Shown here piece after piece: positions 1 through 64,000 of a stretch of DNA of 64,000 nt. Where the stretch lies: the NCBI GenBank assembly GCA_017795005.1, contig CP051242.1, forward strand, positions 2,844,119-2,908,118. Direction: 5' to 3'. The notes under the pieces are model-generated. The model had not been told where the DNA came from, made no database searches, and saw only the letters and a list, made by a program, of their open reading frames with translations. Numbering within the stretch: position 1 is the stretch's first letter; every line of letters starts with the position of its first letter. Made by a program: the position numbers and the translations under genes. This DNA comes from Balneolaceae bacterium. GTDB taxonomy: Bacteria > Bacteroidota > Rhodothermia > Balneolales > Balneolaceae.

Positions 1-1295
1 CAAATGAGCAAAAAGCTTCTTTTTTAATTGCCATCGGGGATGAGTTACTGGAGCTCGGTGATACATTAATCGAACGGGGAATGGCAGAAACTGCTCTTCC
101 ATCAGCCCGACTTAATGGAGAGCGAATGAGAACCGTGAACCAGCTCCGGATGTTTGCTGATCTTGTTCTGGAAGGGTCATGGGTAAACGCACGAATTGAT
201 ACCGCTCTACCTGATAGAAGTCCGGTTCCGAAGCCTGATATTCGCCAAATGCAGAAACCATTAGGTCCGGTTGGTGTTTTTGGAGCAAGTAACTTCCCTC
301 TCGCTTTTTCAGTTGCTGGAGGTGATACTGCCTCTGCATTAGCAGCAGGATGTCCGGTAATTGTTAAGGCCCATCCTCTTCATCCGGGAACATCAGAATT
401 GGTAGGAAAGGCAATTCTTAAAGCAGCAGATAGTACTAAGATGCCTGAAGGAATATTTTCTCTGCTTCAGGGAGCTTCTACAGAAGTTGGAATGGCAATC
501 GTAAACCACCCGGGAATTACAGCAATTGGTTTTACAGGCTCTTTTAAAGGAGGTAAAGCTCTATTTGACACAGCTAATCAGCGACCTAATCCGATTCCAG
601 TTTTTGCTGAAATGGGGAGCTCAAACCCTGTTTTCATCCTTCCCGGTGCAATGATGGAACGAAATGAACAGATTGCATCCGGACTCGCAGGTTCCGTTAA
701 CCTGGGAGTTGGTCAGTTTTGCACCAATCCCGGATTGGTGATAAGCGAAGCTTCTTCAGATTCCCAACTTTTTCTTAAAAAACTAAGTGACTCCATTTCA
801 GAATTGAATGGTGGAATTATGTTATCTGAAGGGATTAAAAAAAGCTATCTCTCAGGAACAGAAAACCTATCCAATACAATAAAGGAAATATTTGGGCCGT
901 CTACCCTTCACGTTAGTACTTCTTCAAAAGAGGAAATTCTTGATATAGCCCGCGAACTTGAGGGACATCTAACTGCAACTATTCACGGAACTGAAAATGA
1001 TCTGAATCAATATTCAGAATTGGTGCAAATTTTGGAGCAAAAAGTAGGTCGGATCATTTTCAATGGTTTCCCTACCGGAGTTGAAGTCTGCCATTCTATG
1101 CACCATGGAGGTCCATTCCCGGCTACTACAGCTTCAAATACTACTTCGGTTGGAACTATGTCCATTTATCGTTTTACAAAGCCGGTTTGTTATCAGGATT
1201 TTCCACAGAACTCACTTCCTGATGAATTAAAGGATATAAACCCTATGAATATTCATCGGTTAGTAGATGGAGAGTATTCCCGAAATTCAATCTGA
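1..1295 (+). CDS. Alpha-ketoglutarate semialdehyde (2,5-dioxovalerate) dehydrogenase, 5'-truncated
   Basis: An NAD(P)-dependent aldehyde dehydrogenase of the ketoglutaric-semialdehyde class, which oxidises 2,5-dioxopentanoate to 2-oxoglutarate at the end of pentose/uronate or hydroxyproline breakdown. The reading frame is open from base 3, 26 codons upstream of the first ATG (base 81), and those residues fit the family, so the true start lies left of the window. Counting from that ATG, the cofactor-binding lysine is in VIVKAHP (about 96), GFTGS is at 150-154, the general-base glutamate is in AEMGS (177) and the catalytic cysteine is in GQFCTNPG (214). The C-terminus is complete. The class is clear from the FGASNFPLAFS segment; the exact substrate is inferred. 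No other sugar-catabolic gene is visible downstream, so its pathway partners must lie to the left. Confidence 0.9.
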   Translation, partial: NEQKASFLIAIGDELLELGDTLIERGMAETALPSARLNGERMRTVNQLRMFADLVLEGSWVNARIDTALPDRSPVPKPDIRQMQKPLGPVGVFGASNFPLAFSVAGGDTASALAAGCPVIVKAHPLHPGTSELVGKAILKAADSTKMPEGIFSLLQGASTEVGMAIVNHPGITAIGFTGSFKGGKALFDTANQRPNPIPVFAEMGSSNPVFILPGAMMERNEQIASGLAGSVNLGVGQFCTNPGLVISEASSDSQLFLKKLSDSISELNGGIMLSEGIKKSYLSGTENLSNTIKEIFGPSTLHVSTSSKEEILDIARELEGHLTATIHGTENDLNQYSELVQILEQKVGRIIFNGFPTGVEVCHSMHHGGPFPATTASNTTSVGTMSIYRFTKPVCYQDFPQNSLPDELKDINPMNIHRLVDGEYSRNSI

Positions 1296-1348
1296 TCAGA
1301 AATTAATAGTTTCCCGGATTGATCTATTTCAAATTTTTTTCCCTTAAA

Positions 1349-1987
1349 ATGAAAATTATTTTTACTCTTTTAATTATTTCACTCTCTATCCATTCCATTG
1401 ATTCTTTAGCTCAGGATAATGAGGGGGCAGATGAAATCATTTACTTAAAAGTAAATAATGCAAGTTCCGGATTCTATAATCCGGCTACTAATTCATATTC
1501 AGGTGGTTCTTTTCCTTCTTATTATTTTCGAATTGGTGAAGATGGCAAGAGTACTAGTGTTGGATTTACAGGCTCGGCTTTACGCCCTTACTTAGAAGGT
1601 AACCCTGAAGCTCTGACCGAATTAGATCGATTTAAGAAAAAGAGAAATGGAATGCTTACAGGAGTTGGAATATTTGTTGCCGGAGGAGCTTTAACTGCTA
1701 TAATAGGTGTAAATGAAGGAACCGGTGAATTTACGAGAGACTTCCAGACTGGAGAGATGGTAGAAAAGCAAAAAATAAAACCCGGAGGAATTATTGGTAT
1801 TGGAGTAATGCTTACCGGAATAATTGTTGCTGGTGTAAATGGAAATGGGGCTACAAAACACGTTGTAAAAGCTGTAGAAATATATAATGAAGAAATTTCA
1901 CCAACTTCTACATCCTCGCTTAGTATTAAAATAGCTCCCAAAATAAATACTTCAATGATTGGTGCGGGGTTTAAATTGAGTTGGTAG
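1349..1987 (+). CDS. Hypothetical secreted or envelope protein with two hydrophobic segments
   Basis: I do not recognise this 212-residue protein. I chose the ATG at 1349 over an in-frame TTG at 1319 because it gives a clean signal peptide (MKIIFTLLIISLSIHS, ending near SLAQ). The middle has two glycine-rich hydrophobic stretches, MLTGVGIFVAGGALTAIIG and GGIIGIGVMLTGIIVAGV. They resemble the double hydrophobic hairpin of small inner-membrane or envelope proteins. Between them is a charged linker. The C-terminus (SLSIKIAPKINTSMIGAGFKLSW) could be an outer-membrane strand pair. It lies 53 bp after the dehydrogenase stop and converges with the paralogue array that follows. No function is proposed. 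Confidence 0.6.
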   Translation: MKIIFTLLIISLSIHSIDSLAQDNEGADEIIYLKVNNASSGFYNPATNSYSGGSFPSYYFRIGEDGKSTSVGFTGSALRPYLEGNPEALTELDRFKKKRNGMLTGVGIFVAGGALTAIIGVNEGTGEFTRDFQTGEMVEKQKIKPGGIIGIGVMLTGIIVAGVNGNGATKHVVKAVEIYNEEISPTSTSSLSIKIAPKINTSMIGAGFKLSW

Positions 1988-2018
1988 ATATATTTTATAT
2001 CAACTTAGCTTTGTAGGC

Positions 2019-3236
2019 TCAAAATCTAAATGTCATAAAAAAGCTAAGGATGTATTCAGTAGACAAATCATCCTCACTAAAATCAAAATTCCTAGTCAAA
2101 TATTCTCCATCTCTGAATACAGTTCTGAGCTTGAGTCCATATTCTATCTGCGATGTTGTATTTTTGGTTATACTTAAGAAGGTAAAAGGAACTCCATATG
2201 TTTGATACACTGAATCGTCTTCTTTTAAACGTATTGTTCTGTAGGAGAACTCAGATGTGCCTGTTTGTACTTCTCCAGTAATTATACCCCCGAAACTAAT
2301 CAAGTTAGTAACCTGGTACCCTAAACCAATACCTGGTGTAACATATTTGAGTGGATACCTGAAATCTATACTCCCTGATAAACTAACTTCTGAGTATGTA
2401 AATGCCCCGACATTTCTTTGGTTTTCTCTATCATCATGAACAAAGTCATATCTTTGATAAGAACTAATAAGAGAAACATAGATATAATTCCTGTAAATCC
2501 TATGATCGACTCCAATTGAATAGTTTAATTTTCGACTTGTTTTATAATTCGAAATAAAATCTGAGTTTTCAAAAAATCTGCTTCCAGCTTCTATATCCAG
2601 ATTTATTGAATTTATACCCAATCCAAATATTAATCCGACATTTCCTTTTTTAGCATCAAATTTAAAGTCATCATCAACACATGCCCGATATTCTCTGAGT
2701 GCTTCTTTAAAAGCACTCTCATTAAACTTAATAAGATCTGTTTCAATATCCTTTTCACAGTCTCTAAATGCCAGATAAAAGACCCCTTTATACTGATCGA
2801 AATATCGAATTACATTTCGATTCTCGTTTTGAATTCTTTGAAGAGCATTTGTGCTTTCATCTTTTGTAATGGCGTATTCAAATGGAGCGGCATACACCTT
2901 TTCCAGATGAATAGGACCTTCAAAAACTCGCTTAGCAAAAAAACTAACTACACTATCCCTGCTGTTCGTAACTGCGTATTTAATTTCAAGTGAGCGAATT
3001 AACTCTTTTCCATTTACTGAAAATTCAGATATATCAGAAGCTCCATATGTTTCAGATCGATTTGCTTCTCTTTTAAAGGTGATAATCCCGTCATCCTCCA
3101 AATTTGATATATCTACCATCCCCGTTTCTCTTATTCCATCTTTCAGAACAATGAAGCCCTTTGTATCTGATTGATAGGCATACGCACTTAAATTCAGGGT
3201 GCAGATAAGCATTAATATTTGGTGAAATTTCCTCAT
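2019..3236 (-). CDS. Tandem surface-protein paralogue A (N-terminal module plus beta-rich C-terminus)
   Basis: Last gene in transcription order of a four-gene array of paralogues; 405 residues. It has a signal peptide ending near AYAYQ. A conserved N-terminal module (about 25-170) includes GFIVLKDGIRETG, YGASDISEFSVNGKELI, FEGPIHLEKVYA, ALQRIQNEN and YLAFRDC. The remainder (about 195-405) is rich in alternating polar and aromatic strands and ends in FFMTFRF, as expected of an outer-membrane beta-barrel with a terminal phenylalanine. This gene is nearly identical in DNA to paralogue B across two long stretches of the N-terminal module, while the C-terminal half is much less alike. Function is unknown. 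The barrel assignment is inferred from composition and the C-terminal residue. Confidence 0.75.
   Translation of the reverse strand: MRKFHQILMLICTLNLSAYAYQSDTKGFIVLKDGIRETGMVDISNLEDDGIITFKREANRSETYGASDISEFSVNGKELIRSLEIKYAVTNSRDSVVSFFAKRVFEGPIHLEKVYAAPFEYAITKDESTNALQRIQNENRNVIRYFDQYKGVFYLAFRDCEKDIETDLIKFNESAFKEALREYRACVDDDFKFDAKKGNVGLIFGLGINSINLDIEAGSRFFENSDFISNYKTSRKLNYSIGVDHRIYRNYIYVSLISSYQRYDFVHDDRENQRNVGAFTYSEVSLSGSIDFRYPLKYVTPGIGLGYQVTNLISFGGIITGEVQTGTSEFSYRTIRLKEDDSVYQTYGVPFTFLSITKNTTSQIEYGLKLRTVFRDGEYLTRNFDFSEDDLSTEYILSFFMTFRF
2824..3041. repeat. Near-identical tract shared with 4073-4290 (paralogues A and B)
   Basis: By direct reading, bases 2824-2894 equal 4073-4143 (71 bp without a mismatch) and bases 2961-3041 equal 4210-4290 (81 bp without a mismatch). 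Both lie at the same offset of 1249 bp, with only scattered differences between the two blocks. The C-terminal halves of the same two genes are far less alike. A recent gene-conversion event, or duplication followed by replacement of the C-terminal part, explains this best. Confidence 0.85.
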
Positions 3237-3258
3237 TAAGCCTGAGATAGTATTTCCA

Positions 3259-4494
3259 TTAAAGTCCTAATAATACGAATAAGCTAAAAGTAAACTCCCC
3301 TGAGAGGTTATCATCACTCCGGTCATAATCTTTAGTAAAATGTTCACCATCACGGTTAATCCATTTTATTCTAAGTCCCAAATCAATTCTATCGTAAATT
3401 TTTTTCATTAACCCAGCATAAACAAACGGCATGTAGTAATCCTCGGTTTCTGATGATGTTGCTTTTATCAGGTATTCTCTATAAAAAAGAGTTTGAGAAA
3501 ATGTAGCTGTAGTATTTAATTCACCAGTTATAGCTCCTTCTGTACCATTTCCGACATTATGGTATTGCAACCCACCACCCAGTGTAGGAATCAGATATTT
3601 ATTAGGGTACCTGAAGTCTAAGCTTAACCCAAAAATAAGTTCGCTATAGTTCAGGTTTCCAACATTCCTTTGATTCTCCCTGTTGCTATGAATAAAACTA
3701 TATTTTTGATATCCGATGCTAAAAGAAGAGTAAATAATTTCTTTGTAAATCATTCGCTCTATACCAACGTAGAAATTTAGTTCGCTACTTTTTTTATAAT
3801 TTGTGAAGAACTTCTCCTCAAAAAACCTTGACCTATTTGTGGCAATAAAACTTAATTCAGCACTATTACGTCCTAAACCAACAAACACACTCCAGTTACT
3901 AACCTCTCTTTGATATGTGTATTCGGGATCTTTACAGGCTCTATATTGTTTCAAAGCCGTTCTAAAACCACTTTCGTTAAATTTAATATTATCGGGATTT
4001 AGGTTTTCGAAACAATCTCTGAACGCCAGATAAAAAACACCTTTATATCGGTCAAAGTACCGGTTCAGGTTTTCGTTTTGAATTCTTTGAAGAGCATTTG
4101 TGCTTTCATCTTTTGTAATGGCGTATTCAAATGGAGCGGCATAAACCTGTTCCAGATGAATCGGACCTTCAAAAATTCTTTTAGCAAAAAAATAAGATAT
4201 ACTATCCCGGCTGTTCGTAACTGCGTATTTAATTTCAAGTGAGCGAATTAACTCTTTTCCATTTACTGAAAATTCAGATATATCAGAAGCCCCGAATAAC
4301 AACCTTTCTCCATCTTCTCCACTAAAGCTTATTAACCCGACCGATTCAAGTTGAGAAACATTAATTGATCCGTACTCTTTTGTACCGTCTTTCAGTATGA
4401 TGTAATCCTCATTTACCTGAAAAGCATAAATAAAAGAGGGAATAGCTAATAAAAAAACAAGTATTGAAATCCCTTTTAGACTCATCTTCCTCAT
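3259..4494 (-). CDS. Tandem surface-protein paralogue B
   Basis: 411 residues, third in transcription order, 8 bp after paralogue C and 22 bp before A. A signal peptide (ISILVFLLAIPSFIYAFQ) leads into the shared module with DYIILKDGTKEYG, LLFGASDISEFSVNGK and RYFDRYKGVFYLAFRDC. Its C-terminal half is closer to paralogue D than to A: GGLQYHNVGNGTEGAITGEL here matches GAGYQYHNIGNGAEGLIRGE in D, and both end in a leucine (SLFVLLGL, SLFMLVRL). Its N-terminal DNA matches A instead. The gene therefore looks like a mosaic of two lineages. No homologue with a known role is recognised. Confidence 0.75.
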   Translation of the reverse strand: MRKMSLKGISILVFLLAIPSFIYAFQVNEDYIILKDGTKEYGSINVSQLESVGLISFSGEDGERLLFGASDISEFSVNGKELIRSLEIKYAVTNSRDSISYFFAKRIFEGPIHLEQVYAAPFEYAITKDESTNALQRIQNENLNRYFDRYKGVFYLAFRDCFENLNPDNIKFNESGFRTALKQYRACKDPEYTYQREVSNWSVFVGLGRNSAELSFIATNRSRFFEEKFFTNYKKSSELNFYVGIERMIYKEIIYSSFSIGYQKYSFIHSNRENQRNVGNLNYSELIFGLSLDFRYPNKYLIPTLGGGLQYHNVGNGTEGAITGELNTTATFSQTLFYREYLIKATSSETEDYYMPFVYAGLMKKIYDRIDLGLRIKWINRDGEHFTKDYDRSDDNLSGEFTFSLFVLLGL

Positions 4495-4502
4495 TTATAC
4501 AA

Positions 4503-5639
4503 TTAGTATTCAAGATTTTTATATCGAAAAAACAGGCCAAAGAAAAAATCCTGATCGAAATTAAAATCAATATTATTTTCGCTTTTTAGATCGGAATAAT
4601 TAAGCCTTTTTATCGTATCCAGAGAAATTCCTACCTCAAATTTCTCACTTGTACTTACTCCAAGGTTTAAACCAACTGTTATTGAGGCATATTTTTTTGT
4701 ATCCAAACCTCGAATATTGGTATGATAATTCAACCCTGAATATGCTGAAAAAGAAACTACATTTGTATATGTACGATATTCAAAAAGTACCGGAATTTGT
4801 ATCTCTGAGAAAGAAATGTTGTTTGAAGATCTGGATCTGGTTTTTTCAGTAAATTCATATTTCTTTCTCACAAGTCCTATACCAAAAAAAACATTTTTAT
4901 GAGGAAAATTCGATTTATATAAAAGCTTTAAATGGCTCTCTGAACTTTCATTGTATTCATAATCATTTACCCCATCATAAATAGCGGTTATTTTTGAATT
5001 AGATGTACCTAGAGAAAACTCAAGTTCATTATGGCTGTCCTTTTCCTTTCCAATGTTGTTAACCTCATATTCTGGGTTTATACACAAATTATATTCTTCA
5101 ACAGCAGTAATAAATTCTGAAAGCTTGAATTCAATTCTGTCTGTTCTTATTCCTTCTTCACAATCGATGAATGCCAGATAAAAAGTGCCTTTATAATTAT
5201 CAAAATAAGTTGGTCCGAAATTTGAAGGGTTTTTAATTCTTTGAAGACCATTTGATTCTTCATCTTTTGTTAAGGCATAATCAAAAGAAGCACCAAATAC
5301 TTCGTGTAACTTCACACTTCCTTCTATCAGTTTTTTTGTAAAAAATATCCCTTCTTTTTTCTCTTCATTATTTACATAATAGCTGATATTCTCAGAGAGT
5401 ACTTCATTTACTCCGTCAATGGAAAAACCACCTATGTCTGATGCACCATAGATTGTTTGGTTACCGTCACCCATACTAAAAATTATAGTTCCTGAACTTT
5501 TGAGCCCTTTTGTATCTATGCTCCCCATTAGTTTAGAGCCCTCTTCAGCTATTACATATCCAGGATTAGCCGCTTGAAATGCATTGCTATCTGCAACCGC
5601 TAAAAAAATAATTAGGACTGATAAATAAATCTTCTTCAT
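4503..5639 (-). CDS. Tandem surface-protein paralogue C (divergent)
   Basis: The most divergent and shortest member, 378 residues. The signal peptide is LSVLIIFLAVADSNAFQ. The N-terminal module is recognisable (GYVIAEEGSKLMGSIDTKGL, YGASDIGGFSIDGV, SVKLHEVFGASFDYALTKDE, NGLQRIKNP, YKGTFYLAFIDCEEGI) but the DNA shows no long identical blocks with the others. The C-terminal half has regular beta-type segments and ends FFGLFFRYKNLEY, so the aromatic residue is also terminal here. The order in the array is D-C-B-A with small gaps, so one transcript is likely. Because it keeps the cysteine of the FxDC motif and the GASD motif, those residues are good candidates for what matters in the module. Confidence 0.72.
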   Translation of the reverse strand: MKKIYLSVLIIFLAVADSNAFQAANPGYVIAEEGSKLMGSIDTKGLKSSGTIIFSMGDGNQTIYGASDIGGFSIDGVNEVLSENISYYVNNEEKKEGIFFTKKLIEGSVKLHEVFGASFDYALTKDEESNGLQRIKNPSNFGPTYFDNYKGTFYLAFIDCEEGIRTDRIEFKLSEFITAVEEYNLCINPEYEVNNIGKEKDSHNELEFSLGTSNSKITAIYDGVNDYEYNESSESHLKLLYKSNFPHKNVFFGIGLVRKKYEFTEKTRSRSSNNISFSEIQIPVLFEYRTYTNVVSFSAYSGLNYHTNIRGLDTKKYASITVGLNLGVSTSEKFEVGISLDTIKRLNYSDLKSENNIDFNFDQDFFFGLFFRYKNLEY

Positions 5640-5674
5640 ATATAATTTCCCGAGTGGACAGTTTAATTAAATCC

Positions 5675-6910
5675 CTAAAGTCTGACCAGCATAAAGAGGG
5701 AAAAGTTAATCTCGTCAGATAGTTTATCATCACTTTGATCATAATCCTTAGTAAAGTACTCCCCTGTTCTGAAAGTCCATTTTATTTTTGCCCCTAAATC
5801 TATTCTCATATGTATGCTTCTACTTAGCCCCATATAAAAAAATGGCGTCGCATAATCTTGTCTTTCTTCATTTACTGGTTTTAAAGTATATGTCGTATAG
5901 GTTTGATTACCGTTAAAGGTATTTGTTGTATATAATTCCCCTCTGATTAGCCCTTCTGCACCATTACCAATGTTGTGATACTGATATCCTGCACCTAAAA
6001 TTGGGATTATATATTTATTCGGGTACTTGAAATCGATACTTAACCCTAAAATTATTTCGCTGTACTCCAGTTTACCTACATTTCTCTGGTCTTCACTGTT
6101 CTCATGTACAAAATTGTATCTCTGATATCCTATACCAAGTGAAGCAAATATCATCTCTTTGTAAAGCATTCTTTCAAGTCCGACTTGAAAATTTAGTTCG
6201 CTGCTGTTTTTGTAATTGGAAACAAAATTATCTTCTATAAATCTGTTTTGGCTAAAAACTGTAAAATCCAATTGGGTATTATTTCTTCCAAGACCAAAAG
6301 ACACTCTCCAATTTTTCATTGTTTTCTGATAATAATAATCAGTGTCTTTACACGCCCAGTATTGCTTCAGAACATCAAGAAATGCCTCCTCTGTAAAACT
6401 TATATTATCTGTTGTAATGGCTTTCTGACAATCTCTGAATGCAAGATATAAGACTCCTTTATACCTATCGAAATAGCGATTTACATTTTCATTTTCATTC
6501 TGAATCCTTTGAAGAGCAGTTGTGTTTTCTTGTTTAGTAATCGCATATTCAAAAATAGTAGCATATACCTTTTCTAAATGAATGGGACCTTCAAAAATTC
6601 TTTCAGCAAAGAAAAAAGCAACACTATCCCGACTGTTAGTAACAGAATATTCGATTTCAAGGGAGCGAATTAATTTTTTTCCATTTACTGAAAACCCGGA
6701 TAGATCAGAAGCGCCGAATAGTTGGGATTGGGAATTCTCTTTTTGAAAAATAACAACCCCTTCATCTTCCAACTCTGAAATATTTATAGTTCCCGTTTCT
6801 CTGGTCCCGTCTTTAAGAATAATATATCCCAAATCCTGGGTTTGATAAGCAAGTAGTGTAACCAGGTTTGTTGTTAGCAGAGATATAAAAAGTGTGAGAA
6901 ATAATTTCAA
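5675..6910 (-). CDS. Tandem surface-protein paralogue D (first gene of array)
   Basis: 411 residues and the first gene of the minus-strand array, so its promoter should lie between 6911 and about 6972. A signal peptide (LFISLLTTNLVTLLAYQ) precedes the module with GYIILKDGTRETGTINISEL, LFGASDLSGFSVNGKKLI, NSRDSVAFFFAERIFEGPIH and YLAFRDC. Two neighbouring cysteines (FRDC and YWACKD) are shared with A and B and may form a disulphide near the module boundary. The C-terminal half resembles B. The left copy of a 39-bp repeat begins 63 bp upstream of the start codon. On the minus strand that hairpin has a T-rich tail, so it would insulate the array from transcription arriving from nrdJ. Confidence 0.75.
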   Translation of the reverse strand: MKLFLTLFISLLTTNLVTLLAYQTQDLGYIILKDGTRETGTINISELEDEGVVIFQKENSQSQLFGASDLSGFSVNGKKLIRSLEIEYSVTNSRDSVAFFFAERIFEGPIHLEKVYATIFEYAITKQENTTALQRIQNENENVNRYFDRYKGVLYLAFRDCQKAITTDNISFTEEAFLDVLKQYWACKDTDYYYQKTMKNWRVSFGLGRNNTQLDFTVFSQNRFIEDNFVSNYKNSSELNFQVGLERMLYKEMIFASLGIGYQRYNFVHENSEDQRNVGKLEYSEIILGLSIDFKYPNKYIIPILGAGYQYHNIGNGAEGLIRGELYTTNTFNGNQTYTTYTLKPVNEERQDYATPFFYMGLSRSIHMRIDLGAKIKWTFRTGEYFTKDYDQSDDKLSDEINFSLFMLVRL

Positions 6911-6972
6911 TTTTTAGCCTTTCTGTATTGATTTTACTTAAGTATAAGGTTTCTTAACCTGACTTTTTTTAA

Positions 6973-7011
6973 ATAAAAAACCCCAATCAGCAATCAACTG
7001 ATCGGGGTTTA
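6973..7011. terminator. Left copy of 39-bp direct repeat; intrinsic-terminator hairpin
   Basis: These 39 bp are identical to 8056-8094. The core is an inverted repeat: AACCCCAATCAG pairs with CTGATCGGGGTT with one mismatch, around a short loop. Read on the minus strand the hairpin is followed by TTTTTTATTT, a classic intrinsic terminator. On the plus strand the tail is weaker (TTTACTTCTT). The minus-strand gene upstream of it in that direction is nrdJ, so this copy is probably a relic of the nrdJ terminator before the SIR2 gene was placed between. Confidence 0.85.
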
Positions 7012-7045
7012 CTTCTTAATAAGAATTGCTTTCTTTAAAAGGAAA

Positions 7046-8059
7046 ATGATAGAAAATAATACTCTATTCATTCTTGGGGCAGGCGCTCATATGCCGTATG
7101 GATTTCCTTCTGGACAAAAACTAGTCTCTGATCTTTTATATGGATTTACAGATCAAAACTATTCAAAAGAACACTTTTCTATTGATGAAAATATTTCTGA
7201 CATATTTTTGAAGAATAGAATTTGGTCTCCAGGTGTAATTAATCGTTTTATTAATGCTTTAAAAAAGAGTGGGCGAATTTCAATTGATAAATTTTTAAGA
7301 AATCAAAGCAATGGTTGGGACGATGTAGGGAAAAGACTTATTGGTTTTATAATATCTCTCTACGAATCTAAATGTGATCCTTTTAGTGGCGTACAAGAAG
7401 GTTTTCATGATTACTCAGAATCAATTTATCATTACTTATTTGAAAAAATGGATGCAATAGATGATGAAAAAATAACAGAAAATAATATTCGCTTTATAAC
7501 TTTTAATTACGATAGATGTCTTGAACACTTTTTTACTGAAGCTGTTAGAGTAAATTACCCAAATGAGCTAAAAGAGTTTAAAAAATTTTTATCTCGAAAT
7601 GTTATACATGTACATGGATCGATAAGCCCACTTGAAAATAAAACCGACTCTGTGGAGGAAGGTGTTCCTTATGGTGTAGTTTATAATCATCAAAAAAAAA
7701 GTTTTCAAATAAATCTTAACAACTATGGATTTCTAGGTCAAGATATAAGAATAGTATCAGATAAAGTTCAATCCGAAATTCTAGGCAATTGTATAGAGTT
7801 TTTTAAATGGGCAAAAAGAATAATATTTCTCGGTTTTGCTTATGATAAACAAAACCTTGAAAATATAGGTCTAGACGGTTCAAATAGAAATTTACTCCGA
7901 GCTAAAGGGGTTTATGGTACTATGTTTGGAATGAAAGCACAGGAGAGAAAGCAGGTGATAAACTACTTTAGTTATCAACAAGTTGCAGGCAGCTTAAATT
8001 TTGATGATTTGGGTGCCTATAAATCTGTTGAATATTTAAGGGATACTTTGATTCTATAA
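7046..8059 (+). CDS. SIR2-like NAD-binding domain protein, stand-alone; likely anti-phage
   Basis: 337 residues forming one SIR2-like (SIR2_2 type) domain. The sequence shows the NAD-binding loop LGAGAHMPYGFPSG (residues 10-23), TFNYD (152-156), the catalytic-histidine strand VIHVHGS (186-192) and LGFAYD (262-267) near the end of the Rossmann fold. Proteins of this class degrade NAD+ during phage infection in Thoeris, DSR, Nezha and short-Argonaute systems; that role is inferred here. There is no extra sensor domain, helicase, Argonaute or TIR partner next door, so it is either a single-gene system or an orphan effector. ATG at 7046 has a good ribosome site (AAAAGGAAAATG). Codon use is visibly more AT-rich than its neighbours. 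The stop codon TAA at 8057-8059 lies inside the right-hand 39-bp repeat. Confidence 0.85.
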   Translation: MIENNTLFILGAGAHMPYGFPSGQKLVSDLLYGFTDQNYSKEHFSIDENISDIFLKNRIWSPGVINRFINALKKSGRISIDKFLRNQSNGWDDVGKRLIGFIISLYESKCDPFSGVQEGFHDYSESIYHYLFEKMDAIDDEKITENNIRFITFNYDRCLEHFFTEAVRVNYPNELKEFKKFLSRNVIHVHGSISPLENKTDSVEEGVPYGVVYNHQKKSFQINLNNYGFLGQDIRIVSDKVQSEILGNCIEFFKWAKRIIFLGFAYDKQNLENIGLDGSNRNLLRAKGVYGTMFGMKAQERKQVINYFSYQQVAGSLNFDDLGAYKSVEYLRDTLIL

Positions 8060-8094
8060 AAAACCCCAATCAGCAATCAACTGATCGGGGTTTA
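8056..8094. terminator. Right copy of 39-bp direct repeat; nrdJ terminator
   Basis: Identical to 6973-7011. It lies 86 bp past the nrdJ stop on the minus strand, with a T-rich tail in that direction (TTTTTTATAG), so it can end nrdJ transcription. It also ends the convergent SIR2 transcript, whose stop codon overlaps its first bases. The two copies bracket a unit of 1083 bp. Confidence 0.85.
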
Positions 8095-8132
8095 TCCTGT
8101 TTCTCCATGAAAGAAAATCCTAGACAATAACA

Positions 8133-8175
8133 GCGAGATTGCTTCTCCCGCTATTCGCGGGATCGCAATGACGAA
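8133..8175. repeat. Fold-back repeat, 'cattgcga...gcaatctc' type
   Basis: Between nrdJ and its terminator. Arms GAGATTGCTTC and GCGATCCCGC surround a short perfect hairpin (TCCCG...CGGGA). On the minus strand it reads CGTCATTGCGATCCCGCG, the signature of a dispersed extragenic palindrome seen in many environmental genomes. Such elements are often mobilised by RAYT transposases, and one is encoded at 20686-21228, but the link is not shown here. Confidence 0.6.
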
Positions 8176-8180
8176 GTTAT

Positions 8181-11100
8181 TTAGCTACAGCCCGAAGTAG
8201 AGCCGCATGTAATACATTTCATACAGGTTCCATTACGAACCATTGTCATACTACCGCATTCCGGACAAGCATCACCGGTATAACCTAGTTGCTTTGCCTT
8301 TTCATAGTCGCTTTCGTAGCTACTGGCTTTTTCAGCTTTCACTACCTGAGCTGCAGCGGTTGTTTCTGCAATTACTTTTTCAACAACTTCCGGAGCTTTT
8401 GCTACTACTGGTGCCGGAGCTGGCGCGGCAGGTGCAGGCGCCGGAGCAACAGCTACATCTTCTTCCATTGGGCGAAGATCACGGGTGTGAATTTGATCAG
8501 CAGGAACATGCGCTAAATCTTCTCTTCCCAGATAAGTAACCGCCAATTCACGGAAAATGTAATCAATTACAGAAGTACTCATTTTCACGTGTGGGTTTCC
8601 GTTTACCATACCACTTGGCTCGAATTTGGTGAATACGAAGGCGTCCACAAATTCTTCCAGAGGTACACCATGCTGCAGTCCGAGAGAAATCGAAATCGCG
8701 AAACAGTTCAGTAAACTTCTGAAGGCAGCTCCTTCGCGGTGCATATCAATAAAGATTTCACCCAACTGACCGTTTTCGTACTCACCGGTTCGCAGATATA
8801 CACTCTGTCCACCAATTTTCACTTTCTGAGTGTAGCCTTCACGACGGAACGGAAGTCGCTGACGACGTGCGAGGTATTTGTGAATAATTTTCTCAGCTAC
8901 CTCCACTACTTTATCCTGTGCAACAACTGTTGCCTGATCAACCACTTCTTCCTCTTCATCCAGCTCATCAAATACATCAGCCATACTGTTCAGTGGCTGA
9001 CTTAATTTTGAACCATCTCTGTAAAGTGCATTCGCTTTCAACATCATTTCCCATGAAAGCATATAAGCGTCTTTCATATCCTCAACTGTTGCCTCATTAG
9101 GCAGGTTGATGGTTTTCGAAATTGCACCTGAAAGGAATGGTTGTGCAGCTGCCATCATTTTAATATGGCCTTCTGCAGATATATAACGTGTACCAATTCG
9201 ACCACATTTGTTTGCGCAATCGAATACGGCTAGATGTTCCTCTTTAAGATGAGGAGCCCCTTCTACCGTCATGGTACCACAAACATAATCGTTCGCTTCC
9301 TGGATTTGGTCTTTGCTGAATCCAAGATGACGAAGCATGTCAAAAGTAAAGTCGGAAAGTTGTTCTTCTGTAATTCCAAGAACTTCTTTACAGAAATCTT
9401 CACCCAGTGTAAACTGGTTGAAGGCGAATTTAATATCAAAACTGCTTGGAAGCGCAGCATTGATTGCCTCAATCTTTTCATCTGTAAATCCTTTGTCTTT
9501 TAACGACTCTGGATTAATGTGTGGACAGCCTTCAAGCGTTGCATATCCTTTTGCATAGTTGATAATTTCTTCGGCTTCTTTAGGACTGTACCCTAATGTT
9601 TTCAGTGCTTTTGGAACACTTTGGTTGATGATTTTGAAATAACCACCACCTGCAAGTTTTTTAAACTTCACAAGTGCAAAATCAGGCTCAACACCGGTTG
9701 TATCACAATCCATAACAAGACCAATGGTACCGGTTGGTGCAAGAACTGTAACCTGCGCATTTCTATAACCGTGCTTTTCGCCAAGACTCACTGCAGCATC
9801 AGATGTTTCCTGAGCAGCTTTCAATAGATAGTCAGGACAAATAGAAGCGTCAATTCCAAGTGGCTTAACAGTTAATCCTTCATACTCTTCAGGATCTACA
9901 TTATAAGCTGCCCGTTTGTGATTACGAAGTACACGAAGCATATGCTCTTTATTCTTCTCGTATCCTTTGAACGGTCCAAGTTCTCCGGCAAGCTCAGCAC
10001 TTGTTTCGTAGGCTTTCATATGCATAATAGCAGTCAATGCACCGGCAGTAGCAACACCTTCGTCGCTATCATAAGGGATTCCCTGAACCATCAGAGCAGC
10101 GCCAATATTGGCGTATCCAAGTCCAAGTGTTCTGAATACATAAGAAAGCTCTGCAATTTCTTTAGATGGGAACTGAGCCATCAATACTGAAATTTCAAGA
10201 ACCGTTGTCCAGATTCGGGAAGCAAAACGTAAAGACTCTACATCAAAAGTAGTACAAGCTTCATCTTTGAAATATTTCATTAAGTTCAGAGAAGCCAGGT
10301 TACATGCGGTGTTGTCCAGAAACATATACTCAGAGCAAGGATTACTCGCACGAATTTCGCCATCTTCTGGGCAGGTATGCCATTCGTTGATGGTATCATG
10401 GTATTGAGTTCCCGGATCAGCAGAGGCCCAGGCAGCGTATGCAATCTGATCCCACATTTCGGATGCCTGCATTGTTTTGCATGGCTTAGGCTCACGACCT
10501 TCTTCTTCTGCCTTTTCCTTTTCAACTCTCCAATAGAGATTCCATTCCGAATCATCCTTTACAGCTTTCATGAAAGCATTAGGAACACGAACAGAGTTAT
10601 TTGAATTCTGACCTGCTACCGTTGCATACGCTTCTGAATTCCAATCTGTATCATACGTTTCGAACTCCAAATCTTTGTAACCCTGAGCGGCCAGTTGCAT
10701 AACCCTTTCAATATAATTTAAAGGAACCTGATCACGCTTTGCCTGACGTATTACTTTACCAAGCTCTTTATTTTTTAGCGGATCACGACTCATCGCACCA
10801 TTAAAGGTTCTGCCTTCAATTTCTACCGGAGTATGGCACAGCTTGATAATATCTTTAAGATGCTTCTGTGTGATTTTAGAGCCAGCAACCAAAGCAGCTA
10901 CTTTTTGCTCTTCTTTAACTTTCCAGTTGATGTACTCTTCTATATCAGGGTGATCCAGATCCAGTGTTACCATCTTAGCAGCACGTCTGGTTGTTCCTCC
11001 GGATTTGATGGCACCAGCTGCACGATCTCCAATTTTAAGGAAACTCATCAAACCGGATGATTTTCCACCTCCACTTAAAGGCTCATTCTCACCCCTGATG

Positions 11101-11813
11101 GATGAAAAATTACTCCCTGTTCCTGATCCATATTTAAATAGTCGTGCCTCACGAACCCACAAATCCATGATTCCGCCTTCATTAACCAAATCATCGTCCA
11201 CGCTTTGGATAAAGCAAGCATGAGGTTGTGGATGAGTATAAGAATCTTTAGATCGGGTAAGTTTTCCGGTTTTTGCATCTACATAGTGATGTCCTTGTGC
11301 AGGACCGTTAATTCCATACGCCCAATTTAAACCGGTATTGAACCATTGAGGACTATTAGGAGCAGCCATTTGATTGGCTAACATATAGCATAGTTCATCA
11401 TAAAAAACTTTCGCATCTTCTTCAGTATCGAAGTAGTCGTGCTTCCATCCCCAGTAAGTCCAACAGCCCGCCAATCTGCTGAAAACTTGTCTACTATCAA
11501 TCTCATGTGAAAAGCGCTTCTCTTCCGGTAACTTTTTTAGTTCCTTTTCATCTGCTGCAGATTTTTGAAGCCACGCTGGCACTCCTTTCTCTGCTACTTT
11601 TTTAAGTGCAGCGGGTACACCTGCTTTTCTGAAATACTTCTGCGCGATTACGTCGGTTGCTACCTGTGACCAGGATTCAGGAACCGCCACATTTTCCATA
11701 TGGAAAACCTGAGATCCGTCCGGGTTTTTGATTTCTGATGTTCGTTCAACAAAGTTGATACCGTCATATGGAGATACCCATTCTGGCTTAGTATAAAAGC
11801 GTGTAAATTTCAT
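8181..11813 (-). CDS. nrdJ: Adenosylcobalamin-dependent (class II) ribonucleoside-diphosphate reductase
   Basis: Class II ribonucleotide reductase, 1210 residues, reducing ribonucleotides to deoxyribonucleotides with coenzyme B12 and no oxygen requirement. The barrel motifs are clear: [14 protein letters not shown] near 230, [20 protein letters not shown] near 490 (active-site cysteine and asparagine loop) and [17 protein letters not shown] near 695. A Pro/Ala-rich linker (about 1115-1145) joins the core to a C-terminal TSCPD-type tail with [14 protein letters not shown] and a final SGCS. This cysteine tail binds zinc and/or carries the reducing cysteines in relatives. The length fits the long NrdJ group. 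ATG at 11811-11813 has no strong ribosome site. The 712-bp upstream gap holds perfect DnaA boxes, so control by DnaA is possible. No class I nrdAB is in view. Confidence 0.97.
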
Positions 11814-12525
11814 TGGCGTACTTCTGTAAAATTCGTGTTAGTCTTCGTAGATGAAATATCATTACCCCTTGTAAATCGGAGCCGTTTCTCCTAAAGAAGT
11901 GCTTTCAAATATATACGCCGTAAACTATGCTAACAAATTAAATCTTCATTTCTTTTCCACAATCTTTAACACTTATCCACATTAACTAAAAATTAAATTC
12001 ATTAAAGTTCAGTTAACAAAAAATTAATTATATAACTAAAATATATTTTTAAGGATTTATGAATCTATTTTTTTAAGCGATCTTATAAAAAATGTATTTT
12101 TGATATATTATTTAATGTTTTTAGCCTTCAGTGATAATTTTTAAAAGTTAAAAAGTTATCCACAGAATTTTTTAAATGATTTTATTTATATAATAAATTA
12201 ATGATAAAAAATTTATAATTTTATTATTAATTAAAAATTATTTTTTATTTTAAAATCATATTAATATCAGTCAAAATTTCATATAAATTTCTGTTTATTT
12301 TCTTTAGCGACTAACTCTTCTTGATCAATTTATTCAATCAGCTTCAAACTCAACTAAAATGACTAAACGATTGAATACCAATTCGTTTATTTATTTCTTT
12401 TCCTAAACCGACATTATGGAACTACCAGATTGTTATGCATATCAATATTTGAAGCAGTAAAATTCTAATTGCCTTTCAAATCAGGTTTAAGTATTTAATG
12501 TAGGTACCTTACCTATTCCTGAGTT
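11814..12525. promoter_or_regulatory. 712-bp AT-rich gap with DnaA boxes, between divergent genes
   Basis: The longest gene-free stretch in the window. Two perfect DnaA boxes (TTATCCACA) lie at 11973-11981 and 12156-12164, and a one-mismatch box (TTTTCCACA) at 11953-11961, all in the same orientation. Right after the second box is a run of almost pure A/T (about 12165-12255). Short A/T-rich repeats such as TTAACTAAAAATTAA recur at 11983, 12013 and 12225. The arrangement fits either a DnaA-controlled nrdJ promoter, as known for nrdAB in E. coli, or a replication origin. No open reading frame of convincing quality and no clear riboswitch fold was seen. Confidence 0.6.
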
Positions 12526-13173
12526 ATGAGAACTAGCATATTATTTCTGACCCTTTTCATTGTAAGCTCTTGTGCTACTCAAAAAGAAATTGCCCGAAAA
12601 AGCATCTATTCCTTTAATTTTGAAGGAGAGCAGTTTCAGATAACCAGTATTAATACAGATAGTGGTGAAGGGTTTAATTTCCTGTCACAAATAGACAATT
12701 CCGGCAAAACTGAATTCAAGGCCAGAGATTTCAATCAGGATGGAACCTTAGATATAGTACTAAAAGGAAACTTAACTTTAACCAAAGCCAATGAAATCTA
12801 TTTGGCGGGTATAAACTTCGCACGAGCTGAAGGTAATTATAAGGAAACAACCTCCCTTCGCACATTTGAGTTTAGCAAAGCTGAAAATTTATACACTATT
12901 AAGACCTATATATTGGATGAGGACAATGCATCTAATTTATTTTCTATATACAACCATTTGACTGGTGAATTATCCTTGTTTTCTGATTCTAATGCCAACG
13001 GAGTACTTAACACAAGAGAAAAAGGAAACATGTCCATTGAAGATGCAAACCGACTTTATAAAGAAATTATTGAGGAAGGTATTTTATCCAAAAGAATGGT
13101 TAAGAAAGAAACTACATATATTGTTATAGAGAGCTCGAACTTACAAACAGCTTCATATCGAAAAGAACACTAA
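12526..13173 (+). CDS. Lipoprotein with calcium-loop-like repeats, unknown function
   Basis: 215 residues with a clear lipoprotein signal (LFIVSSCAT; lipidated cysteine near residue 17). Two acidic loops resemble EF-hand or dockerin calcium sites: DFNQDGTLDIV in the middle and DSNANGVLNTREKG near 160. Each is followed by a short helix containing a similar motif, LTKANEIYLAGI and IEDANRLYKEII. This suggests an internal duplication of about 95 residues. The gene stands alone, 91 bp before the efflux operon. It may bind a metal or peptidoglycan at the outer membrane, but that is a guess. Confidence 0.65.
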   Translation: MRTSILFLTLFIVSSCATQKEIARKSIYSFNFEGEQFQITSINTDSGEGFNFLSQIDNSGKTEFKARDFNQDGTLDIVLKGNLTLTKANEIYLAGINFARAEGNYKETTSLRTFEFSKAENLYTIKTYILDEDNASNLFSIYNHLTGELSLFSDSNANGVLNTREKGNMSIEDANRLYKEIIEEGILSKRMVKKETTYIVIESSNLQTASYRKEH

Positions 13174-13264
13174 TCTGGTTTCTTAAAATTTAATTTCATC
13201 CGAAACATTGTAAAATACAGGTCGTAACGGGCGTTCTGTAATAAACAACCAATCAATTTTCGGA

Positions 13265-14329
13265 ATGAATACTAAACGCTTCGGATACTATATACTTGCT
13301 TCCGCACTTTCAATTATGACCCTTCAAGCTTGCGGAAATGGAAATAATCAAGACAATAACAACAACAATAATAATAATGACTCAACTCTGGTGATTCCTG
13401 TTGAGGTAAATGATGTGAGTCGGGGAGACATATCAGCCTACTATTCTAATACTGCTACTCTCGAGGCTGTTGAAGAAGCAACTGTAGTTTCTAAAGTACG
13501 CGGTATTGTAGAACAAATTATGGTTGAAGAGGGTGATGACGTTCGCAAAGGTCAGGTTATTGCAAAAATTGAAGACGAACAATACAGAATTGAAAGTGAG
13601 CGCGCAAAAGCGACTATGGATCGTCTTTATAATGAGTATCAAAGAAATAAAGAGCTTTTTGAAAGAAACTTAACAAGCGCTGAAGTGTATGAGAACTCAC
13701 GTTTCGAGTATGAGTCTCAAAAATCAGCCTATGATCTTGCTCAATTAAATTATGAGTATACCTCCATCAAAAGCCCGATTACTGGTGTTATTTCAGAACG
13801 CCTGATTAAAGTGGGTAATATGATTGGAACCGATCAGGAAGTATTTGAAGTAACTGACTTCGATCCTATTCAGGCTAATCTTTTCATTCCTGAACATGAA
13901 CGCGCAAAAATTAAGGCTGGACAACGTGCTGAGTTGGTAGCAGATGCCATTCCTGGACGAGTATTTACTGGAAAAGTACAACGAATCAGCCCTACCATTG
14001 ATCCCCAAACAGGTACATTCAAAGTAACTGTTTATCTGGATGATAATCAGGATGTTCTTCGCCCTGGTATGTTTGGTCGTGTTAAAATTGTTTACGATAC
14101 ACGTATGAATACCAAAATGATTCCAAAAGCAGCCGTTATTTCGGAAGATGAAATTCAGTCTGTATTTGTTATTAAAGATTCATTGGCTTTCAGAAAGACT
14201 ATTCGTACAGGCTATGTAAACGGAACTAAAATTGAAGTAATTGACGGACTTGAAGATGGTGAGATTGTAGTGACCACAGGTCAGGGAAGTTTAACTGATA
14301 GTACCCGAGTTAACATCGTACGACTTTAA
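13265..14329 (+). CDS. RND efflux periplasmic adaptor (membrane-fusion lipoprotein)
   Basis: 354-residue adaptor linking an inner-membrane RND pump to an outer-membrane channel. A lipobox, LQAC, puts the lipidated cysteine at residue 23. It is followed by an unusual flexible run of asparagines and aspartates (NNQDNNNNNNNND). The lipoyl/biotinyl domain shows VSKVRGIVEQIMVEEGDDVRKG, interrupted by a coiled-coil hairpin (about 110-155), then IKSPITGVISERL, the beta-barrel (about 200-280) and the membrane-proximal domain with GLEDGEIVVTTGQGSL. It is the first gene of a three-gene operon, 18 bp before the first pump gene. No outer-membrane TolC-like gene accompanies it. Confidence 0.92.
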   Translation: MNTKRFGYYILASALSIMTLQACGNGNNQDNNNNNNNNDSTLVIPVEVNDVSRGDISAYYSNTATLEAVEEATVVSKVRGIVEQIMVEEGDDVRKGQVIAKIEDEQYRIESERAKATMDRLYNEYQRNKELFERNLTSAEVYENSRFEYESQKSAYDLAQLNYEYTSIKSPITGVISERLIKVGNMIGTDQEVFEVTDFDPIQANLFIPEHERAKIKAGQRAELVADAIPGRVFTGKVQRISPTIDPQTGTFKVTVYLDDNQDVLRPGMFGRVKIVYDTRMNTKMIPKAAVISEDEIQSVFVIKDSLAFRKTIRTGYVNGTKIEVIDGLEDGEIVVTTGQGSLTDSTRVNIVRL

Positions 14330-14347
14330 TTAACAGGAGAAAACATT

Positions 14348-17300
14348 ATGAAACTGATCGATTTCTCCATAAAAAGAAAAGTAACTATAAGTATGTTTAC
14401 AGTTGCTATTCTTTTGTTCGGAATGGTTTCCCTTGGCCGACTAAACGTAAATCTACTTCCTGATCTTAGCTACCCTACCCTGACTATTCGAACTGAATTT
14501 GAAGGCGCAGCACCAATTGAAATTGAAAATTTGATTACTAAACCCATTGAAGAAGCTGTTGGGGTTGTAAAAGGGGTGAAAAAGGTTCGCTCAATTTCCC
14601 GTACAGGACAATCAGATGTAGTTCTGGAATTCGCCTGGGGTACTGAGATGGATTTTGCAAACCTGGACGTAATCAGTAAACTGGATGCAATTCAACTGCC
14701 TCTTCAGGCAAAAAAACCGGTTACTCTTCGCTTCGACCCTACACTTGACCCGGTAATGCGCTATGCGCTTTATTACGATGATTCTGAATCCCAGACCGAA
14801 AGTAATGATGAGGCTTCTGTAGATTATGCTTCTTATGGAGAAGAAGATCAGAATATTAATGATGCTACTTCTATTGCCAGATTAAAGCAGCTCCGTATTA
14901 TTGGTGAAGAGCTGCTTAAGAAAAATCTGGAATCTACTGTTGGAGTTGCTTCAGTTAAAATCAGCGGGGGTCTTGAGGAAGAAATTCAAGTTAATATCGA
15001 TCAGCAACGTTTGGCTTATCTTGATATTCCTATCGAAAATGTCACCTCCATACTTGGAGCAGAAAACATTAACCTTTCTGGTGGTCGACTGGAAGAAGGA
15101 ACTCAACAATATCTTGTAAGGACCCTTAACGAGTTCAAGAACATAGAGCAGATCAGAAATGTAATTGTTTCTACCGTAGATAATAACACCATCTATCTGA
15201 AAGATGTAGCAGAAGTAACTCAAGCCTATAAAGAACGAGAAGCAATTACTCGTCTGGACGGTATGGAAGCTGTTGAAGTAGCTATCTATAAGGAAGGTGA
15301 TGGAAATACTGTTGCTGTTGCAGAAGTAGTTGAGGAGCGTATCAATCGCGTTCGCGAAACACTTCCCAAAGGTATGAAACTTGAAAAAGTCTATGATCAA
15401 TCCATCTTTATTTCATCTGCTGTTAATGAAGTTCGAAATGCAGGTATTATTGGTGGTATCCTTGCCGTATTGGTGCTCTTTTTCTTTTTAAGAGATTTCT
15501 GGAGTACTGTTATTATTTCGGTATCTATTCCAGTATCGATTATTGCCACTTTTAATTTGATGTACGGCAACAATATTACTCTGAATATTATGAGCCTGGG
15601 TGGTATTGCACTTGGTATAGGGATGTTGGTGGATAACTCGATTGTGGTTCTGGAAAACATTGCGAGACATAGAGCCATGGGTAAAAATGTTCTTCAGGCG
15701 GCTCAGGATGGAGCCGGTGAAGTTGGAACCGCTGTGATTGCTTCCACATTAACTACTGTTGCTGTATTCTTCCCTCTCGTTTTCGTAGATGGTATAGCCG
15801 GACAGTTATTCCGTGATCAGGCACTTACTGTTACCTTCTCTTTGCTTGCTTCTCTTGCTGTTGCGGTTACTTTAATTCCAATGATGTCATCTTTAAGCAG
15901 CAGAAAGAAAGAACAAGCTCCCCTCTCTTTGAAAGAACCTCGTACCGGTTTTGGTAGAGGATTAAGAGCTATCAGACTTTTTGTTTTTTATACCATTCCT
16001 TCAGTGATTACTAAAGGAATCAGATATGTAATTGCCGGAATCGCTTGGGTGTTTTCAAAAATATTTGCTATCCCTCTTTATCTTTTTGATAAGGCATACT
16101 CCGGTGTCGAGAAGGCGTATAATGGATTATTGGTTGCTTCTTTAAATCATCGTTTTATTGTGATCTTGATTGCACTTGGTGCATTTGGCGGATCTCTGGC
16201 ATTAGTTCCTCGTATTGGCATCGAATTAATTCCTCAACTATCGCAAGGTGAATTTGCCGTTGAATTTAAACTACCTCCTGGTACTCCGATTGAAGAAACT
16301 GATGATGCTCTAAAAGCAGTTCAGGAAGCAACTCGTTCAAGAGACGGAGTAAGGTCTACTTTTGCTGTTGCAGGAACCGGAAACAGAATTGATGCGAATC
16401 CGGATGAAGGTGGTGAAAACTGGGGAGAACTAAATGTGCTTCTTGCATCAGGTGCTTCTTCAGTGGATGAAGAAAGAACCATGAGTTCAATGAGAAACTC
16501 TCTTTCCCAGATTCCGGGCTTACAGTACAAGTTCTCACGTCCATCCCTATTCACTTTTTCTACTCCCGTTGAAATTGAGATCAGTGGTTTTGATTTGGAA
16601 AAGCTAAAAGCAGCCAGTGATGAAATCACCCGAAGAATGGAAGCAAACGGAAGATTTGCAGATGTTAAGAACACTATGGAATTAGGAAGTCCGGAAATTC
16701 AAATTCTGTTCGATAGAGACCGCGCTGCGGCACTTGGACTTCAGGTTCATGAAGTTGCAGATCGTGTTGTTAGCAATGTTAGAGGTGATGTTGCTACCCG
16801 CTACACTTACCGGGACAGAAAGATTGACGTATTAGTACGAGCACGTGAAGAAGACCGTTCTTCTGCTGCTGAAATCCAGCAAATCGTAGTTAATCCTGGA
16901 GCCGAAAGACCTATTCCACTAAGTGCCATTGCAGAAGTGAAAATTGCGAATGGACCAGGAGAAATCAGACGTGCTTCACAGCAACGAGTAGCTTTAGTTT
17001 CTGCAAACCTGAATTATGGAGATCTCGGTGATGCAGCTGCTGATGTACAACAAATTATAAATGGTGTAGCAATGCCTATCGGAACATATGCGAGAATAGC
17101 CGGGCAAAATGAAGAAATGTCGGATTCATTCCGTTCTCTTCTTTTCGCTCTTTCTTTGGCAATTTTCTTGGTATATCTGGTAATGGCTTCTCAGTTTGAG
17201 TCTTTACTACATCCATTCATTATTTTATTCACAATTCCACTTGCTCTTGTTGGTGCAGTGCTGGCATTATTCTTTACCGGCACTACTATCAGTGTTGTAG

Positions 17301-17650
17301 TATTTATCGGATTAATATTACTTGCCGGAATTGTAGTAAATAATGCCATTGTTCTTATTGACCTGATAAATCAGCTTAGAGAACGTGGGATGGATAAATA
17401 CGAAGCCATTATGGAAGGTGCTAAGTCAAGACTTCGCCCTATTCTGATGACAACCTTAACTACTACGCTTGGGCTACTTCCTTTAGCAATTGGTTTTGGT
17501 GATGGAGCGGAGCTAAGAGCTCCTATGGGAATCACTGTAATTGGGGGATTATTGGTCTCAACCCTGTTAACTTTGGTCGTGATTCCGGTAATGTATTCCA
17601 TCATGGATCATAAAACATATAATGTTGAACCAGAAACAACAGAGGCCTGA
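14348..17650 (+). CDS. RND efflux transporter permease 1
   Basis: Proton-driven inner-membrane pump of the AcrB/MdtB family, 1100 residues with the twelve-helix, two-porter-loop plan. TM4 carries the proton-relay aspartate in GMLVDNSIVVLEN, and the second half has LAGIVVNNAIVLIDLINQ. Compared with typical members (about 1030 residues) it has two insertions. One is a very acidic stretch near residues 143-175 (YYDDSESQTESNDEAS...). The other is a long cytoplasmic segment near 515-600, rich in basic and hydrophobic residues, between TM6 and the second half. A ribosome site (AACAGGAGAAAAC) precedes the ATG. It probably pairs with the next pump, as MdtB does with MdtC, but substrates are unknown. 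Confidence 0.93.
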   Translation: MKLIDFSIKRKVTISMFTVAILLFGMVSLGRLNVNLLPDLSYPTLTIRTEFEGAAPIEIENLITKPIEEAVGVVKGVKKVRSISRTGQSDVVLEFAWGTEMDFANLDVISKLDAIQLPLQAKKPVTLRFDPTLDPVMRYALYYDDSESQTESNDEASVDYASYGEEDQNINDATSIARLKQLRIIGEELLKKNLESTVGVASVKISGGLEEEIQVNIDQQRLAYLDIPIENVTSILGAENINLSGGRLEEGTQQYLVRTLNEFKNIEQIRNVIVSTVDNNTIYLKDVAEVTQAYKEREAITRLDGMEAVEVAIYKEGDGNTVAVAEVVEERINRVRETLPKGMKLEKVYDQSIFISSAVNEVRNAGIIGGILAVLVLFFFLRDFWSTVIISVSIPVSIIATFNLMYGNNITLNIMSLGGIALGIGMLVDNSIVVLENIARHRAMGKNVLQAAQDGAGEVGTAVIASTLTTVAVFFPLVFVDGIAGQLFRDQALTVTFSLLASLAVAVTLIPMMSSLSSRKKEQAPLSLKEPRTGFGRGLRAIRLFVFYTIPSVITKGIRYVIAGIAWVFSKIFAIPLYLFDKAYSGVEKAYNGLLVASLNHRFIVILIALGAFGGSLALVPRIGIELIPQLSQGEFAVEFKLPPGTPIEETDDALKAVQEATRSRDGVRSTFAVAGTGNRIDANPDEGGENWGELNVLLASGASSVDEERTMSSMRNSLSQIPGLQYKFSRPSLFTFSTPVEIEISGFDLEKLKAASDEITRRMEANGRFADVKNTMELGSPEIQILFDRDRAAALGLQVHEVADRVVSNVRGDVATRYTYRDRKIDVLVRAREEDRSSAAEIQQIVVNPGAERPIPLSAIAEVKIANGPGEIRRASQQRVALVSANLNYGDLGDAAADVQQIINGVAMPIGTYARIAGQNEEMSDSFRSLLFALSLAIFLVYLVMASQFESLLHPFIILFTIPLALVGAVLALFFTGTTISVVVFIGLILLAGIVVNNAIVLIDLINQLRERGMDKYEAIMEGAKSRLRPILMTTLTTTLGLLPLAIGFGDGAELRAPMGITVIGGLLVSTLLTLVVIPVMYSIMDHKTYNVEPETTEA

Positions 17651-17652
17651 TC

Positions 17653-20600
17653 ATGAGTTTAACACAGCTGTCTGTAAAACGTCCTGTAACCACTATGATG
17701 GTTTTTATGAGCCTTGTAGTGGTAGGGATTATTGCAACCCGACTAGTTCCTTTGGAATATTTCCCGGATATCAGTTTTCCGGGAGCCTTTGTACAAGTCC
17801 CCTACCCTAACGCTTCTCCTGAAGAGATTGAAGAACAGGTAATCCGACCAATGGAAGAAGCTCTTGCCACAATAAGTGGTTTAGAGCGAATGAATTCGAA
17901 TGCCGGTGAAAATAATGGTGGAATCCAGGTTATGTTCAAACAAGGTGCGGACATCAATCTGAAAGCCATTGAGATAAAAGAGAAAATTGAGAGTGTTCGA
18001 AATCAACTGCCGGATGATTTTGAGTACTATAATATTTTCAAGTTTGAAGATGGAGGTTCTAATACTCTTCAGCTTCGTATTTCATCAGATAGAGATCTTT
18101 CAAATGCCTACGAACTCCTGAATAGAAACCTCAAGCAACGCATTGAACGAATTGAAGGAGTTGGACAGGTAACCTTATACGGTGTTGAAAAAAAGGAAAT
18201 CCGAATTGAATTGATCAATGACCGGGTTCTGGCTTACGGAGTAGATCTTAATCAGCTAACACAAACGCTTCAGCGAGCCAATTTCTCTACTTCGGCCGGT
18301 AAAATTACTGACGCAGGCCTTAGATATAACGTTCGTCCTATTGGTGAATTGAGAGGTGTGGATGACATCAAAGAGCTGATTATTGGAGACAATAATCTCA
18401 AGGTAAAAGATATTGCGGATGTAAAATATGTTGAGCCAAAAAGGGATTATGCTCGTCACCTGGATCAAAAATATGCGATTGGGTTAGATATTGTTAAAGA
18501 GTCCTCGGCAAATACCATTGCAACAGTAGACAGGGTTCTTGAAGAAATCGACGAGATCAATAAGCTTCCCGAGATGCAGGGCATTGAAATTTATGAGATG
18601 TTCAATCAGGCTGATGGGATCATGATTTCACTTAAAGAACTGATGAACTCAGGATTAGTAGGAGCTGGACTTTCTATTTTTATGCTCTTCTTTTTCCTTC
18701 GTCAGTTTACTACGACTATGATTGTAGCTACAGCCGTACCTTTTTCATTAATTGTAACATTGGGTTTTTTCTACTTCCTTGGTATCTCAGTTAATATTCT
18801 ATCAATGACTGGGCTAATTCTGGCTATTGGGATGCTGGTAGATAATGCGGTTGTAGTAACAGAAAATATCCATCGCCACCAAAGAATGGGATTTGCCAAT
18901 AAAGTTGCTGCGATCATGGGGGCTCGTCAGGTTGGGATCGCGGTTACCGCAGGCACCTTAACATCTGTGGTAGTTTTCCTTCCTAATATCTTAAATGAAA
19001 GTTTTGTAGCACCTTATATGTATTATATCGGAATGCCGATTATCATTTCTCTGATCGCATCCCTTCTTATCTCATTAACGGTTATTCCTCTTCTAACTTC
19101 AAGGATAGCGGCTCCTGAAAAGATCAAACGAACAGTTATCGATTCTTTTTCGGAAGTCTATGCTAAATTTCTTGGCTGGTTTATTGATCGCCGATGGGTT
19201 TCTACAATAAGTATTATCCTTCTTCTTTTCAGTGGAGCTCTTCCTTTTGTTTTTGGACTTAATGTAGACATGTTCCCAAGAGTTGAGGAAAGAGAATTAC
19301 AGTTACGATATAATCTTAATGCCTCTTACACTTTAGACCGTGTAAAAGAAACTGTTGATAAAGTTGAACAGTATTTGTACGACAATCAGGAGCTTTTCGA
19401 AATTGAATCGGTTTATACCTACTACCAGCCTGAATTTGCTAACTCTACTATCATTCTTATTGATGAAGATAAAGCTGAGAAATCAGTTACCGCTATCAAA
19501 AAGGAAATTGAAGAAAATCTTCCTTTAGTTACTATTGGTGAGCCTGCCTTTGAATTCAGAAGCAGAAATAATAACGAAGGCATCAGGGTTTATGTAAATG
19601 GGGAATCTATGGAAGTTCTTCAACAACTTGCTGAACAGGTTGAATGGAGACTTAATCAAATTGAAGGTCTGGCTGATGTAAAATCAGATGCTGAAATTGG
19701 TCGGGATGAAGTCCGACTTTCTATAGACCACGAAAGGGCACGAAACTATGGATTAACTTCTACTCAGGTAGCACAAGCAGTTTCCAGTTCTGTAAGAGGA
19801 TTTAATCTTCGAAAGATACGAGGAGAACAATCCGAAATTGATGTAATCCTTGCCCTTCAAAATGCCGATCGTCAATCTGTTGCCGACTTACAGGAATTAC
19901 CAATTGCCATTGGCGATAACAAAAGTATAAAACTATCCAGTGTAGCTGATTTCGAGGAAACTAAAGGTCCGGGTAGAATTTTCCGAGAAAACCGAAAGAC
20001 TTCATTAGGGATCGGTGTTAATCTGGATGGAATTACCATGGATAAAGCCCGCCCTATAATTACTGAAGTGATGGATCAGATTGTATATCCTGCAGGATAT
20101 AGCTGGGGTTATGGACGTAGTTTTAACGATGATGCCGAAGCAATGGGCGTTATGTTATTTAATATCGGAATTGCCTTCTTTTTAATCTATTTGGTAATGG
20201 CATCCTTATTCGAGTCGATGATTTACCCAACAAGTATCCTTACATGTATACTTTATGGTATTGTTGGGATTTTCTGGTTCTTCTTTATTACCGGAACTAC
20301 ATTCGATTTCATGTCGATGATCGGAATTCTTATCCTAATGGGTATTGTAGTTAATAATGGTATTGTTCTTATTGATCATATTCTACATTTAAGAAGTGAA
20401 GGGATGAGTCGCCGTGAAGCTATTATTCAGGGTGGAAAAGACCGAATGCGACCAATCTTAATGACTGCCGGAACTACCGTATTAGGGTTAATTCCTCTTG
20501 GTCTGGGTACTACTCAAATTGGTGGTGACGGACCTCCCTACTTTCCTATGGCAAGAGCTATTATTGGTGGACTAACGTTCTCAACTGTAGTTACCTTAAT

Positions 20601-20685
20601 TGTACTCCCATCCATTTACATTATTCTGGATGATATAAGATTGTGGGCTGGTCGAATAGGAACCATGTCCAAAATCAAATCATAG
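17653..20685 (+). CDS. RND efflux transporter permease 2
   Basis: Second AcrB-family pump, 1010 residues, starting two bases after the stop of the first, so the two are probably made together. TM4 shows ILAIGMLVDNAVVVTENIHR, and the second half has MGIVVNNGIVLIDHILHLRS. It lacks the acidic insertion and long linker of the first pump. The pair is probably a heteromeric pump, since homomeric systems need only one gene. Its stop codon is directly followed by the convergent stop codon of the transposase gene, leaving no room for a separate terminator. Confidence 0.93.
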   Translation: MSLTQLSVKRPVTTMMVFMSLVVVGIIATRLVPLEYFPDISFPGAFVQVPYPNASPEEIEEQVIRPMEEALATISGLERMNSNAGENNGGIQVMFKQGADINLKAIEIKEKIESVRNQLPDDFEYYNIFKFEDGGSNTLQLRISSDRDLSNAYELLNRNLKQRIERIEGVGQVTLYGVEKKEIRIELINDRVLAYGVDLNQLTQTLQRANFSTSAGKITDAGLRYNVRPIGELRGVDDIKELIIGDNNLKVKDIADVKYVEPKRDYARHLDQKYAIGLDIVKESSANTIATVDRVLEEIDEINKLPEMQGIEIYEMFNQADGIMISLKELMNSGLVGAGLSIFMLFFFLRQFTTTMIVATAVPFSLIVTLGFFYFLGISVNILSMTGLILAIGMLVDNAVVVTENIHRHQRMGFANKVAAIMGARQVGIAVTAGTLTSVVVFLPNILNESFVAPYMYYIGMPIIISLIASLLISLTVIPLLTSRIAAPEKIKRTVIDSFSEVYAKFLGWFIDRRWVSTISIILLLFSGALPFVFGLNVDMFPRVEERELQLRYNLNASYTLDRVKETVDKVEQYLYDNQELFEIESVYTYYQPEFANSTIILIDEDKAEKSVTAIKKEIEENLPLVTIGEPAFEFRSRNNNEGIRVYVNGESMEVLQQLAEQVEWRLNQIEGLADVKSDAEIGRDEVRLSIDHERARNYGLTSTQVAQAVSSSVRGFNLRKIRGEQSEIDVILALQNADRQSVADLQELPIAIGDNKSIKLSSVADFEETKGPGRIFRENRKTSLGIGVNLDGITMDKARPIITEVMDQIVYPAGYSWGYGRSFNDDAEAMGVMLFNIGIAFFLIYLVMASLFESMIYPTSILTCILYGIVGIFWFFFITGTTFDFMSMIGILILMGIVVNNGIVLIDHILHLRSEGMSRREAIIQGGKDRMRPILMTAGTTVLGLIPLGLGTTQIGGDGPPYFPMARAIIGGLTFSTVVTLIVLPSIYIILDDIRLWAGRIGTMSKIKS

Positions 20686-21228
20686 TTAACTGGTAAACTT
20701 GTCTTTATTCCAATTCTCAGGGTTGAAGTGAATGTATTCTTCAATCCTGAGATATTCTTCATAGTTTCTGATAATTCTGTCGTAGTAATTAGCCTGCCAG
20801 CCAAAGTCAGGATTTATGGTTCTCGATTCCCTTGTAACCACAGATTTATAAGAACGAATGATAACCGATAGAGAACCTTTCTTAGGTGAAATTTCTGACA
20901 TTTTGTTATTAACCACCAGTAGGGGCGTTGCATGCAACGCCCCTACTGGTTTTTGATTTGTTAGAATTAGAATACCATGTATATGATTAGGCATGACCAC
21001 AAATTCGCCTAATTCTACACCTTTGATATGCTTTGGAATATCTTCCCAAAATTTATCCGCCAGTTTTCCGACATCATTCAAGACCATTTCCGTATTTATT
21101 ATTTCTCCAAAAAATTTCTCTCTATTTTTGGTACATATTGTTATAAAATATGCTGCAGGATTTGAATAATCCCACCAATTTGCCCGATTTGATTTATTTT
21201 TATAACCATGTTTAAAATGCTTATCCAT
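20686..21228 (-). mobile_element. REP-associated tyrosine transposase (RAYT, Y1_Tnp family)
   Basis: 180-residue HUH single-strand nuclease related to the IS200/IS605 transposases. It has NWWDYSNPAAYFITICTKNR near the N-terminus, the metal-binding pair in MPNHIHG (His82, His84) and a candidate nucleophile tyrosine in NYYDRIIRN (148/149). Such enzymes usually stand alone and are thought to move short extragenic palindromes. Here the coding sequence itself contains a perfect 36-bp palindrome, translated as KPVGALHATPLLV (about residues 93-105) between the two halves of the domain. No terminal inverted repeats or target duplication are evident at its ends. Its stop abuts the stop of the RND operon. 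Confidence 0.88.
20915..20950. repeat. Perfect 36-bp palindrome within the RAYT gene
   Basis: Bases 20915-20932 (ACCAGTAGGGGCGTTGCA) are the exact reverse complement of 20933-20950. The GTAGGGGCG...CGCCCCTAC core is GC-rich in an otherwise AT-rich gene. Similar GTAGGGGC palindromes are, to my knowledge, widespread repeats in other bacteria. Here it stays in frame through the RAYT coding sequence, probably as an insertion in a loop between conserved motifs. Confidence 0.9.
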
Positions 21229-21309
21229 CCTTGAATAAACAAATAGTTATAAGAAATTTCATGTCCAATCTGTTAGACTTATATTAAATTTCTAACTCAT
21301 GAATGCATA

Positions 21310-22044
21310 ATGTCAGAAACAAATACCTTCTACACAGAACAATTTACCGTTCGGGCTAATGAAGTTGATACCTCTGGTAACATAACTCTTAAATCAATTT
21401 GTGATTTCTTTCAGGAAGTTGCAGGAAATAATGCCAAAGAACTTAACTTTGACATTACCGATTTATTAGAACAGGATTTGACCTGGGTTTTACACAGAAT
21501 GGATATCAAAATGATCAGGTATCCTGAATGGAGAGAAACGATTACCATAGAAACCTGGCCTGCTGCTGGTGATGCTCTAAGGGCTTATAGAAATTACCGC
21601 ATTTTAGATGAAGAAGGTAAAGAAATAGGTTGTTGTCTGAGTTACTGGATGATGATAAATATCAAAACCAGACGTCCTATGCGGATGCCCAAAGAAGTTT
21701 TGGATACCCGCCTGGCTAAACGAGATCACGTTTTAAATGTAAAATCTAATCGGCTACCAGAAATAAAAGAAGCAAAAGGAAAAATTACATTTACTGTAAG
21801 ACGCTCAGATTTGGACATGAACCAACATGTAAATAATGCAACGTATATCGATTGGATGATGGAATGTTTTTCTCTGGAAGAAGCCCAAAAAGTTACTCGT
21901 TTCGATATCATGTATATGCACGAAGGCTTAGAAGGTGATCGAATTATCGCAGCTAAAGAGTCTGGCGAAGAAAACTCTTTCAACCTTCAGCTAAAGAATC
22001 AAAATAATAAAACAGTTGCCCTTGCTTTAGTGTCAATGATGTGA
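21310..22044 (+). CDS. Acyl-ACP thioesterase (FatA/FatB type)
   Basis: 244-residue double-hotdog thioesterase that releases free fatty acids from acyl carrier protein. The first hotdog starts with FTVRANEVDTSGNITLKSI and contains WVLHRMDIKMIRYPEWRETI. The second has the family signature SDLDMNQHVNNATYIDWMME (about 171-190), with the conserved Asn and His used in catalysis. The length fits bacterial members. It is not in an operon: its stop is two bases from the convergent aldo/keto reductase stop. A role in lipid supply is likely. Together with the LuxC/LuxE-like genes far downstream it could feed fatty-aldehyde production, which is inference only. Confidence 0.88.
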   Translation: MSETNTFYTEQFTVRANEVDTSGNITLKSICDFFQEVAGNNAKELNFDITDLLEQDLTWVLHRMDIKMIRYPEWRETITIETWPAAGDALRAYRNYRILDEEGKEIGCCLSYWMMINIKTRRPMRMPKEVLDTRLAKRDHVLNVKSNRLPEIKEAKGKITFTVRRSDLDMNQHVNNATYIDWMMECFSLEEAQKVTRFDIMYMHEGLEGDRIIAAKESGEENSFNLQLKNQNNKTVALALVSMM

Positions 22045-22045
22045 G

Positions 22046-22864
22046 TTAGTCCCACTCAGGAGAAAAATCAGGATTGATAATTCTGAATGTTTTATCCAGA
22101 TCGTCGATTGCATAAAAGTCTTCGTCTTCTAATACAAAATCATAGACGTCAATATTCTCTTCCAAATGTTCCCGGGATGATGCCTTTGGTATTGTTACAA
22201 CCTGCTCCTGCTCAATTAGCCAACGTAACGAAATCTGGGTTGCCGACTTCCCGTACTTTTCTCCAATTTCAGTAAGCAAAGGATGATCTACCAATTTTCC
22301 TTGTCCGAAAGGACTGTATGCAGTTAATAAGATATCCTGATCAGCGGTATAGTCCAATAAATCGAACTGACCTAATAGCGGATGGTATTCCACTTGATTA
22401 CAAAAAATTGGCGCCGCTAATTCTTCATTTACTTCTTTCAGTAGTTTCAACGGAAAGTTACTCACTCCTATGTTTAATGCCTTTCCCTGATCTCTGAAAG
22501 AAAGCATAGCTTCAATAGTCTTCTCAATATCAAATTCTGGATTTGGCCAGTGAATAAGTAGCAAATCTACGAACGATAAATCCAGTTCAAGTAACGATCG
22601 TTCTGCTGTTTTTAGCAGTTTCTCAGGATCAAGATTATTTCGATCAATTTTCGTAGTTACAAAAAGTTCATCTCTTTTTACATGAGACTGTTTAATCGCA
22701 TTACCTACTTCTCTTTCGTTTTTATAATCCTGAGCGGTGTCTATATGGCGATACCCCATATTTAACGCCATTTTGATTACCTGTTCTCCCTGTTTTCCAA
22801 TCAGACCATAGGTTCCAAGGCCGATTTCGGGAACATCGACACCTTGAATATTCTTAAATTGCAT
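22046..22864 (-). CDS. Aldo/keto reductase (2,5-diketo-gluconate reductase-like)
   Basis: 272-residue NADPH-dependent reductase with a TIM-barrel fold. The catalytic tetrad is complete: Asp42 and Tyr47 in HIDTAQDYKNE, Lys72 in VTTKI and His105 in LLIHWPN. The GVSNFP segment and SLRWLIEQ...IPKASSREHLEEN supply the cofactor site. The size and motifs fit the AKR5 type, which reduces small aldehydes and ketones; the natural substrate cannot be read from the sequence. It is preceded by only 37 bp after the large secreted-protein gene in the same direction, so co-transcription is not excluded. Confidence 0.9.
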   Translation of the reverse strand: MQFKNIQGVDVPEIGLGTYGLIGKQGEQVIKMALNMGYRHIDTAQDYKNEREVGNAIKQSHVKRDELFVTTKIDRNNLDPEKLLKTAERSLLELDLSFVDLLLIHWPNPEFDIEKTIEAMLSFRDQGKALNIGVSNFPLKLLKEVNEELAAPIFCNQVEYHPLLGQFDLLDYTADQDILLTAYSPFGQGKLVDHPLLTEIGEKYGKSATQISLRWLIEQEQVVTIPKASSREHLEENIDVYDFVLEDEDFYAIDDLDKTFRIINPDFSPEWD

Positions 22865-22901
22865 AGTGTTTAAAAGTGAGTATTATTTTTGATTAAGGTT
22901 T

Positions 22902-25733
22902 CTACTTAACTAAAGTCATTTTCCGCGTCATTACCTTAGCACCTACTTCCAGTTGATAAATATACATACCACTTGGCAAGCCTGATGCATCCCATTCAAA
23001 TTCATGGTCTCCTGCTCCTAATGTACCTTCTGAAAGTACTGCTACTGGTTGCCCAACAACATTAAATACGGATAGTTTAACAGGTACCGATTCGGGTAGA
23101 TAAAAAGAAATGGTAGTAACCGGGTTAAATGGGTTTGGATAATTCTGATGAAGAGAAACCACATCAGGAATTTCATCAGAAACACCCTGAGCTTCAGGTG
23201 GTGTAATAACCAGCATAAAACGATGCCGATTTTCTGATTCACTTGATTCCTCTGAATCAGTGTCTGGCTCTAAACTTCTTTCAACGTTAATCTCTTCTTG
23301 CAGGATTAAATGATCAAATTCCAGTTTCCAGTTTTTATCCAATTCATATTCTTTCTGAGAAATTTCATCTATCAGTGATATTTTCCAATCTGGAGGTATT
23401 CCATCAAATTTTTGAACAGATAATTTAAAATTACCTGATTCAGATGTCTCAAAAGCTAAGGGAAACATCATTCTTTGATCCAGAATACTTTCCAGATATA
23501 CTTTTGTATTCCAGTTTAGGCCTGAGCCAACACCAAAAAACAAATAATCTTCGCCAGAAACCCGCAATCGATTCTCCAACTCTGGAGCTAGCACATCCCT
23601 TCTTATCCTTTCTATATCATCGAAAAATAGAATTGATACCGGCTGGGAGTTAGTCTCTGTTTCCAATGAAATTTTAAGTTCTGACTCACTTTCATTATCT
23701 CCTTCTTCGTACGATATGGGATCCGAATTGTAAGCTTCGGGTTGAATCTGGATTTCAATTCTTTCAAAGACAGAATCAGCTTTTATCCAAAAAAAAGCAT
23801 GTGGAGGAATTATATCATGTAGCGAAAGTTTTCTGGCAGACATCCAACCCTGACCATCATCTTCCCAAAGAAATACATTTGGATATATTGCTCCATCAAA
23901 CAAAGAAGCTTCCAAATTTGAAATTAAGCTTTGGACACTTATTTCTTCAGGTAATTCACTTCGCACAAAATTATAGCCTTCAGGCCCATTAATTACTCCA
24001 TTTTCGTCCAGATCTGTAGCTGACAAAGAAATTTTCCAATCCACATTATATACTGGTATATCTTCAGGTTCGGAATTCAAAGTGTCAACGGACTGTTCTT
24101 CTATTTCAACAGCTAACTCCTCTTCAGTGAAATACCCTAAAACAATCTTTTGTTCAAATTCCTGATTATCTGATACATAATTAATAAAAGAAGCTGACTC
24201 TTCATCCCAACTAAAAAATAATTTCTGATTAGAACTGAAACGGTTTTTCAGATCTGCATTTAAGATATACCAACCTGACTTTTTATTGTCGACTTCCTGT
24301 GACTCCTGAACGATTGTTTCCAGACCAGATATAGCGTTAGAAGAAACATTTTCTTGTGAATTTACCCTTGTCCCTGATAGAGAAGTACTTTGATTACTGA
24401 TTCTGTCTTGAGTAGATTGATTTACCCCGTAGTTTAAAGACGAGACCAATTGCCCCATTTCATTTCTCAATTCAACATTACCTTGGTTACGCCTTAGCCA
24501 GGAAATCGCTTTGGGGTTCTCAATTTTTGATTCCGGATGTACAACTTTAATAGCACCAAATGGGGTAATATATGAACCAAAAGGAAACTCGTAAATCTCT
24601 CCACGGCTCTCCAGTTTCCAGCCGGAAATATCTGCATCCAAACGCTCGTTACTCTGAATTTCAATAAAATCAGAATCCGGGTCTCCTGAATAGTTTAAAC
24701 TGGAAATTTGAATATTTGGGATTTCGTTATCAGTAATAAAAGATACATGTGTTACAAAATCACCTAGTTCTCCTTTTGAAAGATTCTGAAGTTCAAAAAA
24801 TGCATTCTCTGTACTTTCATAAGTTTTGTCATCTGAAACTGTTATTTCAACAGCGTAAACAGCATCTCCAATTAACCCAGTAAAATTGAATATTTGCTTT
24901 TTAAACTTACCGATGTCATTAGTATCTGCGGTACTAAATGCCTGATTAAATACTGCATCTACGGTTAATCTTGATCCATCATGCTCATATATGGCAACAT
25001 TTAATATAATTGAATCATTTTCTCTGGTAGTTGATATACTTTCATCAAATAAAACAACCGGAGGACTTAGTATTCTAAAAGCAGTACCAAATGAATTAAA
25101 AGCGGATGAATTTCTTCCTTTCCATTTAGCCTGATCGCCTACAAAAGCCGCCAGCATAGACGGTGTTCCGCTTGCTCCATTTCTGAGGTAATATTGATAA
25201 TTCTGAAATGGCCCGAGTTGTATAAGAGAGTTATTATTTTTTGAAATACTTGATGGAATACCTGATCCAATTTTTGATTCAGGATTCCAAACTTCACTAC
25301 TTCCCCATCCAATACCATAAATTACACGAGCAACCCCTTCATCTTTTTGGAATGCTAATATCCTGTCACCTTTACCTGAGAAATTTAGATGTCCCTCAAC
25401 TGCAACACGAGGATCTTCGATTTGATTAACATGAATATTAGTACCCCCTTCGATAGCAGCCTTCAAAGTTATTTTAACCTCATCACCTTTTTGAATGGAT
25501 AGAGTTTCCTCATTCCAAATTCCATTTGAAAACCAGATGGTTGTACCCTCTTCCAGATTAACTAAAGGAATAAAATCAAAAGAGTCTTCGCTGGAGTTCA
25601 CCGAAACAATAACAACATCTGCCGGAAGTAATACCGATTGAGAAAAGGCAACCCCACTACTTAACACTAGAAGCAGCAGAAAAACGATATGTTGTTTAAG
25701 ATTAAGTACTCTTGATAGTAGCTCTAGAACCAT
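22902..25733 (-). CDS. Large secreted protein with lamin-tail domain and C-terminal sorting tail
   Basis: About 943 residues. I prefer the ATG at 25731-25733 (an upstream ATG at 25763 adds ten residues) because it gives a normal signal peptide ending near SSGVAFSQ. Segments in order: an all-beta N-terminal half; a Calx-beta-like or Fn-like stretch; a lamin-tail-like domain near residues 345-440 with NYSGDPDSDFIEIQSNERL and ISGWKLESRGEIYEFP; more beta repeats; and finally HQNYPNPFNPVTTISFYLPE...GLPSGMYIYQL. That last part is the Por/type IX secretion sorting tail that is typical of Bacteroidota/Balneolota proteins. It is probably a cell-surface or exported structural protein. No enzymatic domain was recognised. 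Confidence 0.85.
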   Translation of the reverse strand: MVLELLSRVLNLKQHIVFLLLLVLSSGVAFSQSVLLPADVVIVSVNSSEDSFDFIPLVNLEEGTTIWFSNGIWNEETLSIQKGDEVKITLKAAIEGGTNIHVNQIEDPRVAVEGHLNFSGKGDRILAFQKDEGVARVIYGIGWGSSEVWNPESKIGSGIPSSISKNNNSLIQLGPFQNYQYYLRNGASGTPSMLAAFVGDQAKWKGRNSSAFNSFGTAFRILSPPVVLFDESISTTRENDSIILNVAIYEHDGSRLTVDAVFNQAFSTADTNDIGKFKKQIFNFTGLIGDAVYAVEITVSDDKTYESTENAFFELQNLSKGELGDFVTHVSFITDNEIPNIQISSLNYSGDPDSDFIEIQSNERLDADISGWKLESRGEIYEFPFGSYITPFGAIKVVHPESKIENPKAISWLRRNQGNVELRNEMGQLVSSLNYGVNQSTQDRISNQSTSLSGTRVNSQENVSSNAISGLETIVQESQEVDNKKSGWYILNADLKNRFSSNQKLFFSWDEESASFINYVSDNQEFEQKIVLGYFTEEELAVEIEEQSVDTLNSEPEDIPVYNVDWKISLSATDLDENGVINGPEGYNFVRSELPEEISVQSLISNLEASLFDGAIYPNVFLWEDDGQGWMSARKLSLHDIIPPHAFFWIKADSVFERIEIQIQPEAYNSDPISYEEGDNESESELKISLETETNSQPVSILFFDDIERIRRDVLAPELENRLRVSGEDYLFFGVGSGLNWNTKVYLESILDQRMMFPLAFETSESGNFKLSVQKFDGIPPDWKISLIDEISQKEYELDKNWKLEFDHLILQEEINVERSLEPDTDSEESSESENRHRFMLVITPPEAQGVSDEIPDVVSLHQNYPNPFNPVTTISFYLPESVPVKLSVFNVVGQPVAVLSEGTLGAGDHEFEWDASGLPSGMYIYQLEVGAKVMTRKMTLVK

Positions 25734-25815
25734 AGGCACATTTAGATTTGAGCGACCTCTCAATAAACTGATTTAATGGTACAATGGCACATTAAACTTT
25801 AGTTTTCTGAGAAAT

Positions 25816-27117
25816 TTAATCTTCCAAAACAGGTTCGTGCAATTTACCCTCTGTTGAAGCAACTGTAAGGGCTACGGCTGCATCGCCAGTGATATTAACT
25901 GTTGTTCTGCACATATCTAGTATACGATCTACTCCCAAAATGAGTGCGATTCCGGCTGTAGGAACCTGAATTGCTTCAAGCACAACTACCAACATAACAA
26001 TTCCAGCTCCAGGAACTCCTGCAGCTCCAACCGAAGCTGCTGTAGCTGTAAGTACAATCATTAACTGTTGGCCAATTGTTAAATCCATTCCCAAAGCCTG
26101 CGCAATAAATACGGCAGCTACTGCCTGGTATAAACTTGTACCATCCATATTGATAGTAGCTCCAACCGGCAATACAAAACTTGATACTTCTTCATCCACA
26201 CCCAGATTCTTCTCTACACGTTCCATGGTAACCGGAAGAGTTGCCGAACTTGAGCTAGTACTGAACCCTAATAACATTGCCGGACGAATTGCTTTAAAAA
26301 AACCGGACAACTTCATCTCTTTGCTAAAAATTTTAAATAAACTAGTGTATACCAGTAATACATGAATAATCAAGGCAACTAAAACAGTTATACTATACCA
26401 GCCTAATGCACCTAATAATTCGAGGGCTTTCGTCAGATCGTCTCCTGCCAGGTCAACTATCAGTGAAGCCATAAGTGCAAAAACACCATAAGGTGCCGTT
26501 TTCATTATCAGATCAACAATCTTGATAATTACATCATTAAGACTATCAAAGAAAGTGATTAGAAATTGCCCCTTCTCCCCTCCAATCTGGATAATTCCAA
26601 TTCCAAGTAGAATGGCTACAAAAACAACCTGTAACATAAGAGAATTATCTGATGCAGCTGCAAAAAAGTTTTCAGGGACTATGTCTACTACAAAATCCAG
26701 TGGACCGCGATTCATGACCTCTTCAGCCGAACGACTTCGTTCCTCAATTGATCCACTGTAGGTTTCCTGAAGACTAATTTTAGTTTCTTCAGGTAAAGCA
26801 GTACCAGGTTTAATAAGATTAACTGATACCAGACCAATTGTAACGGCAAAAATAGTTGTACATAGATAGATTAGTACCGTTTTCCCGCCCATTCTTGAAA
26901 GCTTTGTGGTATCATTTAAACTTGTAACCCCGGCAACAAGGGAAGCTAACACTAGTGGTACAGCAATTAACTTTAGTAAGGTTATGAAAATAGTACCGAA
27001 TGGCTTTATAAAATCAGTTGTGAAATTATTAAATCCGGCAATACTGGAGACCAGTCCCCAAATTAACCCAAGAATGAGTCCGATAATAATCTGCCAGTGT
27101 AATTTTTTATACCACAT
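25816..27117 (-). CDS. Dicarboxylate/amino acid:cation symporter (DAACS)
   Basis: 433-residue glutamate/aspartate or C4-dicarboxylate uptake carrier of the GltP/SdcS family. The serine-rich hairpin STSSSSATLPVTM (about 284) and the substrate and sodium motif NMDGTSLYQA (about 322) are intact. A conserved pattern of eight helices with two re-entrant loops is visible, including GVPGAGIVML and RILDMCRTTVNITGDA near the C-terminus. Ligand and ion (Na+ or H+) cannot be fixed from the sequence. It sits 19 bp after the DUF92 gene on the same strand and may be co-transcribed with it. Confidence 0.93.
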   Translation of the reverse strand: MWYKKLHWQIIIGLILGLIWGLVSSIAGFNNFTTDFIKPFGTIFITLLKLIAVPLVLASLVAGVTSLNDTTKLSRMGGKTVLIYLCTTIFAVTIGLVSVNLIKPGTALPEETKISLQETYSGSIEERSRSAEEVMNRGPLDFVVDIVPENFFAAASDNSLMLQVVFVAILLGIGIIQIGGEKGQFLITFFDSLNDVIIKIVDLIMKTAPYGVFALMASLIVDLAGDDLTKALELLGALGWYSITVLVALIIHVLLVYTSLFKIFSKEMKLSGFFKAIRPAMLLGFSTSSSSATLPVTMERVEKNLGVDEEVSSFVLPVGATINMDGTSLYQAVAAVFIAQALGMDLTIGQQLMIVLTATAASVGAAGVPGAGIVMLVVVLEAIQVPTAGIALILGVDRILDMCRTTVNITGDAAVALTVASTEGKLHEPVLED

Positions 27118-27136
27118 AGTTTTGTTTTTTCTTTGC

Positions 27137-27964
27137 CTAATATCCTAAAATTAAAAAAATAAGTAGTGCTAAAGTGGATGAAGAACCTGATGCCATCCAG
27201 TTCACCATATTATTGTCAACATACGTAATTTGATGAGCAAAAATTTCTCTGAGCTTTTCATTAAAGTTTAACCCTTGGAATTTTGCGCCAATCCAGGAAT
27301 CAATAAAACTACCTATAAAACCTATCAAAGAAACTAACAGAAAGCTTCTTATACCACTTTCAGGTTGAATCAACCAAAATATTCCTCCAATAAAAAAAGC
27401 ACCTAATAATGAAGCTAATGATCCAATTAGACTAATTCCCCCATCCGTCCCAGGGTTAACATTTTTAAGATTTGTAATAAGAAATGTTTTGCCTTTCAAA
27501 CGATGCCCTCCGATTTCTGAAGCCCAGGTATCAGCGGTGGCAAAGGCCATGCTTGCAACTCCTGCAACAAGAAAAGCATCCTGTTTTGTTAAAAACCAGA
27601 TGATAACCCATAAGGCAAACCAGAATCCATTTGACCAAACCTGAAGTCCATCTCTCCGGAACTTTTTATCCAGGAGTGATTCTTCGCTGATCATATCTTT
27701 CGACAATAGTGAGCTGGAAATAAAAAATGCCAGTACGACAACCGCTCCTAAAATCCCGCCAAGACCATATGCAATCAAACCAAAAAGAACGGCCGATGTC
27801 AGTCCATCTAACGTAAGCCAGTTCATTATAAAAGCTAAAAAAGCACAGATAAGTGAAAGAATTAAAGCGATCCCAATTCTTAAATGGTCTTCAGCAGTAG
27901 CAGAAAGAATAAAAATGAATACCAGTGAAAAAAGAAAAAAGATATTTATAAGACGATCGAGCAC
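27137..27964 (-). CDS. DUF92 family integral membrane protein
   Basis: 275 residues with about seven hydrophobic helices. The signature FATADTWASEIG (about 140-151) and GTDGGISLIGS are those of the DUF92 family. Plant members (VTE6) act as phytyl-phosphate kinases, and related sequences resemble CDP-alcohol or polyprenol kinases. A bacterial role in isoprenoid-alcohol salvage is therefore possible but unproven. A cluster of positive charges between helices (DKKFRRDG) suggests cytoplasmic loops. It lies 2 bp after the DUF3098 gene, so the two are probably one transcript. Confidence 0.8.
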   Translation of the reverse strand: MLDRLINIFFLFSLVFIFILSATAEDHLRIGIALILSLICAFLAFIMNWLTLDGLTSAVLFGLIAYGLGGILGAVVVLAFFISSSLLSKDMISEESLLDKKFRRDGLQVWSNGFWFALWVIIWFLTKQDAFLVAGVASMAFATADTWASEIGGHRLKGKTFLITNLKNVNPGTDGGISLIGSLASLLGAFFIGGIFWLIQPESGIRSFLLVSLIGFIGSFIDSWIGAKFQGLNFNEKLREIFAHQITYVDNNMVNWMASGSSSTLALLIFLILGY

Positions 27965-27966
27965 GT

Positions 27967-28224
27967 TTAAGCGGCTACTTCCTGATCTTTGCTGTCAGAT
28001 TCATCCCTGTCATGTTTCATAATAGCAAAGATTACAATCACATAACCTGCCAATATCACTAATGGTGAAATATAAAGTGAGATAAAGCCATGAACTTCAT
28101 TTTCCGCTAACATCGCAGCAAAACCACCAACAATTAATAAAATTGCCACACCTATTAATCGATAATTAAATGCGGAAAAAAACATTGGCTTGTCATCTGT
28201 TTTGCTTTGCTTTCCTTTTGCCAT
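27967..28224 (-). CDS. Small two-helix membrane protein, DUF3098
   Basis: 85 residues with basic N-terminus, two transmembrane helices (YRLIGVAILLIVGGFAAML and ISPLVILAGYVIVIFAIM) and an acidic C-terminal tail. The FNYRLIGVAI...GGFAAM pattern matches the DUF3098 family found across Bacteroidota, where it is often near cell-division genes such as ftsX. It stands immediately upstream of DUF92 here. No biochemical role is known. Confidence 0.75.
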   Translation of the reverse strand: MAKGKQSKTDDKPMFFSAFNYRLIGVAILLIVGGFAAMLAENEVHGFISLYISPLVILAGYVIVIFAIMKHDRDESDSKDQEVAA

Positions 28225-28319
28225 ACTAAATTTTTAAAATCCTTAACGAAATTGGGGTTTGAAACGTCTGATAAGTTATTTATTTATCCGGTAACTCCAA
28301 AAGACGAGTAGTTATCTAT

Positions 28320-28937
28320 ATGCTAAAAATTGTTCTTGCATCCCAAAGCCCGAGAAGAAAAAAACTTTTAAATCTACTCGGGCTTATTTTCGAGATTATT
28401 CCCAGCTCGAAGGAAGAAATTATTACTTCAAATAACCCCATAGAAATTGTGCATGAATTGTCACTTCAGAAGGCAGAAGATATTTCACAGACAGTAAAAG
28501 ATTCTCTTGTAATAGGTGCGGATACTATTGTTGTGAAAGATGGCGAGATTCTGGGAAAACCTGATAATCCAAATCACGCTATAGAAATGCTACTTGAATT
28601 AAGTGGGGTTCAGCATTCTGTATTTACCGGCGTTAGTTTTACTATCACTGATGCTAATTATAACATAGTTAGATCGCATAGTTTTTTTGAAGAAACCAAA
28701 GTCTGGTTTAGTTCGTTATCGGAACGAGAAATCAAATCATATGTAGCTTCAGGAAGTCCAATGGATAAAGCCGGAGCATATGGAATTCAAGATGATTGGG
28801 GTTCCGTATTTGTAGAACGTATTGAAGGTGACTATTATAATGTGGTAGGTTTTCCATTAAATAGATTTTACAGGGAACTCAAACAATTTAAACCGGAATT
28901 ATTAAACTCAGTGGTAATTCCTACATTTTCGAAATGA
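28320..28937 (+). CDS. maf: Maf-family nucleoside triphosphate pyrophosphatase
   Basis: 205-residue house-cleaning enzyme that hydrolyses non-canonical nucleotides (dTTP/UTP or modified pyrimidine triphosphates) to monophosphates. The phosphate-binding SQSPRRKKLL motif is at residues 8-17, followed by GADTIVV near 76, GKPDNP and the late DKAGAYGIQD signature. Start and length are normal. Its last four bases (ATGA) overlap the start of the next gene, giving translational coupling. The family is linked to septum control and genome sanitation; which substrate is used here is not resolved. Confidence 0.9.
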   Translation: MLKIVLASQSPRRKKLLNLLGLIFEIIPSSKEEIITSNNPIEIVHELSLQKAEDISQTVKDSLVIGADTIVVKDGEILGKPDNPNHAIEMLLELSGVQHSVFTGVSFTITDANYNIVRSHSFFEETKVWFSSLSEREIKSYVASGSPMDKAGAYGIQDDWGSVFVERIEGDYYNVVGFPLNRFYRELKQFKPELLNSVVIPTFSK

Positions 28938-30868
28938 AAAAATCCGTTTTCTTTTTATTAACATTTCTTTTTTTGGTTTGTGGAGTCTCGACTACAAATG
29001 CACAATCAAATAATGAATTCCAGATTGCCAATCGGTTAATCCAACAGCAAAGATATCAGGATGCGCTTCCTATTCTACAAAGAATTAATTCACGTAACCC
29101 AGAGATTTTCCTTTTTTTTGACCGGTTAATTGAATGTCATATTCAACTTAAAGAATATGATAGGGCTTTTGAGTTAGTAGAAAGGAATATTAATCAACAG
29201 CGTAATGTGGCTGAGTCAAACATTCTGTTAGGGCAGTTACATCATCTGGTTGGTGATACAGCGAAAGCTTCAAATGTTTGGGAAGAAAACCTGATAAAGC
29301 ACCCAAATCAGCTACAACTGTATTTAAATACGGCTAATGCTATGATCGACCGAAGGGAGTACAAGCAAGCAATTAACGTGTATAAAAAAGGTCGGATAGT
29401 TTTTAATAACGATCAGTTGTTCATGTCTGATATTCCGAATGCCTACATGCAGGCTGGAGAATATGAAAACGCAATTGGCGAATGGCTGGCTCTGGTTAAA
29501 CAGAATCCACAGCAAAGCTCGGGAATTCAGCGCATGCTTATGCGCTATAATGACCCAATTCTATATGATATCGCCATACTGGAGCTTGATGATACTCTGG
29601 ATGAAATGGCTTTAAATGATCCTTCCTATACAGCCTTTTATGAATTACAGATTTGGCTACTCCTGGAAAACAAATTGTATAGGAGAGCATTTAGTTCGGC
29701 TAAAGAATATGAAGAAAGAACTTCGAATTACAATTTTATGCTTTTCAATGTTGGCAGGAATTTATCTGAAAACAATGAATTTGAACTTGCACTGGAGGCA
29801 TTTAACTACTATTCAGAAAATTCTTTTGGAGAAATAAAATGGCGCGCAGAAGAAGAAAAAGCAGGAGTAATTACTAACTGGGCAAAATACCTGGATGACT
29901 ATAGTCTGGATTTTAATAATAAAAGAGACAGCCTCTTTACTTCAGCTTCAAATATCCTGGATCAAATAATTGAAGAAACCCAAACGTATAGCCGTCTCGA
30001 TCAGATATACCTAAAAAAAGCGGAAGTAGCTTTGGATTTTGTTTTTGATTTGGAAGCAGCTAAAGAAGTTACCAGAAGATTGAAAAGCCTTCCCAATATG
30101 TATGATACCCCACAGGCTAATTATCTGGACGGCAGAATTTATCTTGCTCAAAAAGAATACATTTCAGCCCGTATTTCTTTAACCAGGAGTAATAAAAAAG
30201 CAGAAGTGGGGGATCTTGCTGAAAAAACAAGGTATTTCCTAGCTTTAACTGATTTCTATGCCGGTGATTTTGAGTTTGCGAAAATTCAACTTAAAACCCT
30301 TGGACGACAAAATACTTCCTACTACGCAAATGATGCTCTGGAACTCCGTCTATGGGTTCAGGAAGGGTTAGCTGCAGATACTACCGGTTCTTATTTAACT
30401 GAATTTGCAGATGCTCATTTCAACCTAAAGACTGGAGAAAAAGAAAAAGCAGAGGAGCAGTTTTTTGCAATTGCAGGTTCGGATCTGCCAACTCCTTTCA
30501 AAGATGATTCCTATGTTCTCCTTTCTAAAACAGTTGATCCGGGTTCTAATAAGTTTTTGAGTACTCTGACCGGTTTTCTGAATGATGTACCGGGAGTATC
30601 TATTAAAGAACGACTTCTTTGGGAACGGGCTAAGGCTTCTGATGAGGCCTATACAACGATTAAGGAACACGAATCTTCAAACGAAGAATCCATTAAGTCT
30701 AGTAAAAACTTGACAACACGAGAGAAATTTTTTGGGGGTGTTAAATTTGAAGTCACCCTGAATGATGTTATTGAAAATTACGAGGCGTTAATTCTAGAGT
30801 ATCCTCAAGGCTTTTATGCACCTTTTGCACGTAAACGTTTAAACGAACTTCCTAAAGCAAATTCATAA
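28934..30868 (+). CDS. Secreted TPR-repeat protein
   Basis: 644 residues: signal peptide (FLLTFLFLVCGVSTTNAQ) and then a long run of tetratricopeptide-like helical hairpins (for example NRLIQQQRYQDALPILQRIN, VNQAAGEYENAIGEWLALVK). It lacks other domains. It overlaps maf by four bases and is followed one base later by the next secreted protein, so the three genes form a coupled operon. TPR proteins of this kind in Bacteroidota serve as periplasmic scaffolds or lipoprotein-like assembly factors, but there is nothing here to name a partner. Confidence 0.75.
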   Translation: MKKSVFFLLTFLFLVCGVSTTNAQSNNEFQIANRLIQQQRYQDALPILQRINSRNPEIFLFFDRLIECHIQLKEYDRAFELVERNINQQRNVAESNILLGQLHHLVGDTAKASNVWEENLIKHPNQLQLYLNTANAMIDRREYKQAINVYKKGRIVFNNDQLFMSDIPNAYMQAGEYENAIGEWLALVKQNPQQSSGIQRMLMRYNDPILYDIAILELDDTLDEMALNDPSYTAFYELQIWLLLENKLYRRAFSSAKEYEERTSNYNFMLFNVGRNLSENNEFELALEAFNYYSENSFGEIKWRAEEEKAGVITNWAKYLDDYSLDFNNKRDSLFTSASNILDQIIEETQTYSRLDQIYLKKAEVALDFVFDLEAAKEVTRRLKSLPNMYDTPQANYLDGRIYLAQKEYISARISLTRSNKKAEVGDLAEKTRYFLALTDFYAGDFEFAKIQLKTLGRQNTSYYANDALELRLWVQEGLAADTTGSYLTEFADAHFNLKTGEKEKAEEQFFAIAGSDLPTPFKDDSYVLLSKTVDPGSNKFLSTLTGFLNDVPGVSIKERLLWERAKASDEAYTTIKEHESSNEESIKSSKNLTTREKFFGGVKFEVTLNDVIENYEALILEYPQGFYAPFARKRLNELPKANS

Positions 30869-30869
30869 T

Positions 30870-32135
30870 ATGAAGAAATCAATATCAATATTTTTTGTTG
30901 GATTACTTTTGAGTATAAACTCAAGTGCTCAACAGCAAGTCCTCATTCCTATGGACGCCAGTCAAACCGACCATCTGAAGGCATATGGAGTGATATTCAA
31001 TCATATTGAAGATGGCTTCCCTGCAAAGTGGTTACTTAATTATCGTGGTGGTTCGTTCATGGCTGTGGTTGATAACGATATTGTAAGAAAAGCGCGTTTG
31101 CGAAATGTTCAGTTACAACTCGTTTCTCCATCCGAAGCTGCTTCTATTATTGCCAGTGTGGAGTCACAGAGTTCAAATACCTCTGTTGTAAATCTGGAAA
31201 AGGCTCCAAGGATTGCCGTTTATACTCCCGATCAGGCTCTACCCTGGGATGATGCAGTTACACTGGCTCTTACTTACGCTGAAGTGGAGTACGATAAAGT
31301 GTGGGACATTGAAGTTCTGGAAGGGAAATTACAGGAATATGACTGGCTGCACCTCCATCATGAGGACTTTACTGGTCAGTACGGAAAGTTTTGGGCTCGT
31401 TATCGAAGTACTCCGTGGTATATCACTCAGGTTCGGCAAATGGAAGCTATGGCTAAAGAACTAGGATTCTCTAAGGTTAGTGATCAAAAGAAACAAGTAG
31501 CACTGGAAATAAAAAAATATGTGGGTAATGGTGGCTTCCTGTTTGCCATGTGTTCAGGAACAGACACCTTCGATATAGCACTCGCTTCTCAAGGTATTGA
31601 CATCGCATCCAGTCAGTTTGATGGCGATCCTGTGGACCCTAATGCTAAAGAAAGCCTCGATTACAGCCAGACTTTTGCCTTCAAAGATTTTGAAATCAGC
31701 TTAGATCCATATGAATATGAACATGCTAACATTGATGTACCCGTTGCTATTCGGGAAGTAGATCAAAGTCTTGATTTTTTTAGTTTATTTGAATTTTCAG
31801 CAAAGTGGGATCCAGTCCCTACCATGCTTACCCAAAACCATGTAAGTAGTGTCCGGGGATTTTATGGACAAACAACGGCATTCCGAACTGAAAAAGTAAA
31901 ATCTTCTGTAGTAGTATTAGCCGAATCTCCAGGGCGAAATCAAGTAAAATACCTTCATGGAAATTTTGGAAACGGAACGTTCACCTATTATGCCGGACAT
32001 GATCCTGAAGACTACACGCATCATGTAAACGATCCTCCAACAGATTTAGCACTGCACCCAAACAGCCCCGGTTATCGGTTAATTCTGAATAATATCCTCT
32101 TTCCTGCTGCTAAAAAGAAAAAGAGAAAAACCTAG
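30870..32135 (+). CDS. Secreted glutamine-amidotransferase-fold protein (often annotated asparagine synthetase B)
   Basis: 421 residues with a signal peptide ending near NSSAQQQ. The middle contains the pattern of a class I amidotransferase or ThuA-like fold: GGFLFAMCSGTDTFDIAL around 225-240 places a cysteine at a nucleophile elbow, and HLHHEDFTG precedes it. This family is often given the name asparagine synthetase B in genome annotations, but the ATP-dependent synthetase domain is not present, so I do not accept that name. A role in exported polymer or peptide processing is possible. It is third gene of the maf operon and ends in a basic KKKKRKT tail. Confidence 0.6.
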   Translation: MKKSISIFFVGLLLSINSSAQQQVLIPMDASQTDHLKAYGVIFNHIEDGFPAKWLLNYRGGSFMAVVDNDIVRKARLRNVQLQLVSPSEAASIIASVESQSSNTSVVNLEKAPRIAVYTPDQALPWDDAVTLALTYAEVEYDKVWDIEVLEGKLQEYDWLHLHHEDFTGQYGKFWARYRSTPWYITQVRQMEAMAKELGFSKVSDQKKQVALEIKKYVGNGGFLFAMCSGTDTFDIALASQGIDIASSQFDGDPVDPNAKESLDYSQTFAFKDFEISLDPYEYEHANIDVPVAIREVDQSLDFFSLFEFSAKWDPVPTMLTQNHVSSVRGFYGQTTAFRTEKVKSSVVVLAESPGRNQVKYLHGNFGNGTFTYYAGHDPEDYTHHVNDPPTDLALHPNSPGYRLILNNILFPAAKKKKRKT

Positions 32136-32151
32136 CTGAATGAAAGATTCA

Positions 32152-32202
32152 AAATTTAAAATTAAAGATTGGGTACCTTCTTAAATCTTTAATTTTAAAT
32201 TT
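32152..32202. terminator. Perfect 19-bp inverted repeat between secreted gene and mazG
   Basis: AAATTTAAAATTAAAGATT (32152-32170) is the exact reverse complement of 32184-32202, around a 13-bp loop. It is followed by TTTCATTTTG. The stem is A/T-only, so it is a weak terminator, or simply a palindromic repeat between the maf operon and mazG. Confidence 0.5.
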
Positions 32203-32219
32203 TTCATTTTGAATTGAAT

Positions 32220-32987
32220 ATGAAGCCAAGCCGGAAGTTTGAAGATCTTGTAGAACTCGTTGCTATCCTAAGAAAAGAATGTCCATGGGACAGAAAACAG
32301 ACTCATTATTCCATCAAAGACAATCTAGTTGAAGAAGCTTATGAAGCTATTGAAGCATTGGACAACGATGACTTTTACGAATTCAAAAAAGAGCTTGGAG
32401 ATTTACTCCTTCATGTAGTTTTTCATAGTAATATGGCTAACGAAACAGAGACTTTCGAAATCGGTGATGTCATTTACACTTTAATGGATAAACTGATACG
32501 GCGCCACCCGCATGTATTTGGTGAAACTGAGGTTGAAGGTGAAGAACAAGTCGCTGAAAACTGGGAAAACATTAAACTAAAAGAAGGGAAAAAATCCACT
32601 CTTGATGGGTTACCCGCACATCTGCCAGCATTAATCAGAGCCCAGCGGATGCAGGAAAAAGCAGCAAACGTTGGCTTTGACTGGCCGGAATGGAAACAAG
32701 CATGGGATAAACTGGAAGAAGAAATTACGGAGTTTAAAGAAGTTCTTGAAGAAAACGATGCTGAAAAATCAGCGGATGAATTTGGAGATGTACTTTTCTC
32801 CATGGTAAATGTAGCTCGTTTTTTCAATTTGGTTGCTGAAGACAGTCTTCGCAAAACAAACCGAAAGTTTGAGCAACGATTTCGGTATGTGGAAGAAAAG
32901 CTGAAGCAGAATGGTAAGGCATTGAAGGATTCCACTCTTGAAGAAATGGACGTCTACTGGGAAGAGTCTAAGTCTGCTTTTAATTGA
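32220..32987 (+). CDS. mazG: Nucleoside triphosphate pyrophosphohydrolase MazG
   Basis: 255-residue all-alpha NTP pyrophosphatase, cutting NTPs to NMP and PPi and lowering (p)ppGpp-related stress in E. coli. I use the ATG at 32220, since the TTG two codons earlier adds nothing. The first MazG domain has CPWDRKQTHYSIKDNLVEE and then EEAYEAIEALDN...KKELGDLLLHVVFH, supplying the ExxED metal motifs. The second repeats them at FGDVLFSMVNVARF. The linker with RAQRMQEKAANVGFDWP is typical. The 3' end overlaps the convergent DUF2306 gene by 34 bp. Confidence 0.93.
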   Translation: MKPSRKFEDLVELVAILRKECPWDRKQTHYSIKDNLVEEAYEAIEALDNDDFYEFKKELGDLLLHVVFHSNMANETETFEIGDVIYTLMDKLIRRHPHVFGETEVEGEEQVAENWENIKLKEGKKSTLDGLPAHLPALIRAQRMQEKAANVGFDWPEWKQAWDKLEEEITEFKEVLEENDAEKSADEFGDVLFSMVNVARFFNLVAEDSLRKTNRKFEQRFRYVEEKLKQNGKALKDSTLEEMDVYWEESKSAFN

Positions 32988-33484
32988 GTTTCTTCAGCTC
33001 TGTAATAATTGAATTGGCCCAAGATTTTTTTCTTTTTCATTTTGATTAGTGTAGCTCCTACTGCTACAGTAATTGCTGTAGCCGTTGCAACAACTACCCA
33101 AAAACCCGAAAACCTGAAGAATCGGCTAAAGATTTCTGACCAGAAAGCTGCGTAAAGTCCTACTACCGACCAACTCATGAATTCGTAGTGAAATTCGAGC
33201 CAGGTTTTTCTTGGCTTCTTTCGGATAACTGGAATCATACCTCCTACTATTCCACCAAAACTTATCAAAGCTGCAATGTGGAAGGGGCCAAAGGTGCCCA
33301 TCAGTTTATAAATCATAAACGCAGTAGCATTCACGGTAACCATTAATGCAACATATATATAACCCATTCTGATGTGAAGCTTACCCCCTTTTTTGGTAAA
33401 AAGAACAAATAACCCAAAAAACATAGCCAGAATCGCGGACAGGAAGTGAACCCCTCCTATTACATCAAATTGATACATATTCAT
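32954..33484 (-). CDS. DUF2306 family membrane protein
   Basis: 176 residues with about five transmembrane helices: FLSAILAMFFGLFVLF, YIYVALMVTVNATAFMIY, FHIAALISFGGIVGGMIPV, YEFMSWSVVGLYAAFWSEI and FWVVVATATAITVAVGATL. The HxRxGYIYV segment (HIRMGYIYVA) is characteristic of the DUF2306 group. The cytosolic tail is basic then acidic. No enzyme function is known for the family. It converges on mazG with a 34-bp coding overlap, so neither gene has a private terminator. Confidence 0.7.
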   Translation of the reverse strand: MNMYQFDVIGGVHFLSAILAMFFGLFVLFTKKGGKLHIRMGYIYVALMVTVNATAFMIYKLMGTFGPFHIAALISFGGIVGGMIPVIRKKPRKTWLEFHYEFMSWSVVGLYAAFWSEIFSRFFRFSGFWVVVATATAITVAVGATLIKMKKKKILGQFNYYRAEETQLKADLDSSQ

Positions 33485-33714
33485 TAATTCTTCATTTAAA
33501 ATTCGTTGAATGAGCTACGAGGTGAAAAACTATGTGTTTCAAATCAAAAATAGAGTTTTGTGTTTATATAATTGCCAGTGTTTCATTACCTTTACCTCCC
33601 TTCCCGTTTTTTCATGAAAAGAAATTTTTTCCAAAAGTTAATTGTTGGCGGAATCGAAGGAACTGGTCATCTATGACTATAAAAAACATACTAACATTAT
33701 AAAAGGAAATACTA

Positions 33715-34884
33715 ATGTCGACAGACCTACACACAGGCTTTGATGAGAATAAATACCCACACATAAACAAGGGACTAGATGGTATAGTAGCATTCTCGAC
33801 TACAAAAAGTTTTATAGACGGAGCTGTTGGAGAGCTGATATATAGTGGGTACAATATCGATACTCTTGCAGGTAATGCAACATTTGAAGAAGTATGTTTC
33901 CTGTTATGGAATGATCGGCTTCCTAATGCTGAAGAACTAAAAGAACTTGAAACAGCTTTAATTAAAGAAAGAAATATTCCGGAAGTAGTGCTTCATTATC
34001 TGGCTGAAACTGATAAAGAAGCTGAACCAATGGCTGTTCTTCAATCAGCGGTTTCTATGCTTGCTGATTTCGATCCAACAAAAGGTAAATTCGATAGTGA
34101 TCTTTTCATGGAACAAGCCATTGCATTAACCGCTAAAATTCCGACTATAATCGCTGCCTACGACCGTATCCGCCATGGTAAAGAAGTCGTTGCTCCACTT
34201 TCTGAAGGTAGTACAGCTCAAAACTTTTTATACATGCTGAACGGTGAAATGCCTGGTGATCATGCAGAGAAAACCATGGACTTATGCCTAATTTTGCATG
34301 CTGAGCATGGAATGAATGCATCTACTTTCACATGCCGTACAGTTTGTGCTACGATGAGTGATATGTATTCAGCAACTGCAGCAGCAATTGGCGCTTTAAA
34401 AGGACCTTTGCATGGAGGAGCAAACACTGCGGTTATGAATACTCTTCTTGAACTTGGAAAACAAAGAGAAGATGCAGATGCTGTCGCATTCACAAAGGCT
34501 AAACTGGAAAAGAAAGAAAAGATTATGGGATTCGGTCACCGTGTATATAAAACCTTTGATCCTCGTGGAAGACACCTCCAAAAAATGGCTAAAGCTCTTT
34601 CCGAAGAAACGGGACATGAAGAATTATACCGATGGTCAATGGATATGTTGAACACCATGAAATCAGAAAAGAATATTGACCCAAATGTTGACTTCTTTTC
34701 GGCTACCGTTTACTACTCCATCGGAATTCAACCTGATCTTTATACATGTATATTCACAATGAGTCGAATTTCCGGATGGACAGGTCACTTTATGGAACAG
34801 GCAGCAAATAACCGACTGATCAGACCAAGAGCACTGTATGTTGGAGAAAAAAATCTGGACTGGGTTCCTGTAGAAGAACGATAG
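33715..34884 (+). CDS. gltA: Citrate synthase
   Basis: 389-residue hexameric or dimeric citrate synthase that joins oxaloacetate and acetyl-CoA in the TCA cycle. The catalytic residues are visible: histidine in AEHGMNAST (about 197), histidine in GFGHRVYKTFDPR (about 272) and aspartate in NVDFFSATVY (about 323). The substrate loop PLHGGANTAVM is intact. AAAAGGA precedes the ATG. The gene is shorter than the E. coli hexamer type. Its C-terminus, ALYVGEKNLDWVPVEER, is repeated in diverged form twice downstream (37624 and 43091), which makes the region downstream of gltA a repeatedly used insertion zone. Confidence 0.95.
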   Translation: MSTDLHTGFDENKYPHINKGLDGIVAFSTTKSFIDGAVGELIYSGYNIDTLAGNATFEEVCFLLWNDRLPNAEELKELETALIKERNIPEVVLHYLAETDKEAEPMAVLQSAVSMLADFDPTKGKFDSDLFMEQAIALTAKIPTIIAAYDRIRHGKEVVAPLSEGSTAQNFLYMLNGEMPGDHAEKTMDLCLILHAEHGMNASTFTCRTVCATMSDMYSATAAAIGALKGPLHGGANTAVMNTLLELGKQREDADAVAFTKAKLEKKEKIMGFGHRVYKTFDPRGRHLQKMAKALSEETGHEELYRWSMDMLNTMKSEKNIDPNVDFFSATVYYSIGIQPDLYTCIFTMSRISGWTGHFMEQAANNRLIRPRALYVGEKNLDWVPVEER

Positions 34885-34907
34885 AATTTTATTCCTCATT
34901 TTTTGAA

Positions 34908-34935
34908 AGCTCAATCTACCGATTGGGCTCTTTTT
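34908..34935 (+). terminator. Intrinsic terminator of gltA
   Basis: AGCTCAATC pairs with GATTGGGCT (one G-T wobble) around a four-base loop, followed by CTTTTT. It starts 24 bp past the gltA stop. A related hairpin, with the same GAAA before the stem, follows the first leftover gltA end at 37698. Confidence 0.85.
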
Positions 34936-35150
34936 AAATAATTTTCTAAGTACGAGATGATGTTTGTCTTTAGTAAGAAATCATCTTTCTACATAATCTA
35001 GCTAACTATCCGATTGGAAGAATAAGTTGATAAAAAAGATATTTGACTAAACTTATACTTTTACTTTTTGTCCCGTTTTTGGAGATAAACTTATCGAATC
35101 TTGATACTTGGGAAGTTTTATTTGAAAATTATAAAACAGAATAAAATAGA

Positions 35151-36614
35151 TTGCTTTTTAATTCTTTTGACTTCGCAATATTTTTACCAATAGTATTTAT
35201 ACTCTATTGGTTCGTTGCAAACAATAACCTTAGAGTTCAGAATTTTTTAATAGTTGCTGCGAGCTATTTATTCTATGGTTGGTGGGATTGGAGATTTCTT
35301 TCTCTTATACTGTTTAGTACTTTAGTTGATTATTATGTTGGTAGAAACCTAAAATCTGAAACGAATCACAGGAAAAGAAAAATTCTTCTTTGGATAAGTA
35401 TTTTAGTAAACCTTGGGTTTTTAGGTTTCTTCAAATACTATAATTTTTTTCTTGATAATTTCATTGCTTCATTTGCTTTTTTTGGAGCAGAAATCAACGC
35501 AAAATCATTAGAGATTATCCTTCCTATTGGGATTAGTTTTTACACTTTTCAAACATTGAGTTACACTATCGATGTTTATAAACGAAAACTTGAGCCAACT
35601 AATGACTACATTGCTTTTTCAGCTTTTGTGAGTTTCTTTCCACAATTAGTAGCTGGACCTATAGAACGAGCAACCCACCTACTCCCTCAATTCTATAAAA
35701 AGCGGGTTTTTGACTATTCTAATGCCATTGATGGAATGCGTCAAATTCTTTGGGGTCTATTTAAAAAAATTGTAATCGCAGATAACTGTGCTGAATTTGC
35801 AAATCAAATATTCAATAACTCTACTGATCTGAATGGCAGTACCTTAGTGTTAGGTGCATTGTTTTTTACTTTTCAAATTTATGGTGACTTTTCTGGATAT
35901 TCGGATATCGCAATTGGTACGTCAAGGTTATTCGGATTTGACTTGATGCAAAACTTTAAGTTCCCTTACTTTTCACGAGACATTGCCGAATTTTGGAGAC
36001 GTTGGCATATTTCCCTTTCAACTTGGTTTAGGGATTACTTATATATTCCTTTAGGTGGTAGCCGTGGCGGAACATGGATGAAAATTAGAAACACTTTTAT
36101 CATCTTTATAGTTAGTGGTTTTTGGCATGGAGCAAATTGGACTTTTATTATATGGGGGGCTTTAAATGCTATTTATTTCTTGCCACTTTTATTGACAAAC
36201 AATAATCGTAAAAACTTAGAAATTGTTGCCAAAGGGAAGTATTTACCCAGTATAAAAGAATTTTCTTTTATACTACTTACATTTGGATTAACCGTATTTG
36301 CGTGGATATTTTTTAGAGCAGAAAGTATTGGACATGCCATTTCATATTTAAATAGTATTTTTTCAACTACACTATTCAACATGCCTGTAGAAGACTTGAA
36401 AAAATTCAATGTAGGTACCGAAATAGTATATACAGTATTGCTTGTAATAGGCTTTATTATAATTGAATGGGTTCAGCGTAATAAAAAACATGCTTTAGAG
36501 TTTACCCCTAATACTATATCTCCATTACTTCGATGGAGTATTTACTATGGGTTACTCTTATTGATTATTATTTTTAATGGGAATCAGCAGAACTTTATCT
36601 ATTTCCAATTTTAA
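35151..36614 (+). CDS. MBOAT-family O-acyltransferase (AlgI-like)
   Basis: 487 residues, about eleven membrane helices. MBOAT enzymes move acetyl or longer acyl groups from the cytosol to extracellular sugars. The start is a TTG, supported because the family begins MLFNSFDFAIFLPIVFILYW. Signature parts are FFPQLVAGPIERATHLLPQF, GDFSGYSDIAIGTSRLFGFD, IAEFWRRWHISLSTWFRDYLY and, with the catalytic histidine, GFWHGANWTFIIWG (about 326). The next gene 12 bp downstream is its likely SGNH-fold partner. Both are AT-rich and are bracketed by gltA 3' ends, so I read them as transferred. The acceptor, probably an exopolysaccharide, is unknown. Confidence 0.93.
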   Translation: MLFNSFDFAIFLPIVFILYWFVANNNLRVQNFLIVAASYLFYGWWDWRFLSLILFSTLVDYYVGRNLKSETNHRKRKILLWISILVNLGFLGFFKYYNFFLDNFIASFAFFGAEINAKSLEIILPIGISFYTFQTLSYTIDVYKRKLEPTNDYIAFSAFVSFFPQLVAGPIERATHLLPQFYKKRVFDYSNAIDGMRQILWGLFKKIVIADNCAEFANQIFNNSTDLNGSTLVLGALFFTFQIYGDFSGYSDIAIGTSRLFGFDLMQNFKFPYFSRDIAEFWRRWHISLSTWFRDYLYIPLGGSRGGTWMKIRNTFIIFIVSGFWHGANWTFIIWGALNAIYFLPLLLTNNNRKNLEIVAKGKYLPSIKEFSFILLTFGLTVFAWIFFRAESIGHAISYLNSIFSTTLFNMPVEDLKKFNVGTEIVYTVLLVIGFIIIEWVQRNKKHALEFTPNTISPLLRWSIYYGLLLLIIIFNGNQQNFIYFQF

Positions 36615-36626
36615 TATAACCTCAAT

Positions 36627-37568
36627 ATGAAATCCTTTATTTACCGTTTACTGATTTTCTCGTCTCCTGTAGTTATCTATATCTTAATAGCTGTTTATAT
36701 CGATCCCTATAATATTTTAAAAGAAGAGTCAAACCCTAATTTAATTGAGCTAAAATCTCAGATATCCTATAAAATCAATTATCCTCTCTTTAAGTTACAA
36801 GAGTTCTCAACCAATCCAACCGATATAATTTTATTAGGTGATTCTAGAACTGCTAAACTTAATCCAAAAGCGTTTGAGGACTTAACCGGTATGTCTGTAT
36901 CTAATTTAGCTTATGGTGGAGGAACATTACCAGAAGTAATTGATACATTTTGGTATACAACTAAAGTTCATAGTATTAAAAAAGTTTACATTGGTCTTAA
37001 CTTTAACTTGTATAATAAACTCAATAGTATGGACAGGGTGAATGAGGCAATCCGATTAAGAAATTCACCTTTTTCCTATTTATTCAGTCGATATTGCTTT
37101 AAGTCTGTTTACTCCATTTTAAAATCGTTAGTATCTAATACAACTATAAATATTGAAAAACCTAACTTTAGTAAAGATGAATTTTGGCAATATCAACTTC
37201 AGACTTCTGCTTCTAACTTTTACAAAAACTACCAATATCCAGAATCTTACTTTAAAGCCTTAGAAGAAATTTCAGACTACTGCTCATTAAATAATATTGA
37301 GCTAATATTTTTTATCCCACCTACACATACCGAGCTTCAACAAAAAGTGACAGAGTTCAAACTCAATAAGGCTGAGGATAAATTTAAAAGTGATCTTAAA
37401 CGTTTAGGACTTGTTTATGATTTCGATTATGAAAATAAAATGACCAAGAATAAAAATAATTTCTCGGATCCATTCCACTGTATTGATACCATTACTGACG
37501 TAGTAACTCGAGAGATAATAACTGGTAATACTACTTTTGCACGAACTTACAGTCCTACGAATGATTAA
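36627..37568 (+). CDS. SGNH-hydrolase-like partner of MBOAT acyltransferase (AlgJ/AlgX role)
   Basis: 313 residues with one N-terminal membrane anchor (RLLIFSSPVVIYILIAVYI) and a periplasmic domain. GDSRTAKLNP (about 70) carries the Block I GDS serine, and SDPFHCID (about 280) gives the Asp-x-x-His of Block V. Both fit the SGNH esterase/transferase plan used by AlgJ, AlgX or PatB to accept acyl groups from an MBOAT. Sequence similarity outside the motifs is low, so the assignment rests on motif order and neighbour. It ends 55 bp before a leftover gltA end. Confidence 0.75.
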   Translation: MKSFIYRLLIFSSPVVIYILIAVYIDPYNILKEESNPNLIELKSQISYKINYPLFKLQEFSTNPTDIILLGDSRTAKLNPKAFEDLTGMSVSNLAYGGGTLPEVIDTFWYTTKVHSIKKVYIGLNFNLYNKLNSMDRVNEAIRLRNSPFSYLFSRYCFKSVYSILKSLVSNTTINIEKPNFSKDEFWQYQLQTSASNFYKNYQYPESYFKALEEISDYCSLNNIELIFFIPPTHTELQQKVTEFKLNKAEDKFKSDLKRLGLVYDFDYENKMTKNKNNFSDPFHCIDTITDVVTREIITGNTTFARTYSPTND

Positions 37569-37623
37569 TGCCTAATTAGAATTATCTCTTAGTAAGTACT
37601 AAAAAAAAATACGCCACCTTACT

Positions 37624-37674
37624 TTGTATGTTGGCGAGAAAAATCTGGATTGGACTCCAATCGAAGAACGCTAA
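37624..37674 (+). pseudogene. Leftover 3' end of citrate synthase (remnant 1)
   Basis: Sixteen codons plus stop encode LYVGEKNLDWTPIEER, against LYVGEKNLDWVPVEER at the end of gltA. By hand, 40 of 51 bases agree. It has no start and no other part of the gene in front. The downstream hairpin 37698-37729 matches the position of the gltA terminator. Differences are mostly third-base, so this looks like the end of a diverged gltA allele. Confidence 0.9.
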
Positions 37675-37697
37675 GAATCTATCTTAACCTTATTTTG

Positions 37698-37729
37698 AAA
37701 AAGCCCAGTATTATAATTGGGCTTTTTTT
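37698..37729 (+). terminator. Intrinsic terminator after gltA remnant 1
   Basis: AAAAAGCCCA pairs with TGGGCTTTTT around GTATTATAAT, followed by a T run. It also lies just past the stop of the minus-strand regulator at 37739, so it may serve both directions. Confidence 0.85.
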
Positions 37730-37738
37730 ATTTAAGGG

Positions 37739-40318
37739 TCAAATTAATCCTTTTTCTTCGAGGGATTTTCTTAGCTCATTGTGATTCTTCCAGAACTGAT
37801 CTTCAATTTGCTGTACAACCAAATCAAATTCAGGATGTTTGGCGAGTGGTTTCATACCAGGGTCTTTATCCATGAACAACAGCACCCAATACTGGAAGTT
37901 TTCACGTGTAGCAAAAACCTTGAGTTGTTCAATAGCCAAATCATATTTCCCTTCATGGGCATACATTACTGCAGTACTGGCTTCCTTGTAAATTGATTGA
38001 TCTCTTTCACAATAGTCAGCATAGGATTCGAAATATTTTTCAGCTTCGTCTACCTTACCCACCTTTTCAAATGTTATTCCAATCTTAATATCTTCTTGAG
38101 GATACATATTCAGTCCAGCTGTCTCTCTGGCTATTGCAAATTTTTCAAAATAGAAATAAGCACTGTCGTAGTCTTCTTCAAAATAATATAGTTTGGCCAC
38201 ATCTTGTAGAATATCCAATCGTGTTACATCTTTGTTCCATTCTCGTAAAAGTTTCCTTCTTATTTCTTTTATATCCCGATTATGCGCATAGAGAACAAAA
38301 GCTTTCAAATGCGGCGCGTAATAATTATTCGAATCGTATTCCAACGATTCATTGATATAAACAAGCGCTTCATCAACAAAACCGGATTGTACAAAAGCAT
38401 TACTTAGACTCAAATAGAGATAACTTTTTGAAGTAGAGTCAATAGCCGCACTATTGATTTTATAGCTCGTCAAAGCGTACTCAAGATATTTAGCTGTATT
38501 TGGCATCACACCAGAATAAAACTCTGAGAGTGTTTGTAGTACAGCAAATGAATTCGGATTATAGTCCAACGCTTTCTCAAGATGTGGTAATGCTAACCGA
38601 TACTCCTCGGTATGCATGTAGTATAATGCCTTAGCTAAAAGACTTAGGTCTGACTTAGAATCATACAACAGCGCTTTATCAGCATAAGTATTGATTTCTT
38701 CGGTGTACCGTTTTTCAGCTTGGTGTAAATCCAGAAAGTAGTAGGAAATGGCAATGTCGGCATAAGCTAAAGAAAATTCAGGGTCGTATTCAATTGCCTG
38801 ATTTAATAACGAAATTCCTTTTTCTAGCCCTTCTGTACTTCTTGTAAAAAGTGGCTCACGGGATTGCAGATATAAATCGTAGGCTTCCAAGTTTTCTGTT
38901 GGCTTTTTCTCGATCTGTTCGAGTTCAGCGGGTGTAACAATTGCCTCAATCGCACTTGCGATTTTCGTAGCCACCTCTTTTTGTAAAGAGAAAATGTCAC
39001 CTACTTCTCTGGTATATTGTTCTGCCCATATGTGTTTATCACTTGAGGCTTCAATTAATTGGATATTGAGTAGAACCTGATCTCCAACCTTTTGACCACT
39101 TCCCTCAACAAAATAATTTACGTTGAGTTCATCTGCTATTTCGGGAATAGCTTTACTGGAATTTCTGTACTTCTCGACCGAAGTACGGCTAATAACTCGT
39201 AAATCTTCAATCTTCTGCAAATTGCCTAATGTCGATTCCATCAATCCATTAATGAAATAGACATTAGAGGAATCACTACTCTCATTTTTAAATGGCAATA
39301 CCGCAATTGATTTTTCGATCATTTCTGAATTTGATTCAGCCCTTGATACCTTGCTAAAGATGCCTGAATAATAACCTATGATGCCAAGTACAATTAGAAA
39401 AGTTGCTACTAATGACCACTTAATTAGTTGATTACCTACAACTTTATTTTTATCCGGGATCTCAACACCCCCAAGCTGATGATTGGATACTTCATATATT
39501 TCAATGGGCTTTGAAATGTTTTTCAGGGTATGAACACCTCTGGAAACCGTTAACAGTTCTGGCTGGTTCTTGACCTCATCGTATACCTTATCCGAGATAT
39601 ACACTGTACCTGCTTTGGCCATCGACTCAATCCGGGCAGCCACATTAACCCCGTCGCCAATTATTTCTTCATCAGTCGCAATAATATCGCCTGTATGTAC
39701 TCCAATCCGGATCGGAACCTGTGGCTCCTCTTTGAAGGCCAGCTGCATTTCGATCCCACATTGCACAGCTTCGATCGCACTTGAGAAAGTGCTTAAAGTA
39801 CCATCCCCATAGTATTGCAGAATACGTCCGTTATATTTTTTTGTGATAGAGTTGAAAACCTCGCGGTGCCTTTCCCTGAACATAATTCCTTTTTTCTCAT
39901 CCGACTGCATGAGTGAGGTATATCCCTCGATATCGGTAAACATAATCGCTACCAGTCGCCGCTGACGTGCTGAGGGTCCACCTGCTGAACCCGAAAAATC
40001 ATTTTTCCCAACTTCTCCTGGTGGATAACCATAGTGTTCTCGGAAGCATTTGATAAAATAGGATGAGCTACCAAAACCTACTTTATAGGAAACTTCTGAA
40101 ACAGTATATGACTCTTCTTTTAACAGATCCATAGCTATTTCGAGACGAACCTGACGAATGAATTTGCTGACTGAAAGGCTGGTATGCTTTTTTACTTTTC
40201 TGAGCAAATTAGAGCGACTCATATTCATCGCAGACGCTAATTCTGATACTCCGAATTGTTCATCATCGAGGTTCCCCTCAATGATGCTTGTAATTTGACT
40301 AATAAAGCCTTCTTCCAT
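37739..40318 (-). CDS. AraC-type HTH / class III adenylate cyclase / TPR fusion regulator
   Basis: 859 residues. Order: AraC-type DNA-binding helices (1-105, with LKEESYTVSEVSYKVGFGSS); a class III cyclase (about 120-285); one membrane helix (about 299-320, SLVATFLIVLGIIGYYSG); a periplasmic FlgO/TolB-N-like domain starting SIAVLPFKNESSD; and many TPR repeats to the end. The cyclase keeps the metal aspartates (Asp129 in FTDIEGYTS, Asp172 in YYGDGTLS) and the transition-state pair Asn225/Arg229 in GDGVNVAARIE, so it should be active. A DNA-binding head on a membrane cyclase is uncommon. Divergent from the ankyrin lipoprotein gene; two 11-bp direct repeats lie between. Confidence 0.88.
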   Translation of the reverse strand: MEEGFISQITSIIEGNLDDEQFGVSELASAMNMSRSNLLRKVKKHTSLSVSKFIRQVRLEIAMDLLKEESYTVSEVSYKVGFGSSSYFIKCFREHYGYPPGEVGKNDFSGSAGGPSARQRRLVAIMFTDIEGYTSLMQSDEKKGIMFRERHREVFNSITKKYNGRILQYYGDGTLSTFSSAIEAVQCGIEMQLAFKEEPQVPIRIGVHTGDIIATDEEIIGDGVNVAARIESMAKAGTVYISDKVYDEVKNQPELLTVSRGVHTLKNISKPIEIYEVSNHQLGGVEIPDKNKVVGNQLIKWSLVATFLIVLGIIGYYSGIFSKVSRAESNSEMIEKSIAVLPFKNESSDSSNVYFINGLMESTLGNLQKIEDLRVISRTSVEKYRNSSKAIPEIADELNVNYFVEGSGQKVGDQVLLNIQLIEASSDKHIWAEQYTREVGDIFSLQKEVATKIASAIEAIVTPAELEQIEKKPTENLEAYDLYLQSREPLFTRSTEGLEKGISLLNQAIEYDPEFSLAYADIAISYYFLDLHQAEKRYTEEINTYADKALLYDSKSDLSLLAKALYYMHTEEYRLALPHLEKALDYNPNSFAVLQTLSEFYSGVMPNTAKYLEYALTSYKINSAAIDSTSKSYLYLSLSNAFVQSGFVDEALVYINESLEYDSNNYYAPHLKAFVLYAHNRDIKEIRRKLLREWNKDVTRLDILQDVAKLYYFEEDYDSAYFYFEKFAIARETAGLNMYPQEDIKIGITFEKVGKVDEAEKYFESYADYCERDQSIYKEASTAVMYAHEGKYDLAIEQLKVFATRENFQYWVLLFMDKDPGMKPLAKHPEFDLVVQQIEDQFWKNHNELRKSLEEKGLI

Positions 40319-40424
40319 GCCTGGGAAGCTCTTGTTTAAGGTGAAATGAACTAGTTCAAGTTAGAAATTTTATAGACTTCTGAAAATCCTCTTTTTCATA
40401 CTCCTTCGAGATGTAAAGTTACGA

Positions 40425-40455
40425 CTTGCGTCATAATTTATACTCTTGCGTCATA
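40425..40455. promoter_or_regulatory. Pair of CTTGCGTCATA direct repeats; candidate AraC operator
   Basis: CTTGCGTCATA occurs at 40425-40435 and again at 40445-40455, exactly 20 bp apart (two helical turns), with the following bases also alike (ATTTAT / GTTTTT). AraC-family half-sites often have this spacing. The pair lies in the 256-bp gap between the regulator and the ankyrin lipoprotein gene, 107 bp upstream of one start and 120 bp upstream of the other. Confidence 0.55.
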
Positions 40456-40574
40456 GTTTTTATCCCTTCCTCAAAGTTGATGTATTTGGCTTCATGCCTG
40501 ATAGGTCTCATGCGAACACTTTTTTGATCTTTCCAGAGAAGAAAATCTCAACGAGAACTCAAAAAAACAGAACT

Positions 40575-41147
40575 ATGAAATATTTAAGTACGAACTCCTA
40601 TAAATCAATAGTTGCTATTATAATCCTTTTCGCAATAGCACCAGCATGTGCACGACAAAGTGATGAATCACAAACTATTTCCAAGAATAGCGCACCTGAA
40701 ATGGATATCCAGGCTGCAATAATTTCTGGCAATCTGGAAGTTGTAAAACAACATATAGATGCAGAAACTGATCTCAATAAGAAAGACCCTATAAGTGGCT
40801 CCTCTCCTTTAATAACAGCAGCCACTTTTGGGAAAATTGACATCGCGAAAACGTTAATCAATGCCGGAGCAGATCTTTCTGTAAAGAATAACGATGGATC
40901 AACCGCTCTGCATTCAGCGGCCTTTTTCTGCAGGATTGAAATAGTTCAATTGCTGATTGATGCCAATGTGGACAAAGACCAGCGTAATAACTTTGGTGTA
41001 ACAGCCCGCGAATCTGTTATGGGACCATTCGAACAGGCTCAACCCATCTACGCTATGATGCAAGAACAACTTGCTCCATTTGGATTACAGCTTGATATGG
41101 AAGAGCTGAAAAAAACACGTCCCGTAATTGCAATGATGTTACAATAA
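40575..41147 (+). CDS. Ankyrin-repeat lipoprotein
   Basis: 190 residues. The ATG at 40575 gives a clean lipoprotein signal (SIVAIIILFAIAPACARQ); an in-frame TTG 43 codons upstream is rejected. Three ankyrin repeats follow: IQAAIISGNLEVVKQHIDAE, SGSSPLITAATFGKIDIAK and DGSTALHSAAFFCRIEIVQL. A hydrophobic helix-rich tail (FEQAQPIYAMMQEQLAPFG, ending PVIAMMLQ) is not an ankyrin repeat. A diverged second copy of this tail lies downstream at 41861-41955. It may be a target of the divergent AraC-cyclase regulator, and its secretion suggests a periplasmic binding role. Confidence 0.85.
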   Translation: MKYLSTNSYKSIVAIIILFAIAPACARQSDESQTISKNSAPEMDIQAAIISGNLEVVKQHIDAETDLNKKDPISGSSPLITAATFGKIDIAKTLINAGADLSVKNNDGSTALHSAAFFCRIEIVQLLIDANVDKDQRNNFGVTARESVMGPFEQAQPIYAMMQEQLAPFGLQLDMEELKKTRPVIAMMLQ

Positions 41148-41171
41148 CAAAAACTCAAAATTAATACTCTC

Positions 41172-41819
41172 ATGAAAACTCTATTAACAATTCTTTTACT
41201 TCTTTGCGCGCATAGTGCTTATGCTCAAGTTAGCACTTCAATAGATAACGAAACTAAAGTAGCCCATTCTTGGCGGGTAAGTTTACCTTATATCGTTCCA
41301 GATGAGATCATCGATGGTTATGGAGAGCGAACAAGTATTCAAATGGTAGAATTACATGTAAAACGAAACCTCGATAATAAGAACATTGTAGGTGTGAAGT
41401 TTGCCACATGGCGATTATTTCAACCTATGGGAATCCTGTGGTGGCAAGGTCTCTTGGATAAGATGGAGTCAGGAAGTGACTATTACGATGGATACCTAAG
41501 AGAAACTGGAATTGGTATTTCCTATCAACGAATGCTGTGGAAAGGACTTTTTGCATCTGTTGAGGTACTACCACAGATACAAACATATACGGATTTAAAC
41601 GGCAATAAAATTAAGAATGGTTTTAAAGTTTATAATTCATATCACCTGGGGTATCATGTATCAATTGGGAAGAAAAAACGATTTTTCATAGAACCTCAAG
41701 TCCATGTTAATCAATGGTTTTTTGACAACAATTCACCTGAAGGGTTTAAAGAATTTGATGATAAATACGGAAACGTCTTTCTCTTCGAACCAAACATTTA
41801 CATAGGCTATAAATTTTAA
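41172..41819 (+). CDS. Secreted hypothetical protein, possibly outer-membrane
   Basis: 215 residues with a signal peptide (LLTILLLLCAHSAYAQ). The rest is beta-rich with aromatic-alternating strands (ISYQRMLWKGLFASVEVLPQ, YHLGYHVSIGKKKRFFIEPQ) and ends YIGYKF, with a terminal phenylalanine, as in small outer-membrane barrels. No conserved domain is recognised. Its upstream flank (ankyrin 3' end plus leader) is repeated in degenerate form right after its stop, so it appears to have been inserted into that junction. Confidence 0.65.
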   Translation: MKTLLTILLLLCAHSAYAQVSTSIDNETKVAHSWRVSLPYIVPDEIIDGYGERTSIQMVELHVKRNLDNKNIVGVKFATWRLFQPMGILWWQGLLDKMESGSDYYDGYLRETGIGISYQRMLWKGLFASVEVLPQIQTYTDLNGNKIKNGFKVYNSYHLGYHVSIGKKKRFFIEPQVHVNQWFFDNNSPEGFKEFDDKYGNVFLFEPNIYIGYKF

Positions 41820-41860
41820 GCTCTAGTCTGATAAGTCACGATGGCGTTATGGTAGAATAT

Positions 41861-41955
41861 TTTGGATAAGGCTCGACATTGAAGAGCTGGAAAAAACACC
41901 CTGTAATTACCATGACATCGCGGTAACAATAATTAAAAATACATCCCCATGAAAA
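41861..41955 (+). pseudogene. Degenerate copy of ankyrin gene 3' end and leader
   Basis: From about 41861 (TTTGGATAAGGCTC...) and clearly from 41881 (GAAGAGCTGGAAAAAACAC), this sequence follows the ankyrin gene's 3' end at 41100 (GAAGAGCTGAAAAAAACAC). The match continues across the stop codon into the leader and up to CATGAAAACT, which starts the next gene in both places (41170 and 41948). A few deletions break the frame. Confidence 0.75.
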
Positions 41956-43064
41956 CTACACGAAGATACGATATTGATTGGCTGAGGGTAATTGCAATCT
42001 GGTTATTGCTAATTTACCACATCGCAATCGTTTTCCAACCCTGGGCCATGTTTTTTGGGTTCATCAAAAGTAATGAACTGCTAGTGAATCTTTGGAAACC
42101 AATGACTATGCTAAATGTCTGGAGGATTCCGATTTTATTCTATGTGTCTGGTATGGGGGTGTATTTTGCAATTATGAAAAGAAACTGGAAACAGTTATTG
42201 CTGGAACGTTCAAAAAGAATTCTGTTGCCTTTTATATTCGGTTTCTTTGCTATTACACCTCTTCATATGTTTATTTTTCAGGCTTACTATGAAATGCCTT
42301 TAGGATACTTCCCGCATGCAGGACACTTGTGGTTCCTTGGAAATATATTCTGCTACGTACTGTTAGCATCTCCTTTATTTTTTTATTTGAAGAGAAATAC
42401 ACGTAGCCGATTCAAGAAAGGATTAACTGGCTTAATGAGACATCCATTAGGACCTTTATCGATTACAGTCTTTTTTGTGATTGAAGTTTTAATAGTTAAA
42501 CCAAGTCTATTTGAATTATATGCCGAAACATTGCATGGATTTTTCCTAGGGTTACTAGCCTTTATATTTGGATTTCTTTTCGTATATGCAGGAAAAATTT
42601 TCTGGCAAACAGTGAAGAAATGGAGATGGCTGTATATAGGATTAGCTGCAATTTAATATACCCTTCGATTAACTATACTCGAAACAACACCTTTATCTTA
42701 CCTCACAGCTATCGAGTCAAATCTTTGGATTTTTGGACTCTTTGGAATAGGATACAAGTACTTGAACCGACCAAGCTCTGCTTTAAGTTACCTTAGTCAA
42801 GCTGCTTATCCGGTTTACATTATTCATATGTTTGTTCTTTATGTAGGATCCTTTTTAATTCTGCCTTTAGAAATACCTGTACTGTTGAAATTTATTTTTG
42901 TGGTAGCCTTTACCATAATTATGTGCTATTTGATTTATGAGATCCTTATCAAACGAACCGGATTATTTAAATCACTTTTTGGTCTCAATTGGAAAGCTGG
43001 TGCTGCTTCAGCTAATAACCAGGTGGAAACAATACATCTAAATCGTAATAATAGCAGGAATTAG
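41949..43064 (+). pseudogene. Acyltransferase-3 family gene, interrupted by one in-frame stop
   Basis: A membrane acyltransferase-3 (OatA/NodX-like) of 371 codons is cut at 42654-42656 by TAA. The reading frame stays open on both sides: upstream RRYDIDWLRVIAIWLLLIYHI with the usual Asp and His (residues 9-24), HAGHLWFLGNIF; downstream NRPSSALSYLSQAAYPVYII and the final helix to 43064. One base change of a sense codon explains the break, without any frameshift. A truncated 235-residue product is therefore made unless read-through occurs. The gene is the last in its block; its stop is directly followed by the second gltA remnant. Confidence 0.85.
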
Positions 43065-43066
43065 AT

Positions 43067-43141
43067 AACAGACTGATCAGACCACGAGCTCTGTGTTTTG
43101 GTGAGAAGAATCTGGATTGGACTCCAATAGAAAGTCGCTAA
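43067..43141 (+). pseudogene. Leftover 3' end of citrate synthase (remnant 2)
   Basis: 24 codons plus stop encode NRLIRPRAL then CFGEKNLDWTPIESR, against NRLIRPRAL then YVGEKNLDWVPVEER in gltA. It starts two bases after the acyltransferase pseudogene. By hand, it agrees better with remnant 1 (42 of 51 shared bases) than remnant 1 does with gltA (40 of 51). The stop is followed by TTAGCGG with no clear terminator. Confidence 0.9.
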
Positions 43142-43159
43142 TTAGCGGTTGATAAAACT

Positions 43160-46066
43160 TTAGTTTGTCGCCCAGGTTTTCATTTCAGATGGGATGAATC
43201 GTAATTCAAACTTTGCACCATTTTCTGATTTCCAGTTTATCCTTCCATTTAATTGATCCGCTAAATTGAAGATGAGGCTCATACCCAATGAACCTTCTTT
43301 CATTTTCTCGAAACCTTCAGGAAGTCCGATACCAGTATCTTTAACTGTAAATACTACTTCCTCTCCTTCTTTAATCACTTTCAGATTAATTGACCCGGAT
43401 TTATCCTCTGGAAATGCATATTTAAAAGCATTTGTAATTAATTCATTAGCCAGGATTCCGAAAGGTACAGCCTGATTAACATTGAGTGTAATCTCATCTC
43501 CTTCAAGAGAAATAGTGGTGTTCTTACCGTTTTGTTTAAATGTCCTTTTAATATCTCCAAGAAGATCATTCAAATAAGATTTCACTTCTATGCTCGTAAA
43601 TAAATCGTTCTGATAAAGCTTCTCATGAATGGTAGCAATAGATTTTATTCGCGCCTGAGACTCATTAAAAATTTGTACAACCTTTTCATCATCTATACTT
43701 AAGGCTTGAAGAGCAAATAACCCCGAAACTACAGCCAGATTATTTTTTACACGATGATGAATCTCTTTAATAAGTACTTCTTTTTCTTTTAGAGATAATT
43801 CGAGCCGCTTTTGATATTCCAAAATGTGAGTTATATCTGTAGCTGTTCCTGAACAGCCAATTATTTCACCATCGGCATTTCTTAGAGGATAAGCCTTCGC
43901 AGAAAGAAAAGTATGTCGTCCATCTTTTTTAATCATTGTAAGGTCAAAGTGGTCAAAACTTTCTCCATGAATAACATCCGTATGTATTTGGACTGTTTCT
44001 TCAACATTATCTGGAGCTACATGGGGTACAAAAGAAGCCCCAATTAATTCTTCGGGTTTATAACCAAGAATATCATAGCTGGCATTATTCATAAAGTTGA
44101 AATTCCCTTCTTTATCAATTCTCCAAATCAAATCCCTAGACGCTTCAACCAGATTACGATACTTCCTTTCGCTACTTACTAATGCAAGCTCTACGTTTTT
44201 TTGCTCAGAAATATCTTCAATCAAAATCATAAGCTTTTGAACTTTACCCGAATCATCTTTGATCGGAGTAATATATTCACGAAGAACTATGGATTTCCCT
44301 TCCCGATTATGACGGTTTATTTCTACTAGTTTTGTCTTTTCATTTTTAAAAACCTCATTTATGTACCCAATGGCCTCTTTTTTGTTATCACCCTTGGCAT
44401 AAGGCAAAAAGCTTCCTGTTACTTCTTCTTTTTTCCAACCAAATATAACTTCACATTGATGATTCCATACATCCAGTACAATTCCTTCTGAATCAACGGT
44501 AAAAACTCCAATAGGAGCTCCATCAATTAAGGCCGACAAAACAGTATTGGTTTCAATCAATTCCTGTTCATACTTAACCTTTTCAGTAACATCATTGATC
44601 AATACAAGTCGGGTCTTCTTACCACTTAATTCGATCCTTTTCCAATGTACATCTACATTAATCAGGCTTCCGTCTTTTTTGAAATGCCTACTTCGGGAAA
44701 CGGTATTGCCAAGTTTATCAGATAAATCAAGACCTTTAATTATATCCTCATACTTCACGAGGTCTTCTTTTGGTCTTAGATCCAGTGAAGACATCCCAAC
44801 AAACTCATTATTACTATATCCATATAGCGCTTCTGCTGCTTTATTAACTCCGGAAATTAATTCAGAACCGTCATCTTCTATAAGCATTAATGGATTTGGA
44901 TTGTTTTCAAAAAGGAAGCGGTACCTTTGTTCTCTTTTTTCTCTGTCTATTTCTTCTTCTTTCTCTTTCGTAATGTCTCTTAGAGAACCATATAGTTTTA
45001 CTGTTTTGTTATTAATCACAAACGGATCAAATGTTACCCGAACCCATTTTTTTGTTCCTTTAGCACCAATAAATCGAAGTTTCAGATCTTTGGAATTGAA
45101 ATTTTTGATACAATCTTGAATAGCTTCTCTTAGAATGGGTTGATCATCAGGATGATAAAATTCTATTGTTTTGTCTCCTGATTTCTCAATCTGATCATCC
45201 AGTTCATATATCTCAAAAACCATCGGGCTCCCCTTAAAAGTATCATTCGCAATGATATACTCCCACCCACCAACTCCTGCGCTCTTACTTGTTTGCTCTA
45301 AAAATGATTTATTAAGCAGAAGATCAGAGACATCCTGAATGGTTGTAATTACAAAAACTTCACCGTTTATCTTTTCAATAGTAGAAGAAGTCATAACTAC
45401 TACATAAGAACCATCCTTCTTTACTTCGGTGAACTGTTTGGGTTCACCTCTCCCAACTTCAATGAATTCTTTATACGCTTCTTCTTCTTTAGATTCATTT
45501 TCAGATGGGGTAACAATTGACAGATTCTGACCTAATAATTCTTCTTCTTCATATCCCAATATTTCGCAATATCTTTTGTTTGCACTAATAATTTTCCGGT
45601 TTCCATCAGAAATCCTTACTCCAAGCATGGAATTGAAGAGTGCATTTAAAAAAATTTCGTTCTTTTCTTTTTCTTTTCTTTCCTGATATGCTTCAATTTC
45701 CCTTTTTATGGCAGGAACAAGTCTGGTTAAGTTATCTTTTAGTACATAATCTTTTGCACCAAGTAAAACCGCATCAATGGCCATTTCATCAGGAACTGTA
45801 CCAGATACGAGAATTAATGGAATATCCATTCCCTTCTCTTTCAAAAACTCAATTATATCTATGCCAGTGAACCCCGGAAGACTATAATCTGAAATAATGA
45901 TATCAAATTGTTGTTCGTTAAGAAGAGCATCAATTTCCTGAATGGAATCAACAACATAAGATTGATGCTCGTAGCCTCCATTTCTAATCTCTCTGCTTAG
46001 AAGCTCAGCATCAAGAGGATTATCCTCTATAAATAAAATATTAAGCGTTCGCATTAGGTTACTCAC
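43160..46066 (-). CDS. Response regulator / multi-PAS sensor histidine kinase (HisKA_2 type)
   Basis: 968-residue cytosolic hybrid with an N-terminal receiver (phosphoacceptor Asp60 in DIIISDYSLPG, lysine in KDYVLKDN), about five PAS domains (for example SVSGNRKIISANKRYCEILG; the last, before the kinase, with NFMNNASYDILGYKPEELIG) and a HisKA_2/HATPase module. The phosphorylated histidine lies in IKEIHHRVKNNLAVVSG near 770, and the ATP site has GILANELITNAFKY and VKDTGIGLPEG. No membrane helix is present, so the signal is internal: redox, light or small molecule. No DNA-binding response regulator is nearby. It is transcribed towards remnant 2 and 19 bp from it. Confidence 0.9.
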   Translation of the reverse strand: MSNLMRTLNILFIEDNPLDAELLSREIRNGGYEHQSYVVDSIQEIDALLNEQQFDIIISDYSLPGFTGIDIIEFLKEKGMDIPLILVSGTVPDEMAIDAVLLGAKDYVLKDNLTRLVPAIKREIEAYQERKEKEKNEIFLNALFNSMLGVRISDGNRKIISANKRYCEILGYEEEELLGQNLSIVTPSENESKEEEAYKEFIEVGRGEPKQFTEVKKDGSYVVVMTSSTIEKINGEVFVITTIQDVSDLLLNKSFLEQTSKSAGVGGWEYIIANDTFKGSPMVFEIYELDDQIEKSGDKTIEFYHPDDQPILREAIQDCIKNFNSKDLKLRFIGAKGTKKWVRVTFDPFVINNKTVKLYGSLRDITKEKEEEIDREKREQRYRFLFENNPNPLMLIEDDGSELISGVNKAAEALYGYSNNEFVGMSSLDLRPKEDLVKYEDIIKGLDLSDKLGNTVSRSRHFKKDGSLINVDVHWKRIELSGKKTRLVLINDVTEKVKYEQELIETNTVLSALIDGAPIGVFTVDSEGIVLDVWNHQCEVIFGWKKEEVTGSFLPYAKGDNKKEAIGYINEVFKNEKTKLVEINRHNREGKSIVLREYITPIKDDSGKVQKLMILIEDISEQKNVELALVSSERKYRNLVEASRDLIWRIDKEGNFNFMNNASYDILGYKPEELIGASFVPHVAPDNVEETVQIHTDVIHGESFDHFDLTMIKKDGRHTFLSAKAYPLRNADGEIIGCSGTATDITHILEYQKRLELSLKEKEVLIKEIHHRVKNNLAVVSGLFALQALSIDDEKVVQIFNESQARIKSIATIHEKLYQNDLFTSIEVKSYLNDLLGDIKRTFKQNGKNTTISLEGDEITLNVNQAVPFGILANELITNAFKYAFPEDKSGSINLKVIKEGEEVVFTVKDTGIGLPEGFEKMKEGSLGMSLIFNLADQLNGRINWKSENGAKFELRFIPSEMKTWATN

Positions 46067-46206
46067 TATCCAACATATTCTGATTAAATCAAAATAGTGA
46101 AATCGGATTCACTGTACCTTTCTTATATATAAACTCTAACTAAGTTATATATATTCTAACTATAATTAAGTCTTTTCACCTAATGCTTAGTTCCCAAAAA
46201 GTTAGA

Positions 46207-48738
46207 TCATTTTACTACTAAATTTACAATTCGGCCCGGTACAAAGATCTCCTTCACTAGATTCCCTTCCAATAAGTATTTAGCAACGTTCTCTTCACCT
46301 TTAGCCATGTCTAGTACAAAGTCTTTGTCTTTAGCCTTGTTAGCTGGTACGTAAATATCGGCACGTACTTTTCCGTTCACCTGAACTGGATACATAATTT
46401 CATCTGCCTTCAGGTATTCTTCATTGAACTCCGGCCATTTTGTATAAGCGATTGAATCTGCTTCTCCAAGTTTACTCCAAAGTTCTTCCGCTAAATGAGG
46501 TGCATAAGGAGAAAGCAACTGCACAAACGGCTTTGCGATTGAAACCGGCACCGTATCCCACTGATTAGCTTCATTCACAAAAATCATCATTGCTGAAATG
46601 GCGGTATTAAATCTCATTTCTTCAATGTCTTCTGTTACTTTTTTAATAGCTTCATGAAGCACTTTTAATTGATCTTTAGAAGCTTCCATTTCCTTTACTT
46701 CAGTCTTTAAATCACCTGATCCTTCTTCAATCAGCAATCTCCACACACGGTTCAGGAATCGATTTACACCATCCACCCCTTTTGTACTCCAGGGTTTAAC
46801 TTGTTCCAAGGGGCCCATAAACATTTCATATAATCGAAGTGAATCAGCACCAAACTGTTCGATCACATTATCGGGATTGATCACATTTCCGCGGCTTTTA
46901 CTCATTTTATATGCTCTGGCTTCCACTTTTTTACCTGAGGCTTTTTCCACAAAATGATCTCCTTTTTTCTCTACTTCTTCTTCCGAAAGTTTTCTTCCAT
47001 CTTCAGAAGTATATTCCATCTCACCGAGAATCATCCCTTGGTTTACGAGCTTTTTAAAAGGTTCTTTAGTTGAAACCACTCCAAGATCAAACAATACTTT
47101 ATGCCAAAAACGGGCATATAACAAGTGAAGTACTGCATGCTCTGCTCCACCCACGTATAAATCCACAGGCATCCAGTATCTTTCATAGTCAGGGTTAACC
47201 GGACCTCCATCCCAATCCGGTGAAATATATCTCAGATAGTACCAGCAGGAACCTGCCCACTGAGGCATGGTATTAGTTTCCCGTAACGCAGATTTCCCGG
47301 TTTCGGGATCATTGGTATTCACCCAATCAGTAGCGTTTGCAAGTGGTGGTTCACCATCACCTGTCGGCTGATATTTATCCACTTGCGGAAGCTCCAACGG
47401 AAGCTCACTTTCTAAAACAGCTTTAGCTTCTCCATCCACATGAATAATAGGAAAAGGTTCACCCCAGTACCGTTGACGCGAGAACAACCAGTCTCTCAAT
47501 TTATAATTCACGGCTTTGGTTCCGGCTCCCTTCTCTTCCAGCCATGCAATAATTTTCTTTTTCGCCGGTGCAATATCCAGTCCATTCAGAAAGTCGCTGT
47601 TAATCGCGACTCCTTCCCCGGTATAAGCTTTTCCTTCAAAACCTTCTTCAGGTTGTACAGTTCGTATAATTGAAAGATCAAATTTCTCTGCAAATTCCCA
47701 GTCACGCTCGTCCTGACCCGGAACCGCCATAATAGCACCGGTTCCGTAACTCACCAATACATAGTCAGCTATCCAGATCGGAATCTCTTTTCCATTCGCC
47801 GGGTTGATGGCGTAAGCACCTGTAAAGACTCCTGTTTTCTCTTTATTGAGTTCCTGACGATCTAAATCCGATTTTAACGAGGCGGCTGACTGATATTCTC
47901 CAACGGTATCTTTCTGCTCATCTGTTGTTATTTCAGAAACCAAGTGATGTTCAGGGGCTATTACCATATAAGTGGCTCCAAAAATGGTATCCGGTCTGGT
48001 AGTGTACACCCGAAGTTTCTCATCAGTTCCGGAAATAGCGAAATCGATCTCAGCTCCAACGGATTTACCAATCCAGTTTCTTTGCATGTCTTTCAAAGAT
48101 TCCGGCCAATCCAAATCATCCAAATCCTGTAATAATCGCTCAGCATATTCCGTGATTTTTAACACCCATTGGCGCATAGGTTTTCTGATAACCGGAAATC
48201 CACCTACTTCACTTTTACCGTCAATCACTTCTTCGTTGGCCAATACTGTTCCCAGCTCCGGACACCAGTTCACGGCTACTTCATCTTCATAGGCCAGACC
48301 TTTATGGAAGAGCTGAAGGAAAATCCACTGCGTCCATTTGAAATAGTTTGGATCCGTCGTATTCACTTCCCTGTCCCAGTCGTAGCTGAAACCTATTGCC
48401 TGAAGTTGCTCTCTGAAACGATTGATATTTTTTTCGGTAGTGATTTTAGGATGTGTTCCCGTTTTAACGGCATATTGCTCAGCCGGTAATCCAAAAGCAT
48501 CCCATCCAATTGGGTGAAGCACATTAAATCCGTTCATTCTTTTATACCGGGCAATGATATCTGTTGCTGTGTAGCCTTCCGGGTGCCCTACGTGTAATCC
48601 AGCTCCACTTGGATACGGAAACATATCCAGTACATAATATTTTGGTTTGGAGGTATCGGTAGGTGTTTTAAAGGTTTTATTTTCGAGCCAGTACTTTTGC
48701 CATTTGGACTCTATTTCCGCCGGATTGTAAGAATGCAT
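46207..48738 (-). CDS. leuS: Leucyl-tRNA synthetase
   Basis: 843-residue class I synthetase charging tRNA-Leu. The ATP-binding HIGH motif is [12 protein letters not shown] (about 51), the editing (CP1) domain has [19 protein letters not shown] and the [15 protein letters not shown] loop with its aspartate, and KMSKSRGN (about 611) is the KMSKS loop. The tail has [14 protein letters not shown]. Length is usual for bacterial LeuS. A 140-bp gap upstream of the histidine kinase contains only AT-rich sequence, with TTATATATATTCTAAC repeats. Confidence 0.97.
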
Positions 48739-48821
48739 TTACGCTTTAACTTTTTATTTTTCTTATGAATTGTCTATTCTGAAAGAGCACTTAAAATAAC
48801 ACTATTCTGAACTCTAATCGA

Positions 48822-49817
48822 ATGCGGATTTTGATTAAATTTGGTTTTATTTTACTTACTCTATGCACGTTATTTTCCTTTACTACTCAAGCTCAAAGCT
48901 CAACTGAACAGGATTCTGGATGGGTGAAAATTTATACAAATATTCCTGAGTTTTACTTAATAATTGATGATGATTTTAGGAATGCAACGATACAACATCC
49001 CGAGGATAGTATTAAACTAACGATTGGTCATCACAAAATCAGACTAGCAGGTAATAACGTTCCTGATAAACAATACAATGTCAGAATCTTTGCAAATAAA
49101 ACTACGACAAAAAATATTGTATTTACTTTTCGAAATAGAAATCCTGATACTTCTTATCCGATATTAGTAAACAGATTAAATTTTAGTATAAATACTGACC
49201 CGGGATCTGTGATCTACATTGATGGACAAGAGGTTGGAGTCGGTGGAGCTACATTATTTTTAAATCCTGGGTATCATACATTTAAGGCAATACACCCGGA
49301 ATTCGGAGCGCTTACTAAAAAAATAAAAGTAGACTACACTTCATTTGGCACGATATCCAGATATAACCAAAATCCTTATCCAAATAGACAATATATGAGA
49401 TTTGTTCCTGGACTCGGCTATCTGTTAAATGGACAATACGGAAAAGCAGGTATTACCTATGCTGCATTAATTGCACTCTCTTATTATGGGATTTCGGTTC
49501 AGAATGAATACAATGAAAAAGAAAAATTATATCAAGAGAAGTTTTTTAATTATGAATCATCTACGAACTATATAGATGCCCTTCGTTTCCGAAGAGAAAC
49601 ACTTGAAATTCAGGATGAAATGGAAATGCTTAACCAAAAAATAACATATACTGCAATCGGTATAAGCTCATTGTATCTAATTACAACAATTGATGGGTTT
49701 TTAAAACCAAGGCAAGGGTATAAAAAAGAATCAGATAATCGACCAATGGTAAATTTTACCGCTTTTTCATATTCAGGTAAGTTTTACCCAAGCCTTTCTT
49801 TAACTAAGAGGTTTTAA
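48822..49817 (+). CDS. PEGA-domain secreted membrane protein, cluster member 1
   Basis: 331 residues: signal peptide ending near TTQAQSS; two N-terminal beta segments (VKIYTNIPEFYLIIDDDFRN); a PEGA domain (about 130-180) with SINTDPGSVIYIDGQEVGVG and LFLNPGYHTFKAIHPEFG; then a C-terminal part with FVPGLGYLLNGQYGKAGITYA and a hydrophobic helix pair separated by a charged coil (KEKLYQEKFF). PEGA domains fold like a surface-layer-associated beta sandwich. The last part resembles the DUF5683 group. The gene overlaps the next one by abutment (49817/49818). Two relatives follow at 50566 and 53881. Confidence 0.75.
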   Translation: MRILIKFGFILLTLCTLFSFTTQAQSSTEQDSGWVKIYTNIPEFYLIIDDDFRNATIQHPEDSIKLTIGHHKIRLAGNNVPDKQYNVRIFANKTTTKNIVFTFRNRNPDTSYPILVNRLNFSINTDPGSVIYIDGQEVGVGGATLFLNPGYHTFKAIHPEFGALTKKIKVDYTSFGTISRYNQNPYPNRQYMRFVPGLGYLLNGQYGKAGITYAALIALSYYGISVQNEYNEKEKLYQEKFFNYESSTNYIDALRFRRETLEIQDEMEMLNQKITYTAIGISSLYLITTIDGFLKPRQGYKKESDNRPMVNFTAFSYSGKFYPSLSLTKRF

Positions 49818-50285
49818 ATGGTGCGACTAACATATTCATATTTCTTTCTGGTGATTTTTTGGAGTTGCAATGAAGTTCCTCAATTTACGTCTACAAATTT
49901 AAATGATCCTTTCAGAAAAGGATTTATACCTCCTATACCTCAGGAGTTAGAAACAGATGTAAATAATCCAAATACCAATTATTATGAAATTCGTTTATCA
50001 TGGAGAATGCCTCTTAATTTGAAAGCAGGTATAAGTGGGTTTGTAATTTACAAATCCAATGAATCATACGATCAGCTTTATTTATTAAATGAACCTGAAA
50101 TAAGATCTTGGGACAATATTTATTATTATGATGAAGTATTTACTCCAGAGGATTCACTTGACTATTATTTTAAAGTTCAGTCATATTTTATTCAGGAATT
50201 AGATACTGTTTATTCAGAACCTGTTTTTGCTAATCTTGTAGATTGGGAATATTTTTGTCGTTTTTGTCCAACAAAAAATGAGTAA
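49818..50285 (+). CDS. Small Fn3-like lipoprotein
   Basis: 155 residues with a lipobox (FLVIFWSCNE). The body has a fibronectin-III-like beta pattern, with SWRMPLNLKAGISGFVIYKSNE and SLDYYFKVQSYFIQELDTVYS, similar to modules in the 728-residue lipoprotein at 51566. A proline-rich segment (GFIPPIPQELETD) sits after the lipid anchor. It begins at the base after the preceding gene's stop, so the two are co-translated. It is followed by a 280-bp gap with no gene and only scattered AT-rich sequence. Confidence 0.7.
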   Translation: MVRLTYSYFFLVIFWSCNEVPQFTSTNLNDPFRKGFIPPIPQELETDVNNPNTNYYEIRLSWRMPLNLKAGISGFVIYKSNESYDQLYLLNEPEIRSWDNIYYYDEVFTPEDSLDYYFKVQSYFIQELDTVYSEPVFANLVDWEYFCRFCPTKNE

Positions 50286-50565
50286 CTCATTATAAATTAT
50301 TTTTATTGTTTCTTAACTATTTCAGTTCCAACTCTAACCCAGTATTTTTATAGTAAGTAATCCTCAATAAATCAGTTTAAATTTTCTGAAAGTTATTTTG
50401 AATTCATTATTAAACGAATAAATAGTTCCGATGCTTATGTAATTGATACTTCACTGATATAAATTATATTTTCGATATTACCCTTTGCTATAACCAAAAT
50501 AATATTAGCTGGGTTGCTGACAGCATTACGTATGCTGACGATGTCCCTTTAAAAAAGCTTTAAAT

Positions 50566-51564
50566 ATGGCATATAAACGAGTTAGAACTTGTCTTTTTAT
50601 TTTTCTTGCGACCCTATTTATTCGACCTTTTATTTTTGCTCAAGAAATAGGCTTTGTTAAATTTGACCTAAATGTAGACTCGGTTTCCATTATCATAAAC
50701 AATGATTTTAATGGAGTCCGAACCATCTCAACTGAAGATTCGATTAGTCTTGGTAAAGGACTAAATCTTGTAAACTTATCTGTTCCTTTCGATAGATTTT
50801 ATGAAGTTTATGTACAAATAATCCCTGGAAAAACTAAGGTTGTAAGTCATGAATTTTCTGAGAAAATCCCTTCTAAATATATTCTGGAAAGAAATTATGC
50901 AGCAGCACGATATTACAATGTAAATGCATTTATTATAACAGACAGCGACTCAAAAATTACAGTTGGTAATTCCACCCTGGGAGTTGGTTTCGCGAAGTTT
51001 ACTCAAAAGATTGGGCTCTATTCGATTTTAATTGAGAACGAAGATTTTGGAACTTCTAGCATTAATTATTTAAATAACGACAGATATTACATTACTCTTT
51101 TTGAAAAGTATACCCGTCCGGAAAAACCAACTGCTCAATTCCTGAGTATTATTCCCGGTGGTAGCCAATTTTATAAAAAACAGATTGGGAAAAGTGCACT
51201 TTTCTTTTCAGGAACTACTGTGTTCTTTGGTGTGGGGATTTCAGCCAATAATTCATATAAGAAGGAGCTACAAACATTCAATGAATTAAAAGAACAGTAT
51301 AATAATACAGAAAACGAAAGTCTCGCGTTTGAATTAGGAAATCAGGTTGAAAAACAACAAAAAGAAGTCCGGAGAAAAGATAATATGAGACGTGCTTTTT
51401 TTGGTTTGGGCATACTAAGTTATTCACTAAATATTTTTGATGCTTTCAAAAGTACACCTGATGGTGGATATAGAAAAGAACAGCCGATTGAGTTTTATCT
51501 TACTAATAATCAAGAAACTTTGGGAAGTGCATCAGTTTCTATGAGATATAATTTTAAGAATTGA
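50566..51564 (+). CDS. PEGA-type secreted membrane protein, cluster member 2
   Basis: 332 residues, signal peptide near RPFIFAQE. It is a diverged relative of the first PEGA protein: its beta domain has KITVGNSTLGVGFAKFTQ instead of the usual YIDGxxVG, and its C-terminal part has FLSIIPGGSQFYKKQIGKSA and a charged coil (KEQYNNTENESLAFELGNQ) between hydrophobic segments. The final residues form an NFKN tail. It lies one base before the big lipoprotein gene, an identical arrangement to the first pair. Confidence 0.7.
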   Translation: MAYKRVRTCLFIFLATLFIRPFIFAQEIGFVKFDLNVDSVSIIINNDFNGVRTISTEDSISLGKGLNLVNLSVPFDRFYEVYVQIIPGKTKVVSHEFSEKIPSKYILERNYAAARYYNVNAFIITDSDSKITVGNSTLGVGFAKFTQKIGLYSILIENEDFGTSSINYLNNDRYYITLFEKYTRPEKPTAQFLSIIPGGSQFYKKQIGKSALFFSGTTVFFGVGISANNSYKKELQTFNELKEQYNNTENESLAFELGNQVEKQQKEVRRKDNMRRAFFGLGILSYSLNIFDAFKSTPDGGYRKEQPIEFYLTNNQETLGSASVSMRYNFKN

Positions 51565-51565
51565 T

Positions 51566-53752
51566 ATGAAATTCGGGTATAAAATAATTTTACTGCTTTC
51601 TTTTATTCTTTTTTTCAGATGCACTACTGGTCCAGAATTTGAAAGAGAAAATCCGTACGACAGAGATGCAAGTTCAGACACACTAGGCTTGAAACAGTTC
51701 CCGGAATCTTTAATTGATAAATACCAGTTTACAAGCGAAGGACTGAACATCAATATTTACCAAAATACTCCTGCAGAATCATTTTTTGGAACTAAAATTA
51801 AAATTCTAAGGAAAAATGGGAATAGTCCTTTTGAAGAAATTGGGATTTATAATTTTAAATCAAGTCGTGATTCTGATTTTATATCTGAATTCTTTATTGA
51901 TAAATCAATAAATGACTATACAGATATTGGATATCCTTTAATCTACAAAATTGTCAATGACCGGAATATTTCCCGCGAAATTGAAATCAATTTCGGACTG
52001 ATTGAAAATCTAAGGTCTACTGAAGTTGAAGAGCAAATAATTATTCAATGGGATGACAGTGTTTTTATGAATAATGGTTTCCAGGTATTCCAAAAAACCG
52101 GAGACCAAATATCAGAATATGAGGAGATCATTGTACCCGAAACTTCGTTTCAAATAGAACCCACCATTTCGAACCTTAGTTCTCAATTTTTCATTGTACC
52201 TTATAAAAATTATGCGGGAGAAAAAACCTTTTTAGACTCTACTCTATACTACTTTACTCCTAGCCCGCCAACTGATCTGAATTTTGAAATAGTGGCTTCA
52301 GATCAGATAAAACTAACCTGGAAGGATAACTCTATCAATGAAACAGGCTATCGTGTTAGAAATATGTTAACTAATGAGGTTTATGAGGTAGAAGCTAATC
52401 GGAATAATTTTACTATTACAGATGAAATTGAAATATCAGATCAAAAATCATTTGAGGTATATTCTATTTTAAATGAATTAAGCTCTGAACCTTCCAAATT
52501 GGAGTTTACAGTTCCTGATTTTCCTTATCCCAAAATATTGGGAATTGAACACCTTACTGAAAGTTCATTCAGAATACTATTTGAAGACCGGGTTAGTTTT
52601 GAAAGAGACGTTTATTTTGATACCGGAGTATTAAACTTTAAGACTTCTGGTAAGAATGGATTCATAGATATTGAAACATCTGGTGAATATGAAGGTTGGA
52701 ATTTAAGCTTGCGTGCAGATTTGTCTTATGGCAGGTATGGAAGCAGATCTATGGAAATTGCAAATCGTCCTACTCTGGAAAAAATAACAACCATTTCCAG
52801 TGGGAATTCTACTACTGCTAAAGTAATAGATGTTCGTACAATTGGTAACACTCTTCTTTATAGTTCTGGTCAAAGTATTTTTTCAATTGGCTTAGAATCT
52901 CTTCAGGAAATAAATTTAATGTCTTTCCCTGAAGAAATAACATTACTAAGAATGTCTAATGATAATGGGAGTGCCTTTGTATCTACTGGTGCTTCAAACT
53001 ATTTAATAGATGTACTTAATGGATCAATTCTGGTTGAAATACCAAACTTACCTGAGACGATATTTGATGCTTCTTTTATTTCAGAGGATTCTAAAATTCT
53101 GTTAAGTACCAACAACGGTTTAATAATCTATACAATTTCTGATGAGCAAACTTCCGGAATATCCGGATTTGAAGCAGGACTTGAATATGAGTTTATTGGT
53201 GATGCCACTCAAACCCGGTTGCTGGCATTCGAAAGAAACGAATCTGTGGTTTATTACTTTAATACATTGAGCAATTTCGAATATCATAACAAAGCAGATT
53301 TAAGTACAGCTTATTCAACACGTCCACCTGAAATCACAAATATTTCTCATTTCAGTACTTCAAATAATACAGCGGGGTATGAGTCAGGAGGAGGAATTGA
53401 GTTTTGGGTTGATACTGATGAATGTTTTGCTCCATCATACGTTTGTGTATATCCAATTTATGATATTTATGAAAGAGACAGAAATTCATATTTCCAAATC
53501 ATTGATATTAAATACAGAATAGTTTCTTCGGAAAATTATCTTCGTCTTGTAGGAAAAGAAAGTTCAAGAAATAACATACATGTGATTGAACGAGAGTCGG
53601 GAAATATTACTATGCAAAAAATAAATTTTGATTCGAATATACTTGTTGAATTTGACGAAGAATTAAATGAATTCAGGTTTTATGATATCAGTAAAGAATG
53701 GAGGTTTACTAATTATGGAGTGTATGAAGATATAGTTAGGCCGGAAAATTGA
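51566..53752 (+). CDS. Large Fn3-like / beta-propeller-like lipoprotein
   Basis: 728 residues, lipobox in LLSFILFFRCTTG. The start of the mature part, FERENPYDRDASSDTLGL, resembles other Bacteroidota lipoproteins that carry a 'NPxD' segment after the cysteine. Two or more Fn3-like repeats follow (for example PPTDLNFEIVASDQIKLTWK and SINETGYRVRNML). The second half (about 420-660) has short repeats of the kind seen in beta-propellers (ISGNSTTAKVIDVRTIGNTL, SNDNGSAFVSTGASNYLID). It is probably exposed on the outer membrane. No enzyme motif is seen. Confidence 0.7.
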   Translation: MKFGYKIILLLSFILFFRCTTGPEFERENPYDRDASSDTLGLKQFPESLIDKYQFTSEGLNINIYQNTPAESFFGTKIKILRKNGNSPFEEIGIYNFKSSRDSDFISEFFIDKSINDYTDIGYPLIYKIVNDRNISREIEINFGLIENLRSTEVEEQIIIQWDDSVFMNNGFQVFQKTGDQISEYEEIIVPETSFQIEPTISNLSSQFFIVPYKNYAGEKTFLDSTLYYFTPSPPTDLNFEIVASDQIKLTWKDNSINETGYRVRNMLTNEVYEVEANRNNFTITDEIEISDQKSFEVYSILNELSSEPSKLEFTVPDFPYPKILGIEHLTESSFRILFEDRVSFERDVYFDTGVLNFKTSGKNGFIDIETSGEYEGWNLSLRADLSYGRYGSRSMEIANRPTLEKITTISSGNSTTAKVIDVRTIGNTLLYSSGQSIFSIGLESLQEINLMSFPEEITLLRMSNDNGSAFVSTGASNYLIDVLNGSILVEIPNLPETIFDASFISEDSKILLSTNNGLIIYTISDEQTSGISGFEAGLEYEFIGDATQTRLLAFERNESVVYYFNTLSNFEYHNKADLSTAYSTRPPEITNISHFSTSNNTAGYESGGGIEFWVDTDECFAPSYVCVYPIYDIYERDRNSYFQIIDIKYRIVSSENYLRLVGKESSRNNIHVIERESGNITMQKINFDSNILVEFDEELNEFRFYDISKEWRFTNYGVYEDIVRPEN

Positions 53753-53880
53753 AGACCTTAATAAAAGACTTTTTAAATGAATGCTGACACATTCTTAACT
53801 AACTTACTTAGCAATCATCACTTATTCACTTTTCAAATCAATATTAGAGTTACTTATTTTTATTCGAATCCACTTGTTTA

Positions 53881-54768
53881 ATGCATATCAAACGAACACC
53901 GATTTTCCTATTATTAATTTTTTTTTCTTCCTCACTCCCTGCCCAAGAATCTGGTTCAGGATCATTACAAATCAACGTAAACCTTCCGGAGCCTTTCTAT
54001 GTAGTGATTGATGACAATCTGATTGAAGCTCAGAAAGTAGATTCAGGAAGTGTATTCAAAGTTGAAACCGGATTTCATTCTTTTGTTATTGTCTCAAAAT
54101 TCGCAGAGGATCATTTTTTTCACGCAATTATTGAAGAGGATAAACTCACTCTTTACGATCATAGATTTACGAATTACCGGATAAATTATAACTCTACATT
54201 TAATCAACTCGAAAATCGGCAAAACCTGTTTATTCGTACAGATCCGAACTCAGAAATTTATTTAGACGGAGAGTATGTTGGAAAGCACACACAATCGTTA
54301 TTACTAAATTCGGGTGACTATACCATTAAAACCGTACACCCTTCTGAGGGTTCATTACAGCAAAGAATTACGATAGATTATGGAGATGATGAATATGTTT
54401 CCAGATACAATATTCCTCAACATGAAAATTCCAGTATTGCAAGTATTTTACCAGGTGCCGGTTATATACTAAATGGTCAGGATCATAAAGCAATTGCTAC
54501 CTACATAACAATGGGCTTATTAGCGGGATCATATTTTACTATTGAAAAAAAGATAACCCGTCAGCGACGTATTTGGGATGTTGAGAAGCTGGAATCTCTT
54601 CAAACGGCATCATTAATTGGTATTGGAGTGGTTTATGTTATCTCCATAATTGATGGAAACAGGAAACCAAAAAATGGCTACCCGGAAAGGTCTTTTATTT
54701 TTAAGTCCGAAGATATGAGCCTTGCTAATACTTCAGTTCCAACAGTCGGTTTTAAAGTTAATTTTTAA
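53881..54768 (+). CDS. PEGA-domain secreted membrane protein, cluster member 3
   Basis: 295 residues. After the signal peptide (FLLLIFFSSSLPAQES) it has LQINVNLPEPFYVVIDD, a PEGA domain with FIRTDPNSEIYLDGEYVGKH and LLNSGDYTIKTVHPSEGS, then ILPGAGYILNGQDHKAIATY, close to LGYLLNGQYGKAGITYA in the first member. The tail is shorter than in the other two. It ends four bases into the convergent LuxC-like gene, so the two share a stop region. Confidence 0.75.
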   Translation: MHIKRTPIFLLLIFFSSSLPAQESGSGSLQINVNLPEPFYVVIDDNLIEAQKVDSGSVFKVETGFHSFVIVSKFAEDHFFHAIIEEDKLTLYDHRFTNYRINYNSTFNQLENRQNLFIRTDPNSEIYLDGEYVGKHTQSLLLNSGDYTIKTVHPSEGSLQQRITIDYGDDEYVSRYNIPQHENSSIASILPGAGYILNGQDHKAIATYITMGLLAGSYFTIEKKITRQRRIWDVEKLESLQTASLIGIGVVYVISIIDGNRKPKNGYPERSFIFKSEDMSLANTSVPTVGFKVNF

Positions 54769-55802
54769 ATTACCTCTTTCCCATCAGGCTTCCACCATAA
54801 GGGTGGCTGTTGCGCCTGACTCAAGAACTCTGTTTCCAGTCCGGGAATCTTTTCTCCTGCTGTATAAATGGATTGAACAGCAGAACCAAATTTTTGTTTT
54901 AGTTCCAGCACTTTGTTTTCATCCCCTTGAATCCAATGCAACGTAAAATCAAGTTCCGGAAATTCTTCACTTTCCTGTATTAAGAAATTATCCAACCATG
55001 CCTGTGGTCTGTCAATGGCTTTATTGTAAGCAAATTGATAAGCGAGTGCTTCAGTTGGTTTTTTGTGTTGTGGATTTTTCAACCAAAAAGATTCTATATA
55101 ATCCTGAAAATGACATTTTAGCTTATTGAATCTAATGGGACTAATTACAAATGCTACTGATCTGCAACCCTGTCCGCCATATCTGAAAATTGCTTCCACC
55201 AAGTCAGTAATTATCTGCGGCTCTTCATTGGTTATATAAGCCATTGAGAACTTGGCTGTACGTATTACAAATTGAGTATCAGAAGTAACAATATCCATAC
55301 GTCTCAATTCTTCTTGTACTACAGGGACTGATTCAGATGAACCTGAGAATAAGACCTTATCAGCATTTAAGTTTTCAAATAAAGACAGTTCGGTTCCATA
55401 TTTGATATCTGCTTTAAAGTCTGATTTTCTGACTAGATTCAGAAATGTTGCGAGTAGGTATGGATCCTTTTTGGAAAGTTTTCCATAATAATTAGCTCCA
55501 GAAAGTAAAGTCCCTAATGCATCCTGAAAACCAACTAGCGGTAGATTACCGGCATGCAGACATAACACTTTTTCTCCGGCTGAGTTTTTAGACTCTGACA
55601 ATCCTGCCCGTTTTGCCCACTCTTGAACATGACCATTATCAATATTTTGTTTGAGTGTTCTGATTTGGAATTTTATATCTTCAAAACTGAATAAACCTTC
55701 GTCAACGGTTTGTTCAATGGCCTTCTTTAGTTCAACATTATCTGGTTGTAACCATTGTTTGGCTGCCTGAGCTATTCTTTGTATGTGATTATGTATGTTC
55801 AT
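54765..55802 (-). CDS. Acyl-CoA reductase (LuxC-like)
   Basis: 345-residue member of the LuxC family, which reduces acyl groups passed from LuxE to fatty aldehyde. The catalytic cysteine is in GGQGCRSVAFVI (about 211), and the domain is that of an aldehyde-dehydrogenase fold. In luminous bacteria this feeds luciferase, but no luxAB genes are in the window, so the aldehyde must have another use. The start is upstream of a clear glutamine-rich helix (NHIQRIAQAAKQWLQPDNVE). It is separated from the LuxE-like gene by a 168-bp gap with a fold-back repeat. Confidence 0.82.
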   Translation of the reverse strand: MNIHNHIQRIAQAAKQWLQPDNVELKKAIEQTVDEGLFSFEDIKFQIRTLKQNIDNGHVQEWAKRAGLSESKNSAGEKVLCLHAGNLPLVGFQDALGTLLSGANYYGKLSKKDPYLLATFLNLVRKSDFKADIKYGTELSLFENLNADKVLFSGSSESVPVVQEELRRMDIVTSDTQFVIRTAKFSMAYITNEEPQIITDLVEAIFRYGGQGCRSVAFVISPIRFNKLKCHFQDYIESFWLKNPQHKKPTEALAYQFAYNKAIDRPQAWLDNFLIQESEEFPELDFTLHWIQGDENKVLELKQKFGSAVQSIYTAGEKIPGLETEFLSQAQQPPLWWKPDGKEVI

Positions 55803-55849
55803 TTCTAAGTCACTAAGAGCGAAAGCGAACCCGCCAGCGTTAGGTTGGG

Positions 55850-55928
55850 AATCTGCAAAATTTCATCTAAGCTTTCAATAAATTTTGCAGATTCTTCGTC
55901 CCGAGAATTCGGGATCAGGATGACAAAG
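55850..55928. repeat. Inverted repeat and REP-like hairpin between luxC and luxE-like genes
   Basis: A 14-bp exact inverted repeat, AATCTGCAAAATTT (55850-55863) and its complement at 55880-55893, is followed by GATTCTTCGTCCCGAG...GGGATCAGGATGACAAAG (55890-55928), with the hairpin CCCGAGAATTCGGG. The second part is of the dispersed 'gattcttcg...gacaaa' kind also seen at 60838. No promoter or gene is apparent here. Confidence 0.6.
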
Positions 55929-55970
55929 ATGCCAGTATTTAATTCTTAATTGAATCAATTTTAATTGATA

Positions 55971-56954
55971 TTAATCCTGGTCAATTAAAAAATTACAGCC
56001 CCGAAGGTTTTGAGGATTCCATCTTCCCAGCACTTTAAATTCCCCTTTTTCATTTTGAACACCTTTATCTCCGGTCAAAATAAACGAACATGAGTATATA
56101 TTTGCCAAATCAATTACACCTATTAACCCTTCTTCACCTGAAGGCATTTCTTCCATCGGATTTTTTGGGTTTCGTACTGTTACTTTCATCCATGGCACAG
56201 CATTAAGCCATTGTGTTCCCGTGCTATAAGCCTGACTTAACAACTCCGTCATTCCATATTCAGAATGAATACTTTCTTTTGAAAGTCCAAACCCATTTGC
56301 CAATCGTTCATGTAAGTCCTCTTTTGATACTTCACGGCGATGAGTTTTCATCCCTCCTGTTTCCATGATAATAGAGTCACTTGGAAGTTTACTGGATCCC
56401 ATTTCAACCAAATCAAGTAAACCAAATGCTGCACCAAAAAGCATTACTCTTTTTCCTATTGAGTTAATCTTTTCAAGTAAGTTCAGATCCAAAGGTTTTC
56501 CAACTTCCAAGAACCGACTTAATCCTGATTTATCATGTTCAATCAAAACATTCAACATCCAAACTAAGGAAGAGTATGGGTTGTCATTATAGCCGGGTGT
56601 GTATGCTAACATTATAAATTCATCCAGCTCATAAAATTCGTTTATTCCATTCAGGATAGATTGCTTGTACATCTCAGGATCAGCAAGATAATGTCTGCTT
56701 CGTTGCATTCCAGATGTCCCACTCGATTCAAAATATAGTTCAGAAGTTGGGTGTTCGTTATTGGTTGTTCGAAGTTCTTTTTCTTTAAATGCCTGGATAG
56801 GAAGCAGTGGAATTTCAGAGACTTCTCTAATCTGATTTATTCCCAAAGCCTTACAAAAAGCTCCATACACTGAGTTATTCTCTTTTTGAAATTCAAAGAG
56901 CAGAATTGCTTTCTCTTTGAACGAAACCATAGTATCAAAAGAATCAATGTTCAT
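55971..56954 (-). CDS. Acyl-protein synthetase (LuxE-like)
   Basis: 327 residues from the ATG at 56952-56954, chosen because it overlaps the previous gene's stop as ATGA (an upstream ATG at 57005 would enter the neighbour by 55 bp). LuxE activates fatty acids with ATP and passes them to LuxC. Motifs include the acyl-adenylate loop SSGTSGMQRSRHYL, GAAFGLLDLVEM, METGGMKTHRREVSK and GMTELLSQAY, all in the AMP-ligase order. It is the last gene of a six-gene operon starting at purD. Confidence 0.82.
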   Translation of the reverse strand: MNIDSFDTMVSFKEKAILLFEFQKENNSVYGAFCKALGINQIREVSEIPLLPIQAFKEKELRTTNNEHPTSELYFESSGTSGMQRSRHYLADPEMYKQSILNGINEFYELDEFIMLAYTPGYNDNPYSSLVWMLNVLIEHDKSGLSRFLEVGKPLDLNLLEKINSIGKRVMLFGAAFGLLDLVEMGSSKLPSDSIIMETGGMKTHRREVSKEDLHERLANGFGLSKESIHSEYGMTELLSQAYSTGTQWLNAVPWMKVTVRNPKNPMEEMPSGEEGLIGVIDLANIYSCSFILTGDKGVQNEKGEFKVLGRWNPQNLRGCNFLIDQD

Positions 56955-57547
56955 TCCCAACAATCTGAAATATACTCTCTTAATTCGGGAATCGCTTCTG
57001 CGCAAGTTAAAGCAAAATACATTTCCCTTTGCAATATGGCACCATTTGTTTCTAAAATATATACATAAAAGCCGGATGGCAAGCCCAAACCAACCGGATC
57101 AAAAGGAATACTATACACCCCTCTTTCTAAGCTCTCATCTAACAGTTTTAGTCCACCATTATTTAATTTAAAGAAAGGGCTACCGGAAAATCTTTGTACT
57201 ACTTTTTGGACAGGTTCATTTGGAGCCCGGGCGGGCATTACTGATAGTGTTACTTTCCCTGATTCTTGTACTGCAAAACTTATATGCGTAGTTCGCCGAT
57301 CAGGGCCAATTTCCGGATTCCTGTAAATTGGATTATAGTTCACATACAAGTCTTTTATCTCCGAAAAATCCATGGTCGTAACGGGGCCACTATAGTTCCA
57401 AACCGAGAATTCAATTGGGATTTCCTGAAAGTTAAAAATAGGTAATGATTCAACAACTGGCGGTTCAAAAGCCAATGAGTACTCTGGTGTAAAAGAATTT
57501 TCACAACCAAGAATATAAACCAGTATTACGAATACCAGCTTTTTCAT
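56951..57547 (-). CDS. Lipoprotein with FlgD-like Ig fold, unknown
   Basis: 198 residues; lipobox in FVILVYILGCENS. Beta-rich, with a C-terminal part that ends in a pattern like the FlgD-type or sorting-tail Ig fold: VYSIPFDPVGLGLPSGFYVYILETNGAILQREM. It then adds two cysteines (LTCAEAIPELREYISDCWE). It begins one base after the upstream OMP-like gene's stop and overlaps the LuxE-like gene by four bases. Function is unknown. Confidence 0.68.
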   Translation of the reverse strand: MKKLVFVILVYILGCENSFTPEYSLAFEPPVVESLPIFNFQEIPIEFSVWNYSGPVTTMDFSEIKDLYVNYNPIYRNPEIGPDRRTTHISFAVQESGKVTLSVMPARAPNEPVQKVVQRFSGSPFFKLNNGGLKLLDESLERGVYSIPFDPVGLGLPSGFYVYILETNGAILQREMYFALTCAEAIPELREYISDCWE

Positions 57548-57548
57548 T

Positions 57549-58052
57549 CTAAAAATAAATGCTGGCTGTAAGTGCGGTTGCAGTATTAAAGTTCACATTT
57601 CCGGGGTTTCCGAACCTGAATGAACCTTCATCTGATACCGTAAGATTTCCTTGGATTTCAATGCCTACACTAAACTTTGGTTTAAAGAAATAATCTCCCC
57701 CAAAACCTGCTCCAAATATTAAATCAGTGATGTTGTCCCCTTCATTTGGCATACCTATTACTGCTCCACCTCGAACTGTCAGATAAGGCACTGCGTCTTC
57801 GATTTCTCCTAAATAATTTTTAAATACTAACCCCAGTCCAAGATCACTTCCCACATCCTGAGCTGAAATAAATGAAAAACTTGGAGCCAATACTACTTTT
57901 TCAGAAACCCAAATTGGAATAAGAAAATCTAACTGCTCCGATTGCAGCGTGGCCGTTAATCCAACCGAACGATCTTCATTATCTGAAGATTGAGCATTTA
58001 TAGTGCTTATTGACAATACTGTAATAGATACTATTAAAATTACTTTTCTCAT
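57549..58052 (-). CDS. Small outer-membrane beta-barrel protein
   Basis: 167 residues. The ATG at 58050-58052 (residue 21 of a longer frame) gives a signal peptide, VILIVSITVLSISTINAQ. The rest has eight short strands with alternating hydrophobic residues and GGDYFFKPKFSVGIEIQGNL near the end. The C-terminus is TALTASIYF, with a final phenylalanine typical of OMPs. Such small barrels (OprF/OmpX-like) often serve as transport or adhesion partners. It is between two lipoproteins in the operon. Confidence 0.72.
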   Translation of the reverse strand: MRKVILIVSITVLSISTINAQSSDNEDRSVGLTATLQSEQLDFLIPIWVSEKVVLAPSFSFISAQDVGSDLGLGLVFKNYLGEIEDAVPYLTVRGGAVIGMPNEGDNITDLIFGAGFGGDYFFKPKFSVGIEIQGNLTVSDEGSFRFGNPGNVNFNTATALTASIYF

Positions 58053-58077
58053 TTTCTTTTTGTTACTAGGGTTAAGA

Positions 58078-58722
58078 TTAATTTCCACTACAAAAGCCAA
58101 TTTCAGGTCCAATTCCTTCTAGACCAGGAGGATTACTTCCCTGTTCTCCTAAAACATAAATATCCTGCCAAGCAAGAAATCCAGATTCTGTTTTAAGAAA
58201 TACACGGTGGAATCCAGGATCAAATTTCCCTCCATTACACTTCAGTCTTAGGTCTAATGTAAAGCTGTATTCGGCCGCTTGTTGAAGCTCTCCTTCAAAT
58301 AATGTAACGCTCTGAAAAGGTCTATCGATTGAAGAGTTAAAAGGAAGAGCAGACTGATTTCCCGACCAATAGGCTGTTTCTACCCAAATTTTGGCTTTAT
58401 CTGGTATTGGTGTGCTAAAACCAATATTCTGACTCCCCGTTACGGGATTAGGGTAAGGTAATTTTAACCTAAAGTCCTCAGGAACAAAACAATGTTCACT
58501 TTCTTCACACCTGCTACTATCTGGTGTTACTTTTGGTGGGGACGGATAATTTCTATTTGGTGAACCACCCCAAATAGAAATCAAATTAGAAGCTTCATCA
58601 GTTATAGAAAGACCGGTTACAATATTTTTACCCTGTGTACCCGGTGTAACTACATAAGGATTGTCACATGAAATAAGTAATGCTATAAATAGGATAAGAT
58701 ATATTGGCTTATTTATCCGCAT
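58078..58722 (-). CDS. Lipoprotein with FlgD-like C-terminal fold, unknown
   Basis: 214 residues. Lipobox in LILFIALLISCDNP. The segment LKLPYPNPVTGSQNIGFSTP resembles a relic of the NPFNP sorting tail, followed by KIWVETAYWSGNQSALPF and FDPGFHRVFLKTESGFLAWQ, again a FlgD-like strand order. Its 3' end (5' on the plus strand) leads into the OMP gene with a 25-bp gap. It overlaps the NHL protein gene by 14 bp. Confidence 0.7.
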   Translation of the reverse strand: MRINKPIYLILFIALLISCDNPYVVTPGTQGKNIVTGLSITDEASNLISIWGGSPNRNYPSPPKVTPDSSRCEESEHCFVPEDFRLKLPYPNPVTGSQNIGFSTPIPDKAKIWVETAYWSGNQSALPFNSSIDRPFQSVTLFEGELQQAAEYSFTLDLRLKCNGGKFDPGFHRVFLKTESGFLAWQDIYVLGEQGSNPPGLEGIGPEIGFCSGN

Positions 58723-59530
58723 AAATCATTAATACTGATTTGTTTGTCAAAACATAAAATAACCCATTCGTTTTTACAACATCTTTAATTACAAGCTTTT
58801 CCGGAAATTCAATTTCTTCTGTATTCTCTCTTGAGTTCTTGATCGAAGTTTCAGTTATCAACCATTCTTCACCTTGTTTGTCAACATATATCTGAGTGGC
58901 ACCTTGTAAGGGATAACTACTTATTTGTAAGCCATTATATGACATCACATGATACTGTTTCGATTTTAAATCAAGGATATACAAATTCCTCCCAACTGCC
59001 TGCATATCGCTCACTTCACGAATCTGAGAAGGAATCTGGAACTCATCCAGTTTTATGCCATTATCATCCACACTAATGATCGATTTAGAATCCTGATCAT
59101 AAAAAAACAGTTCTGCCACATTGTTTACAACCAACTGTGTTGGGCGGATAGGACGTTGTGATCTTCCCCAGGGATATCTTTTCAATGAAGTCAGATATTG
59201 AAAGCGTTTATCAAATATCTGAATTCGGTTATTCCTGTTATCGGATACATAAATTTTTAATCCATTAGTTGCATCCACATCAATTGGAGAATCTAATTCA
59301 TAATCTCCTGAACCCAGTCCTCCTATTGTGGTCACTAAATCCCCTAATAAGTTGAGTTTCAATACTCTGTTTCTACCAGATTCTACAACATAAATATGAT
59401 CCTGAGTAACATATAAAGAGGTAGGTTTTTTCAGATTTGGGTAAAGTATTTCCGGGGCAGTATTAGTTTGAGCCTCCACTAAATTCGAGAAGAAAAGAAA
59501 AACAATAATCAGTGTAAGTATTCTTCTCAT
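58709..59530 (-). CDS. Secreted NHL-type beta-propeller protein
   Basis: 273 residues with a signal peptide (IIVFLFFSNLVEAQTN). The sequence shows NHL repeats: LKKPTSLYVTQDHIYVVESG, RVLKLNLLGDLVTTIGG, SPIDVDATNGLKIYVSDN and RIQIFDKRFQYLTSLKRYP, followed by weaker blades. Propellers like this often bind sugars or proteins on the outer surface. It overlaps purD by four bases (ATGA) and the next lipoprotein by 14 bp, so it belongs to the purD-led operon. Confidence 0.78.
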   Translation of the reverse strand: MRRILTLIIVFLFFSNLVEAQTNTAPEILYPNLKKPTSLYVTQDHIYVVESGRNRVLKLNLLGDLVTTIGGLGSGDYELDSPIDVDATNGLKIYVSDNRNNRIQIFDKRFQYLTSLKRYPWGRSQRPIRPTQLVVNNVAELFFYDQDSKSIISVDDNGIKLDEFQIPSQIREVSDMQAVGRNLYILDLKSKQYHVMSYNGLQISSYPLQGATQIYVDKQGEEWLITETSIKNSRENTEEIEFPEKLVIKDVVKTNGLFYVLTNKSVLMIYADK

Positions 59531-60807
59531 AACAGATGTTTTAATCCTTTTGCACCAATATCTTTTCTGAAATACATATGTTCAAAATCGATTTCTTTAA
59601 TTTCTGCATAGGATGCCTCAATGGCTTGTTGTAATGTATCACCAGAACCAACCACATTTAACACTCTTCCGCCATTGGTATATAACTTAGCATTATCGAG
59701 TTTAGTACCTGCGTGAAAAACTATAGCGTTTTCAACGTTATCTAAGCCTTTGATTTCTTTTCCCTTTTCATAGGCCTCGGGATATCCTCCAGAAGCAAGA
59801 ACTACCGTACATCGATACTTATCATCAAACTCTATCTCTGAAGTTGAAAGATTTCCCTTAGTACAGGCATCAATTACTGAAAGCAAGTCCGATTTCATTC
59901 TGGGAATGATCACCTGACATTCAGGATCGCCAAACCTACAATTATATTCGACCACTTTTGGACCTTCTGAAGTTATCATCAACCCAACATACAGAAATCC
60001 CTGATATGGATTTCCTTCTTCTTTCATCCCATCAATAGTAGGTTTGATGATTTCTTTTTCTGTTTCCTCAAGAATTTCTTTAGTGGCAATAGGCGCCGGA
60101 GAGTACGCACCCATTCCCCCAGTATTCAGACCAGTATCTCCTTCTCCGACTCGTTTATGATCCTGAGCGTTTCCAATTACTTTAAAGGTATCACCATCAC
60201 AAATAGCAAAGACGGAGGCTTCCTCCCCCTCCATAAATTCTTCAATAACCAACCGGGAAGCGGCTCCACTTAATGACCCACTTTTCAATTCTTTCAAAGC
60301 CGTTAATGCTTCTTCTTCAGACTCCGGAATAAGAACTCCCTTACCTCCAGCTAAACCATCTGCTTTTAAAACAACCGGGTATTTTCCTTTTTCTTTGATG
60401 TAATCCGCAGCTTTTCCAAACTCGTCCTGACTAAAAACCTGATATTCTGCGGTAGGAATGTTATGCCGCTTCATGAAATCTTTGGCGAATTCCTTACTTC
60501 CTTCAAGCATTGCTGCTTGTTTTTTGGGACCAAATACAGCATGTCCTTTCTGTTCAAGAAAATCTGATATTCCATCAACCAAAGGCTGCTCAGGACCAAC
60601 AACTGTTAGGTCAATATTGTTTTCCTGAATAAACTCCCAAACAGCTCCATGATTCTTTACATCCAGATCAACATTTAAACCAAGTTTTGCAGTACCAGGG
60701 TTACCCGGAGCAGAGTACAATTTCCCTAGTTTTGAAGACATTGCAATTCCCCATGCCAAAGCATGTTCCCGCCCTCCGCTTCCGATTAGTAGTACGTTTA
60801 TTGGCAT
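59527..60807 (-). CDS. purD: Phosphoribosylamine-glycine ligase
   Basis: 426-residue GAR synthetase of purine synthesis, joining phosphoribosylamine to glycine with ATP. The ATP-grasp fold is seen in the N-terminal GSGGREHALAWGIA (11-24), GPEQPLVDGIS, the glycine-rich KADGLAGGKGVLIP, EEFMEGEEASVFAICDG, and VGEGDTGLNTGGMGAYSPAP (about 222-241). The C-terminus has VVGSGDTLQQAIEASYAEI. It is the first gene of an unusual operon in which a purine enzyme leads a set of envelope proteins. Confidence 0.96.
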   Translation of the reverse strand: MPINVLLIGSGGREHALAWGIAMSSKLGKLYSAPGNPGTAKLGLNVDLDVKNHGAVWEFIQENNIDLTVVGPEQPLVDGISDFLEQKGHAVFGPKKQAAMLEGSKEFAKDFMKRHNIPTAEYQVFSQDEFGKAADYIKEKGKYPVVLKADGLAGGKGVLIPESEEEALTALKELKSGSLSGAASRLVIEEFMEGEEASVFAICDGDTFKVIGNAQDHKRVGEGDTGLNTGGMGAYSPAPIATKEILEETEKEIIKPTIDGMKEEGNPYQGFLYVGLMITSEGPKVVEYNCRFGDPECQVIIPRMKSDLLSVIDACTKGNLSTSEIEFDDKYRCTVVLASGGYPEAYEKGKEIKGLDNVENAIVFHAGTKLDNAKLYTNGGRVLNVVGSGDTLQQAIEASYAEIKEIDFEHMYFRKDIGAKGLKHLL

Positions 60808-60837
60808 GTAGAAATAATTTTCAATTTTAAAAGAAGC

Positions 60838-60924
60838 TTGTCATTTCGACGAAGGGAGAAATCTAAGTAATGTTTTTACGAATACTTGAGATTTCTCAGT
60901 CGACGCGCTCCTTCGAAATGACAA
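60838..60924. repeat. Long fold-back repeat between tpiA and purD
   Basis: TTGTCATTTCGACGAAGGGA (60838-60857) pairs with TTCGAAATGACAA ending at 60924, and AGAAATCT with AGATTTCTC inside. The element is of the dispersed 'catttcga...gaaatgac' type common in Bacteroidota. It also could act as a weak terminator for tpiA. Confidence 0.65.
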
Positions 60925-60930
60925 AAAATA

Positions 60931-61698
60931 TTAAGACAGCTTTTCTGCGATGGTAATGATTTGGGCGAAGCTTTCGGCGTCAAGACTTGCTCCACCTATC
61001 AATCCTCCATCCACATCTTTCTGTCCAAGTAATTCCTCAGCATTTCCCGGTTTCATACTACCACCATAAAGAATTCGAACTCCTTCCGAAGTATCTTCAT
61101 CGTATAAATCTGATAGCACTGATCGAATATGAGCATGCATTTCCTGAGCTTGCTCCGGGCTGGCAGTTTCACCGGTTCCGATCGCCCAGATAGGCTCATA
61201 AGCAATTACAACATCCAATGCATCAACCTCATTAATTCCATCAAATGCTGCCGTAACCTGATCTTTCACAAGGTCAAAGTGAATGCCTTCTTTTCTTTGT
61301 TCCAGTGATTCACCCACACAAACAACCGGACCAAGGTTATGATCAATAGCTTTATGTGTCTTTTTATTGACTGATTCATCGGTTTCACCAAAATACTGAC
61401 GACGTTCAGAATGACCAATAATCACATATGCGCATCCTGCTTCAGTAAGCATACTAGCACTTACTTCCCCGGTAAAAGCGCCATTATCTTCAAAATGGAG
61501 ATTCTGTGCTCCAACCTGAATATCTGTATCATGCAGGTAATTAACTGACATTGAAAGAGACACATAGGGTGGGCAAACTAAGACATCTACATCTTCAGAA
61601 ACTTCAGACTTTTGTTCTTTCAAACCTTCTAACAGACCTGCCGCATCAGAAGGTCCGCAATTCATTTTCCAGTTTCCTGCTATTAAAAAACGACGCAT
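60931..61698 (-). CDS. tpiA: Triosephosphate isomerase
   Basis: 255-residue glycolytic enzyme interconverting dihydroxyacetone phosphate and glyceraldehyde-3-phosphate. Active-site residues are clear: Asn9 and Lys11 in GNWKMN, His96 in VIIGHSERRQYFGE, Glu168 in AYEPIWAIGTG, and the phosphate loop with ILYGGSMKPGNAEEL near 210. Length is usual. The gene is separated from purD by the fold-back repeat and from the thioredoxin-fold lipoprotein gene by 14 bp. Confidence 0.97.
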   Translation of the reverse strand: MRRFLIAGNWKMNCGPSDAAGLLEGLKEQKSEVSEDVDVLVCPPYVSLSMSVNYLHDTDIQVGAQNLHFEDNGAFTGEVSASMLTEAGCAYVIIGHSERRQYFGETDESVNKKTHKAIDHNLGPVVCVGESLEQRKEGIHFDLVKDQVTAAFDGINEVDALDVVIAYEPIWAIGTGETASPEQAQEMHAHIRSVLSDLYDEDTSEGVRILYGGSMKPGNAEELLGQKDVDGGLIGGASLDAESFAQIITIAEKLS

Positions 61699-61712
61699 GG
61701 TATTCTTTTAAT

Positions 61713-63068
61713 TTAGTTATTTAATGTTTGAGTGATGGCCGGAATTATATCTTCAAATTCTTCGCCGACAAATTTTCTTACGATAGTACCTTCTTTATCA
61801 ACCAAAATTCTGGTTGGAAAAAACTGGATATTGAAATCTTCCATGATTTCCTGTTTATCAAATGTTGGAGGTTCTGCAAGCTCCCAGAAACGATCCCTTT
61901 CTTCGAAAAAGGCAATGATAGTATTTGAACTCTGATCAAATGGAATGGTGATGTAATCAAGTCCTTGAGGGCGGTAAAGCTGATAAATAACGGTTGCCTC
62001 ATCATATTGCTGTTGATACAAACGGCTGGCCATTAAGGTAAACTCGAGTACATAATTTGTTCCCAACATAGTTTCATTCGTAACTGTATCACCCGCTGTG
62101 GTTCCAATTTCAAATGCAGGTAATTTCATACCTGGAGCTAAATAAGTAAGCTCATATCTCATATTCTTATACCAGATAGTCAGCTCTTCTCCTTCTTTCA
62201 CATAATCAGACTCATAGTCAGAAAGTAGCGCTCGTGCTTCTTCTACCCTTGCACTGTCAAAATAAATTTTTATAATAGATTGATCTATAGCTTTATGAAT
62301 GTCTTTATTTTTGGTTAATGCTCTTACAGAATCCATATAAGCTACAGAAGCTTCTAACCCTTTTTGATCGGCTACAAACTCTTTTCCAAATGTAATTGCT
62401 AATCCAAAGGCTAATTCTTCATCAAAAGATTGATTCAGTTTTTTAAACATTTGTGGTTTGTCAATTTTATCCAGTAGATCAACCACACTCTCCAGAGCAA
62501 ACTTTGAAGCAAAAGTGCCTTTTTGATTTTGATGAACCTCCCAAAATAAATCTGCCCATTTTTGGAGTTCTCCGGCAATCAATGAATCTTCAACCTGGCC
62601 AGCCAAAATAAACCGGTTCGTTCGCTGAAAACCATTATTCACTCTTTCAAATTGCTTCATTGCCCGGGCTTCACGGGAATCAATAACAAAGTTTTGTTCG
62701 AAGTCTGGGAATTCCACTTTAACAGATACGGTATCACCTCCGGCCAATAACACTCTGAATGAAGCTAAGTTTACCCCGTTCCTGGCCACCTGCCCGGGAT
62801 ATGCTCCTTCTTCTTTTAGTGTAAAACTGCCTTGTATAACACCTGTGCTATCAGATATTCCGAAAAATAGAGTATCAGCTGCCGCTGAAGGATTCGCTCT
62901 GCTAAATATGAGAAGTTCGAAGCCGGAGTAATCGCCTGTATTATCGACTGAGTCAGCTACAGTTATTTCTGCCGTAAACTGAGTTGGTAGGATTTCTTTT
63001 TCCTGTTCTGCGGAACAAGCTGTTCCAAATACTACAGCGATAACCGCTGTCCAAATAAATTGTCTCAT
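61713..63068 (-). CDS. Thioredoxin-fold lipoprotein lacking a redox CXXC
   Basis: 451 residues. Lipobox in VAVVFGTACSAEQ. The first part (about 30-300) has a Calx/Cna-like beta domain, including TEITVADSVDNTG, then a helical region. The C-terminal (about 320-451) has the TlpA/AhpC-type plan: PAFEIGTTAGDTVTNETMLG, VLEFTLMASRLYQQQYDEA, PFDQSSNTIIAFF and FNIQFFPTRILVDKEGTIVRKF. The position of the usual CXXC is taken by FTLMASRLYQQQ, which has no cysteine, so it cannot do the usual thiol exchange. It may be a scaffold. Confidence 0.8.
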   Translation of the reverse strand: MRQFIWTAVIAVVFGTACSAEQEKEILPTQFTAEITVADSVDNTGDYSGFELLIFSRANPSAAADTLFFGISDSTGVIQGSFTLKEEGAYPGQVARNGVNLASFRVLLAGGDTVSVKVEFPDFEQNFVIDSREARAMKQFERVNNGFQRTNRFILAGQVEDSLIAGELQKWADLFWEVHQNQKGTFASKFALESVVDLLDKIDKPQMFKKLNQSFDEELAFGLAITFGKEFVADQKGLEASVAYMDSVRALTKNKDIHKAIDQSIIKIYFDSARVEEARALLSDYESDYVKEGEELTIWYKNMRYELTYLAPGMKLPAFEIGTTAGDTVTNETMLGTNYVLEFTLMASRLYQQQYDEATVIYQLYRPQGLDYITIPFDQSSNTIIAFFEERDRFWELAEPPTFDKQEIMEDFNIQFFPTRILVDKEGTIVRKFVGEEFEDIIPAITQTLNN

Positions 63069-63078
63069 ACTTTTTGTT

Positions 63079-64000
63079 TTACCCTTCTAGTTTCTTGGAA
63101 ACCATTTGGGTAACCATTTTAGGATTTGCTTTACCTTTAGAAGCTTTCATTGCCTGTCCTACAAAAAAGCCCATTAATTGTTTTTTTCCTTCTTTATATC
63201 TCTGTACTTCATCCGGATTATTAGCGATGATTTCATCCACCAATTCTTCCAGAAATCCTGTATCAGAAACCTGAAGTAAATTCATTTCTTTCGCCAGATC
63301 TTCAGCTGATTTATCAGAATCAAGCATTTCATTGAAAATGGTCTGCATGGCTGAAGAGTTAACTTTGTCTTCTTCTTTCAGCTTGATGAGTTCTGAGAGT
63401 TTTTGAGGGGTGATTGAAAATTCACCAATCTCTATACTTTGTTCATTTAATACTCTCAAAACTTCACTTAATACAACATTTAACGCTGCTTTTGGATTTC
63501 CAGAGTATTCTGCCACTGATTCGAAATAGTCTGCTAAGTATCTGCTTTCAGTTATTGTAACAGCATCAACCTCGCTCATGCCATACTCTTTCATAAATCG
63601 CTTTTGACGAACATCGGCAAGTTCGGGCAGTTCCGCTTTAATTTCCTCCAGCATTTCTGAAGTCACGATAATTGGTGGTAAATCCGGTTCAGGAAAATAC
63701 CGGTAATCGTGCGCTTCTTCTTTAGAACGCATTGGGCGTGACTGCATTTTTGAAGTATCCCAAAGTCGCGTTTGCTGAACTACTTCTCCTCCACTCTCAA
63801 TCAGTTCAATCTGACGATAAATTTCATACTCAATAGCTTTTTCCACATTTCGGAAAGAGTTCATATTCTTAAGCTCGGTTCTGGTACCGAATTTTTCCTG
63901 ACCTCTTGGACGAACGGATACGTTTGCATCACAACGAAGACTTCCCTCTTCCATATTTCCATCACAAATTTCCAGATACTGAACAATTTGTTTGATTTTG
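63079..64000 (-). CDS. gatB: Asp-tRNA(Asn)/Glu-tRNA(Gln) amidotransferase subunit B, 5'-truncated
   Basis: Subunit B of GatCAB, which corrects Glu-tRNA(Gln) or Asp-tRNA(Asn). Only the C-terminal 300 or so residues are within the window: the frame stays open to base 64000 with KIKQIVQYLEICDGN before the first ATG at 63954. Motifs seen: GSLRCDANVSVRPRGQEKFG, EIKNMNSFRNVEKAIEYEI (hinge region), RSKEEAHDYRYFPEPDLPP (cradle end) and the Yqey-like helical tail VSKKLEG. The gene ends 10 bp before the lipoprotein gene start, on the same strand. Confidence 0.95.
   Translation of the reverse strand, partial: KIKQIVQYLEICDGNMEEGSLRCDANVSVRPRGQEKFGTRTELKNMNSFRNVEKAIEYEIYRQIELIESGGEVVQQTRLWDTSKMQSRPMRSKEEAHDYRYFPEPDLPPIIVTSEMLEEIKAELPELADVRQKRFMKEYGMSEVDAVTITESRYLADYFESVAEYSGNPKAALNVVLSEVLRVLNEQSIEIGEFSITPQKLSELIKLKEEDKVNSSAMQTIFNEMLDSDKSAEDLAKEMNLLQVSDTGFLEELVDEIIANNPDEVQRYKEGKKQLMGFFVGQAMKASKGKANPKMVTQMVSKKLEG

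Follow-up and report, generated by a model that had tools for sequence, protein, structure and literature searches.

Stranded gltA 3' ends as probable traces of integrase-free insertions between gltA and leuS in a Balneolaceae bacterium

Introduction

Integrative elements that insert at the 3' ends of genes, such as e14 and phage 21 at icd, supply the interrupted gene with a replacement 3' end carried by the incoming DNA. At rhs loci that have undergone C-terminal displacement, the intact gene is followed by cargo and then by left-over 3' fragments of differing length, each of which begins with conserved core sequence; homologous recombination through a circular intermediate was proposed to account for them (Jackson et al. 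2009, PMC2935791). In the T6SS effector-immunity modules of V. cholerae, serial arrivals push older genes and the effector 3' end downstream, and homology-facilitated illegitimate recombination (HFIR) was proposed for these modules (Kirchberger et al. 2017, PMC5361080). For restriction-modification genes, insertion with long target duplication was described (Nobusato et al. 2000, cited in PMC3031569), and inter-chromatid integration producing duplications has been documented in pneumococcus (PMC3784515).

Here we analyzed a stretch of 64,000 nucleotides (the window; contig positions 2844119-2908118) from a Balneolaceae bacterium that has Balneolaceae MAGs, Balneola, and Gracilimonas as its closest named relatives. 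In this window, the 3' end of gltA, the citrate synthase gene, is found three times around two blocks of other genes. The locus is similar to each of the described systems in part. As at rhs, the intact gene is followed by stranded 3' fragments that differ in length, being 51 nt and about 78 nt in the window and 302 nt in G091, a member of another genus. However, rhs swaps non-homologous tips, whereas gltA encodes a housekeeping enzyme with interchangeable ends and only the cargo changes. Because all attached and stranded gltA ends are homologous, we describe the case as resembling rhs displacement in the way it works and do not file it as a member. The V. cholerae modules are alike in their serial arrivals but are anchored in T6SS genes under immunity selection, whereas the gltA cargo consists of unrelated acyltransferases, a regulator, and a secreted protein. 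As the account cited above presents it, insertion with long target duplication likewise produces transposase-less gene blocks, on either side of which host sequence stands as long and variable direct repeats. Those repeats copy the host target, whereas the first stranded gltA end (remnant 1) is a diverged, formerly functional end and a poor fit to a copy of the recipient's own target (P about 0.002-0.004). The replacement of a 3' end by incoming DNA is shared with integrative elements, but the gltA cargo contains no recombinase (the nearest tyrosine recombinase gene is more than 700 kb away), breakpoints differ, which leaves no fixed core for the crossover, and the pattern is found at several genes unrelated to one another. 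An integrase of the integron type (IntI) is likewise lacking in the cargo of the window.

Results

The live gltA gene (33715-34884, plus strand; Pfam Citrate_synt, 8e-123) is the one full copy in the source genome, which is a single 3.75-Mb contig. Its last 16 codons and stop codon occupy 34834-34884 and are followed by a terminator that extends to about 34940. The original prediction, made from the window alone, held that this end recurs as two start-less copies, and both the coordinates and the peptides proved to be correct. Remnant 1 is a stranded 3' end of 51 nt (37624-37674) that codes LYVGEKNLDWTPIEER followed by a stop and that, together with its terminator, spans 37624-37730 on the plus strand. 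Remnant 2 (43064-43141, plus strand) is a stranded 3' end of about 26 codons that adjoins a histidine kinase gene; its 16-codon part (43091-43141) codes LCFGEKNLDWTPIESR followed by a stop. We scanned the regions 3' of gltA in 61 loci with a profile, taking reversed sequences as the null; the two remnants scored 53 and 67, far above the values on reversed sequences (21.5 at most). The similarity of remnant 2 to gltA, earlier traced back to 43067, reaches about 43064 and possibly 43055. Remnant 1 was also predicted to keep a related terminator and, as expected, its alignment with gltA runs on through the terminator (106 columns at 74.5%). This terminator is homologous to the one 3' of live gltA in a relative, G002, and it matches the G002 terminator, not that of the window's live gltA.

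Block 1, between the live gene and remnant 1, consists of an MBOAT O-acyltransferase gene (35151-36614, plus strand; Pfam MBOAT, 1.4e-29) and an SGNH-like partner (36627-37568, plus strand). Block 2, between the two remnants, contains an AraC-type regulator gene with Pfam HTH_18, adenylate-cyclase, and TPR domains (37739-40318, minus strand; 90% protein identity to its G002 counterpart), an ankyrin-repeat lipoprotein gene (40446-41147, plus strand; Pfam Ank_2, 1.9e-17) that probably starts at an internal ATG at 40576, a gene for a secreted protein (41172-41819, plus strand), and a broken Acyl_transf_3 acyltransferase gene (41949-43064, plus strand) that is present as two ORFs, 41949-42656 and 42762-43064. 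The acyltransferase gene is broken by a stop codon at 42654-42656, and G002 has an intact copy of 370 aa. Pfam upheld the labels first given to the MBOAT, regulator, ankyrin, and stop-split acyltransferase genes, but the SGNH label has a GDS motif only, with no Pfam or NCBIfam match to the protein. The SGNH-like gene was found in its own genome only, with no match in any of 88 further family genomes; no donor with a gltA-MBOAT-SGNH order was found among these 88 genomes, and the junctions of block 1 are thus unreadable. The right flank of the variable interval is a PAS/HisKA_2 histidine kinase gene (43160-46066, minus strand), beyond which lies leuS (46207-48738, minus strand), the convergent partner of gltA. 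A second variable interval, an array of secreted-protein and lipoprotein genes that differs in content between relatives, extends from leuS to a LuxC-like gene (48822-54768). Elsewhere in the window, four tandem paralogues of about 380-410 aa lie on the minus strand at 2019-6910, with patches of 69-84% DNA identity.

We compared this arrangement with that of relatives. In many genera gltA and leuS converge on each other with 0-300 bp between them, and this adjacency is a common simple state across the family; a histidine kinase gene usually separates the two in the genus of the window and in the next genus. Support had been expected from relatives in which gltA directly precedes the histidine kinase gene or in which other cargo lies between gltA ends, and states of the predicted kind were seen. 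In G001 and G005 the histidine kinase gene follows gltA directly, with gaps of 41 and 12 bp, and the order gltA, histidine kinase, leuS is also found in others. In G002, block 2 is present without block 1, in the order gltA, block 2, a beta-lactamase-like hydrolase gene, histidine kinase, leuS, and the gltA-leuS intervals of other genera hold 2-9 kb of unrelated cargo. The order in the window is gltA, block 1, remnant 1, block 2, remnant 2, histidine kinase, leuS, and the match between the window and G002 is unbroken from the tail of remnant 1 and its terminator through block 2 (86.4% over 5455 columns). Remnant 2 is missing in G002, where the resemblance is limited to a few bases around the old stop. 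Because gltA adjoins the histidine kinase gene in G001 and G005, remnant 2 lies at the old place of a gltA end and marks the older gltA-kinase junction. Similarly, because the G002 terminator is homologous to that of remnant 1 and the match to G002 is unbroken, remnant 1, in front of block 2 like the gltA of G002, marks the gltA-block 2 junction and is the gltA end that belongs to block 2.

Four-fold-site identity between the window and G002 was 35% for gltA, 37% for leuS, 39% for the kinase gene, and 40-45% for four further flanking genes, and the divergence of the histidine kinase gene from that of G002 is thus core-like. In block 2 it was 71% for the regulator, 64% for the ankyrin gene, 61% for the secreted-protein gene, and 66% for the acyltransferase gene. 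Because identity at these sites is so much higher in block 2 (61-71%) than in the flanking genes (35-45%), the comparison shows that block 2 passed horizontally between the two lineages after their split and that the flanks did not.

We then asked where the stranded gltA ends diverged. Of the 17 codons compared between remnant 1 and the live end, 9 differ (7 synonymous and 2 nonsynonymous changes), and there is no indel. Under a null of a host-end copy decaying neutrally (two-branch simulation), about 6 nonsynonymous codons were expected, and the probability of 2 or fewer was about 0.002-0.004. Because its changes relative to the live end are mostly silent, remnant 1 diverged inside a functional gltA and not as a decaying target copy. 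Between remnants 1 and 2 there are 4 synonymous and 3 nonsynonymous codon differences, with which a target duplication would also be compatible for the older event. The TPI ending of remnant 1 is shared by remnant 2, which has three radical changes besides, consistent with an older stranding. In raw differences over 51 nt the remnants are nearest each other (9), and all ten live ends compared are at least 11 away. The live tail of the window is closest to that of G002 (7 of 51 positions differ), with remnant 1 at 11 and remnant 2 at 14. A tree of the 3' ends, which had been proposed as a further check, did place both remnants with the live end of G001, but with a support of 38-41% on tails of 51-75 nt. 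No ancestry switch was visible near the 3' end of the window's gltA, where silent sites are nearly saturated.

A third stranded end, overlooked in the original prediction, lies within block 2. A copy of the 3' end of the ankyrin gene with a leader (41860-41957, plus strand) is located directly before the acyltransferase gene, with a local alignment score of 89 against 42 for the best of 1000 shuffles. G002 carries the same copy in decayed form (78 against a null maximum of 44). In G038 and G045 the acyltransferase gene follows the ankyrin gene directly, with no secreted-protein gene between them, and therefore the secreted-protein gene was inserted at this place in the window, stranding the ankyrin 3' end. 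The ankyrin end is stranded by the same kind of event as the gltA ends, at the arrival of the secreted-protein gene.

Similar cases were found elsewhere. In G091, a repeat made up of the final 302 nt of gltA plus about 60 nt downstream flanks ~3.7 kb of cargo on both sides, at 99% identity. This was the only further gltA remnant when 60 other family loci were scanned, and a set of 80 named loci, with flanks of up to 10 kb, gave gltA remnants only in the same G091 contig. Within 7 kb behind gltA in G091 (L055), the same type of cargo lies to either side of the repeat, namely small Cys-rich secreted peptides, 6-bladed beta-propeller lipoproteins (DUF5128), and thioredoxin-like or LuxR-type genes. 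In G035, three copies of the 3' end of the LuxC-like gene were found: one belongs to the gene itself, a second follows an inserted vapBC pair, and a third, joined to a vapC 3' end, precedes leuS (L052, reverse-strand coordinates 4016-5936 and 13342-13456). These cases show that the stranded-end pattern is not specific to gltA: in the window it occurs at the ankyrin gene as well, and in other genera at LuxC and gltA. In the 1.6 Mb of the source genome (G000) that was scanned, two clear further cases were found. At C1:159551-163033 (L099/L100), genes for a C5 DNA methyltransferase and a probable endonuclease of 350 aa lie behind a SAM hydroxide adenosyltransferase gene, the last 68 nt of which recur beyond this cargo with 100% identity. 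At C1:878272-880248, a RAYT/Y1 transposase gene with REP-like palindromes follows a Rieske-type gene, and the last 51 nt of the Rieske-type gene together with 60 nt downstream recur at 84%. Three stranded ends in 8.3 kb against two clear ones in 1.6 Mb make a strong local cluster, although this region was picked post hoc. At 5' ends, comparable cases were few and in part paralogue arrays, numbers too small for a claim of asymmetry.

Several further 3' matches were dropped as ordinary paralogues sharing C-terminal domains or as intergenic elements repeated after stop codons (L051, L044, L054), and a weak match of 51 nt at 1428171-1428221 of the source genome (E 5.6e-5) was left uncounted. One intergenic element in G034 (L051, reverse-strand coordinates 4203-4972) is about 50 nt long and is repeated behind several genes at up to 98% identity.

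No recombinase gene was found in the cargo or neighbourhood in the intervals of the window, G002, or G091, in agreement with the earlier remark that the window's cargo has no integrase; the four tyrosine recombinase genes of the source genome are all more than 700 kb from the gltA locus. In G023 (L042), a gene for a XerC/D-like tyrosine recombinase is present 108-951 bp after gltA on the minus strand, and there was no repeat of the gltA end at its far side. A search of viral contigs gave no gltA relatives, using N-terminal peptide patterns that would miss tails. The gene ends involved (gltA, ankyrin, and LuxC) have no common sequence. Homologues of comEC and dprA are present in the source genome, a weak pointer given that E. 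coli also matches.

Discussion

The best explanation of these data is that the gltA-leuS interval is a hotspot of integrase-free insertion whose insertions left fossils. Because the gene ends share no sequence, the breakpoints vary, and no recombinase lies nearby, we favour recombination anchored in a conserved gene. Repeated homology-anchored recombination without an integrase, with a second junction that was non-homologous or came from a circular donor, is in our judgement the probable cause. DNA from a related bacterium, bearing a gltA 3' end and other genes, would enter by transformation or another route and would recombine by homology within gltA or the shared flank. Its other end might then join without long homology, by HFIR, possibly between sister chromatids; alternatively, both junctions might be homologous and the donor circular (Campbell type). 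Either route would leave the order gene, cargo, stranded 3' end, old neighbour. Short stranded ends would persist as the complete gene still functions and short repeats seldom recombine away. The remnants and the synteny point to gltA as the anchor, the crossover itself not being visible in gltA with its near-saturated silent sites. Published HFIR cases are mostly insertion-deletions and not duplications, which counts against this explanation.

The original prediction of repeated arrivals at the gltA 3' end is borne out by the ordered states of relatives, by the exchange of block 2, and by the divergence of remnant 1 within a functional gltA. What did not hold is the view of the gltA 3' end as a special attachment site: the same architecture is seen at the ankyrin and LuxC-like genes, and the breakpoints lie 16 codons, about 26 codons, or 302 nt from the stop. 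Because this architecture recurs at other, unrelated gene ends with different breakpoints, an excised integrase, left as an option in the prediction, is also unlikely.

Our confidence applies to homology-anchored, integrase-free recombination as a whole and overlaps with that in its mirror version, a variant of direction within it. In the mirror version, the resident gltA end is native and the remnants were carried in with the downstream blocks (a donor gltA tail with block 2), the left junction being non-homologous. The closeness of the window's live tail to that of G002 (7 of 51, against 11 and 14 for the remnants) speaks for it, as does a remnant 1 terminator common to the pool of block 2 donors; but 7 against 11 differences in 51 nt is within noise, and the mirror version alone leaves the arrival of the MBOAT gene and its partner unexplained, so we regard it as possible but doubtful. 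If cargo had instead been inserted with long target duplication, the host's own gene end would have been copied and the copy would have decayed. A textbook-like case, the C5 methyltransferase and probable endonuclease with their perfect repeat of 68 nt, stands in the same genome; the G091 repeat at 99% also speaks for it, and the comparison of remnants 2 and 1 is compatible with it. Remnant 1, with mostly silent changes, no coding sense lost (P about 0.002-0.004), and a terminator of the G002 type and not the live type, argues against it, and target duplication is disfavoured for this remnant; for the locus we consider it unlikely. More than one route may have acted in the source genome, as perfect or near-perfect repeats (the 68 nt, and that of G091) also fit insertion with long target duplication.

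Site-specific integration, in which the gltA 3' end served as attB for lost or degraded integrative elements that brought a replacement end as prophages do at icd, would account for the architecture and for the silent divergence of the ends, which are such as e14 and phage 21 leave, and a tyrosine recombinase gene does lie beside gltA in G023. Yet the far end in G023 has no gltA repeat, the window, G002, and G091 intervals have no recombinase, the breakpoints differ as given above, the ankyrin and LuxC ends follow the same pattern with no common sequence, and viral contigs gave no gltA relative in an N-terminal peptide scan blind to tails; we therefore give site-specific integration little credence. 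Tandem duplication of gltA or its 3' part, with the duplicate bodies later replaced by other genes, would be expected to give 3' fragments in the same orientation, as observed. However, none of 92 family genomes has a second full gltA of this subfamily at the locus, the simple states of gltA beside the histidine kinase gene or beside block 2 exist, and the same partial loss would be needed several times, making tandem duplication highly improbable.

One may speculate further that in Balneolaceae conserved genes next to variable intervals (gltA on one side of leuS and LuxC on the other) offer their 3' ends as portable homology anchors. Units of a gene end with its cargo would then pass between species and pile up in the manner of integron cassettes, with no recombinase other than general homologous recombination. 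We think this improbable.

Gene acquisition outside integrase islands mostly leaves no visible mark, and stranded 3' ends are a readable trace of it. They show the anchor gene and the order of arrival and, by silent as against changed codons, whether an end came from a functional gene or from a copied target. A scan for stranded ends can be used on any set of genomes to gauge how frequent integrase-free insertion is and what cargo it brings. Displacement, which is known for toxin loci, would thereby extend to housekeeping genes.

Follow-up and report, generated by a model that had tools for sequence, protein, structure and literature searches.

The five-gene cluster described here, found in a 64,000-nucleotide stretch of a Balneolaceae genome (hereafter the window), is interpreted as two copies of a two-gene envelope module plus a further, unpaired copy of its first gene, with the membrane protein of each pair serving as a platform that would bind the leader of its own lipoprotein; we assign this reading a probability of about one half. 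The data directly support the co-occurrence of the two families, the gene order, the homology of partners in different families and their cognate relation, and they include a predicted fold of the first protein at good confidence. The genes are adjacent again in many relatives, and also in some only remotely related members of the phylum, which suggests that they probably function together in the cell envelope. The module is real, conserved and built of known domains, and it is apparently undescribed: a search of the open-access literature, outside which most subscription journals lie, found no description of it, just as the preliminary description of this DNA had recognised no described system, and it found DUF5683 mentioned only in unrelated work on nematode receptors.

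Organization and Genomic Context of the Locus

All five genes lie on the forward strand of a 3.75 Mb genome represented by a single contig. P1, a PEGA-DUF5683 protein of 331 amino acids recognised from its ORF, Pfam matches and structure model (48822..49817, +), is followed by L1, a short lipoprotein of 155 amino acids (49818..50285, +) that its ORF, leader and the trees described below mark as the cognate partner of P1. P2, a member of the same family by Pfam and paralogy (332 amino acids; 50566..51564, +), precedes its own cognate partner, the large lipoprotein L2 (728 amino acids; 51566..53752, +), assigned on the same grounds as L1; P3, identified by ORF and Pfam (295 amino acids; 53881..54768, +), has no lipoprotein downstream. 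The ORFs thus confirm the order given in the preliminary description (PEGA, small lipoprotein, PEGA, large lipoprotein, PEGA), and the pairs, which it had called nearly abutted, are separated by 0 nt (P1/L1) and 1 nt (P2/L2), with gaps of 280 nt between L1 and P2 and 128 nt between L2 and P3. The alternation that it had noted is true of the window, but strict alternation is particular to this locus, where P3 itself stands without a partner; other loci show the orders PEGA-PEGA-lipoprotein or PEGA-lipoprotein-lipoprotein.

The cluster is bordered by two genes of the reverse strand, an ORF that we take, from its sequence alone, to be leuS, encoding leucyl-tRNA synthetase (46207..48738, -), and a gene for a LuxC-like acyl-CoA reductase (54765..55802, -; Pfam LuxC, E 7.9e-7). 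Among 55 loci gathered via the LuxC-like protein and surveyed with ORFs of at least 90 amino acids, the slot between these genes held the cluster in six (L082, L084, L085, L086, L087, and L096), and in five luxC immediately adjoined leuS, leaving the slot empty (L083, L090, L092, L098, and L123); in the remainder other genes occupied the slot, leuS was out of view or the sequence ended early. As the cluster is present between leuS and luxC in some relatives and absent in others, we consider it accessory. A second copy in the same genome (L059) adjoins a DUF4350/MoxR-type cluster identified by Pfam, and the copies at L050, L068, L070, and L072 have similar neighbors, as judged from protein starts alone.

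An Rfam scan of positions 48000-56000 gave no match to an RNA element; promoter-like sites were not enriched (23 vs. 27.8 in shuffles) and terminator-like sites numbered 0. The NCBIfam scan of the five proteins gave nothing meaningful (best E 0.087), and a PADLOC scan of the same proteins returned 0 matches at E <= 0.01, so a reading as an anti-phage defence system was set aside. We also rejected the idea that L1 is the stump of a longer lipoprotein, as the downstream gap holds no convincing remnant: apart from L1's own end, the best match there had E 0.056 over 22 residues.

The PEGA-DUF5683 Proteins

P1, P2, and P3 are paralogues (P1-P3, 33% identity, E 5e-38; P1-P2, 25%, E 8e-15). They had been described as three PEGA proteins, but the PEGA label itself fits only two of them: P1 (21.1 bits) and P3 (22.4 bits) exceed the Pfam PEGA cut-off (PF08308; 20.8 bits), and P2 has no Pfam PEGA match. 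The C-terminal part, which had been called unusual, proved to be the known Pfam family DUF5683 (PF18935; cut-off 26.7 bits), matched by P1 (31.3 bits, E 2.5e-7) and P2 (34.9 bits, E 1.9e-8; amino acids 188-293, 51127..51444, +) and weakly, under the cut-off, by P3 (12.7 bits, E 0.13). The motif PGxGYxLNGQxxKA, believed to be shared by all three proteins, is found in P1 and P3; the version of P2 is PGGSQFYKKQIGKS.

The model of P1 (pLDDT 86.5, pTM 0.60, from an alignment of 18 rows) opens with a signal helix and two beta-sandwiches, continues with two helices (41 and 44 residues) and closes with a hairpin of two strands at the C-terminus. Its first beta-sandwich (amino acids 32-99; 48915..49118, +) resembles transthyretin-like domains, a common fold (Z 8.6 to 5aq0_B over amino acids 33-105), and its second corresponds to the PEGA domain (amino acids 121-181; 49182..49364, +), supported by the model strands and by the Pfam match over amino acids 121-171; the PEGA domain of P3 occupies amino acids 115-174 (54223..54402, +). 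The DUF5683 helical hairpin of P1, comprising the helices of amino acids 206-246 and 250-293 (49437..49700, +), is supported by Pfam, model and composition. It aligns with many unrelated hairpins at a Z of about 10, and because long helices commonly give such values, we claim no structural relative for it. The top Foldseek match to P1, a Sulfolobus S-layer protein, was dropped with a TM-score of 0.17, and the family profile A1 had no significant match among PDB sequences (best E 0.13). In the A1 alignment, 17/27 rows matched DUF5683 and 8/27 matched PEGA at E <= 0.01.

The Lipoproteins

Under our home-made lipobox rule, which wrongly flags P1 and other PEGA proteins as well, L1 and L2 have a signal peptide and a lipobox cysteine (Cys17 and Cys19, respectively). 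The two show no significant direct similarity and are linked by a common leader and by trees that include relatives. The leader, defined by alignment as the lipid cysteine, about 10 residues and N-x-x-D (L1, 49866..49952, +; L2, 51620..51700, +), is invariant in 21 and 20 aligned rows, N29 and D32 being invariant in the 21, and is conserved at 2.32 bits per column, vs. 1.83 for the signal peptide, 1.72 for the Fn3 region and 1.78 for the C-terminal part. The remainder varies greatly: partner lipoproteins are 135 to 748 amino acids long, the simplest heads being a single short domain and the most elaborate combining Fn3 repeats with WD40-type or Kelch propellers.

The initial characterization of the lipoproteins as Fn3-like held in part. 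L1 has no Pfam fn3 match, and the domain of L2 (amino acids 233-286; 52262..52423, +) lies under the cut-off of PF00041 (18.1 bits, E 0.0032; cut-off 25 bits); the lipoproteins of relatives at L043 and L053 exceed it, however, and the family profile also picks up fibronectin and titin chains. The C-terminal region of L2 (52808..53710, +, limits approximate) is a putative beta-propeller according to the family profile A3, which matches WD40 chains (best E 7.9e-23), and Pfam detects propellers under its cut-offs in the lipoproteins of relatives. The structure model of L2 itself was unusable (pLDDT 36.6, eight rows).

Conservation of the Gene Pair

A set of 52 family genes (profile E < 1e-17) was compiled from the window, loci L043-L079 and locus L081; because PEGA hits were the starting point and some loci are close relatives of one another (L068 and L070, for example), the genes are not independent, and gene calls are rough at high G+C. 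An automatic rule found a lipoprotein as the next gene for 39/52, in 37 of these 39 at a distance of -29 to +17 nt, as well as after one extra PEGA gene in four cases and after two in one. In the rest, the next gene was on the opposite strand (3), was another gene of the same strand (3), or lay beyond the contig end (2). Inspection of the same-strand exceptions by eye revealed a lipoprotein missed by the rule (L064), a leader in another frame (L076), and a divergent lipoprotein (L074). When a single detector was applied to both sets, a lipoprotein followed 38/52 family genes vs. 25/304 other genes, window genes excluded from the latter; 16 of the 25 came from the clusters themselves, being second lipoproteins behind a partner (9) or wrongly flagged PEGA genes (7). 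Homologues occurring mostly without partners would have spoken against the pairing suggested previously; instead, as the 39 direct followers and the five behind PEGA runs show, partners are the rule.

The reverse search, with the lipoprotein profile across 58 relatives, gave 68 rows, some of them fragments of one gene, and all 26 rows with E <= 1e-15 lay at PEGA-DUF5683 loci, a figure that is partly circular, paired lipoproteins having served to build the profile. The 42 weaker rows, a minority of which were checked, appear to be chiefly matches to Fn3 or propeller parts. Two leader-type lipoproteins stand without a PEGA gene, in the own genome (L167) and in a sister genome (L168), each preceded by an LTD protein that has a T9SS signal domain; L066 has neighbors of the same type, but with a PEGA gene between (the large protein was Pfam-scanned in L167 and L066). 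These unpaired lipoproteins speak against the platform reading, as do L074, with its divergent lipoprotein, and P3, L054, and L078, the opposite-strand cases, after which no lipoprotein follows on the same strand.

Within the class, a family match at E <= 1e-10 was obtained in 33/164 genomes, although in several of these the match was confined to DUF5683, and a sample of 296 genomes of the phylum contained weaker matches in distant families. Among 32 hand-picked distant stretches together with L079 and L081, six genes had both PEGA and DUF5683 by profile, one in the own family (L079) and five outside the order (L202-L206). A profile-matching lipoprotein came next in 4/5 of the latter (L202, L204, L205, and L206) and at L079 (E 2.7e-6 to 4.4e-33), and none followed the gene at L203. 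For DUF5683-type or partial hits without PEGA by the rule used, a matching lipoprotein came next in only 1/27 (L081); lipoproteins that do not match the profile follow at L207, L220, and L221, one lies on the opposite strand at L218 and L231, and the detector found none beside the others. Three of the stretches (L210, L212, and L233) gave no match with the ORF calls used. The lipoprotein profile matched 1/171 control ORFs, namely the second of two consecutive lipoproteins at L204, and 6/9 distant or divergent partners. The two-component unit in duplicated pairs that the preliminary description had suspected finds support in the lipoproteins that follow most family genes, including four of the five picked outside the order, and in the cognate relation of the pairs, and on these genomic grounds we regard it as well supported.

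Cognate Pairing and Possible Co-expression

Trees of 35 PEGA proteins were compared with those of the first 75 residues, counted from the cysteine, of their lipoproteins, omitting genes of >500 amino acids, truncated genes and genes with no directly following leader-bearing lipoprotein. The trees share 7/32 splits (mean 0.2 and maximum 3 in 2,000 label permutations), and the distances are correlated with a Mantel r of 0.47, vs. a maximum of 0.27 in 5,000 permutations. A nine-member P1 clade (support 0.999) is mirrored by an L1 clade (support 0.60), this key split of the lipoprotein tree being drawn from 75 residues. None of 1,536 within-genome partner swaps fitted the trees better than the observed partners. 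The agreement of the trees and the swap test suggest that an ancient duplication of a pair most likely gave rise to P1/L1 and P2/L2. Adjacency and co-inheritance are also what the copying of a two-gene block would produce.

The two genes might be merely co-expressed, both envelope proteins being needed simultaneously and the block being copied together while its products never touch. Tight spacing and matching trees are also expected from a linked transcriptional block, and some lipoproteins exist without PEGA. However, the same two families are still found as pairs in remote lineages of the phylum, and the pairs occupy differing chromosomal sites (the leuS-luxC slot, the MoxR/DUF4350-type cluster and the LTD/T9SS site), so that we hold mere co-expression to be possible but rather improbable.

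Membrane Topology and C-Terminal Ends

The composition of the helical hairpin, averaged over 29 family rows, is moderately hydrophobic at the bases and charged and net acidic at the tip. The combination of a signal peptide and, after it, a hairpin of two helices in the P1 model, and the greater hydrophobicity of the helix bases compared with the charged tip, would suit a tether in the inner membrane. Its Ig domains would reach an outer-membrane lipoprotein, and the protein would form a periplasmic bridge or act as a stress sensor whose coiled tip lies in the cytoplasm. Yet the flanks are basic (K/R mean 3.7 before and 3.4 after the hairpin) and the tip is acidic (5.7 K/R, 7.9 D/E), an arrangement that conflicts, under the positive-inside rule, with a cytoplasmic tip, and the C-termini resemble outer-membrane beta-signals; we therefore consider such a tether unlikely.

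A C-terminal beta-signal is a mark of outer-membrane proteins. The C-termini of P1, P2, and P3 all fit a simple, author-defined pattern of this kind, which occurs in 34/51 family members vs. 17/319 other ORFs (window ORFs excluded; some of the 17 look like outer-membrane proteins) and in 23/30 of the DUF5683 loci sampled. In P1 the pattern coincides with the modeled C-terminal beta-hairpin, strands of amino acids 309-317 and 320-328 and a terminal Phe (49746..49814, +). The hairpin is modeled at low confidence (pLDDT 49-74 by block), and no barrel appears in this monomer model. A speculative and quite improbable extension would be that PEGA-DUF5683 proteins are mixed-build outer-membrane proteins, with a membrane-crossing helical hairpin and a BAM-taken C-terminal beta-hairpin that completes a multi-subunit barrel or ring, and with the cognate lipoprotein displayed on the surface. 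If this were true, the phylum-wide DUF5683 family would be a new class of outer-membrane protein.

Comparison With Known Systems

DUF5683 is an uncharacterised family common in Bacteroidota, found in 47/60 genomes sampled across the phylum, and the proteins described here share with it the helical hairpin with the PG motif and the C-terminal strand, often terminated by Phe. They differ in that its best-scoring copies are shorter proteins, and the longer ones examined without PEGA mostly have no lipoprotein neighbor. PEGA is an Ig-like domain, exceeding its cut-off in P1 and P3, but here it occurs in fusion with DUF5683 and linked to a lipoprotein gene; the term occurs in work on repeats of archaeal and bacterial surface proteins (PMC2447325), and a study of conflict systems calls PEGA peptidoglycan-associating (PMC7159879). 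Fn3/beta-propeller lipoproteins resemble the partner family in their lipobox, Fn3-like domains and WD40-type or Kelch propellers, but here they have, in addition, a leader with conserved N-x-x-D and a membrane protein as cognate partner.

The arrangement of SusC/SusD-type pairs, a TonB-dependent barrel beside a lipoprotein, is not recognised at the locus, as the P1 model has no barrel and Pfam named no TonB-dependent barrel among the five proteins. Membership of a known machine (BAM, SusCD or type IX secretion) is very improbable: lipoproteins are paired with membrane proteins in the Bacteroidota BAM (PMC12611786), and two loci adjoin LTD proteins with a T9SS signal domain, but the P1 model has no barrel, and the BamADGH core is described in that source as universal in the phylum, in contrast to a family patchy within its class. 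According to the same source, BamG, the membrane partner of BamH, has a groove that receives the lipidated tail of BamH. This may serve as a precedent for leader docking, a functional analogy without any claim of homology, as BamG is described there as a universal outer-membrane barrel, whereas P1 is an Ig/helical-hairpin protein of a patchy family.

Proposed Working of the Module

In the platform reading, the PEGA-DUF5683 protein would be exported, carry two Ig-like domains and be held in a membrane by its long helical hairpin. The lipoprotein would present a constant leader behind the lipidated cysteine and a variable Fn3-like head, often with a beta-propeller, and such a combination of constant tail and variable head fits a docking peptide and a display domain. 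We infer that the partners are probably in physical contact, the leader of each lipoprotein docking on its own PEGA-DUF5683 protein, and that the exposed head would be a binding domain for ligands or for further envelope proteins; any placement in a given membrane, or on a given side of it, is likewise an inference. Duplication would then yield parallel pairs with different heads.

In conclusion, if the pair forms a complex, it would constitute an undescribed modular envelope system of Bacteroidota, in which a constant anchor is combined with exchangeable heads, and it would provide a first handle on DUF5683, a family present in 47/60 of the sampled genomes of the phylum.

Genomic Surroundings of the PEGA Cluster

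Near the start of the window, four neighboring genes on the minus strand (2019–6910; 378–411 aa) look, by eye, like tandem paralogues. All four begin with a signal-peptide-like stretch, and the end of the first resembles an outer-membrane protein. Past luxC, the stretch at 55971–59530 contains a gene for a small outer-membrane-type protein flanked by two lipoprotein-like genes, together with genes for a LuxE-like and an NHL-repeat protein. Lipoproteins resembling one of this pair, as judged from their starts, occupy a comparable place in two of the fetched loci, L084 and L088.

In locus L063, a gene for a DUF885 protein (5888–7612), assigned by Pfam in this locus only, sits immediately 5′ of the PEGA cluster. 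Matched to it on length and appearance, genes were also found immediately upstream of the cluster in L048, L064, and L067, and in the L093 slot between leuS and the LuxC-like gene, which holds no PEGA cluster.

Variant PEGA-DUF5683 Genes and Other DUF5683-like Genes

According to the ORF call, the P2-type gene of L046 (6367–7179; genome G011) has no signal peptide and an incomplete first domain; the whole-genome search revealed one TGA within its matching frame. This gene is possibly a decaying copy.

In 13 loci (L208, L209, L211, L213, L216, L217, L222–L225, and L227–L229), a longer DUF5683-like gene without a PEGA match lies immediately 3′ of a gene of ~960–1,110 aa; the two form a recurrent neighborhood, different from the PEGA–lipoprotein setting.

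The region 5619–9180 of L079 (genome G065) encodes an 859-aa caspase-domain protein that also carries several PEGA repeats and is DUF5683-like at its end; its gene overlaps that of an N-x-x-D lipoprotein. Together they are a predicted protease version of the PEGA-DUF5683/lipoprotein pair.
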